A DNA stretch of 64,000 nucleotides from Actinomycetes bacterium. Lineage in GTDB: Bacteria; Actinomycetota; Actinomycetes; Streptosporangiales; Streptosporangiaceae. A program made the position numbers and the translations under genes. The stretch is taken from positions 124,001 through 188,000 of the forward strand of contig JAJYTD010000001.1 in NCBI GenBank assembly GCA_021793235.1. The letters are read 5' to 3'. This document shows positions 1 to 64,000 of the stretch, one piece after another (position 1 is the first letter of the stretch; each line of letters starts with the position of its first letter). The notes under the pieces were generated by a model, which did no database searches, had not been told where the DNA came from, and saw only the letters and a list, made by a program, of their open reading frames with translations.

Positions 1-71
1 GCCGCCGATGAATGAGGGTTCATCGCCCGACTGCGCTTTCCTGACCGAATCGAATGAGAATGTGGACGGAT

Positions 72-497
72 ATGGACAACCGCTTGAGTGAGAGCGCTGA
101 GAACTTCACCTGGCTCATCTCCAACTTCGTCTCCGAAGTATCCGGTGTCGAGCACGCGGTGGTCGTCTCCTCTGACGGGTTGCTGCTCGCCGCCTCGCGT
201 GACTTCCCCGAGCAGTACGCTGAGCAGCTGTCGGCGATCGCCAGCGGCCTGCAGAGCTTGGCGGACGGTACGGCGCGGATGTTCGGCAAGGGAAACTCCG
301 AGCAGCTGATCCTGCGCATGCAGCACGGTTACCTCTTCGTCATGTCCATCAGCGACGGGTCTTCGCTGGCCGTGCTGACCTCGGGCGACGCCGACATGAA
401 GATCGTCGCTTACAAGATGACACTGCTGGTGGAGAGCGCGGGCCATGCGCTGACACCTCAACTTCGCTCCCAACTGCGCGAGGTCATGGAGCCGTGA
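72..497 (+). CDS. cvnB: Roadblock/LC7-domain protein, conservon component B
   Basis: A small cytoplasmic roadblock/LC7 protein of about 141 residues. In conservons, CvnB-type proteins associate with a membrane histidine-kinase-like CvnA, a DUF742 CvnC and a GTPase CvnD, forming a G-protein-like signalling complex at the membrane. The N-terminal half has the typical pattern (a Trp-Leu-Ile segment, then a Val-rich strand ending in SDGLLLAAS), as expected for a GTPase-regulating fold. It is followed in order by cvnC and cvnD, which makes the call firm. The kinase-like cvnA should lie just left of the window and is not seen. The start at 72 is preceded by GGACGG; an ATG at 54 in the same frame would add six residues. 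Confidence 0.9.
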   Translation: MDNRLSESAENFTWLISNFVSEVSGVEHAVVVSSDGLLLAASRDFPEQYAEQLSAIASGLQSLADGTARMFGKGNSEQLILRMQHGYLFVMSISDGSSLAVLTSGDADMKIVAYKMTLLVESAGHALTPQLRSQLREVMEP

Positions 498-561
498 CCG
501 TGCAACCGACTGCTGACGGAAGTCGAAGTACTCCCCGCAGGACGAAAGGGGTGCCACCGCA

Positions 562-921
562 ATGAGCATTCGCAGGAGAAGGGGCGCGCGGATCCGCCCC
601 TACACCTTCACCGGTGGCCGGACGCGTTCGCGCCACCCCCTGATGGTGCAGACACTGGTTTCAGTCGCAGACGCCAACGCTTCGGCTCCGCCCAACCTGC
701 TACCGGAGTCGCAGAGCATCTATGAGTTGTGCAGGGAAGCCCGCTCGGTCGCCGAGATCTCCGCAGAGCTGAAGATCCCCATGGGCGTGACCCAGGTCCT
801 CCTGAGCGACCTGGCCGACCAGGGCTTCGTCTACATCCATCCGACCATCACGGGCCACAGTCCGTCGGAGAATCAAGTTCTGGAGAGGGCGCTGCGTGGA
901 CTCGAACGTCTCTTCCAATAG
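562..921 (+). CDS. cvnC: DUF742 protein, conservon component C
   Basis: A 119-residue DUF742 protein. The N-terminus has the family signature RPYTFTGGRTR, and the C-terminal part is a winged-helix-like segment (ICELCREARSVAEIS-type pattern, then a PMGVTQVLLSDLADQG-like helix), suggesting a DNA- or protein-binding helix-turn-helix. In conservons CvnC sits between CvnB and the GTPase CvnD. Its 3' end overlaps the cvnD start by 26 bases, so the two are translationally coupled. An AAAGGGG ribosome-binding site lies upstream of the ATG. The exact biochemical role of DUF742 proteins is not settled. Confidence 0.9.
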   Translation: MSIRRRRGARIRPYTFTGGRTRSRHPLMVQTLVSVADANASAPPNLLPESQSIYELCREARSVAEISAELKIPMGVTQVLLSDLADQGFVYIHPTITGHSPSENQVLERALRGLERLFQ

Positions 922-1501
922 CACAGGTCACGGGTCGCTGGTTTCCACCAAGATCGTCATCGCCGGTGGATTCGGTGCGGGAAAGACCACTCTGGTCGGC
1001 TCGGTCTCGGAGATCCCCCCGGTTTCCACCGAGGCCGTCATGACCGAAGCCAGCATGGACCATGACGACACATCGGCCACGCCGGGCAAGATAACCACCA
1101 CCGTGGCCATGGACTTCGGGCGCCTCACGCTTGAACGCGAACTGATCATGTACATGTTCGGCACGCCCGGCCAGGCACGCTTCTGGTTCATGTGGGACGA
1201 CATCGTCCGCGGTGCGGTCGGCGCCGTCATCGTGGTCGACAGCCGCCGGCTGGCCGACTGCTTCGACGCGATCGATTACTTCGAGAAGAACCAGAGCATT
1301 CCCTATATCGTGGCGCTGAACAAGTTCGACGGTGAACTCGACTACACGGTCGAGGAGATTCGGGAGGCGCTGGAGATCGCACCGGACATCCCGATCATCG
1401 ACTTCGATGCCAGGGACCGCAGATCCGCGGGCGGCGTGCTCAAGCGCCTGCTGGAGTACACCCTGTCGCGTCGGCCCAGCCAGCCCGAACTCGTCGGCTG
1501 A
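896..1501 (+). CDS. cvnD: Small GTPase, conservon component D
   Basis: A 201-residue ATP/GTP-binding protein of the CvnD family. The P-loop GGFGAGKTT is at about residues 23-31, followed by a switch-like DFG segment and the G3-like FGTPGQ motif near residue 90, and the G4 motif NKFD near residue 141. It is expected to hydrolyse GTP and to be regulated by the roadblock protein. The GTG start lies inside the end of cvnC. A strong hairpin directly downstream ends the operon, so no conservon cytochrome P450 or extra gene follows here. Confidence 0.93.
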   Translation: MDSNVSSNSTGHGSLVSTKIVIAGGFGAGKTTLVGSVSEIPPVSTEAVMTEASMDHDDTSATPGKITTTVAMDFGRLTLERELIMYMFGTPGQARFWFMWDDIVRGAVGAVIVVDSRRLADCFDAIDYFEKNQSIPYIVALNKFDGELDYTVEEIREALEIAPDIPIIDFDARDRRSAGGVLKRLLEYTLSRRPSQPELVG

Positions 1502-1536
1502 GCGGGAAGATCGGCGAAGGGCCGCAGGACAGCAGG

Positions 1537-1570
1537 AATGGGGGTCTACGCGACCGCGTGGACCCCCATT
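1537..1570 (+). terminator. Hairpin terminator of the conservon
   Basis: A 16-bp stem (1537-1552 pairing with 1555-1570, with one G-U pair) and a minimal loop lie 36 bases after the cvnD stop. There is no clear T tract. The hairpin contains the first in-frame ATG of the next open frame (1538), which argues against that ATG being the lactonase start. Confidence 0.75.
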
Positions 1571-1615
1571 CGCATGGGGCGGATCAACAAGCGAAGCGAC
1601 GGATGGGCGGATGCA

Positions 1616-2674
1616 ATGGCAGCACAGATACTGTGGATCGGCACCTACACCCCGGGGTCCGACCCAACCGGGTCGGGGACGGGAATCCACCGGGTGGAGT
1701 TCGATACGGTGACGGGGAGGCTGTCCGGCGGTGCGCCGCTGGCGGCCACTCCCGGACCGTCGTTTCTGGCGGCCCACCCGGACGGGCGGTCGCTCTACGC
1801 CGTCAACGAGAAGGAGAAGGGCACCGTTACCGGCTTCGCCGTCGGCGCTGACGGCACGCTGACGGAGCGCGGCTCCGCCCCGACGGGCGGCACTTCACCG
1901 TGTCATCTCGCTGTGCATCCGCGTGGCCGCCATGTCATCGCAACCAATTACGCCGACGGCGTCGTCAGCGTGCACCCGATCACAGACGACGGCGCCCCGG
2001 GAGAACCGGTGCGGCTGCTTGCGCATACCGGCAGCGGACCGGACACCGTGCGCCAGGAGGGGCCGCACGCCCACACCGTAGGTATGGCACCGGATGGACG
2101 GCACCTCCTGGTCGCCGACCTGGGTACCGACGAGGTGCGGTGCTATGCCTTCGATCCCGATGCCGACGACCCGGTGGCGGGGGAGTCCATCGCCGCCCGC
2201 TTGACACCCGGCACCGGGCCCCGGCACATGGCCGTGCACCCGAACGGCCACATCTATGTCGCTGGTGAACTCGACTCCCGGATCCACGTGCTGCGCTGGG
2301 ATCGGGACACAGCGACTACGGTACCGGTGGCTGATGTCCCCGCGACCGGGGTCGCCGGAGTGCGCAGCTACCCGGCCGAGATCGTGCTGTCCCGCGACGG
2401 CGAGCGGCTGTATGTGTCCAACCGGGGAGCCGACACCATCGCGTCGTTCGAGGTCACCGAGGGCGGATCCGGTCTGCGTCACCTGGCGGACACAGCTACG
2501 GGCGGGTCGTGGCCGCGGCACTTCGCGCTGCTGGAGGGGCATATCGTGGTGGCGAACCAGTACTCCGGCGGCCTTGCGGCCCTGTGTCTGGACCCCAGCA
2601 CGGGGATCCCCACCGACACCGGCCACCGTCTCGCCCTGCCCGACCCGGTCTGCGTCCTGCCCGCTGCCGGCTGA
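1616..2674 (+). CDS. Lactonase family protein (6-phosphogluconolactonase-like, seven-bladed beta-propeller)
   Basis: A protein of about 352 residues of the YbhE/Pgl-type lactonase family, which folds as a seven-bladed propeller. It opens with the typical first blade (IGTYTPG) and contains repeated blade patterns such as GPSFLAAHPDGRSLYAVNE, HLAVHPRG, GPRHMAVHPNG and WPRHFALLEG. The family includes 6-phosphogluconolactonase of the pentose phosphate pathway, but many members are of unknown substrate. The ATG at 1616 is chosen because it follows a purine-rich GGATGGGCGG and begins exactly at the first blade; the upstream ATG at 1538 lies inside the terminator hairpin. No signal peptide is seen, so it is probably cytoplasmic. 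Confidence 0.88.
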   Translation: MAAQILWIGTYTPGSDPTGSGTGIHRVEFDTVTGRLSGGAPLAATPGPSFLAAHPDGRSLYAVNEKEKGTVTGFAVGADGTLTERGSAPTGGTSPCHLAVHPRGRHVIATNYADGVVSVHPITDDGAPGEPVRLLAHTGSGPDTVRQEGPHAHTVGMAPDGRHLLVADLGTDEVRCYAFDPDADDPVAGESIAARLTPGTGPRHMAVHPNGHIYVAGELDSRIHVLRWDRDTATTVPVADVPATGVAGVRSYPAEIVLSRDGERLYVSNRGADTIASFEVTEGGSGLRHLADTATGGSWPRHFALLEGHIVVANQYSGGLAALCLDPSTGIPTDTGHRLALPDPVCVLPAAG

Positions 2675-2820
2675 CCCACTCTTCGGACCAGGCCGTACGG
2701 ATTCCAACAAGAAGCAGGCAAAAATCCTGTCGCGCTCCGCACATTGGGCGGAAGGGGGTTTATCCGACAATGGAGGGCGCCCCCCTCGGTCCGAAAAGAG
2801 CGGAAAAGACAGGGAGACCC

Positions 2821-3432
2821 ATGCCCGGCATTCCCACACCCCGTGTCCGCCATCGAGGACTCACCGTCCGTGACATCGCCCTCATCGGAATGTTCGCCGC
2901 GCTTCTCGCCGTTTTGAGCATGCCCTTCGCGATCCCGGTCGGCCCAGTGCCCATCACACTGCAGACCCTGGGCGTCATGCTTGCGCCGAGCATCCTCGGG
3001 GCCAAGCGCGGAACGCTCGCGGTCCTCACCTTCCTGGCGCTCACCCTGGCCGGACTGCCGCTGCTGCCCGGCGGACGCGGCGGTGTGATGCCGTTCCTCG
3101 GCCCCACGGGCGGGTATCTCCTGGGCTGGGTCGTCGGCGCTCTGGCCATCGGACTGCTCACCCGGTTCATGCTGCCGCGCTACCGCTTCTGGATCGGTTT
3201 CGGGAGCAACGTCCTCGGCGGCGTGGTCGTGATCTACCTCATCGGTGTGCCGTGGAGCGCCATCGCGCTCGGCGACGGAATGCTCGCCACCATCATGAGC
3301 ACATTCGCGTTCCTTCCGGGTGATCTCATAAAAGCTGCGCTGGCCGCCGCGATCGCCGCCGCCGTCCACCGCGCCTATCCGATACCGCCCGCTGGGCGGC
3401 CCGTCGCCGCGAATGCTGCGGACAGCGCATAG
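2821..3432 (+). CDS. bioY: Biotin ECF transporter substrate-binding subunit BioY
   Basis: A 203-residue integral membrane protein with about six hydrophobic segments. The first helix runs into the BioY motif around GPVPITLQTLGVM, followed by the conserved G-KRG--A segment and a GGRGG-type loop with the family GPTGGYL-GW motif. BioY binds biotin and forms the S-component of the energy-coupling factor transporter. bioM and bioN follow, so the full three-part transporter is present. The ATG is preceded by GGGAG at good spacing. Longer upstream reading would run into non-homologous sequence. Confidence 0.95.
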   Translation: MPGIPTPRVRHRGLTVRDIALIGMFAALLAVLSMPFAIPVGPVPITLQTLGVMLAPSILGAKRGTLAVLTFLALTLAGLPLLPGGRGGVMPFLGPTGGYLLGWVVGALAIGLLTRFMLPRYRFWIGFGSNVLGGVVVIYLIGVPWSAIALGDGMLATIMSTFAFLPGDLIKAALAAAIAAAVHRAYPIPPAGRPVAANAADSA

Positions 3433-3473
3433 GCTTTGCCAATATCCGCACTGAACAGGGGCGATCCCACCTC

Positions 3474-4181
3474 ATGCTGCGACTGGAGAACGTTACCCAC
3501 GCCTATGACGGGCGCCTGGTGCTGCGCGATATCTCTCTGGAGCTCGGTGAGCACCGGATCGGACTGATCGGTGCCAACGGATCTGGAAAGTCGACGCTTG
3601 CCCGGACACTGAACGGATTGATCGTGCCCGATTCCGGCAGAGTCCTTCTCGATGGGCTGGACACGCGCACGCATGCCCGGGAGATTCGGCGCCGGGTCGG
3701 GTTCGTCTTCTCCGACGCGGCAGCCCAGATCGTCATGCCGACGGTCGCTGAGGACGTGGAGGTCGGCTTGCGCGGCCGCGGGCCGACCCGGGAAGAGATC
3801 GACGAGCGCGTCCGGTGCGTTCTGGAGCGCCACGGCCTGGCCGGGCACCGCGACCATCCGGCGCATCTGCTCTCTGGGGGGCAGAAGCAGATGCTGGCTC
3901 TGGCCTCCGTACTGGTCACCGAGCCGGAGATCCTGGTGTGCGACGAGCCCACGACTCTGCTCGACCTGCGCAATATCAAGGTGATCGAGCAGACCCTGCG
4001 CGGGCTTGCCCAACAGGTCATCCTGCTCACCCACCACCTGGACACGCTTGCCGGATTCGACCGGGTGCTCGTCATGGACGCGGGGAGTATCGTTTTCGAC
4101 GGCGCTCCCGATGCGGCCGTGGCGTACTACACCGAACTCATGGCCCTGTCGGCGCCTACCGAAGGCGAACACCAGTCGTGA
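3474..4181 (+). CDS. bioM: Biotin ECF transporter ATPase BioM
   Basis: A 235-residue ABC ATPase with Walker A GANGSGKST near residue 35, a Q loop, the signature LSGGQKQ near residue 136, and Walker B LVCDEPT. It powers the biotin uptake complex with BioY and BioN. It overlaps bioN by four bases (GTGA), indicating tight translational coupling. Size and motif spacing are normal for the EcfA/BioM group. Confidence 0.95.
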   Translation: MLRLENVTHAYDGRLVLRDISLELGEHRIGLIGANGSGKSTLARTLNGLIVPDSGRVLLDGLDTRTHAREIRRRVGFVFSDAAAQIVMPTVAEDVEVGLRGRGPTREEIDERVRCVLERHGLAGHRDHPAHLLSGGQKQMLALASVLVTEPEILVCDEPTTLLDLRNIKVIEQTLRGLAQQVILLTHHLDTLAGFDRVLVMDAGSIVFDGAPDAAVAYYTELMALSAPTEGEHQS

Positions 4182-4777
4182 GCATGCTCGGTCTCTACGT
4201 CCCCGGGGACTCGGTACTGCACCGCCTACCGGTGGGAGCGAAACTGCTCGTCCTGCTGTCGGCGGTGACGGCGGTGGTCGCCTTCGCAGACCTGTGGTCC
4301 GCCCTCGGTGCCGCGCTCGCGGCGCTCCTGCTCTACCCCCTGTGCGGGTTCACTTTCCGCCATGTGTGGCGTGTACTGCGTCCTTTGCTGCCGTTTCTCG
4401 CGGTCATCGCGCTGTTCCAAGCGCTGGTCGGGGATGGGGCGACCGCGGTGCGCGTGTGCGCCCAGCTTGCCATGGCGGTGCTGCTGTCCGGGCTCGTCAC
4501 GCTCTCCACCCGGGTCAGCGAGATGCTCGGCCTCTTCGAGCGCCTGGCCCGCCCGCTCCGGTATGCCGGTGTGCGCCCGGATCGCGTGGCACTGGTACTG
4601 GCTCTCACCATCCGTTGCCTCCCCCTAGCCGCCTCCGCCTGGCAGGCCTCCCGCGAGGCCTACGTCGCCCGAGGGCTCCGCGGCCGCCCGCACCTCATGG
4701 TGGTGCCGGTGATCATCGGCCTGATCCGGTCCGCGGAGGCCATGGGCGAGGCACTGGCCGCCCGGGGAATCGACTGA
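4178..4777 (+). CDS. bioN: Biotin ECF transporter transmembrane subunit BioN
   Basis: A 199-residue EcfT-type membrane protein, with several hydrophobic helices and the C-terminal coupling segment containing the Ala-Arg-Gly signature (AYVARGLRGRP), which contacts the ATPase. A second ARG occurs at the extreme C-terminus (AARGID). It links BioY with BioM. The GTG at 4178 overlaps the bioM stop; an ATG two codons later is the alternative start. Confidence 0.93.
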   Translation: MSMLGLYVPGDSVLHRLPVGAKLLVLLSAVTAVVAFADLWSALGAALAALLLYPLCGFTFRHVWRVLRPLLPFLAVIALFQALVGDGATAVRVCAQLAMAVLLSGLVTLSTRVSEMLGLFERLARPLRYAGVRPDRVALVLALTIRCLPLAASAWQASREAYVARGLRGRPHLMVVPVIIGLIRSAEAMGEALAARGID

Positions 4778-4990
4778 CACTCATCAGAGCGTCCCGCCGT
4801 GCCGGCCTGTTCGTGACTCGCCCGGATCAAAGCTCTGATTCCTTTACGCGGCATCTGCCGGGTAAAAGAGCATTCATATGTTCGGCATGGGTTCGATAGG
4901 AAGCGCGTTGATCTGCTGTTAAGGTACGGCGTACCGCCAGAGTGGTCCGTGGTCTCGTCTTCGGATTCCTTGATGCATGAGGGTGATGGC

Positions 4991-6016
4991 GTGCCGAATC
5001 GCGTGAACGGGCACCGGGGGGCGGGGCGAACACGGATTCCAGGCGCGAGCTTTCTTAGCGGGGCGCGTCGGCGGTCGATCGGCGCGGCGGCGATTCTCGC
5101 GGTGGTGTCCTTACTCACCCCTGCTGCCGTGGCTGTGGACCTCGAATACCGGACCGCGGTGCCTGCGCAGACCGCCGATGCGGTTTCGGCTGAGCAGCGG
5201 CCGACCTTCCTGCACGGGCTGACCGATCCCGGCCGCCCCGTTCTGCAGCCCCGGGACCACGCACGCATCACCGCCGCCCTCGACGCACACCTGGCAGATC
5301 ACGATGGCAGACTGGCCATCTCGGTCCATGAGGTGCGCACCGGTACCACCTATGCCTACGGTTCCGAAGAGCCCTTCACCGCGGCCAGCGTGGTGAAGCT
5401 GGACCTCCTGCTCGTGCTCATGCTCCACGCCCAGGATGAGAAGCGGGAACTGACAGCGGGAGAACGCGACCTCGCCGAAAAGATGATCCAGGTCAGTGAC
5501 AACGACACCGCGGACGCAATCCACGCGCGTATCGGGTTCGCCACCGGCCTGGCCGAGGGGATCCGGCGCCTCGGACTGCTGCGGACAGTACCGGACAAGG
5601 GAGGGTCCTGGGGCGCGACCACCACCACGGCCTCCGACCGGATACGCCTGCTGCGCACGGTCTTCAGCGATCCCAGCCCGCTCTCCGAGGAGAACCGCGC
5701 CTACGTGCGCGAACTCCTCACCGGTGTCGCCCCCGACCAGGCGTGGGGAGTCTCGGCGGCCGCGCAGGAAGGCGACATCACCGCCCTGAAGAACGGGTGG
5801 GTTCCCCGCGAGGCGGACGCGAACCGCTGGACCATCAACAGCGTCGGCCACGTCAAGGGCGCGCACCGCGAGTACCTGATCGCCGTGCTCTCCGACCGCC
5901 ACCCTGACTACGGCACCGGTATCGCCTGCGTCGAGCACGCCGTCACCGAGGTGGCCGGTGCCATCGACACCGCTATCAGGGCGACCGGGACAGAGGCGAT
6001 CCGGGGCGTGAGGTGA
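4991..6016 (+). CDS. Secreted serine hydrolase, class A beta-lactamase-like
   Basis: A protein of about 341 residues with an N-terminal signal sequence (basic region, then a hydrophobic AAAILAVVSLL core and an Ala-rich cleavage region). The penicillin-interacting serine hydrolase motifs are present: SVVK (S about 133), SDN (about 169-171) and a KNG in place of KTG before the last strands. This fits the beta-lactamase-related family found in actinomycetes; whether it hydrolyses beta-lactams or acts on cell wall is not shown. The GTG at 4991 has a GAGGG site seven bases upstream and is preferred over ATG 4973 and GTG 4949, both in frame. Confidence 0.85.
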   Translation: MPNRVNGHRGAGRTRIPGASFLSGARRRSIGAAAILAVVSLLTPAAVAVDLEYRTAVPAQTADAVSAEQRPTFLHGLTDPGRPVLQPRDHARITAALDAHLADHDGRLAISVHEVRTGTTYAYGSEEPFTAASVVKLDLLLVLMLHAQDEKRELTAGERDLAEKMIQVSDNDTADAIHARIGFATGLAEGIRRLGLLRTVPDKGGSWGATTTTASDRIRLLRTVFSDPSPLSEENRAYVRELLTGVAPDQAWGVSAAAQEGDITALKNGWVPREADANRWTINSVGHVKGAHREYLIAVLSDRHPDYGTGIACVEHAVTEVAGAIDTAIRATGTEAIRGVR

Positions 6017-6118
6017 AAGCGGCAAAGCCTGCGAAGCGGCGCGGTAAGGGCATCCGGTAACCCGGTCCGTACGGCCGCAACGGCACGCTGCGGGCCCACG
6101 GAAACGGCCGGGGAAAAG

Positions 6119-6150
6119 GCGGGGGCCGGCCCGTCCTGCCCGGCCCCCGC
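6119..6150. terminator. Bidirectional hairpin between convergent genes
   Basis: A perfect 11-bp GC stem (6119-6129 and 6140-6150) with a 10-base loop lies between the serine hydrolase and the convergent acyl-CoA dehydrogenase gene. Confidence 0.7.
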
Positions 6151-6221
6151 CCGGTGCGGCGGAATCCCGCCTGTTCGGCCTCGGCGCTGAATCGGTCCGC
6201 CTCGGCCGTCCTCGCCGTGCC

Positions 6222-7334
6222 TTACTGCACAGGGAGGTCCACCAGCCGGGCCAGGGCACGCCGGTGGCGATCGGCGGTACCCAGAGCGATCGCGTCGCTC
6301 TTGGCCCGCTTCAAGTAGAGATGGGCCGGGTGTTCCCAGGTAAAGCCGATTCCGCCGTGCAGCTGCACCGCTTCCTCGGTTGCTTTCACCGCCGCCCCTG
6401 AAACGAAGGCCTGGGCCAGGGAAGCGTTCAACTCCGCATCCTCATGACCGAGAGCAACAGACCCCGCGGCGTTGCGGACCAAGGCGCGCGCCTGCGACAC
6501 CACCACCCACAGGTCGGCCAACCGGTGTTTAAGGGCTTGGAAGGCCCCCACCGGACGGCCGAACTGGTTGCGCGTCTTCAGGTACTCGACCGTTGTCTCC
6601 AGCGCCCATTCCGCCACGCCCAACTGCTCTGCGGAGAGCAGCGTCGCACCGGCGATCAGAGCAGAACGCAGAGCCTGTTCGGCATCTGCGCCCGAGGCCA
6701 GCAGCCGCGCGGGTGCGGCGGTCAACTCGAGGTCGGCCAGCGGGCGGGTCAGGTCCAGGCTGACCACGGCCGACCGGTCCACGTCGGCCGTGCTCACCAG
6801 GTACAGCTCCGGCCCTTCGGCCCTCACCGCGGGCACCAGGAGCGTGTCGGCGGTGAGGGCGTCCACGACTCCCGTGACCGTGCCCGTCAGTGCGCCCCGG
6901 ACGGCCCGCACCGATGACGGGAACGCCGCATCGGGCGGTGTCGCCAGAGGAATGGCAAGGGCCGCGGTGGTCTCGCCGGCAGCCAGGGAACCGAGCGTCT
7001 CGGCCGCAGTGTCACCGAGGGCGAGCAGTGCCGATGTAGCCAGCACGGCGCTGCCCAGGAACGGCACCGGAGAGACCGCTCTGCCCAGCTCCTCGGCGAC
7101 CACCGACGCCTCTCGAAGGGTCACTCCCGCACCGCCCAGTTCCTCCGGGATCGGCAGACCGGTCACCCCGAGTTCGGCGAGCTCCTTCCACAGCGCGGTG
7201 TCGGTGACCTGATCGGTCTCCACACGTGCCAGCACCGATGCCGCCGGGCTCTTGTCGGCCAGCAGTGCGCGGACGCTCGCGCGCAGGTCGTCCTCGACCT
7301 CGCTGTAGAGCAGATCGACGCCCGTCTCGCTCAC
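6222..7334 (-). CDS. Acyl-CoA dehydrogenase, non-catalytic partner subunit (predicted)
   Basis: A 370-residue acyl-CoA dehydrogenase-fold protein. The C-terminal helix shows the family pattern QLHGGIGFTWEHPAHLYLKR, but the usual Glu-Gly-Thr catalytic region is replaced by DAIALGTADRHR, so no obvious catalytic glutamate remains. Mycobacterial FadE pairs encoded by adjacent genes form alpha2beta2 tetramers in which only one chain is catalytic; the arrangement here matches that. The GTG at 7334 overlaps the stop of the preceding dehydrogenase by four bases. Substrate is unknown; FAD would be expected at the shared interface. Confidence 0.88.
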   Translation of the reverse strand: MSETGVDLLYSEVEDDLRASVRALLADKSPAASVLARVETDQVTDTALWKELAELGVTGLPIPEELGGAGVTLREASVVAEELGRAVSPVPFLGSAVLATSALLALGDTAAETLGSLAAGETTAALAIPLATPPDAAFPSSVRAVRGALTGTVTGVVDALTADTLLVPAVRAEGPELYLVSTADVDRSAVVSLDLTRPLADLELTAAPARLLASGADAEQALRSALIAGATLLSAEQLGVAEWALETTVEYLKTRNQFGRPVGAFQALKHRLADLWVVVSQARALVRNAAGSVALGHEDAELNASLAQAFVSGAAVKATEEAVQLHGGIGFTWEHPAHLYLKRAKSDAIALGTADRHRRALARLVDLPVQ

Positions 7335-8536
7335 CTTGGCAAGTCCTTCCACGCGACGTCCTTGTCCACTCGGATCTCCCCCGGTAGCCCGAGGATGCGC
7401 TCGGCGATGATGTTGCGCAGGATCTCTGAGGTTCCGCCTTCGATGGAGTTGCCCTTGCTGCGCAGATAGTGGAAGCCCGCACTGCGTTCGGTGAACTCCA
7501 CCCCTTGGGGGCGGCGGAACGTCCAGTCGTCGTAGGTCATCCCCTCAGCACCCAGCAGCTCCAGCTCCAGGCCGGAGATCTCCTGGTTGAGCCGGGAGAA
7601 AGAGTACTTCGCCGCCGACCCCTCAGGACCGGGCTGGCCGATGGCGAGCTGCTGGCGCAGCCGCTCCTTGGTCAACCGTGCCGCCTCGGCCTCAACCCAC
7701 AGCCTCATCATGGCGTCGTGCAACCCCGGGGTGCGCAGTTCCGGGCGGCTGCGCCAGATGTGGGCGACGATGCCGATGAGCCCGCCTTCGCGGGGCTCGG
7801 GGTGGCCGCCAATAGAGACGCGCTCGTTCATCAGCGTGGTCTGGGCCACCCGCCACCCCTCACCGATTCCGCCCAGGCGCTGGGAGTCGGGAATGCGTAC
7901 GTCCGTGAGGTAGACCTCATTGAACTCCGCCTCGCCGGTGAGTTGCCGCAGGGGGCGGACGTCGACGCCCGGCGCCCGCATGTCGCAGATGAAATAGGTC
8001 ATCCCCTTGTGCTTGGGGACGTCAGGGTCGGTACGGGTGACCAGGATCGCCCACGTGGCGCGGTGGGCCAGGGATGTCCACACCTTCTGCCCGTTGACCA
8101 CCCAGTCGTCCCCGCCGCGCACGGCGCGGGTGCCCAGAGCAGCGAGATCGGAGCCCGCGCCGGGCTCGCTGAACAACTGGCACCAGATCTCCTCGCCCGT
8201 GTAGAGCGGCTTGAGATAACGCCTGCGCTGCTCGGGAGTACCGAAGGCGAGGATGGTGGGTGCGGCCATACCGAGGCCGATGACCAGTCCTTCGCGTCCG
8301 GTGGGAACGAAGCCGAGGCGCTCGAACTCGTGATCGACGACGCTTTGCAGCGCACGCGGCGCGCCCAGGCCGCCTTCTCCTGCGGGAAAGTGCACCCACG
8401 CCAGTCCGGCGTCGAACCGCGCGGCCAGGAAGTCGGTTTGGTCGGTGGTGGCGGGGTCGTGTGCGGCAACGAAAGCCGCGACTCGTTCCCGTAGTGCGGA
8501 TGCGTCCAGTGACGCCTCAGCGGAAGCCGATGTCAT
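7331..8536 (-). CDS. Acyl-CoA dehydrogenase, catalytic subunit (predicted)
   Basis: A protein of 401 residues with full acyl-CoA dehydrogenase architecture. The FAD/substrate region CQLFSEPGAGSDLA and the NGQKVWTS segment are present in the middle domain. The C-terminal motif SIEGGTSEILRN contains the expected catalytic glutamate. It sits 28 bases after the SDR gene and overlaps the second dehydrogenase by four bases, so the three genes form one unit for oxidation of an acyl-CoA. The ATG at 8536 has a GGAGG site upstream. The exact acyl chain (fatty acid, steroid side chain or other) cannot be told from sequence. Confidence 0.92.
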   Translation of the reverse strand: MTSASAEASLDASALRERVAAFVAAHDPATTDQTDFLAARFDAGLAWVHFPAGEGGLGAPRALQSVVDHEFERLGFVPTGREGLVIGLGMAAPTILAFGTPEQRRRYLKPLYTGEEIWCQLFSEPGAGSDLAALGTRAVRGGDDWVVNGQKVWTSLAHRATWAILVTRTDPDVPKHKGMTYFICDMRAPGVDVRPLRQLTGEAEFNEVYLTDVRIPDSQRLGGIGEGWRVAQTTLMNERVSIGGHPEPREGGLIGIVAHIWRSRPELRTPGLHDAMMRLWVEAEAARLTKERLRQQLAIGQPGPEGSAAKYSFSRLNQEISGLELELLGAEGMTYDDWTFRRPQGVEFTERSAGFHYLRSKGNSIEGGTSEILRNIIAERILGLPGEIRVDKDVAWKDLPR

Positions 8537-8564
8537 GAAACCTCCAGGGGACGCTGTGGTTCGG

Positions 8565-9323
8565 CTAGTCGAGCGGGCCACCGGCGACGTAGATGACCTG
8601 CCCGGAGACGAATCCGGCTTCTTCGCTGGTGAGGAAGGCGATGGTGGCGGCGATGTCCTCCGGCTTCCCGGGACGGCGGACCGGGATGCTGTCCGCGGTG
8701 GCCTTCTTGAACTCCTCGAAATCCATGCCGATACGCGCGGCCGTGGCCTTGGTCATGTCGGTCACGATGAAGCCGGGCGCCACAGCGTTGGCCGTCACAC
8801 CGAACTTGCCGAGTTCGATGGAGAGCGTCTTGGTGAACCCCTGCAAGCCCGCCTTGGCCGCCGAGTAGTTCGCCTGCCCGCGGTTTCCCTGAGCGGAGCT
8901 GCTGGAAAGGCAGACGATCCGGCCCCACCCGGCAGAGGTCATGTGGGCCTGGGCGGCCCGGCTCATGAGGAAGGAGCCGCGCAGGTGCACGCCCATGACC
9001 GTGTCCCAGTCGTCCTCGGTCATCTTGAACAGCAGGTTGTCCCGGATGACCCCAGCGTTGTTCACCAGAATCGTGGGCGGTCCGAGGCGCTCGGCCACCT
9101 GGTCGACGGCCGCGGTCACCTGGTCGGTGTCGCTGACGTCGGCGCCCAGGGCGACCGCGGTGCCGCCGTCGGCGCTGATCTGGTCGACCGTGTTCTGAGC
9201 GTCGGCCTCTTTGAGATCGATGACCGCGACCGAGTGGCCTTCGGCGGCGAGCCTGCGTGCGGTGGCGGCGCCGATACCGCGGGCGGCACCGGTGACGATC
9301 GCGACGCGGGGAGTCTCTGACAT
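8565..9323 (-). CDS. SDR family oxidoreductase (3-oxoacyl reductase FabG-like)
   Basis: A 252-residue short-chain dehydrogenase. The NAD(P) motif TGAARGIG is near residue 10, NNAG near residue 85, and the catalytic Ser-Tyr-Lys set is visible as a Ser-rich strand then YSAAK. The end matches FabG-type enzymes (a VSGQVIYVAGG segment). It probably reduces or oxidises a 3-hydroxyacyl thioester in concert with the two dehydrogenases. The ATG at 9323 is preceded by GGAGG; an ATG ten codons further upstream lacks one. A TetR-like palindrome lies upstream and is a likely operator. Confidence 0.92.
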   Translation of the reverse strand: MSETPRVAIVTGAARGIGAATARRLAAEGHSVAVIDLKEADAQNTVDQISADGGTAVALGADVSDTDQVTAAVDQVAERLGPPTILVNNAGVIRDNLLFKMTEDDWDTVMGVHLRGSFLMSRAAQAHMTSAGWGRIVCLSSSSAQGNRGQANYSAAKAGLQGFTKTLSIELGKFGVTANAVAPGFIVTDMTKATAARIGMDFEEFKKATADSIPVRRPGKPEDIAATIAFLTSEEAGFVSGQVIYVAGGPLD

Positions 9324-9375
9324 TGCATCCTCCGAATAAGTGGTCTGGGACACGCTGGGACGATCCTATCCATCT

Positions 9376-9395
9376 CATACCGACTAGGTGGTATG
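9376..9395. promoter_or_regulatory. Palindromic operator upstream of the SDR/acyl-CoA dehydrogenase operon
   Basis: The 20-base sequence CATACCGACTAGGTGGTATG is an imperfect palindrome, with 6-bp outer arms and a matched CTAG centre. It lies 53 bases upstream of the SDR start. The shape is typical of TetR-family operators, but no TetR gene is adjacent. Function is inferred. Confidence 0.5.
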
Positions 9396-9836
9396 CGAGG
9401 GGAGGGTGACAGTGCCATTGATGGGTGCGCCGGTGGTCGAGCCCTACGAGGCGCATGCGGGCAATAGCCGAACCGGTGAAATCCCGGATGCCGGGATGCC
9501 CTCCCTCGGGCACCACACCCGCTCCAGTCCGGCCGATCGCGGTCGGCGCACCGAGTCGCTCGGCGCGGGCCTCAGCGAACGCGCGTTGCCGACCGGCGCT
9601 CTCGACCACCGGGACCGGCTTCTGGGGGTGCCTCGTTGCCCACGTGGTCGCGGGATCGGTGGCGCTGGGCGACCGGGGTCATCGGCCTTGGGGCGGAGCA
9701 TGTGCGGCGACGCGCGGACACACTTCTATGCGCGGTTTGATCAGGCACTTAGCAGAGTTCCGCAGAAACTCTGTGGCGAAGTCCACGCTTTCCCTGAACC
9801 GTCGACCCGCAGTGGCCTAGGATGCATGCATGAGGA
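9396..9836. other. Stretch without a convincing gene
   Basis: Open frames exist here on both strands but none has a recognisable domain, consistent ribosome-binding site or a convincing codon pattern. A decayed gene cannot be excluded. Confidence 0.4.
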
Positions 9837-9852
9837 GAATGCACGTGCATTC
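9837..9852. promoter_or_regulatory. GCACGTGC palindrome upstream of the HATPase gene
   Basis: GAATGCACGTGCATTC is a perfect 16-bp palindrome, 90 bases upstream of the HATPase start. The 12-bp core ATGCACGTGCAT recurs upstream of the DUF397 gene at 11977. A likely operator for a regulator of this island, possibly the XRE protein. Confidence 0.55.
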
Positions 9853-9941
9853 GTTCCTTGCGCCTGCAGGCTCTTTAAGGGCGCCGGTTGTCGCCCGCGC
9901 CGGTGCTTGTGAGCGATCGAGACGATTGCAAGGAGATCGCG

Positions 9942-10490
9942 GTGGCCGGACATTCAGCCCAAGGACCAATCAGGAGTTTAAGGGGGGGTGATTCCGCGGC
10001 GGCCGCGGTCTCGCATTCTCCTCTGGGATGGTGGCACTCCGTGCTGTGCAACGGGGTGCGGCAAGCGGAGCCGTCCATAGGCGATCCGCTCTGCTCCTCC
10101 TTGTCATGGAGTCTGGCCGCGGAGGCGAGCGCGCCCGGGATCGCGCGTGAGATCGCCTCAGGAGTGCTCCGGGAGTGGGGAATGGGGGGGTTCTCCGGAG
10201 ATGTCCAGGTTGTGGTTTCTGAATTGGTCACCAATGCCTTGCGGCATGGAACGCCCCCCGAATCCATCGCGTGCGGATGTGGAAATGTTGTTCGCATGAG
10301 CATGCTGCACCGAGAGGGCGAGCTGGTTTGTGCTGTCCACGACCAGAGCGATCAGCTGCCGATGCTGCGGGAGCCGGATTCCATGTTGGAGAATGGGCGG
10401 GGACTGCAATTGGTCGCTTGCTTCACCGCAGAGTGGGGAGTGACACAAGTCAAGCCCAGGGGTAAGTATGTTTGGGCGCGTTTTGACTGA
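9942..10490 (+). CDS. HATPase_c_2 ATP-binding regulatory protein (RsbW-like)
   Basis: A 182-residue protein of the anti-sigma-factor-kinase-like family. The C-terminal half carries the GHKL ATP-binding boxes: ELVTNALRHG (N box), an HDQSD segment, and ENGRGLQLV (G box). In actinomycetes such proteins often sit next to XRE/DUF5753 and DUF397 genes, as here. The GTG at 9942 has AGGAG six bases upstream; longer in-frame starts (TTG 9888, GTG 9909) have no such site. The N-terminal roughly 60 residues are less conserved-looking and may be a regulatory extension. Its target is unknown. Confidence 0.82.
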   Translation: MAGHSAQGPIRSLRGGDSAAAAVSHSPLGWWHSVLCNGVRQAEPSIGDPLCSSLSWSLAAEASAPGIAREIASGVLREWGMGGFSGDVQVVVSELVTNALRHGTPPESIACGCGNVVRMSMLHREGELVCAVHDQSDQLPMLREPDSMLENGRGLQLVACFTAEWGVTQVKPRGKYVWARFD

Positions 10491-10686
10491 TATGTCCGGT
10501 CAGAGATGCCGAGTCGCCGACGTGTATCGCACCGTCGCGTTGGCGGAGGGGCTTTCACCGCGCTGCCGATCGAATCCGTGTGCGCGTCGGCGATATCGTG
10601 GAAGCGAGTAGGTAGCCACATGACGCGGGACTGGGTTCCAGCGAAGGGATCCGGCCGCACGACCGACGAGCAGGGAGGCAGCGGCT

Positions 10687-11556
10687 GTGGACATTGCTCG
10701 TCTGCGGAAGGGGAGCGGCCCCACAGTACGTCGGATGCTGCTCGGTTCTGAGCTGCGGAAGTACCGCGAGGCCAAGGGGATCACCCGCGGTGAGGCAGGT
10801 CACCACATCCGCGGTTCGGAATCCAAGATCAGCCGGATGGAGCTGGGGCGCGTCGGCTTCAAGGACCGAGACGTCGTAGACCTGCTGAAGCTGTACGGGG
10901 TCACCGACAAGAGCCTTATCCGCACGATGGAGCAGATGGCCCGGGACACCAAGAAGCCCGGATGGTGGCAGCAGTACGGTGAGTCGCTGCCGAACTGGTT
11001 CCAGGTCTATGTGGGGCTCGAAGAGGCGGCCACGCGGATCCGTGTCTACGAGGCCCAATTCGTCCCGGGAGTGCTGCAGACCGAGGAGTACGCCCGTGCC
11101 GTCATCACGGGGGGCGCCAGCAACCCGGATCCCGCAGCCGAGTACCGTATCGAGGTGCGTATGCGCCGACAGCGCCATATCAAAGGCAATACGGGTGTCA
11201 AACTGTGGGCCATCCTGGATGAGGCCGCCGTGCGCCGCCCGGTCGGCGGACCGGAGTGCATGCACGGGCAGCTGCAGCGACTGATGGAGTTCTGCGACCA
11301 GCCGAACATCACTTTGCAGATCATTCCGTTCAGTGTGGGTGCCCATGCAGCCGAGGCGGGCTCCTTCACCATTCTGCGCTACCCGGACTTCGGCCTGTCC
11401 GACATCATCTACCTGGAGCAGCTCACCGGCGCGATGTGTCTGGACAAACCGCATGAGATCGACGCCTACACCATGGCCATGGAGAGATTGAGCGTCATCG
11501 CCGAGCCCCCGACGGAGACCAAGGCCATTCTCAAGGACATGATCGACGAACTGTGA
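10687..11556 (+). CDS. XRE family regulator with DUF5753 domain (Scr1-like)
   Basis: A 289-residue regulator. An N-terminal helix-turn-helix (about residues 18-72, LRKYREAKGITRGEAGHHI then a recognition helix with SESKISRME) is followed by a long DUF5753 sensory domain containing the typical YEAQFVPGVLQTEEYA segment. Homologues are encoded beside DUF397 proteins and modulate development and secondary metabolism in Streptomyces. The GTG start is preceded by GGGAGG. The DUF397 gene is convergent just downstream. It is the best candidate to bind the nearby GCACGTGC palindromes, which is an inference. Confidence 0.9.
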   Translation: MDIARLRKGSGPTVRRMLLGSELRKYREAKGITRGEAGHHIRGSESKISRMELGRVGFKDRDVVDLLKLYGVTDKSLIRTMEQMARDTKKPGWWQQYGESLPNWFQVYVGLEEAATRIRVYEAQFVPGVLQTEEYARAVITGGASNPDPAAEYRIEVRMRRQRHIKGNTGVKLWAILDEAAVRRPVGGPECMHGQLQRLMEFCDQPNITLQIIPFSVGAHAAEAGSFTILRYPDFGLSDIIYLEQLTGAMCLDKPHEIDAYTMAMERLSVIAEPPTETKAILKDMIDEL

Positions 11557-11605
11557 CTTCGGGCGTCGGCCCGTGCCGCCAAGCGGCATACAGCGGCGTC
11601 AGAAA

Positions 11606-11637
11606 GGAGCCCCACCCCGGCGGCGTGGTGGGACTCC
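11606..11637. terminator. Hairpin between convergent XRE and DUF397 genes
   Basis: An 11-bp stem with one mismatch (11606-11616 and 11627-11637) and a 10-base loop lies between the two gene ends, and probably serves both directions. Confidence 0.6.
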
Positions 11638-11684
11638 CTGTCCGCGTGGCTGCGGATGTTCCGTGTGCCGCTCGATCGAGCGGT

Positions 11685-11918
11685 TCAGCTCAGCAGGTTG
11701 TCGAAGTCGCCGTCCTTGGCGCCGAGTACGAGTGCGTCGATCTCGGCCTGGGTGTAGACCAGGGCAGGGCCTTCGGGGAAGCGGGAGTTGCGCACAGCGA
11801 TCCCCCCGCCGGGCAGTTTCGCCATTTCCACGCAGGCCCCCTGCGAGTTGCTGCGCTTGCTCTTCTGCCAGCTGACGTTGCCGAGTTCGGTAGCCGCGAT
11901 GCCGTTGTAGGCGCCCAT
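11685..11918 (-). CDS. DUF397 domain protein
   Basis: A 77-residue protein that is almost entirely a DUF397 domain, with the signature Trp-Gln-Lys-Ser segment, SNSQGACVEMA, GIAVRNSR and a Gly-Pro-Ala-Leu stretch before the C-terminal helix. DUF397 proteins are partners of XRE/DUF5753 regulators. The ATG at 11918 has AAGGAG six bases upstream and is preferred over the ATG at 11936. Its promoter region carries two copies of the GCACGTGC palindrome. Confidence 0.9.
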   Translation of the reverse strand: MGAYNGIAATELGNVSWQKSKRSNSQGACVEMAKLPGGGIAVRNSRFPEGPALVYTQAEIDALVLGAKDGDFDNLLS

Positions 11919-11976
11919 AGGAAGCTCCTTCTCCAACAGAGTGTTGTTCGGCGCACGGTTGCGAATGCACTTCCTA

Positions 11977-12024
11977 ATGCACGTGCATCAGCACCGTACT
12001 TTGGTCAGGATAGCGCACGTGCAT
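11977..12024. promoter_or_regulatory. Pair of GCACGTGC palindromes upstream of the DUF397 gene
   Basis: ATGCACGTGCAT at 11977-11988 is a perfect palindrome and identical to the core of the site at 9837. A second copy, GCGCACGTGCAT at 12013-12024, keeps the 8-bp core; centres are 36 bases apart. They lie 59-106 bases upstream of the DUF397 start. Confidence 0.55.
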
Positions 12025-12144
12025 CGATATCGGCGGACCTGTTCGCGGCATGTATGCGCCATGTAAGTTGGTGCAAACAACCATAAGCAATTGCATGAAT
12101 CCGGCCCTGTGCTTGCGCAGTGAGCCGGGTTCGGGCGCGTCGGT

Positions 12145-13086
12145 TCACGAGCAGCGCAGTGCCGTCTGCAGGGCCTCCAAGTTGCCTCGCATCACGGTCG
12201 GGTAGTCGTCGCCGGGCGACTGATCGGTGATGCCCTCCAGCGGATCCAGTACCGCCGTGGCCGCGCCGGTCTCCTCTGCGATGGTCTCGGCGACTTTCGG
12301 GCTGGTCAGCGTCTCGGTGAAGATGGTGGTGACCTCGTGCTCCTCGACCAGGTCGGCGACTTCGGCCATGCGCGCCGGCGAGGGTTCGGTATCGGGATCG
12401 ATCCCGCTGACGCTGATCTGGTTCAGTTCGAACTCGTCGGCCAGATAGCCGAAGGCGGAGTGACTGACCACCATGTCGCGGCTCTCGCATTCGGCCAGGC
12501 CTTCGGTGTACAGCGCACCGATCTCCGCCAGTTCGCTGACGACCTGATCGGCGTTGGTCCGGTAGTCGTCGGCATGGTCCGGATCGACCTGGCCCAGACG
12601 GTCGGCCAGGGCTGTAGCGATCTTCTCCATGCGTGCGGTATCGAGCCACATGTGCGGGTCGGCGGCACCGTGGTCATGGTCTTCCTCGTGGCCGTGCTCG
12701 CCGTCCTCGGTGTGCTCGCCCGTGTCGTTCGCAGGGCGCAGTTCGACCAGGTCGGCCACGTCAAGAGCGTTCTCGCCGCCCTCCTGCTCGATGGCCTCGT
12801 CCACCGCGGGCTGCAGGCCGCTGATGTGGAAGGCGATGTCGGATGAGCTCACTCGGCCGATCTGGCGCGGAGTCAATTCGAGGTCGTGGGGTTCGGCGCC
12901 GGGTTCGGTGAGGTTCATGACGTCGACATGTTCACCACCGATCTGGGTGGCCAGCCACTCCAGCGGGTAGACGCCGGTGACCACGCTGACGCCGGTCGAT
13001 CCGCCGCTGCCGCCACCGCATCCGGCCAGTGTGATCATCCCTGCCGCGCACAACGCGGCCATCCTCGCAGGCGTCCCTGATCGCAT
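12145..13086 (-). CDS. znuA: Zinc ABC transporter substrate-binding lipoprotein
   Basis: A 313-residue lipoprotein with a lipobox LAGC (Cys about 23). It has the cluster A-I zinc-binding fold, including EPHDLE with a ligand His near 67, a His/Glu/Asp-rich loop around residues 124-140 typical of zinc-specific ZnuA/AdcA proteins, and a DPHMWLD motif giving another ligand His. It captures zinc outside the membrane for an ABC importer. No permease or ATPase is adjacent, so it must work with components encoded elsewhere. A Zur-box-like palindrome sits about 20 bases upstream of the ATG, predicting zinc repression. Confidence 0.92.
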   Translation of the reverse strand: MRSGTPARMAALCAAGMITLAGCGGGSGGSTGVSVVTGVYPLEWLATQIGGEHVDVMNLTEPGAEPHDLELTPRQIGRVSSSDIAFHISGLQPAVDEAIEQEGGENALDVADLVELRPANDTGEHTEDGEHGHEEDHDHGAADPHMWLDTARMEKIATALADRLGQVDPDHADDYRTNADQVVSELAEIGALYTEGLAECESRDMVVSHSAFGYLADEFELNQISVSGIDPDTEPSPARMAEVADLVEEHEVTTIFTETLTSPKVAETIAEETGAATAVLDPLEGITDQSPGDDYPTVMRGNLEALQTALRCS

Positions 13087-13105
13087 GTCCTTATCATGAC
13101 GAAAA

Positions 13106-13120
13106 TGAAAATGGTTGTCA
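13106..13120 (-). promoter_or_regulatory. Zur box
   Basis: TGAAAATGGTTGTCA differs at two positions from the actinobacterial Zur consensus TGAAAATGATTTTCA. It lies just upstream of the zinc-binding lipoprotein gene, fitting repression by Zur when zinc is sufficient. Confidence 0.75.
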
Positions 13121-13165
13121 ATTTAGTGATGTGGGGGGAATGCGCGGAGTGTGCGGATGTGGTGG

Positions 13166-13834
13166 TCAGTAGACCTCGGCGAACTTCTCGATGTCGCTGG
13201 TCCTGCCCGCGACCACGATGATGTCCCCCTTCTGCGGAACGGTCTCGGCGGTGGCGTAGGTGAACTGCTCACCATGCCGCTTGATGCAGACCACGGTGAC
13301 GTTGTGCTTGGAACGGATACCGGTCTCGCCGAGCTTGCGACCGATCATCTCGCGCGGCGCGCGGGTCTTGCCGAGTGCGAAGTCCTCCTCCAGCTCGACG
13401 TAGTCCAGCATCCGCCCGGACACCAGGTGCGCGACACGTTCACCCATGTCGTGCTCTGGCAGGACCACATTGTGGGCGCCGATCTGCTGCAGGATCCGGC
13501 CGTGCCGGCGGTTGACGGCCTTGGCCCAGATGTGGGGGACGCCCATATCTACCAGCAGTGAGGTGGCCAGGATGCTCTCCTCCAGATGTGTGCCGATCGC
13601 GACTACGGCGCGGGTGAACTCGTGGGCGCCGACCTGGCGCAGCGCTTCATCGTCGGTGGCGTCGGCGACAACGGTGTAGGTGAGCGCGTCGGCGTAGGCC
13701 TGCACCAGCCGCGGATTGGAGTCCATGCCCAGGACCTCCCAGTTGTGCGCGACGAGCTCGAGAGCCAGCGAACTACCGAACCGGCCCAGCCCGATGACCA
13801 GAACCCGTTTGTCATGGGGCTTGCTGCGTTGCAC
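13166..13834 (-). CDS. trkA: Trk/Ktr potassium uptake regulatory subunit TrkA
   Basis: A 222-residue RCK protein. The N-terminal nucleotide-binding fold has VIGLGRFGSSLA, followed by an aspartate-containing GMDSNP strand end that fits NAD(H) or ATP binding. A C-terminal TrkA-C domain follows. It is the cytoplasmic gating ring for the membrane subunit TrkH. It lies 20 bases downstream of trkH. The GTG at 13834 has AAAGGAG upstream; longer reading enters the trkH sequence in another frame. Confidence 0.93.
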   Translation of the reverse strand: MQRSKPHDKRVLVIGLGRFGSSLALELVAHNWEVLGMDSNPRLVQAYADALTYTVVADATDDEALRQVGAHEFTRAVVAIGTHLEESILATSLLVDMGVPHIWAKAVNRRHGRILQQIGAHNVVLPEHDMGERVAHLVSGRMLDYVELEEDFALGKTRAPREMIGRKLGETGIRSKHNVTVVCIKRHGEQFTYATAETVPQKGDIIVVAGRTSDIEKFAEVY

Positions 13835-13854
13835 GGTCTGCTCCTTTGGATATC

Positions 13855-15270
13855 TCAGCCGATGATGGGCCGGGCTTCGGGCACGTCGTAGCGGCGGGTG
13901 CGGTCGCGCAGCGCGAGAGCGGAGGCGAAGGTGATGGGTCCGATCCGGCCGGCCAGCATGAGGATCACCAACAGCACCTGTGCCGCGGGCGGGAGGTCGG
14001 GAGTGATCCCGGTCGACAGGCCGACGACGCCGGCCGCCGACACTACCTCGAACAGGACGGACACCAGGTTGAACGTAGTGGTGACCAGCAGGGCCACCGT
14101 GGAGACCACGATGACCGTCATCGACAGGAACATCAGGCTCAGCGCCTGCCGAATGACGCTGGGAGACAGGCGCCGTCCGAACACGTGCACGTTGGGGTGC
14201 CCGCGGATCTCCGCCCATACCACCAGGAAGATCACAGCCAGAGTCGCGACCTTGATACCGCCGGCCGTGCTGCCGCTGCCGCCGCCGACGAACATCAGCA
14301 TGATGGTCACGAGCAGAGTGGATTCGTTCATCGCGCCGACATCGATGACGTTGAAGCCGCCACTGCGGGGCATGATGCCGTGGAACGTGCCGTCGAGGAG
14401 CTTGGCCCCCGTGCTCAAGTGCCCCAGCGTGGCAGGGCTGGCCCACTCCATCGCGGTGACGGCCACAGCGCCCCCGGCAAAGAGCAGTGCGGTGGTGGTG
14501 ACGGTGAGCTTGGTGTGCAGACTCCAGATCCGGGGCGTGCGCAGATGGCGGCGGAGCTCCAGCAGTACCGGAAAACCCAGCCCGCCCAGGATCGTCGCGA
14601 CGGCCACCGGAAGCAGAATCACCGGATCCCCGGAGAAGCGGGTGAGACTGTCTCCGTAGAGGGAGAGTCCGGCATTGTTGAAAGCCGACACCGAGTGGAA
14701 GAGCCCGCGGTACAGCGCATCACCGGGAGCCATACCGTGGCCCAGCCACATGCGGGGAACGATGATCAGGGCGAGCACGGCCTCACAGAGCAGACTCGTG
14801 GCCACAACGCGGCCGACGACCCCGCGTACGTCACCGACGCTCGGGCTGCGCGTCTCGGCCTGGACGGTGAGCTGCATGCGCAGCCCCAACCGGTGAATCA
14901 TCACGACCCCCAGCACAGAGGTCAGGGTCATGATGCCGATGCCGCCGATCTGGATCAATGCCAGAACCACCAGCTCCCCCAGGAGAGACAGGTCGGCGCC
15001 GAGGGCTATGACGCTGAGTCCGCACACGGCCAGACTCGTGGTCGCGGTGAACAGGGCATCGACGGGGGTGAGTCCGTGGCCGTGGGTATGCGCCGCGGGG
15101 AGCAGGAGGAGGCCGGTGCCCACAAGGTCGACGACGAGGAAAAGCGCGACGAACAACCGTGCCGGGCTGCCCCAAGGCGACCGCGGGATGTCCGGCGGGG
15201 GCACCGCGCGTTTTCTCCTGAGCGCAAGCCCCCGTGGCAGGGAACGCAGACCGCGTGGTCTCAGTCGCAT
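13855..15270 (-). CDS. trkH: Trk/Ktr potassium transporter membrane subunit TrkH
   Basis: A 471-residue membrane protein with repeated M1-P-M2 units. The selectivity-filter loops are visible, for example FTATTSLAVCG, SVSAFNNAGLS, PRSGGFNVID and GGGSGSTAGGIK. With TrkA it forms a potassium uptake channel-like system. The start at 15270 is followed by a basic N-terminal region; no strong ribosome-binding site is seen there, so the start is less certain. Neighbouring NhaA and CDF genes make this a cation homeostasis cluster. Confidence 0.93.
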   Translation of the reverse strand: MRLRPRGLRSLPRGLALRRKRAVPPPDIPRSPWGSPARLFVALFLVVDLVGTGLLLLPAAHTHGHGLTPVDALFTATTSLAVCGLSVIALGADLSLLGELVVLALIQIGGIGIMTLTSVLGVVMIHRLGLRMQLTVQAETRSPSVGDVRGVVGRVVATSLLCEAVLALIIVPRMWLGHGMAPGDALYRGLFHSVSAFNNAGLSLYGDSLTRFSGDPVILLPVAVATILGGLGFPVLLELRRHLRTPRIWSLHTKLTVTTTALLFAGGAVAVTAMEWASPATLGHLSTGAKLLDGTFHGIMPRSGGFNVIDVGAMNESTLLVTIMLMFVGGGSGSTAGGIKVATLAVIFLVVWAEIRGHPNVHVFGRRLSPSVIRQALSLMFLSMTVIVVSTVALLVTTTFNLVSVLFEVVSAAGVVGLSTGITPDLPPAAQVLLVILMLAGRIGPITFASALALRDRTRRYDVPEARPIIG

Positions 15271-15444
15271 GGCCGTCGTGCCATCTCATCCTTGCCAGTG
15301 TCGAAGGATCTCCCGTGGCATGGCCATAAGGTTCTCATACGGCTCTGCCGTGGGAAAGCAGTCGACACAGCGGTGTTCCCACGATCGAGCGGACTCGCAC
15401 GGCCTGGTGCGAGCGCCATGGCGGCACAGAACCATGCACCAGTG

Positions 15445-16701
15445 TCAGCTCGTGCCCTGTCCGGGTTCTGTGGCTTCCCGCGGATGAGGGGCGTTCTTTC
15501 GATAATGGGCGCTGCGGAACACGAGCACCGCTGCCGCTAGCACGGTGGCGAGCGCGGACGCGATGAGGACGCCGGCTTTGGCGGTGGCCATCATCTCCGG
15601 GTGGCCCGGGAAGGACAGTTCGGTGATCAGTAGGGACACCGTGAACCCGATACCGGCGAGCAGGGACATACCGGCAATATCGATCCAGCTCAAGGAGGGG
15701 TTGAGCTCAGCGGTGGTGAGTTTGGTGGCGATCCAGGAGCCGCCGAAGATGCCACCCAGTTTGCCCCCGACCAGGCCGATGATGACCCCGAGGGCGACGC
15801 TGTCCCCGAAGATCCCGCTCATGCCGGCGAAGGAGACCCCGGCCGACATCAGGGCGAAGACGGGCAGCACCAGGCCGGAGGACCAGGGCTGGATCAGGTG
15901 CTCCACGCGGTGGCTGGGGTCGGTGTTCTCCCCGGGCTGCGTCGTGGTGCGCATCAGCAGGCCCATCGCGACACCGGCGATTGTGGCGTGCACGCCGCTG
16001 GCGTGTACGAGCGCCCAGATAGCGCAGGCTAGCGGCAGGTAGACGAGCCAGTTGGGCACTGGGGAGCGGTCGAGCACGGCGGCGAGCCCGCGCCCCTGCT
16101 GGAGGTAGCCGAAGACCGCGAGCAGGACAAGGGCGATGAGCAGCGGGGTGAACGAGAGGTCAGCGGTGTAGAAGACCGCGATCACGATGATGGCGCCCAG
16201 GTCATCGACAATGGCCAGGGTGAGCAGGAAGGTCCGCAAGGCCGTGGGCAGGTGGCGGCCGATCACCGCGAGGACGGCTACGGCGAACGCGATGTCGGTG
16301 GCCATGGGGATGCCCCAGCCGTGGTGTGCGCCCTCCCGGCCGAGGTTGATCGCGGTGTAGGTGAGGGCGGGGACGACCATGCCGCACACGGCCGCGATGA
16401 TCGGCAGCATGGCACGGCGCGGGTTGCGCAGCTCACCATGGACGAACTCCTGCTTGAGTTCGTTGCCGACAACGAAGAAGAAGATCGCCAGCAGCCCGTC
16501 CGCCACCCAGGACTCCACGGACAGGTGGAGGTGGAGGAACTCGGGGCCGAACGTGAAGGTGCGGATCGCCTCGTAGGTATCGCTCCACCCGGAGTTGGCC
16601 CAGATCAGTGCGGCGACCGCGCCGATGATGAGCAGGAAACCGCCTACGACGTCGTCGCGAAGCCGTTCCACGAACCCGCGCAGGCCGCCTCGTTTGCTCA
16701 T
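15445..16701 (-). CDS. nhaA: Na+/H+ antiporter NhaA
   Basis: A 418-residue antiporter, normal length for actinobacterial NhaA. Key motifs are present: PMATDIAFAVAVLAVIG with the trans-membrane aspartate, and AIVDDLGAIIVIAVFYT with the double aspartate that binds Na+ and H+ in E. coli NhaA. It exports sodium in exchange for protons for pH and salt homeostasis. The ATG is preceded by GGGGAG. The N-terminal RLRDDVVGGFLLI segment is typical. Confidence 0.96.
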   Translation of the reverse strand: MSKRGGLRGFVERLRDDVVGGFLLIIGAVAALIWANSGWSDTYEAIRTFTFGPEFLHLHLSVESWVADGLLAIFFFVVGNELKQEFVHGELRNPRRAMLPIIAAVCGMVVPALTYTAINLGREGAHHGWGIPMATDIAFAVAVLAVIGRHLPTALRTFLLTLAIVDDLGAIIVIAVFYTADLSFTPLLIALVLLAVFGYLQQGRGLAAVLDRSPVPNWLVYLPLACAIWALVHASGVHATIAGVAMGLLMRTTTQPGENTDPSHRVEHLIQPWSSGLVLPVFALMSAGVSFAGMSGIFGDSVALGVIIGLVGGKLGGIFGGSWIATKLTTAELNPSLSWIDIAGMSLLAGIGFTVSLLITELSFPGHPEMMATAKAGVLIASALATVLAAAVLVFRSAHYRKNAPHPREATEPGQGTS

Positions 16702-16885
16702 CTATTGTGCTCCCCGGGCATGATCGACTATGGACGCCGCCGACCAGACTTCCCGGCACACCTGGGGCGTGCCGACCCTGGGGCGAACACGCAACCCGCT
16801 GGACTATGCCAGTTTCACAGGCGTTTGTCCATGCTGCTGTTCCAGTGTGGAGTACGGGTGTTCGCGGTGGGATCGCCGGTTCGCA

Positions 16886-17791
16886 TCAATCGTGCCGGGC
16901 CCCCTCGTGATCGGCGTGTCCGGCGGGCTCTAACTGCAGTGTGGAGTGCTCCACGTCGAAGTGCCCGGAAAGACACGCGTGGAGTTCGTCGAGCATGCGT
17001 CCGGCGTCGGCGAGCAGCTCCTCTTCAACGACGACATGGGCGGACATGACCGGAATTCCGGAGGTGATGGTCCATGCGTGCAGGTCGTGGACGTCGATGA
17101 CGCCGGGGTGTCCCAGCATGTGGTCGCGGACCTCCTGGAGGTCGACGTTGCGTGGTGTCGCCTCCAGGAGCACGTGTACGGCTTCGCGGAGCAGGCTCCA
17201 GGCACGCGGGGCGATGAGCGCGGCGATGGCCAGGGAGATGAGCGTGTCGGCCCGCTCCCATCCGGTGATCCAGATGATGGCGCCGCCCGCGATGACGCCC
17301 ACGGAGGCCAGGGCATCGCCCATGACCTCCAGATAGGCCCCGCGGACGTTGAGGCTCTCCTTTTGGCCTGCGCGCAGAATGAACAGCGCGGCGATGTTCA
17401 TCGCCAGTCCGAACGCTGCGACCACCATCATGCCGGGCGCCGCGACCGGCTGCGGAGCATAAAGCCGCCGGATCGCTTCGAACACGATGAATCCGCACAA
17501 CGCGAAGAGCACTAGAGCGTTGGTCGCCGCGGCCAGAATTTCGGCGCGCTGGTAGCCGAAGGTGCGCACGGCGGTCGGTGGGCGGGTCGCGACCCAGATC
17601 GCGAAGAGCGCGACGAGCACGCCGAAGGAGTCGGTGATGGTGTGGCTCGCGTCGGCGAGCAGGGCAAGGCTGCCCGACATGGCGGAGCCAACGGCTTGAA
17701 CAGCCGCGACGGCCAGCATGATCAGTAGGACAGCGGCCAGCCGTCCGCGGTTGGCGGTGCCGGCCGTGGCATGTCCGTGCCCGTGGCCCAT
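16886..17791 (-). CDS. Cation diffusion facilitator family metal exporter (CzcD-like)
   Basis: A protein of about 301 residues. It starts with a His-rich MGHGHGHA segment, then six membrane helices with the CDF metal sites HTITDSFGV (site in helix II, preceded by ADAS) and a helix V region, and ends in the cytoplasmic CDF domain with DLHAWTIT and a C-terminal His. The family exports zinc, cadmium or other divalent cations using protons. The ATG at 17791 has AAAGGAGG upstream. It diverges from a CmtR-like sensor gene with a repeat operator array between them, which predicts metal induction. Confidence 0.93.
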   Translation of the reverse strand: MGHGHGHATAGTANRGRLAAVLLIMLAVAAVQAVGSAMSGSLALLADASHTITDSFGVLVALFAIWVATRPPTAVRTFGYQRAEILAAATNALVLFALCGFIVFEAIRRLYAPQPVAAPGMMVVAAFGLAMNIAALFILRAGQKESLNVRGAYLEVMGDALASVGVIAGGAIIWITGWERADTLISLAIAALIAPRAWSLLREAVHVLLEATPRNVDLQEVRDHMLGHPGVIDVHDLHAWTITSGIPVMSAHVVVEEELLADAGRMLDELHACLSGHFDVEHSTLQLEPAGHADHEGARHD

Positions 17792-17882
17792 GGCGAACCT
17801 CCTTTGGCACGGTCGGGGATCCGGATCCGGGGCGGCGTGTGCGGACACTGCGCCAGAGCCGGCAGAGATTGTTCAGCCTTCA

Positions 17883-17943
17883 CTGTTTATACAGCATTGA
17901 CTGTCTATACAGCAAAGAATGTCTATACAGCAAGAACTGTAAA
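17883..17943. promoter_or_regulatory. Array of CTGTnTATACAG operators with 18-bp period
   Basis: CTGTTTATACAG (17883), CTGTCTATACAG (17901) and ATGTCTATACAG (17919) are spaced exactly 18 bases apart, and a fourth half-site CTGT begins at 17937. Each unit has CTGT/ACAG dyad symmetry. They fill the intergenic space between the divergent exporter and the metal sensor, so they are probably the sensor's operators. Confidence 0.75.
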
Positions 17944-17952
17944 ATGGTTTTC

Positions 17953-18291
17953 ATGTTGACTCCCGAGCAGCGCCTCTCCGCGATCCACCGCCTCGGCCGC
18001 GCACTCGCCGATCACACCCGCTGCCGACTCCTGCTGGCTTTACTGGACGGCCCCGGATACCCGGCCCGCCTCGCCGAACAGTTGGACCTTACCCGGCAGA
18101 ATGTGTCCAATCACCTGGCGTGTCTGCGGGAATGCGGGCTGGTGGCGACCACTGCCCGCGGCCGTCAGGTGAGCTACGAACTCATCGATGCCTCCCTCGC
18201 GCACGCTCTGGAGGACCTGCTCCATGTGGTCTGGGGCGTGGCCGAAGAGCACACCCCTCCGGGAGAGGGCGATCCCGTTCGGGCGGATTGA
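17953..18291 (+). CDS. ArsR/SmtB family metal sensor, CmtR-like
   Basis: A 112-residue winged-helix repressor closely resembling mycobacterial CmtR (start MLT, then RLGRALAD-TRCR, and TRQNVSNHLACLREC). The recognition helix Cys57 and Cys61, two of the three Cd/Pb ligands of CmtR, are conserved, and Cys24 is also present. The third ligand, Cys102 in the C-terminal tail, is missing; the tail has His100 instead. The ATG at 17953 (or 17944) has no Shine-Dalgarno sequence and is very near the operator array, so the transcript may be leaderless. It likely represses itself and the divergent exporter. Confidence 0.9.
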   Translation: MLTPEQRLSAIHRLGRALADHTRCRLLLALLDGPGYPARLAEQLDLTRQNVSNHLACLRECGLVATTARGRQVSYELIDASLAHALEDLLHVVWGVAEEHTPPGEGDPVRAD

Positions 18292-18376
18292 ATCGCCAAT
18301 GGCATAGTGACCGGTTGTGGCCGGTGACGGCAGTGCGTCCCGCGTCGGCTCTGGTGCTGGTCACCGGAGTCGACAT

Positions 18377-18420
18377 CCCTGACATCTCCCTGACACGCCC
18401 CTGATGTTCACCTGACGCAG
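18377..18420 (+). promoter_or_regulatory. Four 11-bp direct repeats of CCTGA upstream of the RND pump
   Basis: CCTGA starts at 18378, 18389, 18400 and 18411, exactly 11 bases apart, giving four tandem units. Such 11-bp phasing is the hallmark of OmpR/PhoB-family response regulator sites. The array lies 253 bases upstream of the RND start. The remaining 18292-18672 interval holds no gene. The regulator is unknown. Confidence 0.55.
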
Positions 18421-18672
18421 TGCGGATCACGATGTTTTCCGCACACCGCGCGAAGTATCGTGTAATACGCGTGCCCGGCAGTATCCGCGCGGCCCCGTCT
18501 CAGCCCGCGTGGAAGTCGACAGCTGTCCACCGTCCGCCATAGCGGCGCCGTATGCAACGCGAAAAGCCTTTTGAGGAGCAAAGACTCTCATGTTCAGACT
18601 GGCCAAGAACCTCCTTGGCGACCCCTTTTACCCCCACAGGCCAGTGGGCGCGCAACGGGAAGGGAGGAGCTC

Positions 18673-21600
18673 GTGAACCGACTGGCGAAGCTATCGCTCG
18701 GTAACCGGGCCCTCATCCTGCTCATCACGTTGGCCACGATCGTCTTCGGGCTGATCGCGACGACCTCCGCCAAACGTGAGCTCATGCCGTCACTCGAGCT
18801 GCCGATGGTGATGGTGAGCGCGCAGTACCAGGGCGCATCCCCGCAGGTGGTGGAGAACGAGGTCGCCGAACCTCTTGAGCAGGCCGTCAAGGGCGTCGCC
18901 GGCATCACCACCTACACGTCCACGTCCAGCAACGGGTCGGCTCAGATCGTCGCGGAGTTCGACTACGGAGACAGCACCGACGACGTGGTTCGCGAGGTCC
19001 AGCAGGCGGTGGACCAGGCCGCGCCTATGCTGCCCGAGGACGTCGATCCGTCAGTGATGTCGTTCGGTATCGACGACATGCCCGTCGTGATGCTGGCTGC
19101 CGGGGCCGGCGACGGCGACGAGCAGGCTCTCGCCGAGCCGCTGCAGGAGCAGGTCGTCCCCGAAATCGAGTCGATCGACGGCGTGCGGGCGGCGATGGTG
19201 ACCGGTGTGCGTGAGTCCACCGTCACCATCACCCCCAACGAGGACGACCTCGAGGACGAGAACCTCACCTCCGCCGATCTGACCTCGGCACTGCAGTCCA
19301 GCGGTCTGCTCTCCCCGGGCGGCGACATCACCGAGGACGGCCGGACGCTGACCGTGACCACCGGCGGCAATCTGGAGTCGATCGAGGACGTCGAGGACAT
19401 CTGGCTGATGCCGGGGAACGGCGGGGCCGCCGACCCGTCGGCCATGGCCGCGGCCCCCGGGGCAACGGCAGCCGCATCGGATCCGGTGCGGCTCAAGGAC
19501 GTCGCCGATGTCGAGGTCGCACTTGACGAGGCCGCCAGCATCACCCGTACCGACGGCAACCCGAGCCTCGGCGTGATGATCACCAAGACGCCCGAAGGCA
19601 ACACCGTTGAGATCTCCGATGCCGTCAAGGCCGAGCTCAACGAGCTCGAACCGCTGCTCGGCGAGGACGCCGAGATCAGTGTGGTATTCGACCAGGCGCC
19701 CTACATCAACGAGTCCATCGTCGCCATGGCCGAAGAGGGTGTTCTGGGGCTGGCCTTTGCCGTCATCATCATCCTGGTCTTCCTGCTCTCCATCCGTTCG
19801 ACCGTGGTGACCGCGGTGTCGATCCCCGTCTCACTGCTGGTCGCGATGATCGGCGTTCAGGTGTTCGACTACTCGCTGAACCTGCTCACGCTGGGCGCCC
19901 TCACCGTGGCTGTGGGGCGGGTCGTGGACGACTCCATCGTGGTGCTGGAGAACATCAAGCGGCACATGTCCTACGGCGAGGAGAAGTACGCCGCAGTGTT
20001 CACCGGTGTGCGGGAGGTCGCCGCGGCCATCACCTCCGCCACGCTGACCACCATCGCCGTGTTCCTGCCGATCGGTTTCGTGGGCGGCCAGGTCGGCGAA
20101 CTCTTCCGGCCGTTCGCGGTCACCGTCAGCCTGGCTCTGGGCGCATCGCTGCTGGTCTCGCTCACCATCATCCCGGTGCTGGCCTACTGGTTCATGCGGC
20201 CCCGGCTGGTCCCGCCCGAGGAGCTGGAACGGATCAAGGCCGAAGAGTACCAGCGTGAACTGCGCACTCCAATGCAGCGGATGTACCTTCCCGTCATCCG
20301 CTGGTCCACCAGGCACCGCATCCTCACGCTGGCGGCCTCGCTGCTCATCCTCGTGGGCACGGTCTTCCTCGCAGGCAGTCTCAAGACCAACTTCCTCGGT
20401 GACGACGGCCAGAACACCTATGTGGTCGCCCAGGACCTGCCCATCGGCACTTCGCTGGAGGAAGCCGACGCGGAGGCGGAGAAGGTCGAGGAGACGCTCG
20501 CCGGACTCGGCTGGGTGGAGTCCTACCAGTCCTCCGTCGGCGGCGGTGGCATGGCCGGCATGATGGGCGGCGGTTCCGCCGACAGCGTCACTTACACCAT
20601 CACGGCCGATCCCGACGGCGACCAGGAGGCGTACCAGGAGAAGCTGCGCACCGCCCTGGCCGACGTCGACACCGAATCCGACCTGAGGCTCGACGAGACC
20701 GGCGGCATGGGCGCCACCCTGGAGGTCGAGGTCAAGGCCGACGAGCGGGAGACGCTGGAAGAGGCAGCGGGGATCGTCGAGGACGCCGTCAAGGACATCC
20801 CCGGCGCCGCCGACGTGCAGAACAGCATCGCCGCGGCGCAGCCGGCGCTGGACGTCACCGTCGACGGGGAGAAGGCGGCCGACGAAGGGCTGACCGAGGG
20901 CGCGATCGGGCAGGCCGTCTCCGAAGCCTTCCAGGGCACCACGGTCGGCACCGCCACGATCGACAACACCAAGCACGACATGGTCGTGCGCCTGGAGGAG
21001 GCTCCCGACAGCGTCGATGCGCTGAAGAACCTGGAGATCACCACGCCCACGGGCGACGAGGTCGAACTGTCGGAGGTCGCCGACGTCGAGGAAGTCCGGC
21101 AGGCACCCGAACTCTCCCGTACCGACGGGGTGCGCAGTGCGACCATCTCGGCGGCGCCAACGGCCGACGACCTCGGAGCCGTCAGCACCGAGCTCATGAC
21201 GACTCTGGACGGGCTCGACCTGCCTGAGGGGGCCACCGCCTCCATCGGCGGCGTCAGCTCTGAGCAGGACGAAGCGTTCTTCCAGCTCGGCGTCGCCATG
21301 CTGGCGGCCGTCGCCATCGTCTACCTGATCATGGTGGCGACGTTCAAGAGCCTGATGCAGCCGCTCATCCTGCTGGTGTCGATCCCGTTCGCGGCGACCG
21401 GTTCCCTCGGGTTGCTGCTGGTCACCGGCGAGCCGCTGGGCCTGCCCGCGATGATCGGCCTGCTGATGCTGATCGGTGTCGTGGTCACCAACGCGATCGT
21501 GCTCATCGACCTGATCAACCAGTACCGCGCCGCAGGCATGGAACTGCGCGAGGCGGTGGTCGAGGGATCCCGGCACCGGCTGCGTCCGATCCTGATGACC

Positions 21601-21933
21601 GCGCTGGCCACGGTCGGCGCTCTCACCCCGATGGCGCTGGGCATCACGGGCGGTGGAGCGTTCATCTCGCAGCCGCTGGCGATCGTGGTCATTGGCGGCT
21701 TGATCAGTTCTACGCTGCTCACGCTGATCCTGGTACCGGTGCTCTACACGATGGCCGAAGGGCGCAAGGAGCGGCGACTCAAGCGCCGCGAGGCCAAGCG
21801 GGAGGCCGAGCTGGCCGCCGCGCGGGCCGAGAACGCCGAACCCGCCACGGACGTCGGTGCCGACGCCGAAGACGCGGACGGCGAAGCCGAAGAGGTGGCA
21901 GAGGCGGACGTGTCCGGACCGGCCACGTCCTGA
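18673..21933 (+). CDS. AcrB-like RND family efflux transporter
   Basis: A protein of about 1086 residues with two halves, each starting with a membrane helix and a large extracytoplasmic loop, then five helices. The proton-relay motif VGRVVDDSIVVLENI (two aspartates of helix IV) and the QLGVAMLAAVAIVYLIMV start of the second membrane block are typical of HAE-1 pumps. A Gly/Met-rich insertion is in the second periplasmic-type loop. Drugs or lipids are possible substrates. No membrane-fusion protein or outer-membrane factor gene is adjacent, as expected in an actinomycete. The GTG at 18673 has GGGAGGAG upstream; an in-frame upstream extension to 18571 is rejected. Confidence 0.92.
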   Translation: MNRLAKLSLGNRALILLITLATIVFGLIATTSAKRELMPSLELPMVMVSAQYQGASPQVVENEVAEPLEQAVKGVAGITTYTSTSSNGSAQIVAEFDYGDSTDDVVREVQQAVDQAAPMLPEDVDPSVMSFGIDDMPVVMLAAGAGDGDEQALAEPLQEQVVPEIESIDGVRAAMVTGVRESTVTITPNEDDLEDENLTSADLTSALQSSGLLSPGGDITEDGRTLTVTTGGNLESIEDVEDIWLMPGNGGAADPSAMAAAPGATAAASDPVRLKDVADVEVALDEAASITRTDGNPSLGVMITKTPEGNTVEISDAVKAELNELEPLLGEDAEISVVFDQAPYINESIVAMAEEGVLGLAFAVIIILVFLLSIRSTVVTAVSIPVSLLVAMIGVQVFDYSLNLLTLGALTVAVGRVVDDSIVVLENIKRHMSYGEEKYAAVFTGVREVAAAITSATLTTIAVFLPIGFVGGQVGELFRPFAVTVSLALGASLLVSLTIIPVLAYWFMRPRLVPPEELERIKAEEYQRELRTPMQRMYLPVIRWSTRHRILTLAASLLILVGTVFLAGSLKTNFLGDDGQNTYVVAQDLPIGTSLEEADAEAEKVEETLAGLGWVESYQSSVGGGGMAGMMGGGSADSVTYTITADPDGDQEAYQEKLRTALADVDTESDLRLDETGGMGATLEVEVKADERETLEEAAGIVEDAVKDIPGAADVQNSIAAAQPALDVTVDGEKAADEGLTEGAIGQAVSEAFQGTTVGTATIDNTKHDMVVRLEEAPDSVDALKNLEITTPTGDEVELSEVADVEEVRQAPELSRTDGVRSATISAAPTADDLGAVSTELMTTLDGLDLPEGATASIGGVSSEQDEAFFQLGVAMLAAVAIVYLIMVATFKSLMQPLILLVSIPFAATGSLGLLLVTGEPLGLPAMIGLLMLIGVVVTNAIVLIDLINQYRAAGMELREAVVEGSRHRLRPILMTALATVGALTPMALGITGGGAFISQPLAIVVIGGLISSTLLTLILVPVLYTMAEGRKERRLKRREAKREAELAAARAENAEPATDVGADAEDADGEAEEVAEADVSGPATS

Positions 21934-21946
21934 CCGGCGCTGCCGA

Positions 21947-21977
21947 GCGGGCCGGGGAATATCCCCGGCCCGCTTTC
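21947..21977 (+). terminator. Intrinsic terminator after the RND gene
   Basis: A perfect 12-bp GC-rich stem (21947-21958 with 21962-21973), a 3-base loop and a short T run (TTTCTG) follow the stop codon by 13 bases. Confidence 0.85.
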
Positions 21978-22056
21978 TGATCGGCGGGAGTTGCACATAG
22001 TGCAACGGTGGCCCACGGATTTGTTATCCGTCCCTCATGGCGGGCAAGCTGCAGGT

Positions 22057-22206
22057 ATGGATAGTGAGAAGAGGGAACTCGACGAGCTGGTGCGTGAGGA
22101 ACTCGGCGACGAGCCATCGCAGGAAGCCAAGGATTACGCACGTGAGCTGTACGAGAAATACCGCCTGCCGGCAACGCCGACCGTGAACTCTGAGGAGGAC
22201 ACCTAA
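22057..22206 (+). CDS. Small acidic hypothetical protein
   Basis: A 49-residue, highly charged protein, predicted mostly helical (rich in Glu, Asp, Arg, Lys, with a LVREELGDEPSQEAKDYA-like helix). No domain is recognised. It lies between two hairpins and has reasonable codon usage, but the ribosome-binding site is weak (CAGGT). It could be a real small gene or a chance frame. Confidence 0.5.
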   Translation: MDSEKRELDELVREELGDEPSQEAKDYARELYEKYRLPATPTVNSEEDT

Positions 22207-22279
22207 AGCGTGCCGTTTCGGAATACACCCTGGTCAGGGACGAACACCGGTGTTTCGGACACGCAGACGACAACCAACG

Positions 22280-22302
22280 GGGCCTCCCCGAGCGGGGGGC
22301 CC
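22280..22302. terminator. Hairpin between convergent genes
   Basis: A 9-bp GC stem (22280-22288 with 22294-22302, one G-U pair) separates the small gene from the convergent HATPase gene. Confidence 0.6.
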
Positions 22303-22322
22303 TTCGTCATGGCCGCTGCAGG

Positions 22323-22760
22323 TCACGACGGTGCGGTAGCCCAGACCAGTTCGAACCAGACCATGCCGCCCAGGCCGTCAGCGCGGGGTTCGGTCCCCCA
22401 CTTGGCGGCCAGCGCCTCGACCAGATCGAGGCCGCGCCCGTGCTCGCTGGTGTCATAGGGGTCGCGGCGCTGGGCACGGGGCTGCTCCGCGCTGCCCAGA
22501 TCACGTACTTCCACCCGGGTCCAGCCGGCTGCGCGGTAGACCGCGACCTCGAACTTGCCTCCGGGGGAGCCCGAGGAGCTGTGCGTGATGGCGTTCGTGG
22601 CGAGCTCACTGGTGAGCAGCGTGGCCGTGGTGATTTCCGGTGATGTGCTGAGGAGTCGCCCGACGAAGCGGCGGGCGTGTTGGATCTGACTGGCCAGGCC
22701 TGGGAACCGGCGCCGGACGGGCGGGTTCAGGATGTCGGCCGGAATGGGGCGCTCTTCCAT
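22323..22760 (-). CDS. HATPase_c_2 ATP-binding protein (anti-sigma factor-like)
   Basis: A protein of about 145 residues that is nearly a bare GHKL ATP-binding domain: LTSELATNAITHS (N box), a VRDLG segment, EHGRGLDLVEALAAKWG (G box) and a closing MVWFEL strand. Proteins of this type are often kinases of anti-anti-sigma factors, or stand-alone regulators in actinomycetes. It is transcribed away from phoX. The ATG at 22760 is chosen because homology begins shortly after; a GTG at 22814 would add 18 unusual residues. Confidence 0.82.
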   Translation of the reverse strand: MEERPIPADILNPPVRRRFPGLASQIQHARRFVGRLLSTSPEITTATLLTSELATNAITHSSSGSPGGKFEVAVYRAAGWTRVEVRDLGSAEQPRAQRRDPYDTSEHGRGLDLVEALAAKWGTEPRADGLGGMVWFELVWATAPS

Positions 22761-22814
22761 GGATTCAGCCGGACGCTCGATGGGCGGGTGGGCGCTGCCC
22801 AGGCACGGGGACAC

Positions 22815-23472
22815 GGGCCTGGGCCTGCTCGCAGTGCTGTGACCTCGCCGTCGGAGTATTGGGCATGTGCGTGTACTCCCCAGTGACGTAGGGCGGCGTC
22901 ACGCCAGGATCGGGCCGCGCTGGCGTGTTGACCGGTGCCTTGTTCGCGTTCGTGCCCGTTGCCGGGTCACGACGCTGTGGTAGGGAAACGCCGTTCGCGG
23001 ATGGTGCGGTGTGTAGTTTGCGGGGAACGGCCCCACGACAATGGAGGTCGCATCCACGCACAGAATACGCGGGTTGACTTCTGGTGAACCAGGTGGGGGG
23101 CAGGAAGTCCGCCGGACACGCACAGAGAACCGGACGGCCCTTGCGAACGCGCCACGCAACACGCCGGTGTCCTCGGTGGGGTGTCCGAGGGCCGCGAGTG
23201 GGTTGGCACCGGTGAACGGGGCTATGACAACCAGAGGTGTGGACTCGATGGCCACGTTAGGTGTTTCATAGATTACTGAAGGGTGTGAGGGGGTGGATGC
23301 GTGCTGTGAATTTGGCGTCGGATTCACTCTGGGTTCACCCTCCCGAGCGATGCGTCCACGAAGGTCATGACCGTTCGGGCAGCCCATCGCCCGACCACGG
23401 CCACCGGAGTGGGCGGCCCCGCACGCGAACGACCGTCTGGGTAAGCCGCCCCGTAAGCGTTGAGGAGGACCA
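22815..23472. other. Long intergenic region with PHO-box-like sites
   Basis: No convincing gene is seen in 658 bases. It holds three GTTCACC-type sites: a plus-strand direct-repeat pair at 23321-23342, and two minus-strand sites at 23069-23090 and 23200-23221. It therefore looks like a phosphate-responsive control region. Confidence 0.5.
23321..23342 (+). promoter_or_regulatory. PHO box upstream of phoX
   Basis: Two 11-base units, GATTCACTCTG and GGTTCACCCTC, match the PhoP direct-repeat unit (GTTCACC core) seen in Streptomyces. They lie 131 bases upstream of phoX, fitting activation under phosphate starvation. Confidence 0.7.
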
Positions 23473-25527
23473 GTGCCCCAATCCGCGCACCGCCGCCGGA
23501 CGCTGCCGCTCGTCGGCCAGGCTGGCGGTGGCAGATCCCGGGCGACCTGTCGCCTCCGCTGCGGCGATGCATGCTTTCACGAGGCCCCCAACACCAGCGA
23601 CAACGCGTATTTCGGCGACATCTTCACCGCGGTGCTTTCGCGCAGGGGCGCCCTGCGGGCGGGTGCGGTCGGCGCCGGCGCCGCGGCCGTGGGGATGAGT
23701 GGACTTGCTCCGGCGCTCGCCCACGATAAGAAGGGCAAGGGCAACCCGCGGCTGAAGTTCCGCGGTGTCGAGGCGAACACCAAGGACGCCGTCACCGTTC
23801 CCCGCGGCTATGACCACAACGTCATCATCCGCTGGGGCGATCCTGTCCTCCTCGACGCGCCGGAGTTCGACTTCACCGGCCAGACGGCCGACGCGCAGGC
23901 GAAACAGTTCGGCTACAACTGCGACTATGTCGGATTCCAGCCGCTCCACCACGACCGCGGCCTGCTCTGGGTGAACCACGAGTACACCAACGAAGAACTG
24001 ATGTTCGCCGGATACACCGGCGGCAACGACGCCGACCCCGAACAGATCAAGATCGCCATGGCCGCCCACGGCGGATCCATCGTCGAGATCAAGCGGGTCG
24101 AAGGCCGCTCGGGAGCCTGGGAGCTGGTCACCTACGGTAAACGTGCCTACAACCGCCGTATCACCGCCGACACTCCCATGAAGCTCGCGGGGCCCGCGGC
24201 CGGCGACGATCTACTGCGTACCGACGCCGATCCCGACGGCGTCGAGGTACTCGGCATGCTGAACAACTGCGCCGGCGGGATGACCCCGTGGGGCACCATC
24301 CTCACGTGCGAAGAGAATTTCAACCAGTACTTCGTCGGCGGCGAAGGAGCCCCCGAGGCCGCCAAGGCGGCACTGGCCCGTTACGGCATCGCGACCTCGG
24401 GCGACACTCGCGCGGGCAACCGCCGCTTCGACCGGGTCGACGAACGCTTCGACCTGTCCCGACACCCCACCGAGGCCAACCGGTTCGGCTACGTCGTCGA
24501 AATCGACCCGTTCGACCCCCGCTACAAGCCGCGCAAGCGCACCATGCTCGGCCGCATCAAGCACGAGGGCGCTGCCACCCGCCTTACCCGCGACCGGCGT
24601 GTCGCCGTCTACATGGGTGACGACGAGCGATTCGACTACATCTACAAGTTCGTCAGTGACAAGAAGTACCGGAAGGGTTCGCGGCGGCACAACGACACCC
24701 TGCTCGACTCCGGCACTCTTTATGTCGCCAAGTTGACCGGTGACAGCCCGGCCGAGGAGATCGACGGCTCCGGCACCCTCCCCTCCGACGGCGCCTTCGG
24801 CGGCTCCGGCGAGTGGGTCCCGCTGTGCAGTGCCAGGGAGAGCTTCGTCGACGGCTTCACCGTCGCCGAGGTCCTCGTGCACACCAGGCTGGCCGCCGAT
24901 AAAGCGGGAGCCACCAAGATGGACCGGCCCGAAGACATCGAGCCGAGCCCGGCCACCGGCAAGGTGTACTGTGCGCTGACCAACAACTCCGCGCGGGAGC
25001 CCGGCCAGGCCGACGAACCCAATCCGCGCGGACCGAACAAGCACGGCCACATCCTGGAGATCACCGAGGAGCGCAACGACGCGGGCGCGACCACGTTCGG
25101 CTGGTCCGTCCCGCTCGTCTGCGGCGATCCCGAGGACCCCGACACCTACTACTCGGGATTCGACAAATCCAAGGTGGCGGCCGTCTCCGCCCCGGACAAC
25201 CTGTGCTTCGACGAGCACGGCAACCTGTGGATCTCCACGGACGGCCAGCCGGGCGGCCTGGGCGTCAACGACGCGCTGCACGTCATGCCGGTGGAGGGCA
25301 AGTACAGGGGCGAACTCAAGACCTTCGCCACCGTCCCCAAGGGAGCGGAGGCGTGCGGCCCGTTCATCACCGAGGACAACAAGACGGTCTTTCTCGCCCC
25401 GCAGCACCCGGGAGACGGCGGCACCGCGGAAGAGCCGACGAGCCACTGGCCCGATGGCGGCGACTCCGTTCCGCGCCCTTCGGTCGTCTCCATCTGGCAT
25501 ACCAAGGGGCGAAAGATCGGTAGCTGA
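23473..25527 (+). CDS. phoX: PhoX family alkaline phosphatase (DUF839)
   Basis: A 684-residue secreted phosphatase. The N-terminal region carries a twin-arginine signal (SRRGALRAGAVGAGAAAVG, RR at about 57-58) after an unusually long leading region, as in other actinobacterial PhoX proteins. The mature part has family segments such as NHEYTNEE, the CGGMTPWGT-like NNCAGGMTPWGTILTCEE, and ERFDYIYKFVS. PhoX releases phosphate from organic esters using calcium and iron cofactors. The GTG start has GAGGAGG upstream. A PHO box predicts PhoP control. Confidence 0.94.
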   Translation: MPQSAHRRRTLPLVGQAGGGRSRATCRLRCGDACFHEAPNTSDNAYFGDIFTAVLSRRGALRAGAVGAGAAAVGMSGLAPALAHDKKGKGNPRLKFRGVEANTKDAVTVPRGYDHNVIIRWGDPVLLDAPEFDFTGQTADAQAKQFGYNCDYVGFQPLHHDRGLLWVNHEYTNEELMFAGYTGGNDADPEQIKIAMAAHGGSIVEIKRVEGRSGAWELVTYGKRAYNRRITADTPMKLAGPAAGDDLLRTDADPDGVEVLGMLNNCAGGMTPWGTILTCEENFNQYFVGGEGAPEAAKAALARYGIATSGDTRAGNRRFDRVDERFDLSRHPTEANRFGYVVEIDPFDPRYKPRKRTMLGRIKHEGAATRLTRDRRVAVYMGDDERFDYIYKFVSDKKYRKGSRRHNDTLLDSGTLYVAKLTGDSPAEEIDGSGTLPSDGAFGGSGEWVPLCSARESFVDGFTVAEVLVHTRLAADKAGATKMDRPEDIEPSPATGKVYCALTNNSAREPGQADEPNPRGPNKHGHILEITEERNDAGATTFGWSVPLVCGDPEDPDTYYSGFDKSKVAAVSAPDNLCFDEHGNLWISTDGQPGGLGVNDALHVMPVEGKYRGELKTFATVPKGAEACGPFITEDNKTVFLAPQHPGDGGTAEEPTSHWPDGGDSVPRPSVVSIWHTKGRKIGS

Positions 25528-25687
25528 CCGCTGGGGCCGGTACCGCCCGGCTCCCGGGTATCCGCAGCAGGCGCAGCGGGAAACGGAGGGCGGGGCGGGT
25601 ACCCTGCCCTCCGCACCGGCGTGGTTTCGCGTGCGGCGCGTCGGGAGACCTCCGCAGCCGGCGTTTCCACGTGGGATGATGGGGCCC

Positions 25688-26764
25688 ATGGTGAGAGAAG
25701 CCGATGTACCCCGACTGGACGTCCCGAGCGCGGGAGTCCACCATGCCGACCCCGCCCGTTACGACGGGCGGATGCCCTACCGCCGAATCGGGCGCAGCGG
25801 GCTCGATCTGCCGGAGATCTCCCTGGGCCTGTGGCAGAACTTCGGCGATGATCGGGCGCTGCACACGCAGCGCGCCATCCTGCGGCGCGCGTTCGACCTC
25901 GGTATCACCCATTTCGACCTCGCCAACAACTACGGACCGCCGCCGGGGTCGGCCGAACTCAACTTCGGTCGGATCCTTCGCGAGGATTTCCGCGCCTACC
26001 GAGACGAGCTGGTCATCTCCACAAAGGCCGGCTATGACATGTGGCCCGGCCCCTACGGCAGCGGCGGCTCCCGCAAATACCTGCTGGCAAGCCTGGACCA
26101 GTCCCTGGCCCGGATGGGCCTGGACCACGTCGACATCTTCTACAGCCACCGCTTCGACCCGGATACTCCGCTCGAAGAGACGATGTCGGCACTGGACACG
26201 GCGGTGAAGTCGGGCAGGGCGCTGTACGCGGGCATCTCCTCCTACTCGCCGCGGCGCACACGCGAGGCCGCGGAGCTGCTGCGCGGTATGGGCACCCCGC
26301 TGCTGATCCACCAGCCGTCCTATTCGATGGTGAACCGGTGGATCGAAGAGCAGGACCTGCTCGGCACGCTGGAGGCGGAGGGTGTCGGCTGCATCGCGTT
26401 CTCGCCGCTGGCGCAGGGCCTGCTCACGAACAGATACCTCGGCGGTACCCCGGAGGGCTCGCGGGCCAGGGCCGGCAAGGCGTTCTCGGCGGAGTGGCTG
26501 ACCGAGCAGAACCTCACCCGGATCCGTGCGCTGAACGAGATCGCCGCGCGCCGCGGGCAGTCGCTGGCCCAACTGGCGCTGTCCTGGGTGCTCCGAGACA
26601 GCCGGGTGACCTCAGCGCTCATCGGAGCGAGCAGTGTCGGGCAGTTGGAGGACAGCGTGGCCGCGGTGCGCGGGCCCGAGCTGACCGGCGATGAACTGGC
26701 CGAGATCGACCGATACGCCGAGGATCTGGGGGTCAACATCTGGCGCCGTTCCAGCGAGGACTGA
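25688..26764 (+). CDS. Aldo/keto reductase, YghZ-like
   Basis: A protein of about 358 residues of the aldo/keto reductase superfamily, closest in layout to E. coli YghZ (L-glyceraldehyde 3-phosphate reductase). Catalytic residues of the barrel are visible: Asp and Tyr in FDLANNYG, Lys in STKAGYDMW, and His in YSHRFD. The NADPH-binding end has ALIGASSVGQLED. It reduces aldehydes or ketones in the cytoplasm. The start is either ATG 25688 or ATG 25679; neither has a strong ribosome-binding site. Confidence 0.9.
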   Translation: MVREADVPRLDVPSAGVHHADPARYDGRMPYRRIGRSGLDLPEISLGLWQNFGDDRALHTQRAILRRAFDLGITHFDLANNYGPPPGSAELNFGRILREDFRAYRDELVISTKAGYDMWPGPYGSGGSRKYLLASLDQSLARMGLDHVDIFYSHRFDPDTPLEETMSALDTAVKSGRALYAGISSYSPRRTREAAELLRGMGTPLLIHQPSYSMVNRWIEEQDLLGTLEAEGVGCIAFSPLAQGLLTNRYLGGTPEGSRARAGKAFSAEWLTEQNLTRIRALNEIAARRGQSLAQLALSWVLRDSRVTSALIGASSVGQLEDSVAAVRGPELTGDELAEIDRYAEDLGVNIWRRSSED

Positions 26765-26860
26765 ACTCGTGCCGCTCTTCGTGAAGCGATTGCTTTGATC
26801 ACTTACCGTCACGGGCAAAAGGGATCAGCATGGCGTATCCGGGCGTGTGGCAGGAGTGGG

Positions 26861-26932
26861 CGTCCGCAAAACCGCCGTAGGCAGAGAGGTCAGGCGATGT
26901 TTCGCCCAAGGCCTACGGCGAGCGCGCGGACG
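26861..26932. repeat. Nested inverted repeat downstream of the reductase gene
   Basis: Arms 26861-26882 and 26911-26932 match at 17 of 22 positions, with the inner 10 bp (CGCCGTAGGC) and outer 7 bp perfect. Inside the loop, GGCGA/TCGCC forms a second stem. The structure could be a terminator, an untranslated-region element or a mobile-element remnant; I do not recognise it. Confidence 0.45.
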
Positions 26933-26954
26933 CCTTGGCCGTGCCAATGGCCAT

Positions 26955-26991
26955 CACACACAGTATCGTTAACTTAACGCGACTGTGTGTG
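26955..26991. promoter_or_regulatory. 37-base near-perfect palindrome in the gap before the peptide transporter
   Basis: Outer arms CACACACAGT and ACTGTGTGTG are perfect, and inner arms CGTTAA/TTAACG pair around a single central base, with two mismatched positions between. It is AT-richer than its surroundings. The remaining gap 26765-27294 holds no gene. It may be an operator or a terminator. Confidence 0.45.
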
Positions 26992-27294
26992 TACGAATAG
27001 TTTGTATTCTTCAATGAGCTGGTTGGATATGGAGAATTCCTACCCTCGTTGTGCTTTCTTGATGTCTCGGTGACCGTGTGGTGTCCGAAAGTAGCCCAAA
27101 CTCATGGGAATTCGGATCACTGACCGTGAATCGGATGCAAGCGGGGTCTGGCCTTCTTGGGGAGCTGATCCTCTCCGAGGGCAGGGAGCCCAGTCCTCAT
27201 GCGTGCCAGAGCATGCCGTGCCGCACCGCTTTGACCGCGCGTCATTCGCGATTCACCGCGATGGACCGATGCAGGCCGTCCCGGCGACAGGTAG

Positions 27295-28290
27295 GTGCGT
27301 GAATTGGGGAAGTTCCTGGTCAGGCGATTTATCAGTTATCTCGTCCTGATCTTTTTAGCGTCCAGTTTCGCCTATCTGCTCGCGGCGGCGACCCTCAGCC
27401 CTCGTACCAACTTCGATCAACTCCAGCCCCGTCCCAGCCAGGAGGCGATCGAGAAGGAGCTGGACAAGCTCAACCTCAACGACAACACCCCGATCGCCCA
27501 GCGGTACGGCACCTGGGTCCGAGACCTCGTCCTCCATGGCGACTTCGGACAGACGATCGACGACCAGAGTGTCAACGAGGCGGTCGCCCGCAAGGCGGGG
27601 GTCACCCTCCGGCTGATCATCGTCGGGACCGGCCTCGGCTGCTCGGTCGGGGTGGCCATCGGGGCCTACTCCGCGGTCAAGCAGTATCGGGGTTTCGACA
27701 AGGCGGCGACCGCGGCCGCATTCTTCGTGCTCGCTGTGCCCACGGTCGTCATCGCGGTCTCCATGCGAGAAGCCGCACGGTGGTTCAATGACGTGACAGG
27801 TGTGCGGTTCTTCGAATACGGAGGGGAATACACCGCCGGCCTCGATGCCGGGTTCTGGGGCACCCTCGCCGACCGACTGCAGCACGGCATCCTGCCGACG
27901 CTGACCCTGGCGCTCGCCCTGTTCGCCGCGTTCAGCCGCTACCAGCGCAACATGATGCTGGATGTACTGGGCTCCGACTTCGTGCGGACCGCGATGGCCA
28001 AAGGACTCACCCGGCGTGCCGCGCTGCTCAAGCACGCCCTGCGCACCGCGCTGATCCCCACGATCACCTACTTCACCTTCACGTTCGGCATCCTGCTCGC
28101 CGGGACGACGTTCACCGAGAAGATCTACGGCTGGCACGGCATGGGAGCCTGGGTCGTGGACTCCATCACGCAGAACGACGTGAACGCCGTGGCCGCGGTC
28201 ACCTTCTTCATGGCCGTCTGCGTCATGGCCGCCTCCTTTCTCTCCGACATCCTCTACGCGTGGCTGGACCCCCGGGTTCGAGTGAGCTGA
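27295..28290 (+). CDS. Peptide ABC transporter permease (DppB-like)
   Basis: A 331-residue permease of the oligopeptide/dipeptide family. The N-terminal LVRRFISYLVLIFLASSFAYLL helix is typical, followed by a large loop with GDFGQTI and the coupling EAA region (GLTRRAALLKHALRTALIP). It forms the membrane channel with the next gene's product. Start GTG 27295 is preceded by AGGTAG only, so the start is moderately certain. First gene of a four-gene importer unit. Confidence 0.92.
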   Translation: MRELGKFLVRRFISYLVLIFLASSFAYLLAAATLSPRTNFDQLQPRPSQEAIEKELDKLNLNDNTPIAQRYGTWVRDLVLHGDFGQTIDDQSVNEAVARKAGVTLRLIIVGTGLGCSVGVAIGAYSAVKQYRGFDKAATAAAFFVLAVPTVVIAVSMREAARWFNDVTGVRFFEYGGEYTAGLDAGFWGTLADRLQHGILPTLTLALALFAAFSRYQRNMMLDVLGSDFVRTAMAKGLTRRAALLKHALRTALIPTITYFTFTFGILLAGTTFTEKIYGWHGMGAWVVDSITQNDVNAVAAVTFFMAVCVMAASFLSDILYAWLDPRVRVS

Positions 28291-28408
28291 GTATGCGCAC
28301 CGAACACCGTCCGTTACGCCCGGCAGGACCCGCGGGTATCGGCCGCACCGCGGCCGAACTCGGGTCCGTCCCGCCCCGCCCGCACCCGAAAACGCTGGAG
28401 AAGACCTC

Positions 28409-29320
28409 ATGAGCATGCCCGCCGAACGCGTGGCCGATACCGCGGAAGCGGAAGGCGAGGAGGTGCGGGTTCCCGGACGGTGGTCCGGGGTGCTGTACGA
28501 GGTGCTGCGCACCCCGCGGGTCCTCTTCGGGGCCGCGCTGCTGCTCGCCCTGGTCATCGCCGCCTGGGTCGGCCCGTTGCTCAGCCCTTGGGACTTCGCC
28601 GAGACCGACATCATCGCGCGCCGCGAACCGCCTTCAGCCGAGCACTGGTTCGGCACCGATAGCATCGGACGCGACACCTTCACCCAGACCATGGTCGGGT
28701 TGCAGAAGTCGATCATCATCGGCCTGCTCGCCGCGATCCTCACCACGGCCATCGCGGCGGTGGTCGGGGCATTCGCCGGCTACTTCCTCGGCGCCACCGA
28801 CAGGGTGCTCATGTGGATCACCGACCTGGCGCTGGTGCTGCCCAACTTCCTGATCCTGGCGATCCTCTACCCGGCGCTGCGCGGCAAGGGGTGGCTGGTC
28901 TTCGTCATCCTGCTCGCCGCGCTCGCCTGGATGGTCACCGCGAAGATGGTGCGCGGCATGACGATCTCACTGAAAGAGCGCGAATACGTCCTGGCCGCCC
29001 GCTACATGGGCGTCTCCCACCACCGGATCATCTTTCGGCACATTCTGCCCAACATGTCTTCGCTGTTGATCGTGGACGCCACGATCAACGTCAGCGCGGC
29101 GATCATCGCGGAGACCTCACTGTCCTACTTCGGTTTCGGCGTGCAGCCCCCGGACGTCTCCCTCGGCTCACTGATCGCCGACGGTTCAACCCAGTCGCTG
29201 GCCTTTCCGTGGACGTTCTGGTTCTGCACCGGTCTGCTCGTCGTGCTGGTAATGGCGGTCAATCTCATCGGCGACGGGCTGCGCGACGCGCTCGACCCGC
29301 AGTCCAAGCGCAGGTCGTAG
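28409..29320 (+). CDS. Peptide ABC transporter permease (DppC-like)
   Basis: A 303-residue partner permease. After an N-terminal cytoplasmic stretch and first helix it has EHWFGTDSIGRDTF, the DppC/OppC signature, and a coupling region around MGVSHHRIIFRHILPN. The ATG is preceded by GGAGAAG. It lies 118 bases after the DppB-like gene; a short spacer without a gene separates them. Confidence 0.94.
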   Translation: MSMPAERVADTAEAEGEEVRVPGRWSGVLYEVLRTPRVLFGAALLLALVIAAWVGPLLSPWDFAETDIIARREPPSAEHWFGTDSIGRDTFTQTMVGLQKSIIIGLLAAILTTAIAAVVGAFAGYFLGATDRVLMWITDLALVLPNFLILAILYPALRGKGWLVFVILLAALAWMVTAKMVRGMTISLKEREYVLAARYMGVSHHRIIFRHILPNMSSLLIVDATINVSAAIIAETSLSYFGFGVQPPDVSLGSLIADGSTQSLAFPWTFWFCTGLLVVLVMAVNLIGDGLRDALDPQSKRRS

Positions 29321-29335
29321 GGAGCGAGAGGAACA

Positions 29336-31468
29336 ATGACGGGTACCACCACCGAGACGGGTGCCACCACGGACACGCGCCTGGAGCCCGCCACCCCCGT
29401 CCTGGAGATCACCGACCTCAAGGTCGTCTTCCCGGGCAGCGGCAGGAATCCCGACATCACCGCTGTCCGCGGAGTGAGCTACCGTGTCCACCGCGGCGAA
29501 GTACTGGGAATCGTCGGCGAGTCCGGCTCCGGAAAATCCGTCTCCTCGCTGGCCGCGATGGGCTTGCTGCCCGAGTATGCCAAAGTCAGCGGATCGATCC
29601 GGCTGCACGGCGAAGAGCTGCTGGGCCTAAACGACCGCGCCATGTCGGCCAAGCGCGGCTCGGCCATCTCCATGGTGTTCCAGGATCCGCTGTCCGGACT
29701 CACCCCCGTCTACACGGTCGGCGACCAGATCGCCGAGGCCGTGCGGGTGCACAATCCCCGCATCTCCAAAGCGCAGGCCGCGAACCGCGCGGTCGAACTG
29801 CTCGACCTCGTCGGCATCCCCGACCCCCGACAGCGCTACCGGGCGTTCCCGCACGAATTCTCCGGCGGTATGCGCCAGCGCGTGATGATCGCCATCGCCA
29901 TCGCCAACGATCCCGACGTGATCATCTGCGATGAACCCACCACCGCGCTCGACGTCACCATCCAGGCCCAGATCCTCGACGTGCTCAAGACGGCACGGCA
30001 AGAGACCGGTGCCGCGATCGTGATGATCACCCACGATCTCGGCGTCGTCGCCGGTTTCGTAGACCGGGTACAGGTCATGTACGCCGGGCGGCTGGTCGAG
30101 GCCGGCGGCGTCGACGACGTCTACTACCGCACCCGGATGCCCTACACCATGGGACTGCTCGGATCGGTGCCGCGCCTGGACGAGGAGGAGGAAACCGCGC
30201 TGATTCCGATCCGGGGCACCCCGCCGTCGCTGGACGCTCTGCCTCCCGGCTGCCCTTTCGCGCCGCGCTGCCCGCTCGCCGTTGCCGCCTGCTCCGAATC
30301 CGAGCCCGGTCTCGACCCGGTGGGCGCGGAAGGGCACTCTGCGGCCTGTATCCGCTCCGGTGAGATCGAGGAGAACGCGTGGACGGCGCGAGACGTCTAC
30401 CCGGTCCCGAAGATCCCCGCGGAGCGCACCGCTCAGGGCCCCCGAGAGGACCGCGAGACCGTGCTCGCGGTCGAGGGCCTGGTCAAGTACCACCCGCTGA
30501 TGAAAGGCGCGGTGTTCAAGCGCCGCGTCGGAACGGTCTACGCCGTCGACGGGATCACCTTCGACATCCGCGAGGGCGAGACTCTGGGGCTGGTCGGCGA
30601 GTCCGGATGCGGCAAGTCGACCACGCTCATGGAGATCCTCAGCCTGCGGGCGCCGCAGAGCGGCAGGGTCGTCGTCTTCGGCAAGGAGGCCGGCGCGGTC
30701 ACCGCCAAAGAGCGGTTCAAAATCCGCCGGGATGTACAGGTCGTCTTCCAGGACCCGATGAGCTCGCTCGACCCGCGCATGTCGGTCTTCGAGATCATCG
30801 CCGAGCCGCTGCGCACCCACGGCCACCCCAAGGCACTGCTGCGCACCCGCGTCAACGAACTGCTCAGCCTGGTGGGCCTGGAACCCGCGCACGCCGCCCG
30901 CTACCCGCAGGAGTTCTCCGGCGGCCAGCGCCAGCGCATCGGGATCGCTCGCGCCCTCGCGCTGGAACCCCGATTGCTCGTCTTGGACGAACCCGTATCG
31001 GCGCTCGACGTATCCATCCAGGCCGGTGTGATCAACCTGCTCGATGAGCTCAAGGCCCGCCTCGGCCTGTCCTACCTCTTCGTCGCGCACGACCTGTCGG
31101 TGGTGCGGCACATCGCCGACCGGGTGGCGGTCATGTACCTCGGCCGGATCGTCGAGATCGGCGATGTCGAGTCCATCTACCAACGGCCCGCCCACCCCTA
31201 CACCCAGGCGCTGCTGTCGGCGATCCCCGTGCCCGACCCCGAGAAGGAGCGGGCGCGCAGCCACATCGTACTCAGGGGCGACCTGCCCAACCCCGCCGCC
31301 CCTCCGTCCGGGTGCGGCTTCCGGACGCGCTGCCAGAAGTTCGCGGTGCTGGACGAGGCCGAACGCACACTCTGCCGGGATGCGCACCCGGAGCTGTGGT
31401 CCATCGGCGCCGGTCCAGCCGACCAGGCGGCAGCCTGCCACTACGCCCAGGAGCGTGAACCCTGGTGA
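29336..31468 (+). CDS. Fused peptide ABC transporter ATPase (DppD-DppF type)
   Basis: A 710-residue protein holding both ATPases of the importer in one chain. The first ABC domain (about residues 22-340) has Walker A GESGSGKS near 61-68, signature SGGMRQR and Walker B IICDEPT. The second (about 375-700) has GESGCGKST near 420, SGGQRQR and LVLDEPV. Each is followed by the oligopeptide-transporter C-terminal segment with four cysteines ([14 protein letters not shown]; and a CGFRTRC-type motif), likely an iron-sulfur or zinc site of this family. It follows the permease gene by 15 bases. Confidence 0.94.
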
Positions 31469-31526
31469 CCTTCGCTGGGCGCCCGCGCCCGGTCGATCCC
31501 CGAAAAAAACCAGTGAGGAGAATCCC

Positions 31527-33242
31527 ATGAGAACCAGACGAGCGGCGAAATACGCCGCCCCCCTCATGGCCCTGGCCCTCATGGCAGGAGCGTGCGGCGG
31601 AAACGGCGACGAAGAGCAGAACGGGGAGACCCTCGCGGACATCCCCGCCTCCGATATCAACCCCGCCGACCCCTCTGAACTCGTAGAGGGCGGCACGTTC
31701 AACTGGGGCATCAACGAGTACCCCACGCAGTACAACATGGAGCACGTCCAGGGCAACCTGGGCAATGTGCAGCGGATCGCCGCGGCCGTCATGCCGCGGA
31801 TGGTGAAATTCGACGAAGCCGGCGACATCCACCCCGACCCGGACTACGCCGAGTCCATCGACATCAGCGACGACGGCCTGACCATCACCTACACGCTCAA
31901 CCCCGAAGCCGAGTGGTCCAACGGTGAGCCCATCACCTGGGAGGACTTCGAGGCCATGGCCGAGACTGTCGGCGGCAAGCGCGACAACGACTCCGAGTTC
32001 GACATCGGCGACAAGACCGGCCACGAACTCATCGAGAGCGTGGAGAAGGGCGAGGACGAGTTCGAGGTCATCGTCGAACTGGAGTCGCCCTACGGCGAGT
32101 GGCCGCTGCTCTTCGAGGTCCTCTACCCCAAGGAGTACATGGAGGACCCGAAGAAGTTCAACGAGGGCTATGAGAAGGACTTCCCGGTCACCGCGGGCCC
32201 CTTCGGCGATGTCGAGTTCGACGACACCAAGGAGACCGTCACTGTCTACAAGAACGAGGACTGGTGGGGCGAGCCCGTCGTCCTGGACGAGATCATCTTC
32301 CACAGCTACGGCAACGACGCGCTCGCCGGCGTGCTGAAGAACGGGGAGATCGACGGCTACTACCTCGGCTATGAGGCGGCCCAGTACGAGGAGTTGAAAG
32401 GCGCCGAAGGTATCCGGATCACCAAGGCGATCGACAACGCCTACCGGCACATCTCCATCAACGGCGGCGAGGGCCGCCTCCTGGAGGACGTGAAGGTCCG
32501 CAACGCCCTCGTGCACGGAATCGACCGCTCCGAACTGGCCGCGGCGACCCTGGAAGGCATCGACTGGACCACCGACCCCACGGTGAACCGGCTGCGCAAG
32601 TCCACCCAGACCGGATTTCAGGACAACAGCGAAGGCTACGGCGAGTACGACCCGGAAAAGGCCGCCGAGATGCTCGACGAGGCCGGGTGGACCCAGGACG
32701 CCGAAGGCGAGACCCGCACCAAGGACGGCGAGGAACTGGAGATCCACTGGGTGATCCCCTCCGACCTGCAGAACACCGCCGATGAGGCCGAGGTCGCCAA
32801 GGCCCAGCTCGAGAAGATCGGGGCGGCGGTCAACATCGAGACCGTCCCCAGCAACGCCTACTTCGAGAACTACATCGTCCCCGGCAACTACGACATGACG
32901 ACGTTCGTGTACATTGCTACCACCCCCTTCGCCGGCGAGTCCGCGGAGAACTTCACCGGACCGGTCGGCGAAGACGACGAAGGCAACGTCAACTGGGGCA
33001 ACAACCTCGCCTTCCACACCACCGACGAGATCAACGAGAAGTTCGAGGAGCTCGCCGCGGAGCCCGACCCCGAGCGCTACGCCGAGCTCTGCAACGAGAT
33101 CGACCGGCTGCTGTGGGAGCAGAGCATGGCCGTGCCGCTCTTCCAGCGCCCGGGCACCTTCGCGGTGAAGGAGACCGTGGCCAACTGGGGCGCCAACGGC
33201 CTGGCCTCCATCGACTACACGTCCATCGGCTTCACCGAGTAA
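31527..33242 (+). CDS. Peptide ABC transporter substrate-binding lipoprotein (family 5)
   Basis: A 571-residue lipoprotein with a twin-basic N-terminus, a hydrophobic core and a lipobox ending in AGAC (Cys about 23). The mature chain is an SBP family 5 (DppA/OppA) binding protein, with a TYTLNPEAEWSNGEPITWEDF segment near residue 130. It is anchored outside the membrane and delivers peptides or similar ligands to the permeases. GAGGAG precedes the ATG. It closes the transporter operon; a hairpin follows. Confidence 0.95.
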   Translation: MRTRRAAKYAAPLMALALMAGACGGNGDEEQNGETLADIPASDINPADPSELVEGGTFNWGINEYPTQYNMEHVQGNLGNVQRIAAAVMPRMVKFDEAGDIHPDPDYAESIDISDDGLTITYTLNPEAEWSNGEPITWEDFEAMAETVGGKRDNDSEFDIGDKTGHELIESVEKGEDEFEVIVELESPYGEWPLLFEVLYPKEYMEDPKKFNEGYEKDFPVTAGPFGDVEFDDTKETVTVYKNEDWWGEPVVLDEIIFHSYGNDALAGVLKNGEIDGYYLGYEAAQYEELKGAEGIRITKAIDNAYRHISINGGEGRLLEDVKVRNALVHGIDRSELAAATLEGIDWTTDPTVNRLRKSTQTGFQDNSEGYGEYDPEKAAEMLDEAGWTQDAEGETRTKDGEELEIHWVIPSDLQNTADEAEVAKAQLEKIGAAVNIETVPSNAYFENYIVPGNYDMTTFVYIATTPFAGESAENFTGPVGEDDEGNVNWGNNLAFHTTDEINEKFEELAAEPDPERYAELCNEIDRLLWEQSMAVPLFQRPGTFAVKETVANWGANGLASIDYTSIGFTE

Positions 33243-33302
33243 CCGGCACGCGGACACCGGGCCTCGGCGCGTCCGCGGCCCGTGCCCACCCCCGGCGGCG
33301 GT

Positions 33303-33334
33303 GCCCCTGCTCAGGCAGAACTGAGCACAGGGGC
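33303..33334 (+). terminator. Hairpin after the peptide transporter operon
   Basis: GCCCCTGCTCA (33303-33313) pairs with the segment at 33322-33334 with a two-base bulge, and flanking GC-rich bases extend the stem. It lies 60 bases after the last stop of the operon. Confidence 0.6.
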
Positions 33335-33542
33335 GCCGCAGCGCGGGGGGATTCCACGCGGCGGTTCGATGGTGGGCGGCGGGTCCCGGTGCTCCCGCTC
33401 CTTCCAGGGCGGCAGTGCCCGTTTCGCGCGTTGCCGAACCTCCACCGTCAGACCAGCGGCTCCGATCCGATACCCGGCCCCTCCGAAGTACCCCCATACA
33501 TTGACCGACCGCACGTCGACACCGATCCCCAGGGAGATCGCC

Positions 33543-34124
33543 GTGTACCCCCATTCACCGCGCATGGCCGCGTCCGCACTGGTAGCCGTATCCCTACCGC
33601 TGGTTCTCGCGGCTTGTTCGGGCGGTGGAAAAGCAGGATCCGGGGCAGAGGGGATTGACACCCCAGACGGCTACGACCGGGTGAACGCCGACGGCGTCAG
33701 CTATGCCAAACCCGCTGACTGGGTCGCCGGAGAGAAGGTCGCCCCCGGTTGGCAGGTGCATTTGGGCGCCCACGAAGCCCACTCTGATGTCGCCGCGGCC
33801 GAGGCTTCCCACTACACCGACGTCCCGAAGGGCGCTACCCCCAAGGAGGCGGCGAGCCTCATCCAGAGCGAATTCCCCTCAGCCGAAAGCATTACCATCA
33901 CCGCGGCCGACCCGGTCGACATCCCAGGTGCGGAGGGTGCCTACCGAATCGACTACCGGCATGTGTTTCTGCGACCCGAGTTCGACACCTACAACGTCGC
34001 CGACTTCGGAATCCGTACCGGGAACGGGACGGTCGTGGCGATCCGCTTAGGCAGTGTGGACGAACTCGTCGAGGACGGTACGTTCGACCGGATGGTCGAC
34101 TCGCTACAGGTGCTGGACGGTTGA
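33543..34124 (+). CDS. Hypothetical lipoprotein
   Basis: A protein of about 193 residues with a signal sequence and lipobox LAACSGGG, then a Gly/Ser linker and a globular domain with a DGVSYAKPADW segment. No family is recognised with confidence; the layout resembles small LpqN-like or PsbP-like actinobacterial lipoproteins. The GTG at 33543 has GGGAG seven bases upstream; an ATG at 33564 is the alternative. It converges on the next minus-strand unit. Confidence 0.75.
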   Translation: MYPHSPRMAASALVAVSLPLVLAACSGGGKAGSGAEGIDTPDGYDRVNADGVSYAKPADWVAGEKVAPGWQVHLGAHEAHSDVAAAEASHYTDVPKGATPKEAASLIQSEFPSAESITITAADPVDIPGAEGAYRIDYRHVFLRPEFDTYNVADFGIRTGNGTVVAIRLGSVDELVEDGTFDRMVDSLQVLDG

Positions 34125-34136
34125 TGGCAGAGAGGC

Positions 34137-34547
34137 TCACCTCCTGCCGCGAAGCAGCCAGGCCAGCCAGCCGCCCAAGGCGCCCTCCAGCGTCCACAAG
34201 AAGAATGCGGCGATATCTTCCGCGCTGGCCAGAGTCTCCCCGGCCGCGGTATTGGCCAGCACCCCCAGCAGGAACATCACCAGGAACGCGAGTAGCCCGG
34301 CCGCGGAGCCGGCTCCCACAGTCCACGCCATGCTGCGTGTCCTACGGGCCATCAGGCCGGCCGTGGCGCCGCCGAGGACCCGGGCCGTGGCCGAGAGAAC
34401 GGCGGCGCCCAGGCCCACCCCGAAATCCCCCTCGACATCAGCCGGTGTGGTCGAGGAAGCGGACATGGCGGCGCCGAAGACGAGGGTCAGCACCACGGTT
34501 CCGATTATGCTGATCAACGCGCCGACGACGATGCCTGTGTACTTCAC
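34137..34547 (-). CDS. Small membrane protein with about four helices
   Basis: A 136-residue hydrophobic protein with helices near residues 5-27, 45-65, 70-95 and 110-132. No known family. The GTG start overlaps the stop of the upstream lipoprotein gene by four bases and has AGGAG upstream, so it is co-translated. It is the last gene of the three-gene unit headed by the 500-residue pilin-leader protein, and could serve as an accessory or protective partner; that is speculation. Confidence 0.75.
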   Translation of the reverse strand: MKYTGIVVGALISIIGTVVLTLVFGAAMSASSTTPADVEGDFGVGLGAAVLSATARVLGGATAGLMARRTRSMAWTVGAGSAAGLLAFLVMFLLGVLANTAAGETLASAEDIAAFFLWTLEGALGGWLAWLLRGRR

Positions 34548-35227
34548 GGGTTCTCCTGAACGTGGATCGATCTCAGCATCTCCGCTGCGCCTGCCCGGTT
34601 GAACTCGCCTTTGGGCGCACCGTAGCGAATGTGGTACTGCGGAGTGGTCGCCATCCCGATCACGATGTCCCATTGCACGCTGACGGTGTCGCCGCCGTCG
34701 TGGGTGTAGCGGCTCTTCATCAGCACGGCATCGGCGGCGCCGGGGATATCAATGCTCGACGTGGAGATTTCGGCATCGGGGTCCCGATCGAGGAGCCCGG
34801 ATTCGACCAGCAGGACAGGTCCGGCGACCGAGGCGGACTTCTCCAGGAATACCAGGATGGCTGGCGGTCCCTGCTCCGCGCTGTTCGCGCTATCCGCATC
34901 GCCAGGGCCGCTCCCGTGCTCGGAGATCCAGACTTCGTCAGTCAGGACCAGGTCGGCGACATAGGTATCGGGAGAGTACTCCGCCATTCCCTCCACTGGG
35001 GTGAAGGTCAACTCCGACAGTGACACCGGGGCCTCGGTGTGCTCGCCGGAAACCGGTTCAGGGGCCAGGGGAGGGGCGGAACCGCTGACATCGCCGGAGC
35101 CGCCAGTACAGCCGCTCAGCAGCAACGCGGCCACCGCCGTGGCGACCGCACCGCCGACTGCGGCGACTCCGCCACGGCCGCAGGGGGCCGAAGCCGCGTC
35201 TTCGGGTGCGTCAGCACTGCAGTTCAT
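34544..35227 (-). CDS. Hypothetical lipoprotein, partner of the pilin-leader protein
   Basis: A protein of about 226 residues. After a hydrophilic N-terminus it has a hydrophobic segment ending in LLLSGC, a likely lipobox, followed by a Gly/Ser-rich linker and a globular domain with VLFEKS-like strands and a SIDIPGAADAVLMKSRY segment. It is not recognised. The ATG at 35227 has GGAGG upstream and overlaps the end of the pilin-leader gene by 17 bases, and its own stop overlaps the next membrane gene. The tight coupling suggests that the three proteins act together at the cell surface. Confidence 0.75.
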   Translation of the reverse strand: MNCSADAPEDAASAPCGRGGVAAVGGAVATAVAALLLSGCTGGSGDVSGSAPPLAPEPVSGEHTEAPVSLSELTFTPVEGMAEYSPDTYVADLVLTDEVWISEHGSGPGDADSANSAEQGPPAILVFLEKSASVAGPVLLVESGLLDRDPDAEISTSSIDIPGAADAVLMKSRYTHDGGDTVSVQWDIVIGMATTPQYHIRYGAPKGEFNRAGAAEMLRSIHVQENP

Positions 35228-36713
35228 GCCACCTCCCGCTGGGATCGGCGTTGTTCCGGTAATAGGCATCGGTCAGTTCGGCGGTGCTCTCTTCGCTGTC
35301 CCAGCCGACCCCGAAACCGCCCTTCTTCAATCCTCCATCGACCCCGGTCTCGCCCTCGACGTCGTAGTACCACCGTGTCTGCTCTCCAGCAGTATCGAAC
35401 CGCTCAGCGAGATCGGCCGCTGTGCCGCCGGGATCGGTGAAGGCGGTGGGGTCGGGAATGGCGGCGAATCCGTTGCTGAGGTTGTACAGTCCTTCAACGG
35501 CCGCGAGATTCTGCGGGTCGGTGAGGTCCAGGCTGAATCGGTTCATCACCCGCTTGCGGATGTCCCGGCCCAGGCTGATGTCGGGTTCCATATCGCCGGG
35601 GAAGTCGCCTTCGGCTCCGACTGTGACACCCGCACCGTACTCGTACTGGATCTCGAAGTCGACGTTGGTCGGGTTGCCATCCGAATCGAACATTGTGCGC
35701 TGCAGGACTCTGCCGCCGCCTGCTGCCTGTAGTTCGGCGGCGATCTTGACCGGTACCACCGAAGAGAAGTCCAGCCCGGCCTGTCCTTTGAGATCGCCGT
35801 CCACTTGGAACGCGACGGTGTGCATGCGCTCGAAGTCGCGGCTGACCCGCACGGAGTTGATGTAGGAGCCTTCTAGCGAGCCACCGACTCCCAGGCTTAC
35901 TGCGCGGCTGTTGTTGAACTGGTAGTCGATATTGCCGCCGGCCTGCGCGTTGAGGTCGATGGTGACCGAATCGGGAAGGATGTCCTCGTACTTCTGGTCA
36001 ACTTGTTCTTGGTCGCCGCCAGTGAGCCAGGTCCAGCCTTTCTCCACCCACCGGGCGCTCTCCTTGATCGCGCCCTCGAGGGCCTGGCCATGGGTGCCGC
36101 CCGCGGTTGCCAGCCAGCGCTGCCAGGCCGCACCCCGCAGGTTCTCGCGGGTCTCCCGGGCTTCGTCGTGAGCGTTCTCGCCCTTGAAGTCGTAGTTGAG
36201 CGACAGTCCGGGGCCGCCCTGGGCGAAGACCTCCCAGTTCGGTTTGTTGTTTCCGCCTTTCTGTAGCTCCTCTAGGAGTTCCTCCTGGTTCGCGGCTTCG
36301 ACGCCGACCGAGGTGGACCCGCGAGTGGTGTAGATGGCGGCCTCTTCGCCGGTCACCGGGTTGCGACGAAGAAGAAGGGTATCCCCGGCGCCCTGCTCGA
36401 CCCTGATGTTGCGGAACGACCCGTTGATGGCCTGGTTGCGTGTGCCGATCTCAACGTTGCATACCAGGTCATTCGGGATCGCCGGATCAGTGTTGAGACT
36501 GCCGCAGTCTGTTCCGCCGAAAGCACGGCAGATGGCGATTCCGAGCCCTTGGACGATCCGGTCCGAGACGCCGGTCACTCCCAGAGCGAAGACGGTGGCG
36601 ACGATCACTCCGACGAGTACCAGTGCACCGGAGTATTCGAGGAAGCTCGCACCGGAGTCATTTCGGGTGCTGCCGCGGAGTCTGTGCGGCCGGAGTTCAG
36701 TGAGCCAGAGCAC
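35211..36713 (-). CDS. Flp-type prepilin leader fused to a large beta-rich surface protein
   Basis: A 500-residue protein. Near the N-terminus (G21-ASFLEY, Glu at +5) is a class III prepilin peptidase site of the Flp type, followed by a hydrophobic helix (VLVGVIVATVFALG) and an AICRAFGGTDCG motif. The rest is about 420 residues of polar, strand-rich sequence with alternating patterns (for example DLNAQAGGNIDYQF and GVTVGAEGDF). The Flp pilin, the toxin at 37259 and the NlpC/P60 protein at 41541 share this leader, and the latter shares the paired-Cys motif. The GTG at 36713 is a tentative start. The cargo is not recognised; adhesin or effector are both possible. Confidence 0.75.
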   Translation of the reverse strand: MLWLTELRPHRLRGSTRNDSGASFLEYSGALVLVGVIVATVFALGVTGVSDRIVQGLGIAICRAFGGTDCGSLNTDPAIPNDLVCNVEIGTRNQAINGSFRNIRVEQGAGDTLLLRRNPVTGEEAAIYTTRGSTSVGVEAANQEELLEELQKGGNNKPNWEVFAQGGPGLSLNYDFKGENAHDEARETRENLRGAAWQRWLATAGGTHGQALEGAIKESARWVEKGWTWLTGGDQEQVDQKYEDILPDSVTIDLNAQAGGNIDYQFNNSRAVSLGVGGSLEGSYINSVRVSRDFERMHTVAFQVDGDLKGQAGLDFSSVVPVKIAAELQAAGGGRVLQRTMFDSDGNPTNVDFEIQYEYGAGVTVGAEGDFPGDMEPDISLGRDIRKRVMNRFSLDLTDPQNLAAVEGLYNLSNGFAAIPDPTAFTDPGGTAADLAERFDTAGEQTRWYYDVEGETGVDGGLKKGGFGVGWDSEESTAELTDAYYRNNADPSGRWHELQC

Positions 36714-37258
36714 GGGAAACCCCTGTGGGAGGAGGTGGCCGGCAGGTCTCTGCCGGCTCAGGCAGCAGAAGTCTTCTGGGGTGACGAACCGGAGATGATC
36801 TGTCCGTACTCTGCCTGACCCTAAATAATCATGAATCACAAATGAAAGGGTCCATAGACCCAATTGGGAGGGCCATCCAACAGGCCCTAGCCGCGTGCGG
36901 CGACACCGCGATTGCGGTATGGATTCCACCGAATCCAAGCGGTCTTCGGCGGTGCTCGGGCGAATCTCCGGACCTCAGCCGGCGAGATGCGAAGTCAAGG
37001 AAAAATCGGTGTGTGGACCCGGGATTTCAGTTTTCCTCTGGGGATGCTCCCGGTGGTGAGGGGAACAGCGGAGTGCTGCCCCTTCTCCAGACGATTCTCC
37101 ACCGGAGACCACCAGGCATGGGCCCGAGGGCCTATGCGCAACGGGCGGTATTTGGGCCTGATTGGGCCTTATCCGGGAAACCACCGGCTTGGTACTTTGG
37201 CTTGGTTCTTCGTGTGTGATTGCTGCTCTCGGAATCGAGAAGCTGACGGGAAAAGACT
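36714..37258. promoter_or_regulatory. Divergent control region between two pilin-leader genes
   Basis: No convincing gene lies in these 545 bases. An AT-rich patch (TAAATAATCATGAATCACAA near 36823) could contain promoter elements for the minus-strand gene. A short hairpin GGGTCCATAGACCC follows. TTGGGCCT occurs twice near 37150-37165, and CCAATTG occurs both here and upstream of the Flp pilin gene at about 45100. Confidence 0.4.
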
Positions 37259-38875
37259 GTGCTGAGACGGATACACGACCCAGAGCGCGGCGCCTCCTTT
37301 CTGGAGTACGCGGGCATTATTCTGGTGGTATCGGCCATCATCGTCACGGTGTTCGCCTCAGGCGTCGGTGGTATCGGCCCCCGGGTCGGCAGCGGTATCG
37401 AGGCGGCATTCGAGAAGGCCTTCGGCGGGGAAGGCACCGGGTCCACCACTGCGGACTCGGCCGAGAACCCCGAGAACTCCTCGGACGGCGACGGATCTGA
37501 CGGGTCCGACGGATCTGGCGGCGAGGCCTCCGGGGAGAACGACGATGGCGGAGGCGGGTTCTTGGACGGACTCTCCGATATCGGCAACGGCGCCTGGGAC
37601 GCGGTGACCGACACCTTCGACTTCAGTGGCGCATGGGACAGCCTGACCGACAATGCGCAGCGGCTCTGGGACGACCCCGGCCAATGGCTCTCCGACACCG
37701 CGGACTCCGTGGTCCAATCCGCCTCCAACGCCTGGGACTCATTGACCGACGATCCGGTCGGCTTCGTCCGGGACTTCCTATTCAGCGACCAGGTCCAGGA
37801 CAAGTGGAACAATGGCGACAAGCTCGATGCCGGCGCCCAGGCCGTCACCGAGAACCTGCTCGGACTCATTCCCTACTTCGGGTGGGGAAAGAAGATCGAC
37901 CGCATCAACGACATCGCCAATGCGGGCCGCAATGACCGGGACAACGGTGACACGGATGGTGAAGCCCAGGCCGATGGGCCGCCACCGAATAGGGGCGAGG
38001 ACGATTCCGACGAGGACGACGGCTCAGACCGCAACGATGGTATTACGTGCTCGCGTCCTTCGAGCTTCGTACCCGGAACCCCCGTTCTGCTCGCCGACGG
38101 CACCTACGTGCCGATCGAGGACGTCCGGGTCGGCCACGAAGTGCTCGCCTTCGATCCGCTGACGGGGGAGGAAGGCGCCCGGGAAGTCACGGACCTGATC
38201 TCAAGCACCGGCGATAAGGTCCTCGTCGACATCACCGTGGACGACGGCCGGGGCGGCGCCGACACCATCACCGCCACCGACGAGCACCCCTTCTGGGCGC
38301 CGGAGATCGGCCAATGGGTCGATGCCATCGACCTGGCTCCCGGGACCTGGCTGCGCACATCATCAGGAGCCTGGGCGCAGATCTCCGCGGTCGATACGCA
38401 GCACGTCGGCGACCAGCGCGTCCACAACCTCACTATCGATGACCTGAGCACCTACTATGTCGATGCGGGTTCGGGCACGTGGCTGCTCGTCCACAACGAC
38501 AACGACAACGACCCCTGCCCTTACTCTGGCGACCTCAAGAAGGTCGACAAGCCCGACCCCCACGCTGACGCCCTTGCTGAACGGCTCGACGGTGAATCCC
38601 GCGTCCGCTTCGAGAACGACCCCACCAACCGGGAGTTCGACGCGATCAGCGACGACTATGTCGCTCAGGCGAAGCCGTCGAATGTTCAAGTGAACAAGAA
38701 ATTCCGTGGCCAGGCGAAGGCCACGTTCGAAGCGGCGCAGGCCACCGGGCGCGAGGTCTACTACCACTTCGAAGGCGGCCCTCCCTCGGCGGAGGTACGC
38801 AATAGGTTGGAGGAGTATTCGGAGCGCTACGGGGTCGATGTCGTCATCGACGACCAACCGCTCAACGTCGAGTAG
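37259..38875 (+). CDS. Polymorphic toxin: Flp-type prepilin leader, Hint domain, restriction-endonuclease-fold toxin
   Basis: A 538-residue modular protein. Residues 1-55 match the Flp pilin: G11-ASFLEY cleavage site with Glu16, a hydrophobic helix, and GIEAAFEKAFGGEG, which resembles GIEGAVDKAFGE in the pilin. A Ser/Asp/Gly linker and a Trp-rich pre-toxin segment (about 100-220) follow. A Hint domain spans about 264-413: Cys264, SFVPGTPVLLADG, a TxxDEHPFW block and the end motif LLVHN, where autocleavage would free the tail. The tail (about 415-538) is a PD-(D/E)xK-type nuclease (REFDAISDDYVAQAK, Asp461 and Lys472) like CdiA-style toxins. The Imm7-type gene follows. Start GTG 37259 lacks a strong ribosome-binding site. 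Confidence 0.9.
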   Translation: MLRRIHDPERGASFLEYAGIILVVSAIIVTVFASGVGGIGPRVGSGIEAAFEKAFGGEGTGSTTADSAENPENSSDGDGSDGSDGSGGEASGENDDGGGGFLDGLSDIGNGAWDAVTDTFDFSGAWDSLTDNAQRLWDDPGQWLSDTADSVVQSASNAWDSLTDDPVGFVRDFLFSDQVQDKWNNGDKLDAGAQAVTENLLGLIPYFGWGKKIDRINDIANAGRNDRDNGDTDGEAQADGPPPNRGEDDSDEDDGSDRNDGITCSRPSSFVPGTPVLLADGTYVPIEDVRVGHEVLAFDPLTGEEGAREVTDLISSTGDKVLVDITVDDGRGGADTITATDEHPFWAPEIGQWVDAIDLAPGTWLRTSSGAWAQISAVDTQHVGDQRVHNLTIDDLSTYYVDAGSGTWLLVHNDNDNDPCPYSGDLKKVDKPDPHADALAERLDGESRVRFENDPTNREFDAISDDYVAQAKPSNVQVNKKFRGQAKATFEAAQATGREVYYHFEGGPPSAEVRNRLEEYSERYGVDVVIDDQPLNVE

Positions 38876-38894
38876 TCGGTGCGGGGAGGACCCT

Positions 38895-39302
38895 ATGTTC
38901 GAGTTCCACGGGTGGATCTCAGTCCACGGGGCCGATGAGGAGCCGCCGGCCGCACTACGCGGCCCGGACGGGGCCAGTGTGGCCGACCTCGTGCGCTACA
39001 CCGACGGGGGACCCGGCCTGGTGGACCTGCGCTGGATGAACGGCGAGCTGTTCATCCATGTCGGAGGGTTCGCCAACCACCGCTCTCCCGATGTCGACGG
39101 CGTGTTCGACCTCTTCCGGCGCGTGGGCGAGGCCGCCCCGGGCTCGTACGGCCTCCTCCACTACCGGGACGACGAGGAGCCCGGCGAGAGCGGCAACGCC
39201 TTCCATGTCTGGGTCATGCGCCGGGGGCGCCTGTACGAGGCGACCGACACGCTCCTCTCTCCGGTCATTCCGACCATTGAAGACCTTGACGATCCGTCCT
39301 GA
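38895..39302 (+). CDS. Imm7 family immunity protein
   Basis: A 135-residue cytoplasmic protein that opens with MFEFHGWISV, the start typical of Immunity protein 7, and keeps a central FHVWVMRRGRL strand. Imm7 proteins neutralise toxins of polymorphic toxin systems. It starts 19 bases after the toxin stop with GGGGAGGA upstream, so producer cells make it together with the toxin. A hairpin closes the unit. Confidence 0.88.
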   Translation: MFEFHGWISVHGADEEPPAALRGPDGASVADLVRYTDGGPGLVDLRWMNGELFIHVGGFANHRSPDVDGVFDLFRRVGEAAPGSYGLLHYRDDEEPGESGNAFHVWVMRRGRLYEATDTLLSPVIPTIEDLDDPS

Positions 39303-39304
39303 CA

Positions 39305-39334
39305 CCGGGTACCGCCGACGGCGGCGGTGCCCGG
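39305..39334 (+). terminator. Terminator of the toxin-immunity unit
   Basis: A 13-bp stem with one G-U pair (39305-39317 with 39322-39334) and a four-base loop lies two bases after the immunity stop codon; no clear T run. Confidence 0.75.
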
Positions 39335-39366
39335 GTTCGGGGCCGCATGGGCCATCACGCCAGCGG

Positions 39367-40224
39367 TCACCCGGCGCTGCGTACCGCGCCGCTTCCACCG
39401 GGAGGAACCGGTGGCTCCTCGCTGAACGGCGCCGCGGAACGCGGCGCCGACCGCCACGAGGCGAACAAGGGATAGGTAGAGAAGCAGAGTAGCGCGAACC
39501 CCAGGAACTCCCACCGTTCGGCCAGGAACAGCATGAAAGTGAGGTGGAGGAGGATCCCGGCCGCGATGGCACATATCCGGACCCGGGGAATCCAGAGCAC
39601 GATCCCAAGAGCGACCTCGAAGACGACGGCGCCGATCGAGAGAGTGACGACCACGGTATCGGGAAACGAGCTGAAGGGGACGGGAACAAGGGCATCGGGG
39701 GTTCCCGCCTGTCCGGCCAGGATCTCGCCGGCGAGGAAAGAACTGTTGATCTTGGAGAGCCCCGCAAAGACGTACACGGTCGAGATTTGGACCATCATCA
39801 GGAAAACCGCGGTCCCCGGTACCCGGTGGTCTCTACTGAGCAGGCGACCGCCGCCGCTCGCCGCCGATAGGATCGCCAGGAGGCTGAGGAGGAGCAGGTG
39901 GTTGCTGTAGACGCGCTCGTCTGACAGGAGCGTGTACCACGCTGACAGGCCGACGAGCGTGCCGGTCAGCGGAACCGCGAACCCGAGGAGCAGGAGCGCC
40001 CCGGCCGCTACCCAAACGATGAATAAGCTGATGAAGGGGATCTCGGGAAGAGGTACAAGGGGAAGCCGTAGCGGCTCGTCTTCAACGTGGAGTACGACCG
40101 GTGCGACCAGAACGGCTTTGAGAAGAGCCGCCGATGCCACCGCGATCCGTGCGCAGGCGAGTGCCCGGGACCCCACGGTGGAGCCGATGATCCCGGCAAG
40201 GCCGTTGGTCACAGATCGACGCAC
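39367..40224 (-). CDS. HTTM domain membrane protein (SdpB-like)
   Basis: A protein of about 285 residues with many hydrophobic helices and HTTM (vitamin K-dependent gamma-carboxylase-like) features: a first helix with ARIAVASAALLKAV, a loop with LLLSLLAILSAA, and VYVFAGLSKINSSFLAGE, the family SKxx-F--G motif. In Bacillus SdpB belongs to this family and helps make the SdpC toxin. The GTG at 40224 has GGAGG upstream. It overlaps the preceding small membrane protein gene by 16 bases, like the SdpA-SdpB arrangement. Function here is inferred only. Confidence 0.8.
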   Translation of the reverse strand: MRRSVTNGLAGIIGSTVGSRALACARIAVASAALLKAVLVAPVVLHVEDEPLRLPLVPLPEIPFISLFIVWVAAGALLLLGFAVPLTGTLVGLSAWYTLLSDERVYSNHLLLLSLLAILSAASGGGRLLSRDHRVPGTAVFLMMVQISTVYVFAGLSKINSSFLAGEILAGQAGTPDALVPVPFSSFPDTVVVTLSIGAVVFEVALGIVLWIPRVRICAIAAGILLHLTFMLFLAERWEFLGFALLCFSTYPLFASWRSAPRSAAPFSEEPPVPPGGSGAVRSAG

Positions 40225-40643
40225 GTGAATTCCTCCGTGGTGCCAGAAGAGCGGAAACGCACCCTGGCGATGAGCGGATCGCTGGCACACAGTGCGGCCG
40301 CGAGGTGCTGGTCGGCACGTATCTCCATACGGAAGACATATATATCGGAACGGTCGATCGGCGCTGTAATACCTTCGTTGTCGACGGCTTCGATCTCCGG
40401 CCAATCGACCGCCGAACTGTACATCTGCCAGCCGAAACGCAAGGGTGGGTCACCGCGCGACAATTGGACGGCCGGGATTCCGATCTGCAGGAAAAGGACC
40501 CCGATGATGACAGCGCTACGGACCCGCCGCCGTATTTTCCCGCGCACCGATAAGCCCGGTCTCTGCGCAGTGGGGGCAGGCGGCGCTTTCGCGCCAGATT
40601 TGCTATGGATCGGATTTCGCTTCTCGCCGTTCAGTATGTCCAC
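40209..40643 (-). CDS. Single-helix membrane protein, partner of the HTTM protein
   Basis: A 144-residue protein with a basic N-terminal region, one membrane helix (about 43-60) and an extracellular domain that includes RFGWQMYS. Small partners of this shape accompany HTTM proteins (compare SdpA), but sequence similarity to SdpA is not certain. It overlaps both neighbours: the upstream repeat protein by 13 bases and the HTTM gene by 16 bases. The start is a GTG at 40643. Confidence 0.7.
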   Translation of the reverse strand: MDILNGEKRNPIHSKSGAKAPPAPTAQRPGLSVRGKIRRRVRSAVIIGVLFLQIGIPAVQLSRGDPPLRFGWQMYSSAVDWPEIEAVDNEGITAPIDRSDIYVFRMEIRADQHLAAALCASDPLIARVRFRSSGTTEEFTCVDL

Positions 40644-41476
40644 GGCACTTCTTCCTGGTACCCGTAATCTGTGCAGGGGGCCTCGCGCATGGTGTACAAG
40701 TGCTCGTCATCAGGCGTACCAGTGGCCGTGTCCGTACACTTCCATGCTTTGAACTGGCCGCTCGCCCCGTCGAACTTGTAGTAGAGGCGCGCGTCCATCC
40801 TCTTCGGGGGGTTCTGTCGAACCCCCGCGTTGGCACCGACTTCAAAGATTCCATCACCGTCGATGTCCTCGATGTCGAGCGAATCCTGCCAGGCGGTACT
40901 GATCCCGAACGTGCTGAAATACTGCACGCTCGCGAGATTCTCCTGGTTCAGCCAGGCAACGCGCTGCCGCTCGGGTGCGCCGTCTGCCTCGGTCAGAAGG
41001 TAGACGTTGCCCGTGTCGTCCTTCGCCCATATATCGTCGAAATCCAGCTCCGTGGGAAGCACACTTCCAGTGGCTTCCCCCGCCATGTTGTGCGCGATCA
41101 ACTGGTCGTCCTTGTTACGCACCAGATAGACGGCGACCTGCCGATCTTCACCGAACGAGCTCTTGCCGCGGTCGGCGTTGGTGATGATGAGCCGTGCGGC
41201 ATCGCCCTGATGCTCCAGCCCGGGAACGATGTGCACCGGGGTCCGGCAGTCCTCGCAACCGAAACTCTCAACGAGCTGCGCATCCGCCTCCGGGTCGGGC
41301 TGGTAAGGGCGGGAGTCCGCGGTCGGGCTGCTGTTCTCCGTTCCGCCTTGGGCCCAAGGTAGGGGTTCTCCGCTGACACGGTAGGAGATGGTGACGATTA
41401 CGGCCACCACGGCAATGGCGACCGAGGCTAGGACGATGACCGACCGCCGGGGACGCTGGCGGACACCGTTCTCCAA
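40631..41476 (-). CDS. Membrane-anchored protein with FG-GAP/VCBS-like calcium-loop motif
   Basis: A 281-residue protein with an N-terminal anchor helix (about 12-32) and an extracytoplasmic domain. A DIEDIDGDGIFEVG segment has the DxDxDG spacing of FG-GAP/VCBS repeats, and a CEDC pair plus later single cysteines are present. The TTG at 41476 is the only in-frame start with a Shine-Dalgarno site (AAGGAGG). It leads a translationally coupled series with the HTTM pair. Confidence 0.7.
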   Translation of the reverse strand: MENGVRQRPRRSVIVLASVAIAVVAVIVTISYRVSGEPLPWAQGGTENSSPTADSRPYQPDPEADAQLVESFGCEDCRTPVHIVPGLEHQGDAARLIITNADRGKSSFGEDRQVAVYLVRNKDDQLIAHNMAGEATGSVLPTELDFDDIWAKDDTGNVYLLTEADGAPERQRVAWLNQENLASVQYFSTFGISTAWQDSLDIEDIDGDGIFEVGANAGVRQNPPKRMDARLYYKFDGASGQFKAWKCTDTATGTPDDEHLYTMREAPCTDYGYQEEVPWTY

Positions 41477-41540
41477 ACCGCCGATACCTCCTTACCCCTG
41501 TCGGCCGCACGCCTTTGGAACAGCCCGCCTGCGGAATTCG

Positions 41541-42200
41541 CTATTTCTGCGGAACCCGTGCCTGGCCCCACCAGACCGACTCCCAGTACGGATTGCCTTC
41601 GATCTGAGCGACGTTGACCGGGTCGCCGGCGTGCACCATCTTGCCTCCGCCCAGGTACATGCCGACATGGGAGGGAGCTGGATGGGAGGAGATGGTATGG
41701 AAGAAGACGAGGTCTCCCGGCTGGAGTTCCTCCCGCGAGATACTCGGGAGAGCGGCCTCCATGGTCGTCGTCGTGCGCGGGATGGAAACGCCGGCTTTCT
41801 GCCATGCCGCTTTCAGGACCCCCGAGCAGTCCCAGCCGTGCGGGCCGTTACCGCCCCACACGTAGGGCTTGCCCAACTGCTGCAGCGCGAACTCGATGGC
41901 GACGCGCGCGTCTCCTTCACCGGTGACCTCACCGTTCCAAACACCCGCGCCGACTGGGAAGACGTACTCCTCGGGTTCCTCTGGCCGTTCGTGCTCGACC
42001 CATGTCTCGCCACCGCACTCGGGGCCTTCGACACGGCAGACAGCCTCGCGTATGCCGTTGTTGAACTGGGAGGGGATCGGAGACGTGGCGATCGCCCCTA
42101 TGATCGCAGCCGCGGTGAGCGTGAGAAACGCGATCTCGATGAGGCTCGCGCCGCGGTCGTCGCCTGGTGTGCGGGATGAGAAGCCGCTGGGTCTCCGCAC
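41541..42200 (-). CDS. NlpC/P60 peptidoglycan hydrolase with prepilin-type leader
   Basis: A 219-residue protein. The N-terminus reads RG17-ASLIEI followed by a hydrophobic helix, a class III prepilin leader (Glu at +5), then an AVCRVEGPECGG motif that parallels AICRAFGGTDCG of the 35211 protein. The catalytic NlpC/P60 domain covers about 98-215: Cys125 in GWDCSG, His178 in PSHVG, and a third polar residue near His190. It would cut peptide stems of peptidoglycan. Pilin-style targeting instead of a Sec signal is unusual. GTG 42200 is preceded by AGGAGG. Confidence 0.88.
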   Translation of the reverse strand: MRRPSGFSSRTPGDDRGASLIEIAFLTLTAAAIIGAIATSPIPSQFNNGIREAVCRVEGPECGGETWVEHERPEEPEEYVFPVGAGVWNGEVTGEGDARVAIEFALQQLGKPYVWGGNGPHGWDCSGVLKAAWQKAGVSIPRTTTTMEAALPSISREELQPGDLVFFHTISSHPAPSHVGMYLGGGKMVHAGDPVNVAQIEGNPYWESVWWGQARVPQK

Positions 42201-42241
42201 CGGATCCTCCTGTTCGGTGAACGGCCGATGCCGACCGTGGG

Positions 42242-42790
42242 CTATTCGATCTTGATGTCCTTGATCGGCTTGAATCCCGGGATTTCAATGGTGACCGTGT
42301 CGACGTCCTCCGGGATAGAGAAAGCGTTCCAGTAGGTGGCGTTCCGCCCTCGTTTTACGGAATCGTGGAACTTCGGGCCTCGCCCGGTCCCTGAGCAGAG
42401 GCAGATGTTATTGGAGTCTTTCAGTGGGTAGTAGCGGGTTTCGCTCTTTTCGTCAATGAGGGAAACTCCAGATATCGCGGTCTTGGTCTTCGCGTTGTAT
42501 CGATATACCTTGTTGCTGAAATTAGTGATTCCGATGTTTCCAGTAGATCCATTGGTGAGTGTCCACGTCAGCGACGTATAGGTGCTTGCTTCTGCCCGCT
42601 GTACGCGGTTGATATCGGCGGTCGTGCCTTCGGCGTCCTCGTTGATAGGAGATCCTGAGGCAAGGATGGGCAGGTCGGCGGGGGGCTGCTCGCTTTCGTC
42701 CGCGGCGGCGGAAGAGACGCAGAAGATGCTGAGTGAGACGGAGGCGCCCGCCAGGGCGAGGCCCCGGAGCAGGGAAGAGAAAGCGGACAT
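42242..42790 (-). CDS. Secreted protein, paralogue of the adjacent OmpA-like lipoprotein's N-terminal domain
   Basis: A 182-residue protein with a signal peptide (AGASVSLSIFCVSSAAA). The mature part has a YYPLKDSNNICLCSG stretch and an IPEDVDTVTIEIPGF end that parallel YLPLMAPDGSKCLC and PPEDIDTVTITTVS in the next protein, so the two share a domain with a CLC cysteine pair. Function unknown. It lies 12 bases downstream of the OmpA-like gene. Confidence 0.8.
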   Translation of the reverse strand: MSAFSSLLRGLALAGASVSLSIFCVSSAAADESEQPPADLPILASGSPINEDAEGTTADINRVQRAEASTYTSLTWTLTNGSTGNIGITNFSNKVYRYNAKTKTAISGVSLIDEKSETRYYPLKDSNNICLCSGTGRGPKFHDSVKRGRNATYWNAFSIPEDVDTVTIEIPGFKPIKDIKIE

Positions 42791-42802
42791 GATGATCGGC
42801 TC

Positions 42803-43855
42803 CTACTTCTCGAAGGTGACGGTGACGCGCCGGTTCTTCGCCCGGCCCTCTTCCGTCTCGTTGTCGGCGACGGGATCAGCGGAGCCGTGTCCCGCTGTTT
42901 CATAGGTGATCCCGGACCTGGTGACCAGGTCCTTGAGCGCGTCCTCGACGGCTTTGGCCCGGTCCTCGGAGAGCGGGTCGTTGATGGAGTCGTTGCCCGT
43001 GCTGTCCGTGTATCCGTCGATTTGGACCTTCTTCGTGGAGGAGTCGTCGATCTCCTGGGCCACCTGCCCGAGCGCGCTGTCGGCCTTGCTGGTCAGCGTG
43101 GACTCGTCCGTTTCAAAGAGGACGTCGGAGGCGAGCATGATGCTGGACTCGTCTTCGGAGTCCTCACGGGATGTGGTGCCGTCCAGGTCATCCTGAAAAG
43201 AGCTGAGAGCGAGCACCTGCGGTTCGGCGGTCTCGGTGTTCGCGACCTCGTCGTTGGAACCGGTGTTGTCGATGACCGGGATGTCGATGAAGTCGGGGGT
43301 GGAGACCGTGGTGATCGTGACGGTGTCGATGTCCTCGGGGGGTGCCGGGTAGGCGACCCAGAAGTCGAGGCTGTCGCCGGGGCCGAGTTCCTGGTCGCCC
43401 GACCAGTCGAGGCAGAGGCATTTCGAGCCGTCGGGTGCCATCAGCGGCAGGTACTGCTTGCTGTTGGCGGTATCGATGATCGAGACGCCCTGAGCGGTGG
43501 TTGCGTTTCCCCCACCAGAAATAGCGTGAAAGAACCTTATGTCCTTGTCACTGGTGTTGCGTGCGGTCATATTGACCAGCGCCACATCGTTGCCGATGCG
43601 TTCGACCGGGTATACGTCGATCTCGAGGAAGTGGGAGTAGATGAGGCTCGTCGTGGCGGAAGTGGCCACCACCTCGCCGGATTCGGCGCTGGAACCCTCG
43701 CCGTTTCCCCCGCTTTTCCCTTCGCCTTCACTGTCGGATCCGTTTCCGGAGTCACCAGGAGAGATGCAGGATGAGAGCAGGGCGATTACGAGTGCCGTGG
43801 GAATACCCAAGCGCAGAGCTTGAAGGAATGGGGAGGTAGGCTGCCATACTTCCAC
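42803..43855 (-). CDS. OmpA-domain lipoprotein
   Basis: A 350-residue probable lipoprotein (LLSSC followed by a Gly/Ser/Glu linker). The N-terminal domain is shared with the downstream neighbour (CLC motif). The C-terminal 110 residues form an OmpA-like peptidoglycan-binding domain: DVLFETDESTL, QIDGYTDSTG and LSEDRAKAVEDAL, closing with RRVTVTFEK. It should link the membrane to the wall, perhaps bracing the pilus. OmpA domains are less common in Gram-positive bacteria. Start GTG 43855. Confidence 0.85.
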   Translation of the reverse strand: MEVWQPTSPFLQALRLGIPTALVIALLSSCISPGDSGNGSDSEGEGKSGGNGEGSSAESGEVVATSATTSLIYSHFLEIDVYPVERIGNDVALVNMTARNTSDKDIRFFHAISGGGNATTAQGVSIIDTANSKQYLPLMAPDGSKCLCLDWSGDQELGPGDSLDFWVAYPAPPEDIDTVTITTVSTPDFIDIPVIDNTGSNDEVANTETAEPQVLALSSFQDDLDGTTSREDSEDESSIMLASDVLFETDESTLTSKADSALGQVAQEIDDSSTKKVQIDGYTDSTGNDSINDPLSEDRAKAVEDALKDLVTRSGITYETAGHGSADPVADNETEEGRAKNRRVTVTFEK

Positions 43856-44032
43856 AGTGTGAACCTTCTCTTCGACGTTACGGCAATGGGCCAGCCTAAC
43901 GAACCCGGATGAACGGGTCTACAGGGGCCGCTGAGAAAGAAGCGGACGGTAGGGAAATGCTGCTCATTGTGGTGGTCATCGTCGATGGGGCTGTGCTGCG
44001 GTCCTGCAATGGCGCCTGGGCTGATCTGCGTT

Positions 44033-44704
44033 TTATTGGTTCCAGCTGGATGGTTCGTACAGGTATTTCCCTTCCTTGCCGGTGAGGTGTACATCGATCA
44101 GTCGGCGCGCGTGTGCAAAACCCTGGATGGTCTGCCCGCCGCACCGCACACCGATGATGCTGAGATCGTCGGGATCCGGTGAGAAGATGTAGGCGCAATC
44201 GGGGAGGTCGACTTTGGCGATGGCATCGGCATTTCCGATGTGCACTGGAATGTCCTTTTCGCCCTCAGTTCCGTCGCAGAGACTGTCGTTCCAGTGCCGA
44301 CCACCGTCCTCCTCCAGTTCGCGCTGGCACTGAGCACTCCGGACCTCGACTCGGACGATGTCCCCGGTGGTCCCGATATCGTTGTCACTCGCTCGGATAT
44401 CGGCCAGTACCGCGCCGTTGCTCTTGGCGTACTCCTCTGCCCGGGTGCGTCCGGCCACGGGATTGTACAGATTCCCGTATGGCAGCTTGTGCTCGGCGAG
44501 CTTCTGTGCGGCGTTGTCGGCCGCCTGGCCGGCCGCGGCCAGAGCCGCGGCGTCCGCGGCGTTCTGGGCGCGGTCGCGGAGATCGTTCGCATTGCCCAGG
44601 CGCATGTAGAGCAGCACGATCGCGAGTAGAGCCACGGACAGGCCGACGAGCAGGAACAGGCTCGCCTGTCCCTGCTCGTCGGCTTTGCGAGGCGTGGGCA
44701 TCAC
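44033..44704 (-). CDS. TadG-like pilus assembly protein
   Basis: A 223-residue protein. The N-terminus (EQGQASLFLLVGLSVALLAIVLLYM) and the following DLRDRAQNAADAAALAAAGQAA helix are typical of TadG/Rv3654c-like proteins from Tad loci. The remainder is extracytoplasmic with four cysteines. It probably acts as a minor pseudopilin or assembly factor. It follows the Flp pilin gene by 39 bases. Start GTG 44704 or ATG 44701. Confidence 0.8.
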   Translation of the reverse strand: MMPTPRKADEQGQASLFLLVGLSVALLAIVLLYMRLGNANDLRDRAQNAADAAALAAAGQAADNAAQKLAEHKLPYGNLYNPVAGRTRAEEYAKSNGAVLADIRASDNDIGTTGDIVRVEVRSAQCQRELEEDGGRHWNDSLCDGTEGEKDIPVHIGNADAIAKVDLPDCAYIFSPDPDDLSIIGVRCGGQTIQGFAHARRLIDVHLTGKEGKYLYEPSSWNQ

Positions 44705-44743
44705 CGTAGAAGTCTCGAGTCCTCTCTAGGAGCGGTTCATATA

Positions 44744-45007
44744 TCAGAAGAGCCAGCTATCGTCGCCCTCGGCGCCCTCGACTTCGCCGAATGCCTTGTC
44801 GACAGCTCCCTCGATACCTTCCTTGATGTTTCCGGCGATGCCGTCGTCACCGGAAACGGCGGTGAACACCGCGGCGGCAATGGCGCCGATGACGATCAGG
44901 ACACCGGCGTACTCGACGAATCCCGCGCCCTTGTCGCCGCCGTTCGTGGCGGTGCGCCGGCGGATGGCGGTGCGAGTCTTAGCGAGAATGGAGATGATCT
45001 TTCCCAT
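44744..45007 (-). CDS. flp: Flp/Fap-type major pilin
   Basis: An 87-residue prepilin. The peptide KG27-AGFVEYAGV fits the Flp prepilin rule (G, four residues, E, Y), followed by a hydrophobic helix VLIVIGAIAAAVFTAV and a short acidic tail. Cleavage after Gly27 would give a 60-residue pilin that forms the Tad pilus fibre. The ATG has AGAGG upstream. It sits downstream of the response regulator gene with its own 140-base leader, so it may have its own promoter and be expressed more strongly. Confidence 0.9.
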   Translation of the reverse strand: MGKIISILAKTRTAIRRRTATNGGDKGAGFVEYAGVLIVIGAIAAAVFTAVSGDDGIAGNIKEGIEGAVDKAFGEVEGAEGDDSWLF

Positions 45008-45148
45008 GATACCTCTGCGCTCCTTTATCGGAAGTCCTTCACCTCTTTGCGACAGTCATTAATGTAGGCGGGGCGGGATCCGGGCGCCTAGGGCCCTGGG
45101 GCCCAATTGTCGGGATCAGGGGTCCGGGGCGGATATGGGTCCACAGGA

Positions 45149-45826
45149 TCAGTATCCCGCATCAGCGGCCGGGTTTTCGTGTCCGTTCCATCGGGCGATC
45201 GCGGCGGCCCGGGTGCTCACGTGAAGTTTGCGGAATATCCGATTGATGTGGTTCTTCACGGTCTTTTCGGAAAGGAACAGCTCCGTGGCGATCTCGTCGT
45301 TGGTGAGGCCCCGCGCTGCTGCAGCCAGCACCTCAGCCTCCCGCTGGCTCAAGCCCAGCTCCTCGCGGGAATCTGCGGGAGCGGGCGCTGATCGGACGGA
45401 GTCCAGGACCGCGGATGCGGCGACGGCGGACAGCGGGCTGCCCGACCCGGTGACCACCTCCTGGAGCGCCCGTGTGAGCTCGGGCAGTGTGAAGTGGCCG
45501 TGGACCAGGTAGCCCGCCGCACCGCGGCGGAGCGAGGTGTGCACGACCTCCGGGTCCTCCGTATGGGTGAGCATGACGACCTTGGCGAAATGAGTGAGCT
45601 CGTCAAGGACGCTGACTCCGTCGAGGATCGGCATTCGGACATCCAGAAGGACGACATCAGGCCGCAGCTCGCGCGTTGATTCAAGAGCCTCGGCACCGTT
45701 TCCCGCTTCCCCGACCACAGCGAGCTCGTCCGTGGCCTCCAGCAGAGAGATCAATCCGGCGCGAACGATGATGTTGTCGTCGACGACCAGGATCCGAATG
45801 GGCGAGGGATCGGGGAGGAGGTGCAC
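45149..45826 (-). CDS. NarL/FixJ-type response regulator
   Basis: A 225-residue regulator. The receiver domain has the phosphorylation site DVVLLDVRMP and acidic VVDDN pocket; the C-terminal LuxR helix-turn-helix is LSQREAEVLAAAARGLTNDEIA. It is paired with the histidine kinase just upstream and is probably the control module of the Tad locus. The GTG at 45826 has AGAGG upstream; TTG 45850 would add eight residues. Confidence 0.92.
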   Translation of the reverse strand: MHLLPDPSPIRILVVDDNIIVRAGLISLLEATDELAVVGEAGNGAEALESTRELRPDVVLLDVRMPILDGVSVLDELTHFAKVVMLTHTEDPEVVHTSLRRGAAGYLVHGHFTLPELTRALQEVVTGSGSPLSAVAASAVLDSVRSAPAPADSREELGLSQREAEVLAAAARGLTNDEIATELFLSEKTVKNHINRIFRKLHVSTRAAAIARWNGHENPAADAGY

Positions 45827-45889
45827 TGGGAGGGTCCTCTCACTGAACAAGCGGATAGATGGGCAAGGCAGGGGAGCCGATCGCGGCCG

Positions 45890-47188
45890 TCATGGGACAG
45901 CTTCCTGCGCTTCCTGCGCGTAAGGGGAACAAGGGAGCTGGAGAAGTACTTCGGTGCCGGATCCGGGGGTGGAGAGGACGGTCAGGGTTCCGCCGACACG
46001 TTGGGCCCGTTCGGCCATGCCGCGCAGACCATAGTGACCGGTCTTCTCCACAATCTCGTCGGAAACCGGGTCGGGTCCGGGTACCGGGGCCTCGAAGCCC
46101 TGGCCGTCGTCGCGAACCCGCATCAGCAGGTAGCCGGCTCGGGGAGGATCTTTCGCCGTATGCGCGGAAGAGGCCACGCCGGTCTCGGCAGCGCCAGCCG
46201 GCCGATGCTCCAGCGTTACCGTGACCGAGTCCGCGTTCGCGTGTCGGTCGATATTGGTGAGGGCCTCGGACAAGATCGCGATGCCTTCCTGGCGCGCGGC
46301 GATGAGCAGGGAGAAGTCACCAGCCGCGGCGTGCAGCCGTACCGGAACACCCGTCTCTTCCCCCCATTCGTCCAGTACCGCGGACACGGCCTTGGTGAAC
46401 GGCACGTCGGCAACCTCCTCGCGCAGATCCGTGATGAGATCGCGGGCCTCCTGGGCGGCCCGCTCAGCGGCCTCGGCCACCTGGGATGCCGTGGCGACGG
46501 CCCGCTCGGGGTCCTTCTGTACCCAGATGGGCAGGGACTGGGCTGCCATGGCCGCACCGCGCAGTGTCTTGACGACAGAGTCGTGCATGTCCCGGGCCAA
46601 GCGTGCCCTCTCCTCGGCGGCGGCCGCGGCGATCTCGGCTTCCTCCCGCTTGCGTTGCTCCAAGGAGAGCTGGGCGAAGATACGGCGCAGTTGTATGCCG
46701 ACGAACCCCGCGACGGGGTAGAGCAGCGGATTGACAGCGATGACCTGGAAGTTCAGCAGGCTCTCGGACGGCTGGCCGCTGTCAATGGCCGAGAACGACA
46801 GCAGCGCGGAGTAGTAGCAGAACATCTGGAACGAGACGGCGGCCACCGCACCCCAGCGGTGGAAGAGCAGGCCGGCGACCGTTGCGGTGAGGACTGTGGC
46901 GACGAAGAAGGGGCCGGTGGGGCCGTCCACCATGAGGATGGCGGTGGCGCAGAAGATGTCCATGGTCACCAGCAGAGGGTGCTCAAGGAGATAGGGCGTT
47001 ACCCGCTCCCAGTACCAGGCGACGAATGCGGTCAGCGTGGCGAACAGGAGGGTCAAGACGATGATGGGCAGCGACACGCGGTCCGCTGGCAACAGCAGTA
47101 GGGCGATTCCGGTCAGCAGGAAGCGCAGTTGCATCAGCAAGCGGATCAATCTGGCGGAACGCGGCATGAGTGCGCTGGATGGGTTCAT
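45890..47188 (-). CDS. NarL-type sensor histidine kinase
   Basis: A 432-residue membrane kinase with about five or six N-terminal hydrophobic helices (residues 15-165), a coiled dimerisation helix and a HisKA_3 phosphoacceptor ARDMHDSVVKTLRG. The GHKL ATPase domain follows (LSEALTNIDRHANA and GHYGLRGMAERAQ boxes). No large outside sensor domain is seen, so it likely senses a membrane or envelope cue. It lies eight bases after tadC and 63 bases before the regulator, within the Tad operon. Confidence 0.92.
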   Translation of the reverse strand: MNPSSALMPRSARLIRLLMQLRFLLTGIALLLLPADRVSLPIIVLTLLFATLTAFVAWYWERVTPYLLEHPLLVTMDIFCATAILMVDGPTGPFFVATVLTATVAGLLFHRWGAVAAVSFQMFCYYSALLSFSAIDSGQPSESLLNFQVIAVNPLLYPVAGFVGIQLRRIFAQLSLEQRKREEAEIAAAAAEERARLARDMHDSVVKTLRGAAMAAQSLPIWVQKDPERAVATASQVAEAAERAAQEARDLITDLREEVADVPFTKAVSAVLDEWGEETGVPVRLHAAAGDFSLLIAARQEGIAILSEALTNIDRHANADSVTVTLEHRPAGAAETGVASSAHTAKDPPRAGYLLMRVRDDGQGFEAPVPGPDPVSDEIVEKTGHYGLRGMAERAQRVGGTLTVLSTPGSGTEVLLQLPCSPYAQEAQEAVP

Positions 47189-47195
47189 GGCACCG

Positions 47196-48101
47196 CTATC
47201 CGAAGAGATCGCCGAAGCTGTCCAGGGAACCGACCACCAGGCCGCCGCCGATGATCAGCATCAACCCCGGCAGCATGGTCGCGGCGGTGATCCCGGTGAC
47301 CTTGGGATTGAGGTTCTGGGCCTTGCGCCGGAGGTACTGGGCGTCCTCTCTGCGCATGTCCTGACTGATGTTCTGCAGTGCGTCGGCGAGAGGCGCACCG
47401 AGTTCCTCTGCCTGCTGCAGAGCGCTGACGAATTTACCGAGGGACTCATTGGCGTTGCGGCTACGCAGCGCGGCGAAAGCGTCGCGGCGGCTGGTGCCCA
47501 GATCCATCTGGCGCAGGGTGAGCCGGAACTCGTCGGCGAGGACACCGGGCATGGCGTCAGAGACCCGGGACAGGGACTGGCGGAACGAGAGGCCTGCGCC
47601 GACCGTCACCGCCAGTACGTCGAGGAAGTCAGGGAGCTGTTTTTGCACCGCGTCCTGTCGCTTCTGAGCGGTCGAATGCAGTTGCAGATCGGTCAGGGCG
47701 ATGAAGGCCAGGGAAAGAAGAGAGAGGAGAACAGACCCGGTGGCGAAGAAGTACGTTGCGATGAGGCCGTAGAGCAGTACTTCGCCGGTCTTGCGCTGAA
47801 CGTAGGACTCGACGGTGAGACCGTCGATGTGGCCGGAAGCCCTGATGCGGCGCTGGATCCCCTTCCTGCGCGCTTCCGGTAGGGATTCCAGCACCGACCT
47901 GGTGAACGGCTGGCCGATCCGCCCGGTGATGCGGTGCAGGATGAAGGTTTCGTTTGGCTTTTTCTTAGGGGCGGCGGGGAGGAAATCCTCTTCGACGACC
48001 TCGCTTTTGCGGGTGAGCAGGTGAAAGCCGACCACAGCGAGGACCACACAGACCATGGTGATGAGGCCGAGCAAGACGATCATGGGGTAGTTCAGGGTCA
48101 T
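47196..48101 (-). CDS. tadC: Tad pilus inner-membrane platform protein TadC
   Basis: A 301-residue T2SSF-domain protein with hydrophobic helices at the N-terminus, in the middle and at the C-terminus. The cytoplasmic part has the LDVLAVTVGAGLSFRQSL and AEELGAPLADALQ segments of the GspF family. With TadB it forms the membrane platform on which the TadA ATPase works. The ATG at 48101 begins directly with the first helix. Confidence 0.93.
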   Translation of the reverse strand: MTLNYPMIVLLGLITMVCVVLAVVGFHLLTRKSEVVEEDFLPAAPKKKPNETFILHRITGRIGQPFTRSVLESLPEARRKGIQRRIRASGHIDGLTVESYVQRKTGEVLLYGLIATYFFATGSVLLSLLSLAFIALTDLQLHSTAQKRQDAVQKQLPDFLDVLAVTVGAGLSFRQSLSRVSDAMPGVLADEFRLTLRQMDLGTSRRDAFAALRSRNANESLGKFVSALQQAEELGAPLADALQNISQDMRREDAQYLRRKAQNLNPKVTGITAATMLPGLMLIIGGGLVVGSLDSFGDLFG

Positions 48102-48121
48102 GTCGGCGGCTCCGTGGTGGT

Positions 48122-49042
48122 TCAGAGATCGATTCGCGTTATGCGTCGGATACCGAGGAACCCAGCGGTGAGCAGCGTCCCCGCGAGGACCAGTACAACG
48201 ATTCCCGCGGCGCTTTCTGTCATCGTCCGCACAACACCGGGATTGAGCATGTTGATGAGGAAGAGAGAGCCGACACCCATGAAGAGCATGGCCCACGCGG
48301 TGCTGACCGTCTCTCCGAGAATGGTTTTGACTTCGCGCCGTGTCTCCTTACGAGCCTCCAGGGTGTCGGATATGTTGCGGAGCGCGGTCACGAGGGCACC
48401 GCCGGAGCGAGAGGCGATGAGCAGGGTGGAGATCAGCACTCCGATTTCCCGCGAGGGCATGCGCTGGCGCATCTCCTCGATGGCGGCGTCAAAAGACTGG
48501 CCGACCCGCATCGACTGTGCGGCCCGGCGCAGTTCCGATCCGGCGGGGTCGTCCAGCTCCTCGGCGGCCATGGCGATCGCGGTGGGCAGGGCGAGGCCGG
48601 CCTGTGTCGCGTTGGACAGCACTCGGGCGAGTTCGGGGAGTTGGGTAATGAACTCCTCCTTGCGCCGATCCTCCTGCCGCTGCAGGTAGGAGAAGAAGAG
48701 GAAGGCGACGAGCCCGATCGAGAGCACGCCGAAGACTGGAGCGAGGATGCGTCCCACGAAGATCACCGCTGCGAGAGCCGCGATGGTCATCGCGGCAACG
48801 AAAACGGCGACCGGGATCTCCAGCCCCGCACGGGCCATCCGGACCTCCAGTTTCTTGCCGAGTTCACTGCGGCGCAGCCATACGTCGAACTTGGTGAACG
48901 GTGAGGCCGCGCGCTGTTCCACATCCGCGAGAGCGCTGCGCGACGCCAGTTGCGCGTTCTGGTCCAGTCCCACTCCCCATTCACGAGCGGCGAAGGCGAA
49001 GACGATTCCGGTTGCCGCCAGTAGCACCAAGATCAGCAGCAT
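48122..49042 (-). CDS. tadB: Tad pilus inner-membrane platform protein TadB
   Basis: A 306-residue T2SSF-domain protein: a first helix, a cytoplasmic stretch, two helices, then the GspF domain (FITQLPELARVLSNATQAGLALP, MRQRMPSREIGVLIS) and final helices. Partner of TadC. The gene starts four bases after tadA ends and is 20 bases from tadC, consistent with one transcript. Confidence 0.93.
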   Translation of the reverse strand: MLLILVLLAATGIVFAFAAREWGVGLDQNAQLASRSALADVEQRAASPFTKFDVWLRRSELGKKLEVRMARAGLEIPVAVFVAAMTIAALAAVIFVGRILAPVFGVLSIGLVAFLFFSYLQRQEDRRKEEFITQLPELARVLSNATQAGLALPTAIAMAAEELDDPAGSELRRAAQSMRVGQSFDAAIEEMRQRMPSREIGVLISTLLIASRSGGALVTALRNISDTLEARKETRREVKTILGETVSTAWAMLFMGVGSLFLINMLNPGVVRTMTESAAGIVVLVLAGTLLTAGFLGIRRITRIDL

Positions 49043-49046
49043 GGGA

Positions 49047-50381
49047 TCACAGCGCCTTTCCGAAAGCTGAGGGTCCGTGGCCGTGCTCCACCCCGAATGC
49101 CGCAGGTACGCTCTCCCCTGCGGCGTAGAGGCGGGCAGCGATGTGGTGGGGCAGGGGGAAGCAGCGGAATTCGCCATCCACTCTGCGTTCCACGTCCATT
49201 GGGCGCGCCTCGAATTTCAGCAGAGTCTCCAACCGGAACTCCTCGTCGCGCGCTGAGGAAACGACGCCGATCTCGGAGATTTTGCGGCTGCCATCGGGGT
49301 ATCTGGTGAGATGCACGATCACATCGACCGCCGCGTTGATCTGGTCCCGAAGTGCCTCGAAGGGGATCTTCACCTCCGACATCGAAGCCAGAGTGAGCAA
49401 CCGGTACACCGCGTCGTCGGCGGAGTTCGCGTGGACCGTTGCCAAAGAGCCGTCGTGGCCGGTGTTCATCGCCTGCAGCATGTCCAGGGTCTCGGCACCG
49501 CGGACCTCACCGACGATGATGCGCTCGGGCCGCATCCGCAGTGAGTTGCGGACCAGGTCTCGAATGGTGACCTGGCCTACGCCCTCCATGTTGGGCGGAC
49601 GCGACTCCAACCGGATGACGTGCTCCTGCTGGAGTTGGAGTTCGGCCGAGTCCTCGATGGTGATGATGCGCTCGTCATTTGGAGCGAACCCGGAAAGCGC
49701 GTTGAGGAAAGTGGTCTTCCCTGTTCCGGTGCCGCCCGAGACGATGACATTGAAGCGGGAGCGGACCAGTGACGCGAGCAGGACCGCGGTGCCGTTGTCG
49801 AGACTGCCCAAGGCGACCAGTTGTTCCAGGGTGAACGGTTTGGGGAAGCGGCGGATGGTGATGATCGGTCCGCTGAGCGACAGCGGCGGGATGATCACGT
49901 TCACCCGCTCACCCGTGGGCAGCCGCGCGTCGACCATCGGACTGGACTCGTCGATTCGGCGGTTCACCTGCGACACGATGCGGTCGATGGTCTGCATGAG
50001 TTGGTCCTCGCTGGCGAACGCGACCTCCAAGCGTTCAACCTTGCCACCGCGCTCCACGTACACGGTGTCGTAGCCGTTCACCATGATTTCGGTTACGCTC
50101 TCGTCCTCGAGCAGGGGTTCCAGCACGCCCAGTCCGAGAGCCTCGTCGACGACCCGGCGGACCAGAGAGCCGCGTTCCCGGTCGGAGAGCACGGGACCTT
50201 CGCGAGAAATGAGATGGCCGACGACCTTCTCCAGTCGGGTCCGGCGTTGGTGCATGTCGAGTGCGGCGAGATCATCGAGGTTGATCTCGGTGAGCAGGCG
50301 TTCCCGCCAGTGGGCGACACTGCCGAGTTCAGAGGTGCGTTTGGCGCGGCGGTCGGCGTCGAGCCGGTCTTTCAGTCCCAT
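49047..50381 (-). CDS. tadA: Tad pilus secretion ATPase TadA/CpaF
   Basis: A 444-residue type II/IV secretion ATPase. Walker A GGTGTGKTT is at about 216-224, an Asp box and RMRPERIIVGEVRGAE (Walker B region) follow, and a His box GHDGSLATVHANS is present. It powers pilus assembly and possibly retraction. The N-terminal part matches CpaF proteins. Clear RBS-like sequence is weak; the preceding gap is 76 bases. Confidence 0.95.
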   Translation of the reverse strand: MGLKDRLDADRRAKRTSELGSVAHWRERLLTEINLDDLAALDMHQRRTRLEKVVGHLISREGPVLSDRERGSLVRRVVDEALGLGVLEPLLEDESVTEIMVNGYDTVYVERGGKVERLEVAFASEDQLMQTIDRIVSQVNRRIDESSPMVDARLPTGERVNVIIPPLSLSGPIITIRRFPKPFTLEQLVALGSLDNGTAVLLASLVRSRFNVIVSGGTGTGKTTFLNALSGFAPNDERIITIEDSAELQLQQEHVIRLESRPPNMEGVGQVTIRDLVRNSLRMRPERIIVGEVRGAETLDMLQAMNTGHDGSLATVHANSADDAVYRLLTLASMSEVKIPFEALRDQINAAVDVIVHLTRYPDGSRKISEIGVVSSARDEEFRLETLLKFEARPMDVERRVDGEFRCFPLPHHIAARLYAAGESVPAAFGVEHGHGPSAFGKAL

Positions 50382-50457
50382 GAGTATCAGGTGTCCAGAA
50401 GGGATTCGGTGAGCCGGAAATGGGAGGGGATATGCATACGGTGCGCACGGTGGCGGA

Positions 50458-50871
50458 TCAGCGCGGCATTTCCACCGTCCTGGTCAGTGGAATGTCCAGC
50501 CCCGCGAAGGAGAAGACCAGGGGAAACCGGACCTCGATCTCGGTGGCGTAGCCGTGCTCGACGGGGTAGACTTGAATTTCTGCCTCGTCTTGGAGATAGC
50601 CGGGCAAGCTGGATCGGGCGAGGTTCTCTGCGTGGTCGATTCCGCTGCTTCCCGCGGAGTCGGCGCTGACCCGAGCCGCGTTGTTCATGCGTTCCATGGC
50701 CGCGAAACCGAAGAAGGCCTCCAAGGCGATGGTCAACACGAACAGGAAGATCGGGAAGTAGATCGCGAATTCGACGAACTGGCTGCCCTGATCGTTCCGT
50801 AGAATGTGCCGTTTTCGCTGCTTGGATGGCCGACCGACCTCCTGTCCGGTTGTATGTGGTTCTGCCGCCAT
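50458..50871 (-). CDS. tadE: TadE-like pseudopilin
   Basis: A 137-residue protein with a basic N-terminus, the processing motif QG-SQFVEF (Gly, four residues, Glu, Phe) and a hydrophobic helix, then an extracytoplasmic domain. TadE and TadF are minor pseudopilins needed for Flp pilus formation. It lies four bases after the TadZ-TadE fusion gene. Confidence 0.88.
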   Translation of the reverse strand: MAAEPHTTGQEVGRPSKQRKRHILRNDQGSQFVEFAIYFPIFLFVLTIALEAFFGFAAMERMNNAARVSADSAGSSGIDHAENLARSSLPGYLQDEAEIQVYPVEHGYATEIEVRFPLVFSFAGLDIPLTRTVEMPR

Positions 50872-50875
50872 GTGC

Positions 50876-52510
50876 TCACCTCTCGTTCGGGACTCGGGAG
50901 GTACCGCTGATGTCCCACGTAATGGGGGTTCCCGGAATCACGGCCGGTGTTTTGATGGTGACATCGACATAGCGAGGTGTGTTGTCCGCTTCCCGGACGA
51001 CCTTGAGGGTCAGCAGTTCATCATCGTTCCAGGGGGCGCGCATGCGCTTTGTCGCCTCCTTCAGGATCCGCTCCTCGTTGTTCGGGGTGAGGACGGCCTG
51101 CCGCGCACCTTCGTTCGCTGCGTGGGTCGCATACATTCCGGTCTGCGCAACGAGCAGTACCTGCCACACCATCAGCGCGGTGAGGCACAGCAGAGGGGTG
51201 ACCATGGCGAATTCGAGGAACGCCGCGCCGGAGTCGCTCTTCCTGCGGAGGAGTCGGCTCCGATCCGCTTTCCCGGCGGATCCGGCCGGATCCGCGGTGG
51301 CCTCCGCCGGGACCGAGATTTCGGCGGACTCCTGGTTTTCCTCGTCGGGTGCGACGAACATGCCCAACTGCGCGGCGATCTGGCTGAACGCCTTCAGCAG
51401 GGATTCATCGGTCAATCGTCCTGGATTTCCCGTGTTGGAGGCCTCTTCTATAGCCCGGTAGGCTGCGGGGACGGCTGTCTTCAGCATGTCGGTGCCGAGT
51501 AGTTTGCGGGCGAAATCCGGCTGGATCTCGTTCTTCCGGCTGTGCCGCATCAGCAGGGCGGTGACGTTTTTCTTGTCGCGGATCTGCAAGCGGTCCCACA
51601 TTCCGATCAGTCGCTGTGCTCCGCGCAGTGCCGGGAGATCGGGATTGGTGAGGACCACGGCGGTGTCGGCCAGCTCGACCGCCATGGCGGTCGCCTCGGT
51701 CATCGACGATCCGCAGTCGACGACTACCAGGTCGTAGCGGGACCGCAGAGCTCCCAGGATGAGGCGCGCCGCCCGGGCGGTGACGTCCTCGCCTCGTTCG
51801 CCGTCGTTGGGAGCGAGCAGAATATGCAGACCGTCAGGGTGGACGTAAAGCGTGTCCGCCAGCATGGAGGCACTGATGTCCTCGGCGGCCTCGACCAGAT
51901 CGACGATGCTGCGGCGGTGCTTGAGGTCGAAGTAGCCGGGGATGTCGCCCATCTGCAGGTCGAGGTCGACCAGGCAGACCCGCCGACCGGCCTTGGCGGC
52001 GAGCCGGGAGAGGTGGATCACGCTCGTCGTGGTGCCGACCCCGCCTTTGGCGCCGGTGAAGGTGATGATGGAGCCGCGGCGGCCTGACATCGGCACATCG
52101 AGGGAAGCCGCCTCAAGATGCTGGCGCAGGGTGCGCGACCAGTCGGCGGCTGAGGCGACACGGGCGCCGAGCTGCTCGATGGTGGCGCTGGATGCCAGGA
52201 CGCTGCGTGCGCCGGCCTCCATCGCGTCGGTGAACGTTTCCGACTGCACTTCGTCCACGATGAGGATCACGGCGAGCTGCGGACGGTTGCGTGAGATGTC
52301 GCGGATCAGGTCGAAGACCGGAAGCGGCCCCAGCTTCTCGTGGATCAGCACCACGTCCAAGGTGGGGATCTGGCCGGCGGTGTCGCTGATCTCGTGGGAG
52401 GAGCGGTGGACGCTGACGACTTCGGCATCGGAGAGCTCTTCGAAGCGCGTGGTGAACGCGGTCTCCAGCTCCGCGGACGGCATGCCGAGCATGATCTGGT
52501 AGGTACTCAT
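50876..52510 (-). CDS. TadZ (CpaE-like ATPase) fused to a TadE-type pseudopilin
   Basis: A 544-residue protein combining two Tad components. Residues 1-140 resemble a receiver-like domain, and 145-385 are a MinD/ParA-type ATPase with KGGVGTTT (155-162), as found in CpaE/TadZ, plus DLDLQMGD and VVDCGSS motifs. After an acidic Ala/Pro linker (about 388-424) comes a prepilin site SG428-AAFLEF with a following helix and a TadE-like outer domain (430-544). The TadZ half normally stays in the cytoplasm to mark the pole. In one chain the pseudopilin would have to be released by prepilin peptidase after Gly428. The ATG at 52510 overlaps the cpaB stop by one base. Confidence 0.88.
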   Translation of the reverse strand: MSTYQIMLGMPSAELETAFTTRFEELSDAEVVSVHRSSHEISDTAGQIPTLDVVLIHEKLGPLPVFDLIRDISRNRPQLAVILIVDEVQSETFTDAMEAGARSVLASSATIEQLGARVASAADWSRTLRQHLEAASLDVPMSGRRGSIITFTGAKGGVGTTTSVIHLSRLAAKAGRRVCLVDLDLQMGDIPGYFDLKHRRSIVDLVEAAEDISASMLADTLYVHPDGLHILLAPNDGERGEDVTARAARLILGALRSRYDLVVVDCGSSMTEATAMAVELADTAVVLTNPDLPALRGAQRLIGMWDRLQIRDKKNVTALLMRHSRKNEIQPDFARKLLGTDMLKTAVPAAYRAIEEASNTGNPGRLTDESLLKAFSQIAAQLGMFVAPDEENQESAEISVPAEATADPAGSAGKADRSRLLRRKSDSGAAFLEFAMVTPLLCLTALMVWQVLLVAQTGMYATHAANEGARQAVLTPNNEERILKEATKRMRAPWNDDELLTLKVVREADNTPRYVDVTIKTPAVIPGTPITWDISGTSRVPNER

Positions 52511-53316
52511 CAGTTGCCGGATTCCTGTGTCTCCTCGTCGGCTCCCTGCTCCGCGGAGTCGCCTGCTTCGGGCTCGTTGCCAGGCCGCCCTTCTTGGTCC
52601 TCGAGCTCGGCGATCTGGTCGGCGGAGCAGTAGTCCTGGCGTCCCGGATCACCTCCGCCCTCAGGACTGACCAAGCCGAGACGGACACCACTGGAGAAGG
52701 CCTCGGCGTGTCCGAGCTTCAGCGCTTCCTCCGGTGTCAAGCGGAACGTCACCGGGACGACCGAGTTGGTTCCGCCGGTCTCCTCGTCGACCTCTGAGCC
52801 GAGCTCGCCGACATCGAGCACCTCGATGTTGCTCAGCACCCGTATTTCGCAGGCGTCCTGCCGGTCACCGGGCTGGAAGGCCGCATAGACGTCAACACGG
52901 GACTGGCGGGTCACCTTGCCGGCGACTCCGGTCTCGGCGTCGATCATGATGGCGAGTTCGCGTTCCCCCTGTTCGAGATCAGGGGCGGCCACCACCATGC
53001 TTTTCTGCAGTAGCGCACCCTTCTGCAGATAGGTCGCCGATACCGGGGTGCGGCCGGTCTCTTCGGCGACCTCCTCGAGGTTTTCCAGGAAGACGTTCTC
53101 GTTGAAGAACTTCTGCGGGATCTCGACCGGTGTGAGCATCTCCTGGGTGATCTCCTGATAGGGATCCACATTCGCTGTCAGCTTGAGGGCGGTGCGGTAG
53201 GTCCCCATCTCGGCTTGCAGGCCGGCAGAGTGGGAGATGACAGCGAAGCCGACGGCAATCGCGCCTATGGCGGCGATGAGCATGAGCAGAACTCCGCGTC
53301 GCTGACGGGGGTTCAT
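52510..53316 (-). CDS. cpaB: Flp pilus assembly protein CpaB/RcpC
   Basis: A 268-residue protein with an N-terminal membrane helix (about 8-28), an SAF-like domain (VDPYQEITQEMLTPVEIP, then YLQKGALLQKSMV) and a C-terminal RcpC domain with the VDVYAAF strand. In Gram-negative bacteria it supports the pilus channel in the envelope; in actinomycetes it probably acts in the cell wall zone. Overlaps the next gene by one base. Confidence 0.9.
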   Translation of the reverse strand: MNPRQRRGVLLMLIAAIGAIAVGFAVISHSAGLQAEMGTYRTALKLTANVDPYQEITQEMLTPVEIPQKFFNENVFLENLEEVAEETGRTPVSATYLQKGALLQKSMVVAAPDLEQGERELAIMIDAETGVAGKVTRQSRVDVYAAFQPGDRQDACEIRVLSNIEVLDVGELGSEVDEETGGTNSVVPVTFRLTPEEALKLGHAEAFSSGVRLGLVSPEGGGDPGRQDYCSADQIAELEDQEGRPGNEPEAGDSAEQGADEETQESGN

Positions 53317-53359
53317 AGCGCTCCGTTTCTAACAGGACGGTGGGGGGCAAGAGGTGCGC

Positions 53360-54769
53360 TCACTCGGCTGCGGGAGGAACACGCGGGCGGTGGCCGTTAT
53401 GGGAGCTGTGCAGTGGATGGTGCGCCAGTGCCTCAACAGGGGGGCGTTGGCGTCCGGAGATATCGGCGGTGGTTGAGGATGCCCCCCGCGCTGCGTTCGG
53501 TGGCCGTTCGGCGTCTTTGTCGTGATGCCCAGGAGCAGGAACCGACGCTGGAGGCGGGGGTGCCTGGCTGCGGGGAGGAGCCTGGGGAATCCGGTAGCCG
53601 GGATGAGAGGAGGCGGGCAGCTGCCGCGTGGTCCCCCCGGAAGCGGGCTGATCGCTGCTGGGAGCGTCCTTCGCCGTGGATGCGCTGTGCCGCGGCTCCG
53701 TTGCTGGGGGCTGCGCCTGTGCATGCGGGGCGAACTGTTGAGACTTCGGGTGCACCGGACCGCCCGGTGACGGGACCCGGTCGTCGGTGGCTTGCCGTCT
53801 ATGGGAGTGCCGGGCGAGGGCGGCCTGCGCGGGGCCGTGGCTGCGGCTGTGCGGCTGAGTGTTGACCGGCGGCGGGACTTCCGACGCTTTGGTGTAGGCG
53901 GGCGGACGTCCCACAGGAAGCTGATTGACCGCTCCGCAGAAGCGGCAGAGCGGTCCGGCGACCTGGTCATTACACCAGGAGCAGATGGTAGGGCGGACCG
54001 CGCGTGCAGGCTGGGTCAGTGCGTCCGGGTGCGCGCTAAACGCCACGAATTCCGTGTACCTCGCGGAGCCCCAGTACTCCGGTCCCAAGGGCTGCGGGGG
54101 AAGGCTGCGCGTGGAGACCGCGCGTATGACGGGCAGGAACCGGTTCTCGAACGCGGAGGGGCCGGATTTCTCGCCGGAGGAGTACAGTAACTGGACCGGT
54201 TCGACGGGGCGGAAGGGGATGCTGGGTGAGGGGTCCGCCTTCCGCACGCGGTTGACCCACGGTACCGGTGTGCGGAAGGCCAAGTAGGTGATCTTGGGGT
54301 TGTAGGACCCTATATGCTGCCCCAACGAGACCGGTATGTTCGCCAGATTACCGACGTTTTTCAGCCACCCGCCGACAAGCATATGCTCAGGTAGTTCGTA
54401 GGCGAGTGCCGCGATCAGCCCGGACGGCAGGTAGGGGGCCAGATAGGCCAACTGGTCGGCTAGCAGCGACAGGGCCAGTGGGGGGAGATCGATCGCGATA
54501 TCGGCGATGGTGTCGGACCGCACGGCCCCACGGGCGAAGCGGATGGCGCGTTGGGCCCGTTCACGCTTCCACCCCGGATAGAGGGCCACGATCTTGTGGC
54601 CTTGGTCCGTGTGGCGGCGTGCGTAGTCGACGAAACCACCAGACTGGGCGGCGAGGTCAGCGCCGCCCAAGGTGAAGCGCTCCGCTTGGATTCCGCCGAG
54701 GTGTCCGGTACTGGGGATATCGGCAAGAATGGCGACAACGCTTACGGATCTGGGGCGGGCACTGGACAC
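53360..54769 (-). CDS. Unrecognised protein with zinc ribbon and Pro-rich tail, Tad-locus associated
   Basis: A 469-residue protein. Residues 1-260 form a globular domain that I do not recognise, including an IVALYPGW segment and leucine-rich stretch PPLALSLLADQLAYL. A zinc ribbon follows, CSWC-x8-CRFC (Cys263, 266, 275, 278). The last 180 residues are Pro/Ser/His/Gln-rich and probably disordered. It is the first gene of the Tad operon, 43 bases before cpaB. The short frame at 54903 resembles its N-terminal 70 residues. Confidence 0.7.
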   Translation of the reverse strand: MSSARPRSVSVVAILADIPSTGHLGGIQAERFTLGGADLAAQSGGFVDYARRHTDQGHKIVALYPGWKRERAQRAIRFARGAVRSDTIADIAIDLPPLALSLLADQLAYLAPYLPSGLIAALAYELPEHMLVGGWLKNVGNLANIPVSLGQHIGSYNPKITYLAFRTPVPWVNRVRKADPSPSIPFRPVEPVQLLYSSGEKSGPSAFENRFLPVIRAVSTRSLPPQPLGPEYWGSARYTEFVAFSAHPDALTQPARAVRPTICSWCNDQVAGPLCRFCGAVNQLPVGRPPAYTKASEVPPPVNTQPHSRSHGPAQAALARHSHRRQATDDRVPSPGGPVHPKSQQFAPHAQAQPPATEPRHSASTAKDAPSSDQPASGGTTRQLPASSHPGYRIPQAPPRSQAPPPPASVPAPGHHDKDAERPPNAARGASSTTADISGRQRPPVEALAHHPLHSSHNGHRPRVPPAAE

Positions 54770-54902
54770 GTGGCAAGCTCCTGAAAGGGGCTAGGTGCTT
54801 GTATCGAGGTATGTCTTCGTGGGAGCAAGGTGATGCGGGTACGGCGGATCGGTCAGCAACCATTGACGTACAGGGTAACCGGGGGTTTTCTTTCGGTCAC
54901 GG

Positions 54903-55266
54903 TCATTGGCCTTCCCTTGCGCCGCAGTAGAGTTCCAGTTGCGCTGAGTAAATGTCCGCCGGGATATCATCGCTGTTCCAGCTCCTGTTGACTACATAAA
55001 GTAGTTGGTGGCCACTGTCGGACGCGTGGTCCACACCCTGTTCCGAGCGCCATGTGGGATACAGGGCCACGATTCTGCGGCCGGCGCCGATCTGTCGGGA
55101 GGTGGATTCCAGGAATGGAGCGAAGCGTTCGTTCGGGGCGTCGCCGCTCAGAGTGAACCGGGCCGCCTGCACAGTACTGAGGTGTCCGAGGAAGCTCCAA
55201 CGGCCGTACGCCTATGCGAACCGAGACCGCTGAGCACCGTACAAGTGGAAGGAGCGCAGGGCGCAT
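54903..55266 (-). pseudogene. Truncated, possibly frameshifted paralogue of the 53360 gene
   Basis: The open frame 54903-55172 (GTG start, 89 residues) contains VQAARFTLSGD and RRIVALYPTWRSE, which parallel IQAERFTLGG and HKIVALYPGWKRE of the neighbouring 469-residue protein. Upstream, GHLST is in the same frame but a TAG blocks further extension; the preceding AVSV segment lies in another frame, with 31 rather than 30 bases between conserved points. This suggests a one-base frameshift and loss of the C-terminal part. It could also be a real short gene. Confidence 0.5.
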
Positions 55267-55269
55267 GCG

Positions 55270-55307
55270 GAAGGCCTCCGACCATTCGACGATGATCGGA
55301 GGCCTTC
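55270..55307 (-). terminator. Hairpin after tRNA-His
   Basis: A perfect 12-bp stem (55270-55281 with 55296-55307) and 14-base loop lie six bases beyond the tRNA 3' end. Confidence 0.65.
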
Positions 55308-55312
55308 GGTCG

Positions 55313-55389
55313 TGGGGTGAGTGAGGGGACTTGAACCCCCGACATCTTGGACCACAACCAAGTGCTCTGCCAACTGAGCTACACCCACC
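55313..55389 (-). tRNA. tRNA-His (GTG anticodon)
   Basis: A full cloverleaf on the minus strand: acceptor GTGGGTG paired with CACTCAC, D arm TAGCTCAGTTGGCAGAGC, anticodon loop TTGTGGT within stem CTTGG/CCAAG, and T arm with GGTTCAAGTCC. The extra 5' G opposite C73, typical of tRNA-His, is encoded at 55389, and CCA is encoded at the 3' end. It neighbours the oligoribonuclease gene, an arrangement common in actinobacteria. Confidence 0.96.
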
Positions 55390-55463
55390 ATGAGCACGGT
55401 TCCGGATCAGTACCGGTGTCCGCGTTCACCCATGATTCTAGCGGATACCAGAGAGTGCTTCGC

Positions 55464-56105
55464 TCACTTTTCGCCCTGCCGATCCCCAGACGCGGTGGAG
55501 TCCTTCGCGCGGTCGGCGACGATGGCGGCGGCGATGGCGCGCGCGGACGCACTGTCCGGGCCGGGCGGGGCCACAAAAGCAGCGGCGCGGTAATAGCGGA
55601 GCTCCTGGATGCTTTCGGTGATGTCCGCCAGCGCGCGGTGCCCGCCGTTCTTCTCCGGACTGGCGAAGTAGATCCGTGGATACCAGCGGCGCAGCAGCTC
55701 CTTGATGCTGGAGACGTCCACCATGCGGTAGTGCAGGTGTTCATCGATGCGCGACATGTCCCGGGCGAGGAACATCCGGTCGGTCGCGATGGAATTGCCG
55801 CACAGCGGCGCCTTGTTCGCTTCGGGGACGTAGCGCTTGATGTGCTCCAGAACGAGATCCTCGGCCTCTTCCAGGGGTACGCCGCCGTCGAGCGCTTCGA
55901 GCAGCCCTGATGTGGTGTGCATCTGTGTGACGAACTCGCTCATCTGGTCCAGCGCCGCCTGTGGGGGCTTGATGACGACATCGATCCCCTCGTCCAGCTG
56001 GTTGAGCTCGCCGTCCGTGATCAGACAGGCCACCTCGATCAGCGCGTCGCGTTCGAGGTCGAGCCCCGTCATCTCACAGTCGATCCACACCAGGCAGTCG
56101 TTCAT
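55464..56105 (-). CDS. orn: Oligoribonuclease
   Basis: A 213-residue DEDDh exonuclease. The first motif WIDCEMTGLD supplies Asp and Glu ligands, SIATDRMFLARDM is the second, and the His-containing HRALADI the third. It degrades 2-5 nucleotide RNA fragments, including the c-di-GMP product pGpG, to mononucleotides. The Ala-rich tail after residue 175 is longer than the E. coli enzyme, as in actinomycetes. Confidence 0.97.
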   Translation of the reverse strand: MNDCLVWIDCEMTGLDLERDALIEVACLITDGELNQLDEGIDVVIKPPQAALDQMSEFVTQMHTTSGLLEALDGGVPLEEAEDLVLEHIKRYVPEANKAPLCGNSIATDRMFLARDMSRIDEHLHYRMVDVSSIKELLRRWYPRIYFASPEKNGGHRALADITESIQELRYYRAAAFVAPPGPDSASARAIAAAIVADRAKDSTASGDRQGEK

Positions 56106-56146
56106 AAAGGTCAGCTTAAGCCGTTTTCGCGCTCTGGTGCTCAGTG

Positions 56147-56182
56147 CCGCATGGGCCGGCCACCGGTGGCCGGCCCATGCGG
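56147..56182 (-). terminator. Perfect 36-bp palindrome, intrinsic terminator
   Basis: Arms 56147-56164 and 56165-56182 are fully complementary, so the hairpin forms with a minimal loop. It lies just after the DUF2510 gene stop and 41 bases upstream of orn, and probably isolates the two. Confidence 0.8.
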
Positions 56183-56204
56183 TGCAGCCGTGTCCGCAGA
56201 GTCC

Positions 56205-57773
56205 TCAGATATCGACGGCGAAGATCTCCCACATGACGTCGTAGGTGCCCGACAGCTGAAGGTAGGCGCCCACGACGACGAGTAGCACCACAAGCACGAT
56301 CAGGAACATGAAGCAGCCCATGCAGCCGCCGCAGCCGCTCTTCTTCTTTTTCTGCGGCCGCTGCTGAGACTGCTCCCACGGGCCCTGGCCGCCCGGGCCG
56401 CTTCCAGGAGCCCCCCAGCCTTGAGGGGCGCCGGACGATCGACCCGGGTACTGCCCGCCGCGGCCGGCAGCCATCTGCGGTGGGTGGGCCGCAGGCTGCG
56501 GCCCCCCCGGCGGGTAGGGGCCGGGCGGCGGGCCGCCCGGAAATCCCTGAGGCATCGGGGGCTCGGGATTCCGCTTGCGTCCGCGCCCCCTCGGAGGGGC
56601 GGGCGGGGGAGGCTGCTGCCCGTAGGGCGGGAAGCCCGGAGGCGGGGCCTGATAGCCGGCGCCGCCCTGTGGTGGGAACCCCTGCTGGGGCCCCGAGGGA
56701 GGCGCATAGGGCGGAAGCTGCGGTTTTGAAGAGGACTGCTGCGGCATTCCGGCCGGTCCTGAGGGCGGTGGTGGCGGCGCCTGCTGCGGATACCGGCCGT
56801 GCGCGCCGCTACCACCGTGGTGCGGCTGCTGAGGTCCGGAGGGAGGAGCCTGCGGCGCATGTTGAGGCCCGGAGGGATGGGCGTGCGGCGCATGTTGAGG
56901 TCCGGAGGGAGGAGCCTGCGGCGCATCAGGATCGCCTGCCATTCCCGAGGGGCGGTCGGCGCGTCCCTGAGCCTCGCGTTCGCGTCGCTCCTTCTCTTCC
57001 TCCGCGCGCTTCTTGGCTTCCTCCTCCGCGCGCTTCGCCTGTTCCTGTGCGCGCTTCTTGGCCTTCTCCTCAGCCTCCTTGCGCTCCTCCTCCTGCCGCT
57101 GCTTGCGCTCCTCGGCGATCTCCGAGAGGCCTTCCTTCAAGTCCCCGAGGAACTTGTTGAACTTGAAGCCTTTCCGCTCGGCTTCCTGTTCCTCACCCGC
57201 ACCGCTTGATGCGACCGAGGTGGCTTCCGGGTTATCGGGATCGAAAACCGCTGTCCGCGGGGGATCGCCGGAGTCAGAGGAGAAGACGGCCGTACGGGGC
57301 GCATCGCCCCCCTCACCGGAGAACATGTCGGCGGTGGGTTCGTCCTCGGGTGTGGTTGTGGGCCACTGTCCGGGGTCGATGCGCATGGTGCTGGGTTCGT
57401 TGTCAGCGGGGCCGGGGGTGGCGTAGGGGTCGACGCGCATGGTGGAGTCGGCTGCGCCGCCCATGTCGGCGGTGGGTTCGTCCTCGGGTGTGGTTGTGGG
57501 CCACTGTCCGGGGTCGATGCGCATGGTGCTGGGTTCGTTGTCAGCGGGGCCGCCGAGGTCCCGGGTCGTCTCCGCTGCACCGTCGGCAGGCACGCTGCCG
57601 CTCAGGTCGGCTGTCGCTTCTTCATCCACTTCGCCGGAGACGCGTGCGGCGTGCGGCCGCAGTTCCGAACGTGACCGGACATGCTGCGTCCACTCCTCGC
57701 CGTTCCACCATCGCAGCCGGTTCTCATCACCCTGAGGATCCGTGTACCAGCCTGGCTCGATCGATCCACCCAT
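56205..57773 (-). CDS. DUF2510 membrane protein with repeats, coiled coil and Pro-rich region
   Basis: A 522-residue protein. A DUF2510 domain lies at the N-terminus (PGWYTDPQGD then RWWNGEEWTQHV). It is followed by an acidic Thr-rich region with two perfect 30-residue repeats, an Arg/Glu/Ala coiled coil (about 200-270) and a long Pro/Gly/Gln-rich region with PSGPQ repeats. A SGCGGCMGC motif directly precedes one C-terminal membrane helix. No enzyme domain is seen; a scaffold or envelope role is possible. The ATG at 57773 begins at the domain. Confidence 0.82.
   Translation of the reverse strand: MGGSIEPGWYTDPQGDENRLRWWNGEEWTQHVRSRSELRPHAARVSGEVDEEATADLSGSVPADGAAETTRDLGGPADNEPSTMRIDPGQWPTTTPEDEPTADMGGAADSTMRVDPYATPGPADNEPSTMRIDPGQWPTTTPEDEPTADMFSGEGGDAPRTAVFSSDSGDPPRTAVFDPDNPEATSVASSGAGEEQEAERKGFKFNKFLGDLKEGLSEIAEERKQRQEEERKEAEEKAKKRAQEQAKRAEEEAKKRAEEEKERREREAQGRADRPSGMAGDPDAPQAPPSGPQHAPHAHPSGPQHAPQAPPSGPQQPHHGGSGAHGRYPQQAPPPPPSGPAGMPQQSSSKPQLPPYAPPSGPQQGFPPQGGAGYQAPPPGFPPYGQQPPPPAPPRGRGRKRNPEPPMPQGFPGGPPPGPYPPGGPQPAAHPPQMAAGRGGQYPGRSSGAPQGWGAPGSGPGGQGPWEQSQQRPQKKKKSGCGGCMGCFMFLIVLVVLLVVVGAYLQLSGTYDVMWEIFAVDI
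57324..57552. repeat. Perfect 91-bp direct repeat inside the DUF2510 gene
   Basis: 57324-57414 and 57462-57552 are identical, offset by 138 bases (46 codons), encoding the segment with PSTMRIDPGQWP and TTPEDEPTADM twice. Perfect identity at the DNA level suggests recent duplication or ongoing copy-number change. Confidence 0.9.
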
Positions 57774-57859
57774 GGCGGACAGACTAAAGGGTCTACGGGC
57801 GGGGTATAACCGGCACTCCCCTTCAGCGGGTGAATTCCCCGTGGCCACAGGGATGGCGG

Positions 57860-58528
57860 TCAATTTCCGGCAACCTCGGCGTACGTCCGCTCATTGTGCT
57901 CCTCGAGGCCGGGAGCTGGCAGGACCGGCGGCGGGCCGAGCGGGACCGGCCGTATCCCCGAGGGAGTAGATCCCAAGAGCCGGTCCCAAGAGATCGCTCC
58001 CGGAGCCGAGGAGCATGCTCCGGGAACTTGGGAATGGCCGAAATGCCCGCCGCGGGCCCACAAGCGGTCATCCGCGGAGACGGGCCGCGCTACCGGGGGC
58101 GCCGAGGGTGGCCCCGCCGGCCGGCGACGGGGGATTCCCCAGGAATCGAGCCAGCCCAGGATCGGAGACAGGCCGGTGAGAGGCGTATCGGTGAATGGGG
58201 CGAAAGCGTGCCCGATCACCCGGATGACGATGCAGACCCGCCCTTCGAGAGCGCGGTCGGTACCGCCCGTGGTGAGCTGCCCCTTGGCGGGAGCTGAAGC
58301 AGGGAGAATCTGGACCGTTTCGCCGCTCACCGGATTCCAGACCAAGTGGGAACTGCGCCTGTTGTCGACGAGCCACTGGGCCACTGCTCGGGCGGACAAC
58401 GTACACGGGTTCGATTCAGTGGTCAGCCACACGGCGCGTGGAGCTCCGCCGAGGAGCGCCCCTCCCGTCGGCGCTGCGCAGCGGACTCGTCCGGCGTCCG
58501 GCATCCATGCGTTGGCCACGGCAGCCAC
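57860..58528 (-). CDS. Conserved hypothetical protein, amidase-like fold suspected
   Basis: A 222-residue protein. The central part (SSHLVWNPVSGETVQILPA, VCIVIRVIGHAFAPFT and LDSWGIPRR) resembles an actinobacterial family related to peptidoglycan amidase-type folds, but I cannot see a full zinc site. The Pro/Ala-rich last 70 residues look disordered. Start GTG 58528 has a weak upstream site; ATG 58504 is possible. Confidence 0.65.
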   Translation of the reverse strand: MAAVANAWMPDAGRVRCAAPTGGALLGGAPRAVWLTTESNPCTLSARAVAQWLVDNRRSSHLVWNPVSGETVQILPASAPAKGQLTTGGTDRALEGRVCIVIRVIGHAFAPFTDTPLTGLSPILGWLDSWGIPRRRPAGPPSAPPVARPVSADDRLWARGGHFGHSQVPGACSSAPGAISWDRLLGSTPSGIRPVPLGPPPVLPAPGLEEHNERTYAEVAGN

Positions 58529-58692
58529 CTCTCACCGATCGCACACTTACCGCACCTTTTTGGGTACGCGAAGATGCCCGGTAAGTCCATAGGCATACCC
58601 CGATGGGAAGGACGGTCTGGCTTTTTGGACCGGTCGCGCGGATGGAATCGACCGGCCACCGTCCGCGCCCATGCTCGGTGTGGGCGGTGGGC

Positions 58693-60465
58693 CTATTCGC
58701 CTTCTCCGTCGCCGGGGGTGTCCAGTCGCTGGGAGAACGCTTCGAGGAAGATGTCACCGATCTCGGTGGGGTCCTCTGTCGTGTAGGCGGCGCCACCAGT
58801 GATCTCGGCGATCTGCTCCAGCGGCTGCGGGTCGATGTCCGGGCCGAAGGCGATGGTGAAGATGGGAATCGGCCGTTCGGCGGACGACTCGTCCTGCAAC
58901 GTCGCGATCAGTTCCTCCAGTGTGATGCTGTTGGCGTCGTCGTTGTTGCCGTCGGTGAGCATCAGGATCGAGTTGATCCGGTCGGCCTTGTAGGAGCGAG
59001 ACATCTCCCTGTAGGCGGCGAGGTAGGTGTCATAGAGGCCGGTGTCCCCATCGGGTTTGGGCTGGATGGACGTCCATGCCTCGGTGATGGCCTCCTTCTG
59101 GGTGCGGCCGTCCACATCGGCGGAGAGTTCCCGGACCGGGAGCAGCTCCTCGTAGTCGAGTTCGTTGTTGATCTGTACGGAGAACTGCCACAGGCCGAGT
59201 TCGGAGTCCTCGGGGAACAGGTTGAGTCCCTCGATGGAGGCGGCCCGGGTGACGTCCATCCGGTTCATGTCGGTGCCGGGCACCGGTTCCAGCATGGAGC
59301 CGGATATGTCGACGATGGTGAGCAAGCGGGTGTCGAGCTTGAGCTGGTTCCAGGCCTGCGTGAGGCTGTCCACCGCTGTGGCAGAGGGGGTCGGCAGATT
59401 CTCCGGGGCCTCCTCCTGGAAACCGGCGTCAGCGGAGAGGACATCCGGGTCGGCGGTGCCTTTGGCGGAGCGGAATCCATTGTCGATGAACGCCTGCTGG
59501 GCTGCTTTCCGGGTCAGCGACTCGCGGAGCAGCTCGGCCGCGCGGGAGACCACGGGGTCGCTGGCGCGCACGATATAGGGGTAGTCGAGGGTGTAGGTCC
59601 CCCCTTCGGGATAGTGCACCTGTGCCGGGGAGTCGGGGTGCTCGTTGTTGTAGCGCCAGGCGGCCTGCTCGGAGAGCACCAGGAAACGCGAGCTGCCGTC
59701 CGATTTCTCGCTGAGTGTGCTGAAAGCCTCCTCCTCATTGGCGCTTACCCCCCTCTGCAGGGCCTGCAGAGCGGCGACCAGCTGAGGCTGGCCTGCTTCT
59801 TCCTCGCCGATGGAGTCGGAGATCAGGGCGAGTGTCGCCATACCGGAGGCGCTGCGGACCGGGTCGATCAGGCGCACGTCGTTGGGGGCTTCGCCGGAAG
59901 CGGGAGCGGCCGTGGGAACGAGGGCGTCCCAGGACGGCTTCTTCGCGGACTCCTCCACGGTGCCCGCGGGTTGGGCCAGGATGAGGGGAGAGGAGGCCAC
60001 CGAGGTCCCGGTGTCGGTGAACGCTCCTTCGCCGGAGTCGTCCTTGGCCATGTTGGGCCACAGGGAGGAGTCCGGGATCCAGACATCGGACTCGGTGTCT
60101 CCCATAGTGGGGCCGGCGCCCGTTATGCCGTAGGTGACGTTGGCCGAGTCCGCGCCGCGGACTTCCGCTTTGACGCAGCGGCCGTCCACGGCGTGGTCGC
60201 CGCCGTTGAAGTCCGCGGAGATGTCCTGCATCGTGGGCACGAGTTCGGGGCTCACCGCGACGTCCAGGGTGATGTCCTGGCCACCGCAGCCTCCCTGCCT
60301 GTTGAGCAGGTACCAGCCGGTGCCCCCGAGCCCGAGGATGATGGCGAAGGCGGCGGCCAACGCTATGAACGCGCCCCCGCGGGCGCGGCGGCGCCGACCG
60401 CCACCAGAGGATCTGCGTGGTGTGCGGCCTTCGTCGTCTTCGTATTTTCCGCGGTGGCGTCCCAA
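58693..60465 (-). CDS. Substrate-binding and VWA domain membrane protein
   Basis: A 590-residue protein with an Arg/Gly-rich cytoplasmic N-terminus, one membrane helix (about 31-53), an extracellular periplasmic-binding-like domain (about 60-350) and a C-terminal VWA domain (about 375-580) whose MIDAS begins DISGS. A TDGNNDD loop follows. Such proteins are common in actinomycetes but their ligand is unknown. A paralogue lies upstream at 60726. Confidence 0.87.
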   Translation of the reverse strand: MGRHRGKYEDDEGRTPRRSSGGGRRRRARGGAFIALAAAFAIILGLGGTGWYLLNRQGGCGGQDITLDVAVSPELVPTMQDISADFNGGDHAVDGRCVKAEVRGADSANVTYGITGAGPTMGDTESDVWIPDSSLWPNMAKDDSGEGAFTDTGTSVASSPLILAQPAGTVEESAKKPSWDALVPTAAPASGEAPNDVRLIDPVRSASGMATLALISDSIGEEEAGQPQLVAALQALQRGVSANEEEAFSTLSEKSDGSSRFLVLSEQAAWRYNNEHPDSPAQVHYPEGGTYTLDYPYIVRASDPVVSRAAELLRESLTRKAAQQAFIDNGFRSAKGTADPDVLSADAGFQEEAPENLPTPSATAVDSLTQAWNQLKLDTRLLTIVDISGSMLEPVPGTDMNRMDVTRAASIEGLNLFPEDSELGLWQFSVQINNELDYEELLPVRELSADVDGRTQKEAITEAWTSIQPKPDGDTGLYDTYLAAYREMSRSYKADRINSILMLTDGNNDDANSITLEELIATLQDESSAERPIPIFTIAFGPDIDPQPLEQIAEITGGAAYTTEDPTEIGDIFLEAFSQRLDTPGDGEGE

Positions 60466-60725
60466 GAGTCTTCCTCACGGGGTCTGGTACCTGGAGGGGT
60501 GTGGTCGGAAACGGTACTGAAGACCACATCCGAGGTGAAATAGGGCCTAACGGGGGAGAAGTGGCATTTCAGAGGGTCAGTGACCGTGTTTTTGAAGGGG
60601 AATCTCCAGTCAACTACGGGTCTCCGGCATGCGTGTTGACGGGGGCGGGCTCCAACGAAGAGCGAACACGGACATCAATACAGTTGCCGTATTGTTACCA
60701 AATGTTCGTCGAGTAGTCCTGGACG

Positions 60726-62432
60726 TTACTCATCGCAGTCGGGTACGCACAGTCGGCGTGAGATTGAACTGAGAAAGATGTCGCCGATTTCGCCCGGGTC
60801 ATCGGTCACGGAGAGTGTTCCGCTGGTGGCGGCGGCGATCTCGGCGAGTTCGTCGCGCTCGGCCTGAGAGCCGAAGGCGATGATGAACATGGTCACCGGG
60901 CGGTCGGGATCGAATCGGTCCTGCAGTTCGGCCACCAGTTCCGCGTGCGAGATATCGCTGGAGCCGCCGTCCTCTCCGGCCGTCAGCAGGATGATGCTGT
61001 TGATCTTGTCCTTGTCATATGCGCCCTGCATCTCCTCGTATGCGGCCAGAATGTTGTCGTAGAGCCGCGACTCGCCGCCTTGGGCGTCGATGTTCTCGGC
61101 GATCTCCTGCAGTTCCTCGCGCCGAGTGGTGCCGTCCTCCTTGTCGGCGGCGCCGAGCCGGGCCAGCCCCTCGGTCTCGTTTCGGCCAAGGTCGCCGAAC
61201 TCGCTGGAGAGCAGCCACAACCCCAGGTCGGTCTCATCGGGGAACAGACTCAAGCCCATCTGCGCGGCGTTCTTGGTGACCTCCAGGCGGCTCGGGCCCC
61301 CGTTGAGGTCATCCTTCATGTTCTCCGAGACGTCGGCCAGAACCAGGGCGCGCGAGGGCATGGAGAGCCGGTTCCAGTCGTTGACAGAGGTGAGTAGCGC
61401 ATCTCCGGTGAGGTCGCTGTGGGTCTTCGGCGGCTGTGCGACGATCCCCTCCGGCTCCGCCAGTGCGGCGCTCATAGAGCCGTCCGGCTCCCGGAAGCCG
61501 AGGTTGCGCAGGTGATCACGGTAGGGGGCCTGCTGCAGGACCTCGTACAGGCTGTCAGCGGCGGCGCGCATCGCGGGGTCGTTGTCGGTGGACACGAACG
61601 GGTAGTCCAGGTTCACCGTGCCTTCTGCGGGGTAGAGCGCTCGCAGAGGAGCCTCTGGCCCGCTTTCGTTGTAGAGCAGGACCGCCTGTTCCGGGACGAC
61701 CGTCAGCGGGGCCGGGCCTGCGGAGGCCGAGTAGACGGCCGCGAGGTCGATCTCTCCGAAGGCCGTATCGAGCTGAACATCGCGGACGAAATCAGTCATC
61801 GCGGTATCCGCCTCGTCACCGGTTCCCAGACTCTGGCGCACCGCGTACATGGCGGCCATTCCGTCGACACCGCGGTTGGGGTCGACCATCACCAGCGGCC
61901 GATCGGGTTCGCGCTCGTCCGGGAGCACCAGGTCCCAGCTCGCCGCACCGGAGTCGGGCACTCCCTTGGCCCCTTCGGGGGCGGTGAGCACCACGGGGGA
62001 GCTGGCGAGTGAGCGGGGAGAGGTCTCGATCGTACGGGCTCCGGACTCAGAGATCCGGGCGAGTTCCACCCACGCCGAGGACTCGGGCACCCACACATCC
62101 GGAGCGACCGTGGAATCACTGGTCGGGCCTCCGGAGAGCTCGGTCATGACCCGGTGCGGCGGCGTCTCGTCGGCCTGGGCGAACACGCACGTCCCAGAGT
62201 AGGTGTGACCCGCATCATTGAACTCGTCCGCGGCCTTCTGTACCACGGAAGCCATGCTCAGAGCCGTGGACACCCGCAAGTAGCGGGTCTCGCCGCACCC
62301 CGAATAGCGGATGCCGAGCGGGATCGCGACGCTCAGGGCGACGATGAGTCCGACAGCGGCCGCGGCGATCCCCAATGGGGAGGCCGTCACTGTCTTGGTG
62401 CGGGAGGGAATGCGGTGTCGGCCGGTGGGCAC
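60726..62432 (-). CDS. Substrate-binding and VWA domain membrane protein, paralogue with altered MIDAS
   Basis: A 568-residue paralogue of the previous gene with the same order: membrane helix (about 22-42), binding-protein-like domain and VWA domain. The MIDAS sequence is DVSENM instead of DxSxS, so metal binding may be weakened. The GTG at 62432 has CGGAGAAG upstream. Tandem paralogues suggest duplication. Confidence 0.85.
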   Translation of the reverse strand: MPTGRHRIPSRTKTVTASPLGIAAAAVGLIVALSVAIPLGIRYSGCGETRYLRVSTALSMASVVQKAADEFNDAGHTYSGTCVFAQADETPPHRVMTELSGGPTSDSTVAPDVWVPESSAWVELARISESGARTIETSPRSLASSPVVLTAPEGAKGVPDSGAASWDLVLPDEREPDRPLVMVDPNRGVDGMAAMYAVRQSLGTGDEADTAMTDFVRDVQLDTAFGEIDLAAVYSASAGPAPLTVVPEQAVLLYNESGPEAPLRALYPAEGTVNLDYPFVSTDNDPAMRAAADSLYEVLQQAPYRDHLRNLGFREPDGSMSAALAEPEGIVAQPPKTHSDLTGDALLTSVNDWNRLSMPSRALVLADVSENMKDDLNGGPSRLEVTKNAAQMGLSLFPDETDLGLWLLSSEFGDLGRNETEGLARLGAADKEDGTTRREELQEIAENIDAQGGESRLYDNILAAYEEMQGAYDKDKINSIILLTAGEDGGSSDISHAELVAELQDRFDPDRPVTMFIIAFGSQAERDELAEIAAATSGTLSVTDDPGEIGDIFLSSISRRLCVPDCDE

Positions 62433-62753
62433 ATCTTCTCCGGGTAGGTGGCACGTGTTTGGCGTGACCTTACTCGCTGGTAATGCGAGAGAGAAGAGTG
62501 CGGTGCGTTGCGGGCCCGAACCTGAGGTCCGAATCGCCCGTCTTACTAAGCATGGGTAGTATGCGTCATCGGCTGATGCCGGTATCTTGCGTTGCACGCG
62601 TCCGCGTCGCCGGGGGTCCCTGATCCCGGCAAAGGCCCCCGGTCGGGGGTGGGGTCGGCGGACGCGCAGGGGACCAGCGGGAATTCAGGGGTGCGGCGGA
62701 TTTCATCCGTGTCGTGCCCCTATGCAATTATCCGAATTCATAGAGTGGCGGCC
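62433..62753. other. Divergent intergenic region without a gene
   Basis: These 321 bases separate the VWA gene from the divergent inhibitor-like gene. I see no coding frame that I can support and no strong repeat or hairpin. Confidence 0.4.
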
Positions 62754-63278
62754 ATGTCCAAGGTGAACCCCCGACAAGGATCCTCCGGCTCAATCGGCAC
62801 CGCGGTGCTCGGATCGCTCTGCCTGGGAGGAGCGCTCGCCTACGCCTTCGCCGTCGGCGGTTCTCTCATGGCCCAACAGCAGCCTGGGTCCCCGACCAAC
62901 CCGGAAGTCGACACGGTGAGCGAGCTCAGCTCCCTGCCCGAGGCACCGGTCGGTCGACTGCAGATTCAGGTCATCGACCAGGGGCGCGCCTATGTCCAGA
63001 ACCTCACCTGTGAGGGCGATCCCGAGAGCGACCCTGCGGCCTGCGCCGAGATCGCCCAGATCGGGACTGAGCAGACCGAGGACCAGGATGGCGCCGAGAA
63101 CCCCTTCGCCGAGGTCAACGGCGACGCGGTGTGCGCCGAAGAAGAGTACGGTCCGCAGGAGGCCTTTATCACCGGTGTCTGGGCCGGCGAGGAGATCAAT
63201 ACCCAGGTCACCCGGATCGACTCCTGTGAAGAGGCCCGCTGGCAGCGGCTGCGCCCGGTGACCGATCCCTTGGGGTAG
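62754..63278 (+). CDS. Membrane-anchored subtilisin inhibitor-like (SSI family) protein
   Basis: A 174-residue protein with an N-terminal hydrophobic helix (about 13-38) and an outer domain. The pattern LQIQVIDQG, a TCEGDPESDPAAC segment, a second Cys in AVCAEEEYGP, GVWAGEEINTQ and a final Cys follows the SSI layout (two disulfides, an Asp/Pro-rich loop, and a G-W-G strand). SSI proteins inhibit subtilisin-like proteases and are usually free; this one looks anchored. The reactive loop differs from the classic one, so inhibition is not assured. Confidence 0.7.
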   Translation: MSKVNPRQGSSGSIGTAVLGSLCLGGALAYAFAVGGSLMAQQQPGSPTNPEVDTVSELSSLPEAPVGRLQIQVIDQGRAYVQNLTCEGDPESDPAACAEIAQIGTEQTEDQDGAENPFAEVNGDAVCAEEEYGPQEAFITGVWAGEEINTQVTRIDSCEEARWQRLRPVTDPLG

Positions 63279-63298
63279 GGCGCCGATAATCGGTGGTC

Positions 63299-64000
63299 AT
63301 GCACATCATCGAGGTCGCTGATCCGAACGACGGACGGCTTGCCGACTACGTCCGGCTGCGCGACGTGAACCTGCGCAAGAGCCTTGAGGCGGAGCACGGG
63401 TTGTTCATGGCCGAAGGAGAGAAGGTCATCCGGCGGGCGCTGCGGGCCGGATTCGTTCCCCGATCGCTGCTGCTGACCGAGCGCCGACTGAAGGCCCTGG
63501 CCGACATCGCCGACTCAGCAGGTGTTCCGGTCTATGTGGTGGCCGAAGAGGTCGCCGAGGCGCTTGTCGGCTTCGACCTGCACCGGGGAGCACTAGCGTC
63601 GTTCCACCGGCGGCCCCTGGCCTCACCCGCCGAAGTGCTGAGCGGTGCGCGCAGGGTCGTCGTGCTGGAGGACATCGTCGACCACACCAACGTCGGCGCA
63701 ATATTCCGCAGTGCCGCGGGGCTGGGGATCGATGCGGTTCTGTTGGCGCCCCGCTGCGCCGACCCCCTCTACCGGCGCTCGATCAAAGTATCCATGGGTG
63801 CGGTGTTCACCCAGCCCTACAGTCGCCTCGATGACTGGTACAGCGGACTGGGGAGCCTGCGCGGTCAAGGATTCCGGTTGATGGCGCTGACGCCGGGCGC
63901 CGATTCGGCGCCGTTGGCGGAGGCGCTGGGCGGCGCTGCGCAGGACCAGCGGATCGCCCTGCTACTGGGTACCGAGGGCGACGGACTGTCCTCGCGCTGG
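63299..64000 (+). CDS. SpoU/TrmH family RNA 2'-O-methyltransferase (partial)
   Basis: The first 234 residues of a SPOUT methyltransferase, cut by the window end. An N-terminal substrate-binding domain (EHGLFMAEGEKVIRRAL) is followed by the SPOUT core, with VLEDIVDHTNVGAIFRSAAGLG (motif 1 with the conserved Asn and Arg), an S-adenosylmethionine loop around LLLGTEGDGLS (motif 2) near the end; motif 3 is out of the window. It methylates ribose in rRNA or tRNA. It begins 20 bases after the inhibitor gene. Confidence 0.93.
   Translation, partial: MHIIEVADPNDGRLADYVRLRDVNLRKSLEAEHGLFMAEGEKVIRRALRAGFVPRSLLLTERRLKALADIADSAGVPVYVVAEEVAEALVGFDLHRGALASFHRRPLASPAEVLSGARRVVVLEDIVDHTNVGAIFRSAAGLGIDAVLLAPRCADPLYRRSIKVSMGAVFTQPYSRLDDWYSGLGSLRGQGFRLMALTPGADSAPLAEALGGAAQDQRIALLLGTEGDGLSSRW

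Follow-up and report, generated by a model that had tools for sequence, protein, structure and literature searches.

The window, as we call the whole 64,000-nucleotide stretch of actinomycete DNA analysed here, carries on its plus strand a toxin gene followed by an Imm7 immunity gene (Table 1). Both open reading frames exist as an earlier note on this DNA had described them: the Imm7 frame differs from that of the toxin and opens with an ATG at 38895, 19 bases past the toxin stop codon. Genes for a Tad (type IVc) pilus lie about 5–15 kb from the toxin on the minus strand, and the gene of an NlpC/P60 hydrolase is placed between the Tad locus and the toxin.

Table 1. Features of the toxin locus and the neighbouring Tad island (positions in the window)
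Feature	Position	Strand	Basis
Lipoprotein-like gene behind the 35211 protein	34544..35269	-	lipoprotein reading by eye
Second large Flp-leader protein (35211 protein), beta-barrel-like (predicted, 12-stranded), divergent from the toxin gene	35211..36938	-	leader profile; model
Toxin ORF, 538 aa	37259-38875	+	GTG start; start given by MLRRIHDPERGASFLEYAGIILVVSAIIVTVF
Toxin: prepilin-type leader, residues 1-11 (MLRRIHDPERG)	37259..37291	+	sequence; predicted cut after Gly11
Toxin: pilin-like hydrophobic helix, residues 12-34, E at +5, Y at +6	37292..37360	+	
Toxin: Asp/Gly/Ser-rich linker and helical pre-toxin region, residues 35-263	37361..38047	+	
Toxin: Hint self-cleaving domain, Cys264 to His412-Asn413	38048..38497	+	PT-HINT profile and fold match
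Toxin: C-terminal Tox-REase-3 nuclease-type toxin, residues 414-538, and stop codon	38498..38875	+	Pfam
Imm7 immunity protein, 135 aa	38895..39302	+	Pfam, full length
NlpC/P60 peptidoglycan hydrolase with Flp-type leader (DRGASLIEIAF)	41541..42200	-	Pfam, 94.1 bits; leader profile
OmpA-domain (peptidoglycan-binding type) protein, Tad island	42803..43855	-	Pfam, 65.4 bits
TadE/G-like protein	44033..44704	-	PF13400, 32.2 bits
Candidate Flp-type major pilin, 87 aa, GAGFVEYAGVLIVIG	44744..45007	-	leader profile, E 9e-10
LuxR-type response regulator and histidine kinase, between pilin and tadC	45149..47188	-	Pfam
TadC, TadB, TadA	47196..50381	-	Pfam T2SSF, T2SSF, T2SSE
TadE, TadZ with TadE segment, RcpC/CpaB	50458..53316	-	Pfam

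Domains of the toxin and its immunity gene

The N-terminus of the toxin meets the criteria for a prepilin-type leader, being basic, ending in Gly and continuing with xxxxEY into a hydrophobic helix. On its sequence it is Flp-like without a match to a Pfam pilin family, and no Pfam family was recognised in this region when either the full toxin or its first 53 residues alone were scanned. A structure model of residues 1–413 places a predicted helix at residues 14–33 with low to middling confidence; the linker (residues 35–263), which is partly conserved among relatives, was modelled with low confidence.

The Hint domain that had been proposed to begin at Cys264 was recovered by profile and by fold, and that cysteine was correctly assigned. 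PT-HINT matches residues 279–414 with 62.5 bits (Pfam cut-off 27.7), the HPFW motif lies at residue 343, and the best PDB matches of the model are bacterial intein-like domains (BIL) and inteins. Block means of pLDDT are 84–94 at residues 271–400 and approximately 71 from there to the end of the model. Against 2lwy the TM-score is 0.89 by target length, with 31% identity; the fold is common to both, but 2lwy is a stand-alone Clostridium thermocellum domain whose title names no toxin. As judged from profile and model, a Hint domain with an N-terminal Cys and a C-terminal His-Asn is present, and its self-cleavage is inferred.

The C-terminal tail had been read as a PD-(D/E)xK nuclease domain with Asp461 and Lys472 as its key residues, and a profile search returned a REase-type match above the curated cut-off. 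Tox-REase-3 (PF15647) covers residues 426–516 with 78 bits (cut-off 25), or 81.9 bits when the tail is scanned alone, and the motifs REFD (458–461) and QAK (470–472) were found, which bears out the numbering of both residues. The family motifs are given as [KR]ExD, K and ExQxK in the accessible part of Zhang et al. (2012, PMC3482391); the position two before the Q of QAK is V both in the toxin and in the RHS relative described below, as opposed to the E of ExQxK. The assignment of the next gene to Imm7 held over its full length, as PF15585 matches the product with 120.9 bits (cut-off 25) at model positions 1–130 of 130. NCBIfam gave no family above cut-off for the toxin or the 135-residue Imm7 protein. 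Single-sequence searches for solved relatives of the toxin tail and of Imm7 gave best E values of 0.35 and 0.51, respectively, both taken as chance.

The pairing of Tox-REase-3 with Imm7 is itself listed in the available portion of PMC3482391. We are highly confident that the two genes form a toxin–immunity pair of the polymorphic family; their identity as toxin and immunity genes is near certain, and toxicity, nuclease activity and neutralisation are inferred. A pair of genes of which the second is small could also be an ordinary intracellular toxin–antitoxin module, but this is scarcely credible for a 538-residue toxin with a leader and a Hint domain, adjoining an immunity family that the same source, in its accessible text, lists with polymorphic toxins.

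In a search for plasmid-borne copies the tail matched nothing. The whole toxin matched 133 plasmid records, none over 80% of the query, and the best 10 matches all begin at residue 262 or later. The genome of the window holds a second leader–Hint toxin copy (L172; G000:C40, 5032 bases), in which leader and Hint occupy separate frames behind an upstream frame resembling the small membrane protein described below; this copy looks decayed or mis-sequenced.

A leader–Hint family with exchanged tails

With the toxin as query, 63 of 149 related genomes yielded matches. Many of these were confined to the Hint domain, and a good number aligned from the leader onward with differing C-termini. The leader was detected (E <0.01) in 69 of 149 Hint-bearing segments, and removal of repeated Hint sequences left 44 leader–Hint proteins from related actinomycetes, distinct by Hint sequence. 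Across 13 aligned constant parts, M1, I5, H6, P8, R10, G11, A12 and Y17 of the leader are invariant, as are C264 and HPFW of the Hint domain, and HN412-413 is nearly so; Glu at +5 is found in 39/44 leaders and is absent from the other 5/44. To judge from sequence comparison, the leader is not a chance resemblance, since a profile of 13 toxin leaders matches the window's own pilin candidate (E 9e-10) and the leader is common to proteins of many genomes. The Flp-type leader of the earlier note is thus upheld.

The scan of named genomes returned 77 loci. Matches spanning query residues 1 or 2 to 413 were obtained in Nocardiopsis, Marinactinospora, Thermobifida fusca NBRC 14071 (L040, full length), Murinocardiopsis, Allosalinactinospora, Actinorugispora, Allonocardiopsis and Actinomadura kijaniata. 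T. fusca belongs to the Nocardiopsidaceae and A. kijaniata to the Thermomonosporaceae, both within the Streptosporangiales. Taxon names of family members rest on the named loci only, which are a minority of the 44. In one A. kijaniata locus (L094), three leader–Hint proteins lie close together on one strand, and Ser replaces Glu at +5 (RGEGSLSYL).

Behind this constant part the tails differ. Pfam scanning of 43 of the 44 tails (that of L016, only 17 residues long, was left out) recognised ten toxin families: Toxin-deaminase (7), Ntox24 (4), Colicin_D (2), XOO_2897-deam (2), and one each of Ntox28, Tox-REase-3, RNAse_A_bac, Ntox21, Ribonuclease and Ntox50. A member may enter these figures twice, and about half of the tails matched none of the ten families. 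Because leader and Hint stay constant while the tails are swapped or unrelated, we regard these proteins as a polymorphic toxin family. A conserved Cys just past the Hint cut was considered as a mark of the family (32/33 counted) and rejected, given that 71/78 remaining Hint tails, a set not wholly free of truncated copies of family members, have a Cys as well.

The same material bears on whether the protein is instead a structural or adhesive minor pilin, with a tail that is inactive or aimed at a non-bacterial target such as the phage-infected producer itself or a grazing eukaryote. The accessible part of PMC12075869 describes minor pilins of Tad systems that carry variable domains as tip proteins. 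We nevertheless consider such a role very improbable: REFD and QxK are kept, a matching Imm7 gene follows, the same backbone carries many other toxin tails, and PADLOC found no match to its anti-phage defence models.

The tail of the window toxin also occurs on other carriers. Tox-REase-3 is rare, being present in 2/296 genomes drawn from the class. In the other of these two (G266, L184) it ends a 1565-aa frame that contains RHS repeats (RHS_repeat, 125.2 bits; Tox-REase-3, 107.7 bits); this tail matches that of the window toxin with 131 bits and is directly followed by Imm7 (160.6 bits). Tail and immunity gene are thus the same as in the window, whereas the carrier is an RHS-repeat frame that is only partly covered. 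A further genome (G071) holds an orphan Tox-REase-3/Imm7 cassette with a broken toxin frame, about 1.4 kb downstream of a leader–Hint protein. The same tail therefore moves between a leader–Hint protein, an RHS protein and an orphan cassette, and the polymorphic-toxin criterion of one trafficking part with many tails, and one tail with other trafficking parts, is met. Imm7 was found in 9/149 genomes, 7 of which also have strong-leader ORFs; the proposal that it always adjoins Tox-REase-3 was rejected, as the window tail was recognised beside Imm7 in only 2/9 stretches (2–3.4 kb).

Upstream of 30/44 leader–Hint toxins, at a distance of at most 900 bases, an open reading frame (for example L045:9491-9946 and L049:6825-7211) encodes a small protein that seems, on visual inspection, to cross the membrane about four times; it shares the reading frame of the toxin in L010, L011 and L013. 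A profile of this protein, built from genes beside toxins and run on the window, L039–L115 and the loci from L132 on, gave 31 ORF matches (repeats included), all beside Flp-leader proteins: 2 represent one gene, in which it is fused to a leader protein, and the remaining 29 are found upstream of one at a distance of 217 bases or less. Because these loci had been picked on account of toxins, Tad or related genes, the search was not blind. The four such proteins scanned with Pfam gave no family above cut-off, and the profile search found no small upstream membrane protein for the window toxin.

The Tad island and its association with toxin genes

Within the Tad island of the window, the two-component pair inside the locus suggests regulated expression. 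A prepilin peptidase is encoded in the same genome outside the window, at G000:C10:1874-2245. Pfam assigns the 87-residue pilin candidate to no family (DUF4244, at E 0.054, misses the cut-off), and none above cut-off was recognised in the products of 42242 and 40631. The Flp-leader peptidoglycan hydrolase could possibly be a wall-opening pilin. It is placed behind the OmpA-domain gene and has eighteen related segments, forming one cluster; the domain scan of these relatives is incomplete.

We compared the window with regions around a close TadA homologue from 21 further genomes, giving 22 islands; those of G079, G029 and G087 had been picked for absence of a full-length toxin among the matches listed, and the contig limits the downstream sequence to about 4 kb in G055, 13 kb in G008 and 17 kb in G048. 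All 22 islands have a recognisable TadA, TadB and TadC, and 21/22 have a small pilin candidate and an OmpA-domain protein (the G055 contig ends first). Leader–Hint toxins, 10 genes in total, lie 11–20 kb downstream of tadA in 7/22 islands, and at least one other leader protein of approximately 270–530 aa occurs in 16/22 (a manual count from leader-profile matches).

Strong-leader ORFs (≥60 bits) were present in 18/149 genomes, all 18 among the 36 with a close TadA (≥66% identical; Fisher P 1.3e-13, uncorrected for kinship). At a looser limit of E 1e-5, which includes pilins, a leader match was obtained in 33 genomes, 32 of them with a close TadA; the exceptions are one leader genome without it (G094) and 4/36 TadA genomes without a leader match. 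At this limit some genomes hold large sets of leader-profile matches, pilins included (27 in G007, 24 in G071). The 25 kb downstream of tadA contain 7 of the 48 strong-leader ORFs, against 0.20 expected, and the 25 kb upstream contain none; the downstream clustering involves 5/18 genomes (P 1e-6, genome-level model).

Several features of this analysis limit its weight. Shared ancestry confounds the co-occurrence, and both the span of 25 kb and its direction were chosen after inspection of the data. A Hint domain was confirmed for the seven ORFs near tadA and not for all 48. The matches collected for the test extend to weaker ones than its thresholds admit (60 bits for a leader, 66% identity for a TadA), and weaker leaders of the Murinocardiopsis, Allonocardiopsis and Actinomadura types fall outside it. 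Because 41/48 strong-leader ORFs are located elsewhere in the genomes and the span was set post hoc, the linkage to Tad is a tendency and not a rule.

The dispersed ORFs also support a plain signal anchor, by which the toxin would be exported by Sec and held in the membrane facing outward, the Hint domain alone would shed the tail, and Tad would be uninvolved, the leader being pilin-like only by descent. The five leaders without Glu at +5 fit this explanation as well, and a single-membrane bacterium needs no second crossing. A bare anchor, however, would not need the invariant I-H-x-P-x-R-G-A...Y pattern, and it leaves the 18/18 co-occurrence with close TadA and the downstream clustering unexplained; we hold a plain signal anchor to be improbable. 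Tad export of the toxin, itself an inference, appears reasonably likely to us.

The 35211 protein represents a second Flp-leader family, of approximately 470–500 aa, with relatives in L132, L137, L133, L138, L141 and other loci, and it recurs in Tad islands, including those of G079 and G029 in which no Hint toxin was seen. Its 18 members fall into clusters of 15 and 3 whose profiles match each other with 99.5% probability (shared leader included); 17 were aligned, as L148 is cut by the end of its stretch. No NCBIfam family was above cut-off for these 17 members, and neither the 35211 protein nor the 34544 product has a Pfam family above cut-off. The model of the 35211 protein (pLDDT 72) consists of a helix followed by twelve long strands. 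VIA-align superposed it on the autotransporter barrels AaaA (Z 16.3, rmsd 3.5, 246 aligned) and NalP (Z 15.4, rmsd 3.1, 222 aligned), whereas Foldseek TM-scores were low (0.07–0.29 by query length, at most 0.45 by target length). The modelled strands alternate in polarity (mean 1.35 versus 0.56 shuffled; 0/2000 shuffles as high). Since the two comparisons disagree and a single member was modelled, a beta-barrel on a pilin leader is suggested by the model and not settled. This bacterium is not known to have an outer membrane, and in such an organism a barrel of this kind is odd and unexplained. Genes similar to 34544 follow the 35211 family in the G075 and G006 islands, and the 34544 gene may be an immunity or assembly partner of the 35211 protein.

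A proposed export route and its relation to known systems

Four things are observed: the domain architecture, a family in which the tails are exchanged, a cassette that recurs on another carrier, and a tendency to lie near tad. From these we propose as the likely reading an antibacterial polymorphic toxin made as a minor prepilin, exported by Tad, released by Hint and guarded by Imm7. The prepilin peptidase would remove MLRRIHDPERG, cutting after Gly11, and the hydrophobic helix would let the toxin into the Tad machine, where it would most likely be a rare minor subunit of the pilus. Its C-terminal part would be carried to the cell surface; Hint would cut after Asn413 and free the PD-(D/E)xK-type nuclease to act in a neighbouring cell, and Imm7 would bind the nuclease in the producer and its kin. 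Prepilin processing, pilus assembly, Tad export, target-cell entry, Hint cleavage, nuclease activity and neutralisation are all inferred, no step after translation having been shown, and delivery into cells is held only tentatively. The mature subunit, at more than 500 residues, is far larger than the small pilins of the islands, which speaks against this reading, as do the missing upstream membrane protein of the window toxin, the lack of a Pfam family at its N-terminus, the leaders without Glu at +5 and the many strong-leader ORFs distant from tadA.

A more elaborate version would make the Nocardiopsidaceae Tad machine a dedicated interbacterial weapon that takes its effector pilins (the Hint toxins, the hydrolase and the barrel with its lipoprotein partner) from the island. 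The hydrolase would open the wall, the barrel would provide passage through the target membrane, Hint would drop the nuclease there, and the small membrane protein would feed in the toxin prepilins. As a whole we consider this scheme unlikely.

Toxin, immunity protein and Hint domain all belong to known kinds; the pilin-type carrier is, within the literature covered here, a new variation. Polymorphic toxin systems as set out in the accessible text of PMC3482391 share with the present one a constant delivery part, Hint, a swapped tail and an immunity gene. The delivery listed there for Tox-REase-3, as far as that text extends, is by T2SS (MafBN), T6SS, T7SS (WXG) or PrsW, in contrast to the pilin-type leader of the window toxin; the words 'pilin', 'Flp' and 'TadE' are absent from it, in keeping with the earlier view that such a leader is unusual. 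In the available part of Martinkus et al. (2025, PMC12605009), Flp pilins are likewise named among carriers of a polymorphic toxin (ARC) domain, but in a single clause and for a different toxin, with no family, tad linkage, Hint or immunity given. Within the titles and abstract openings covered by our literature search, which left out subscription papers and preprints, Flp-leader polymorphic toxins as a family, or a link to tad, were not found.

Contact killing by a Tad pilus is described for the Kil Tad-like system of Myxococcus xanthus (PMC12075869; a second paper is PMC8460266), with variable-domain minor pilins at the tip. As far as the accessible portion of PMC12075869 goes, the Kil tips consist of minor pilin complexes and depend on a needleless T3SS as well, and none of the pilins is described with a Hint domain, a nuclease tail or an immunity gene; the likeness to our toxin is functional only. 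The umbrella toxins of Streptomyces (PMC11062931) are, like those studied here, actinomycete polymorphic toxins directed against competitors, but they are secreted protein particles, and the part of that paper available mentions no pilin leaders.

Polymorphic toxins are sorted by their exit route, and a Tad/type IVc route was not found in the accessible part of PMC3482391 and receives one clause in that of PMC12605009. With 44 backbones, swapped nuclease, deaminase and RNase tails and one Tad type, the family permits a direct test of toxin delivery by a Gram-positive Tad system, for which a cultured species, T. fusca NBRC 14071, is at hand. The weapon scheme, if true, would constitute a new trafficking route for polymorphic toxins. 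The toxin leader and the nearby pilus-building cluster point to a little-noticed way of delivering toxins against rivals.
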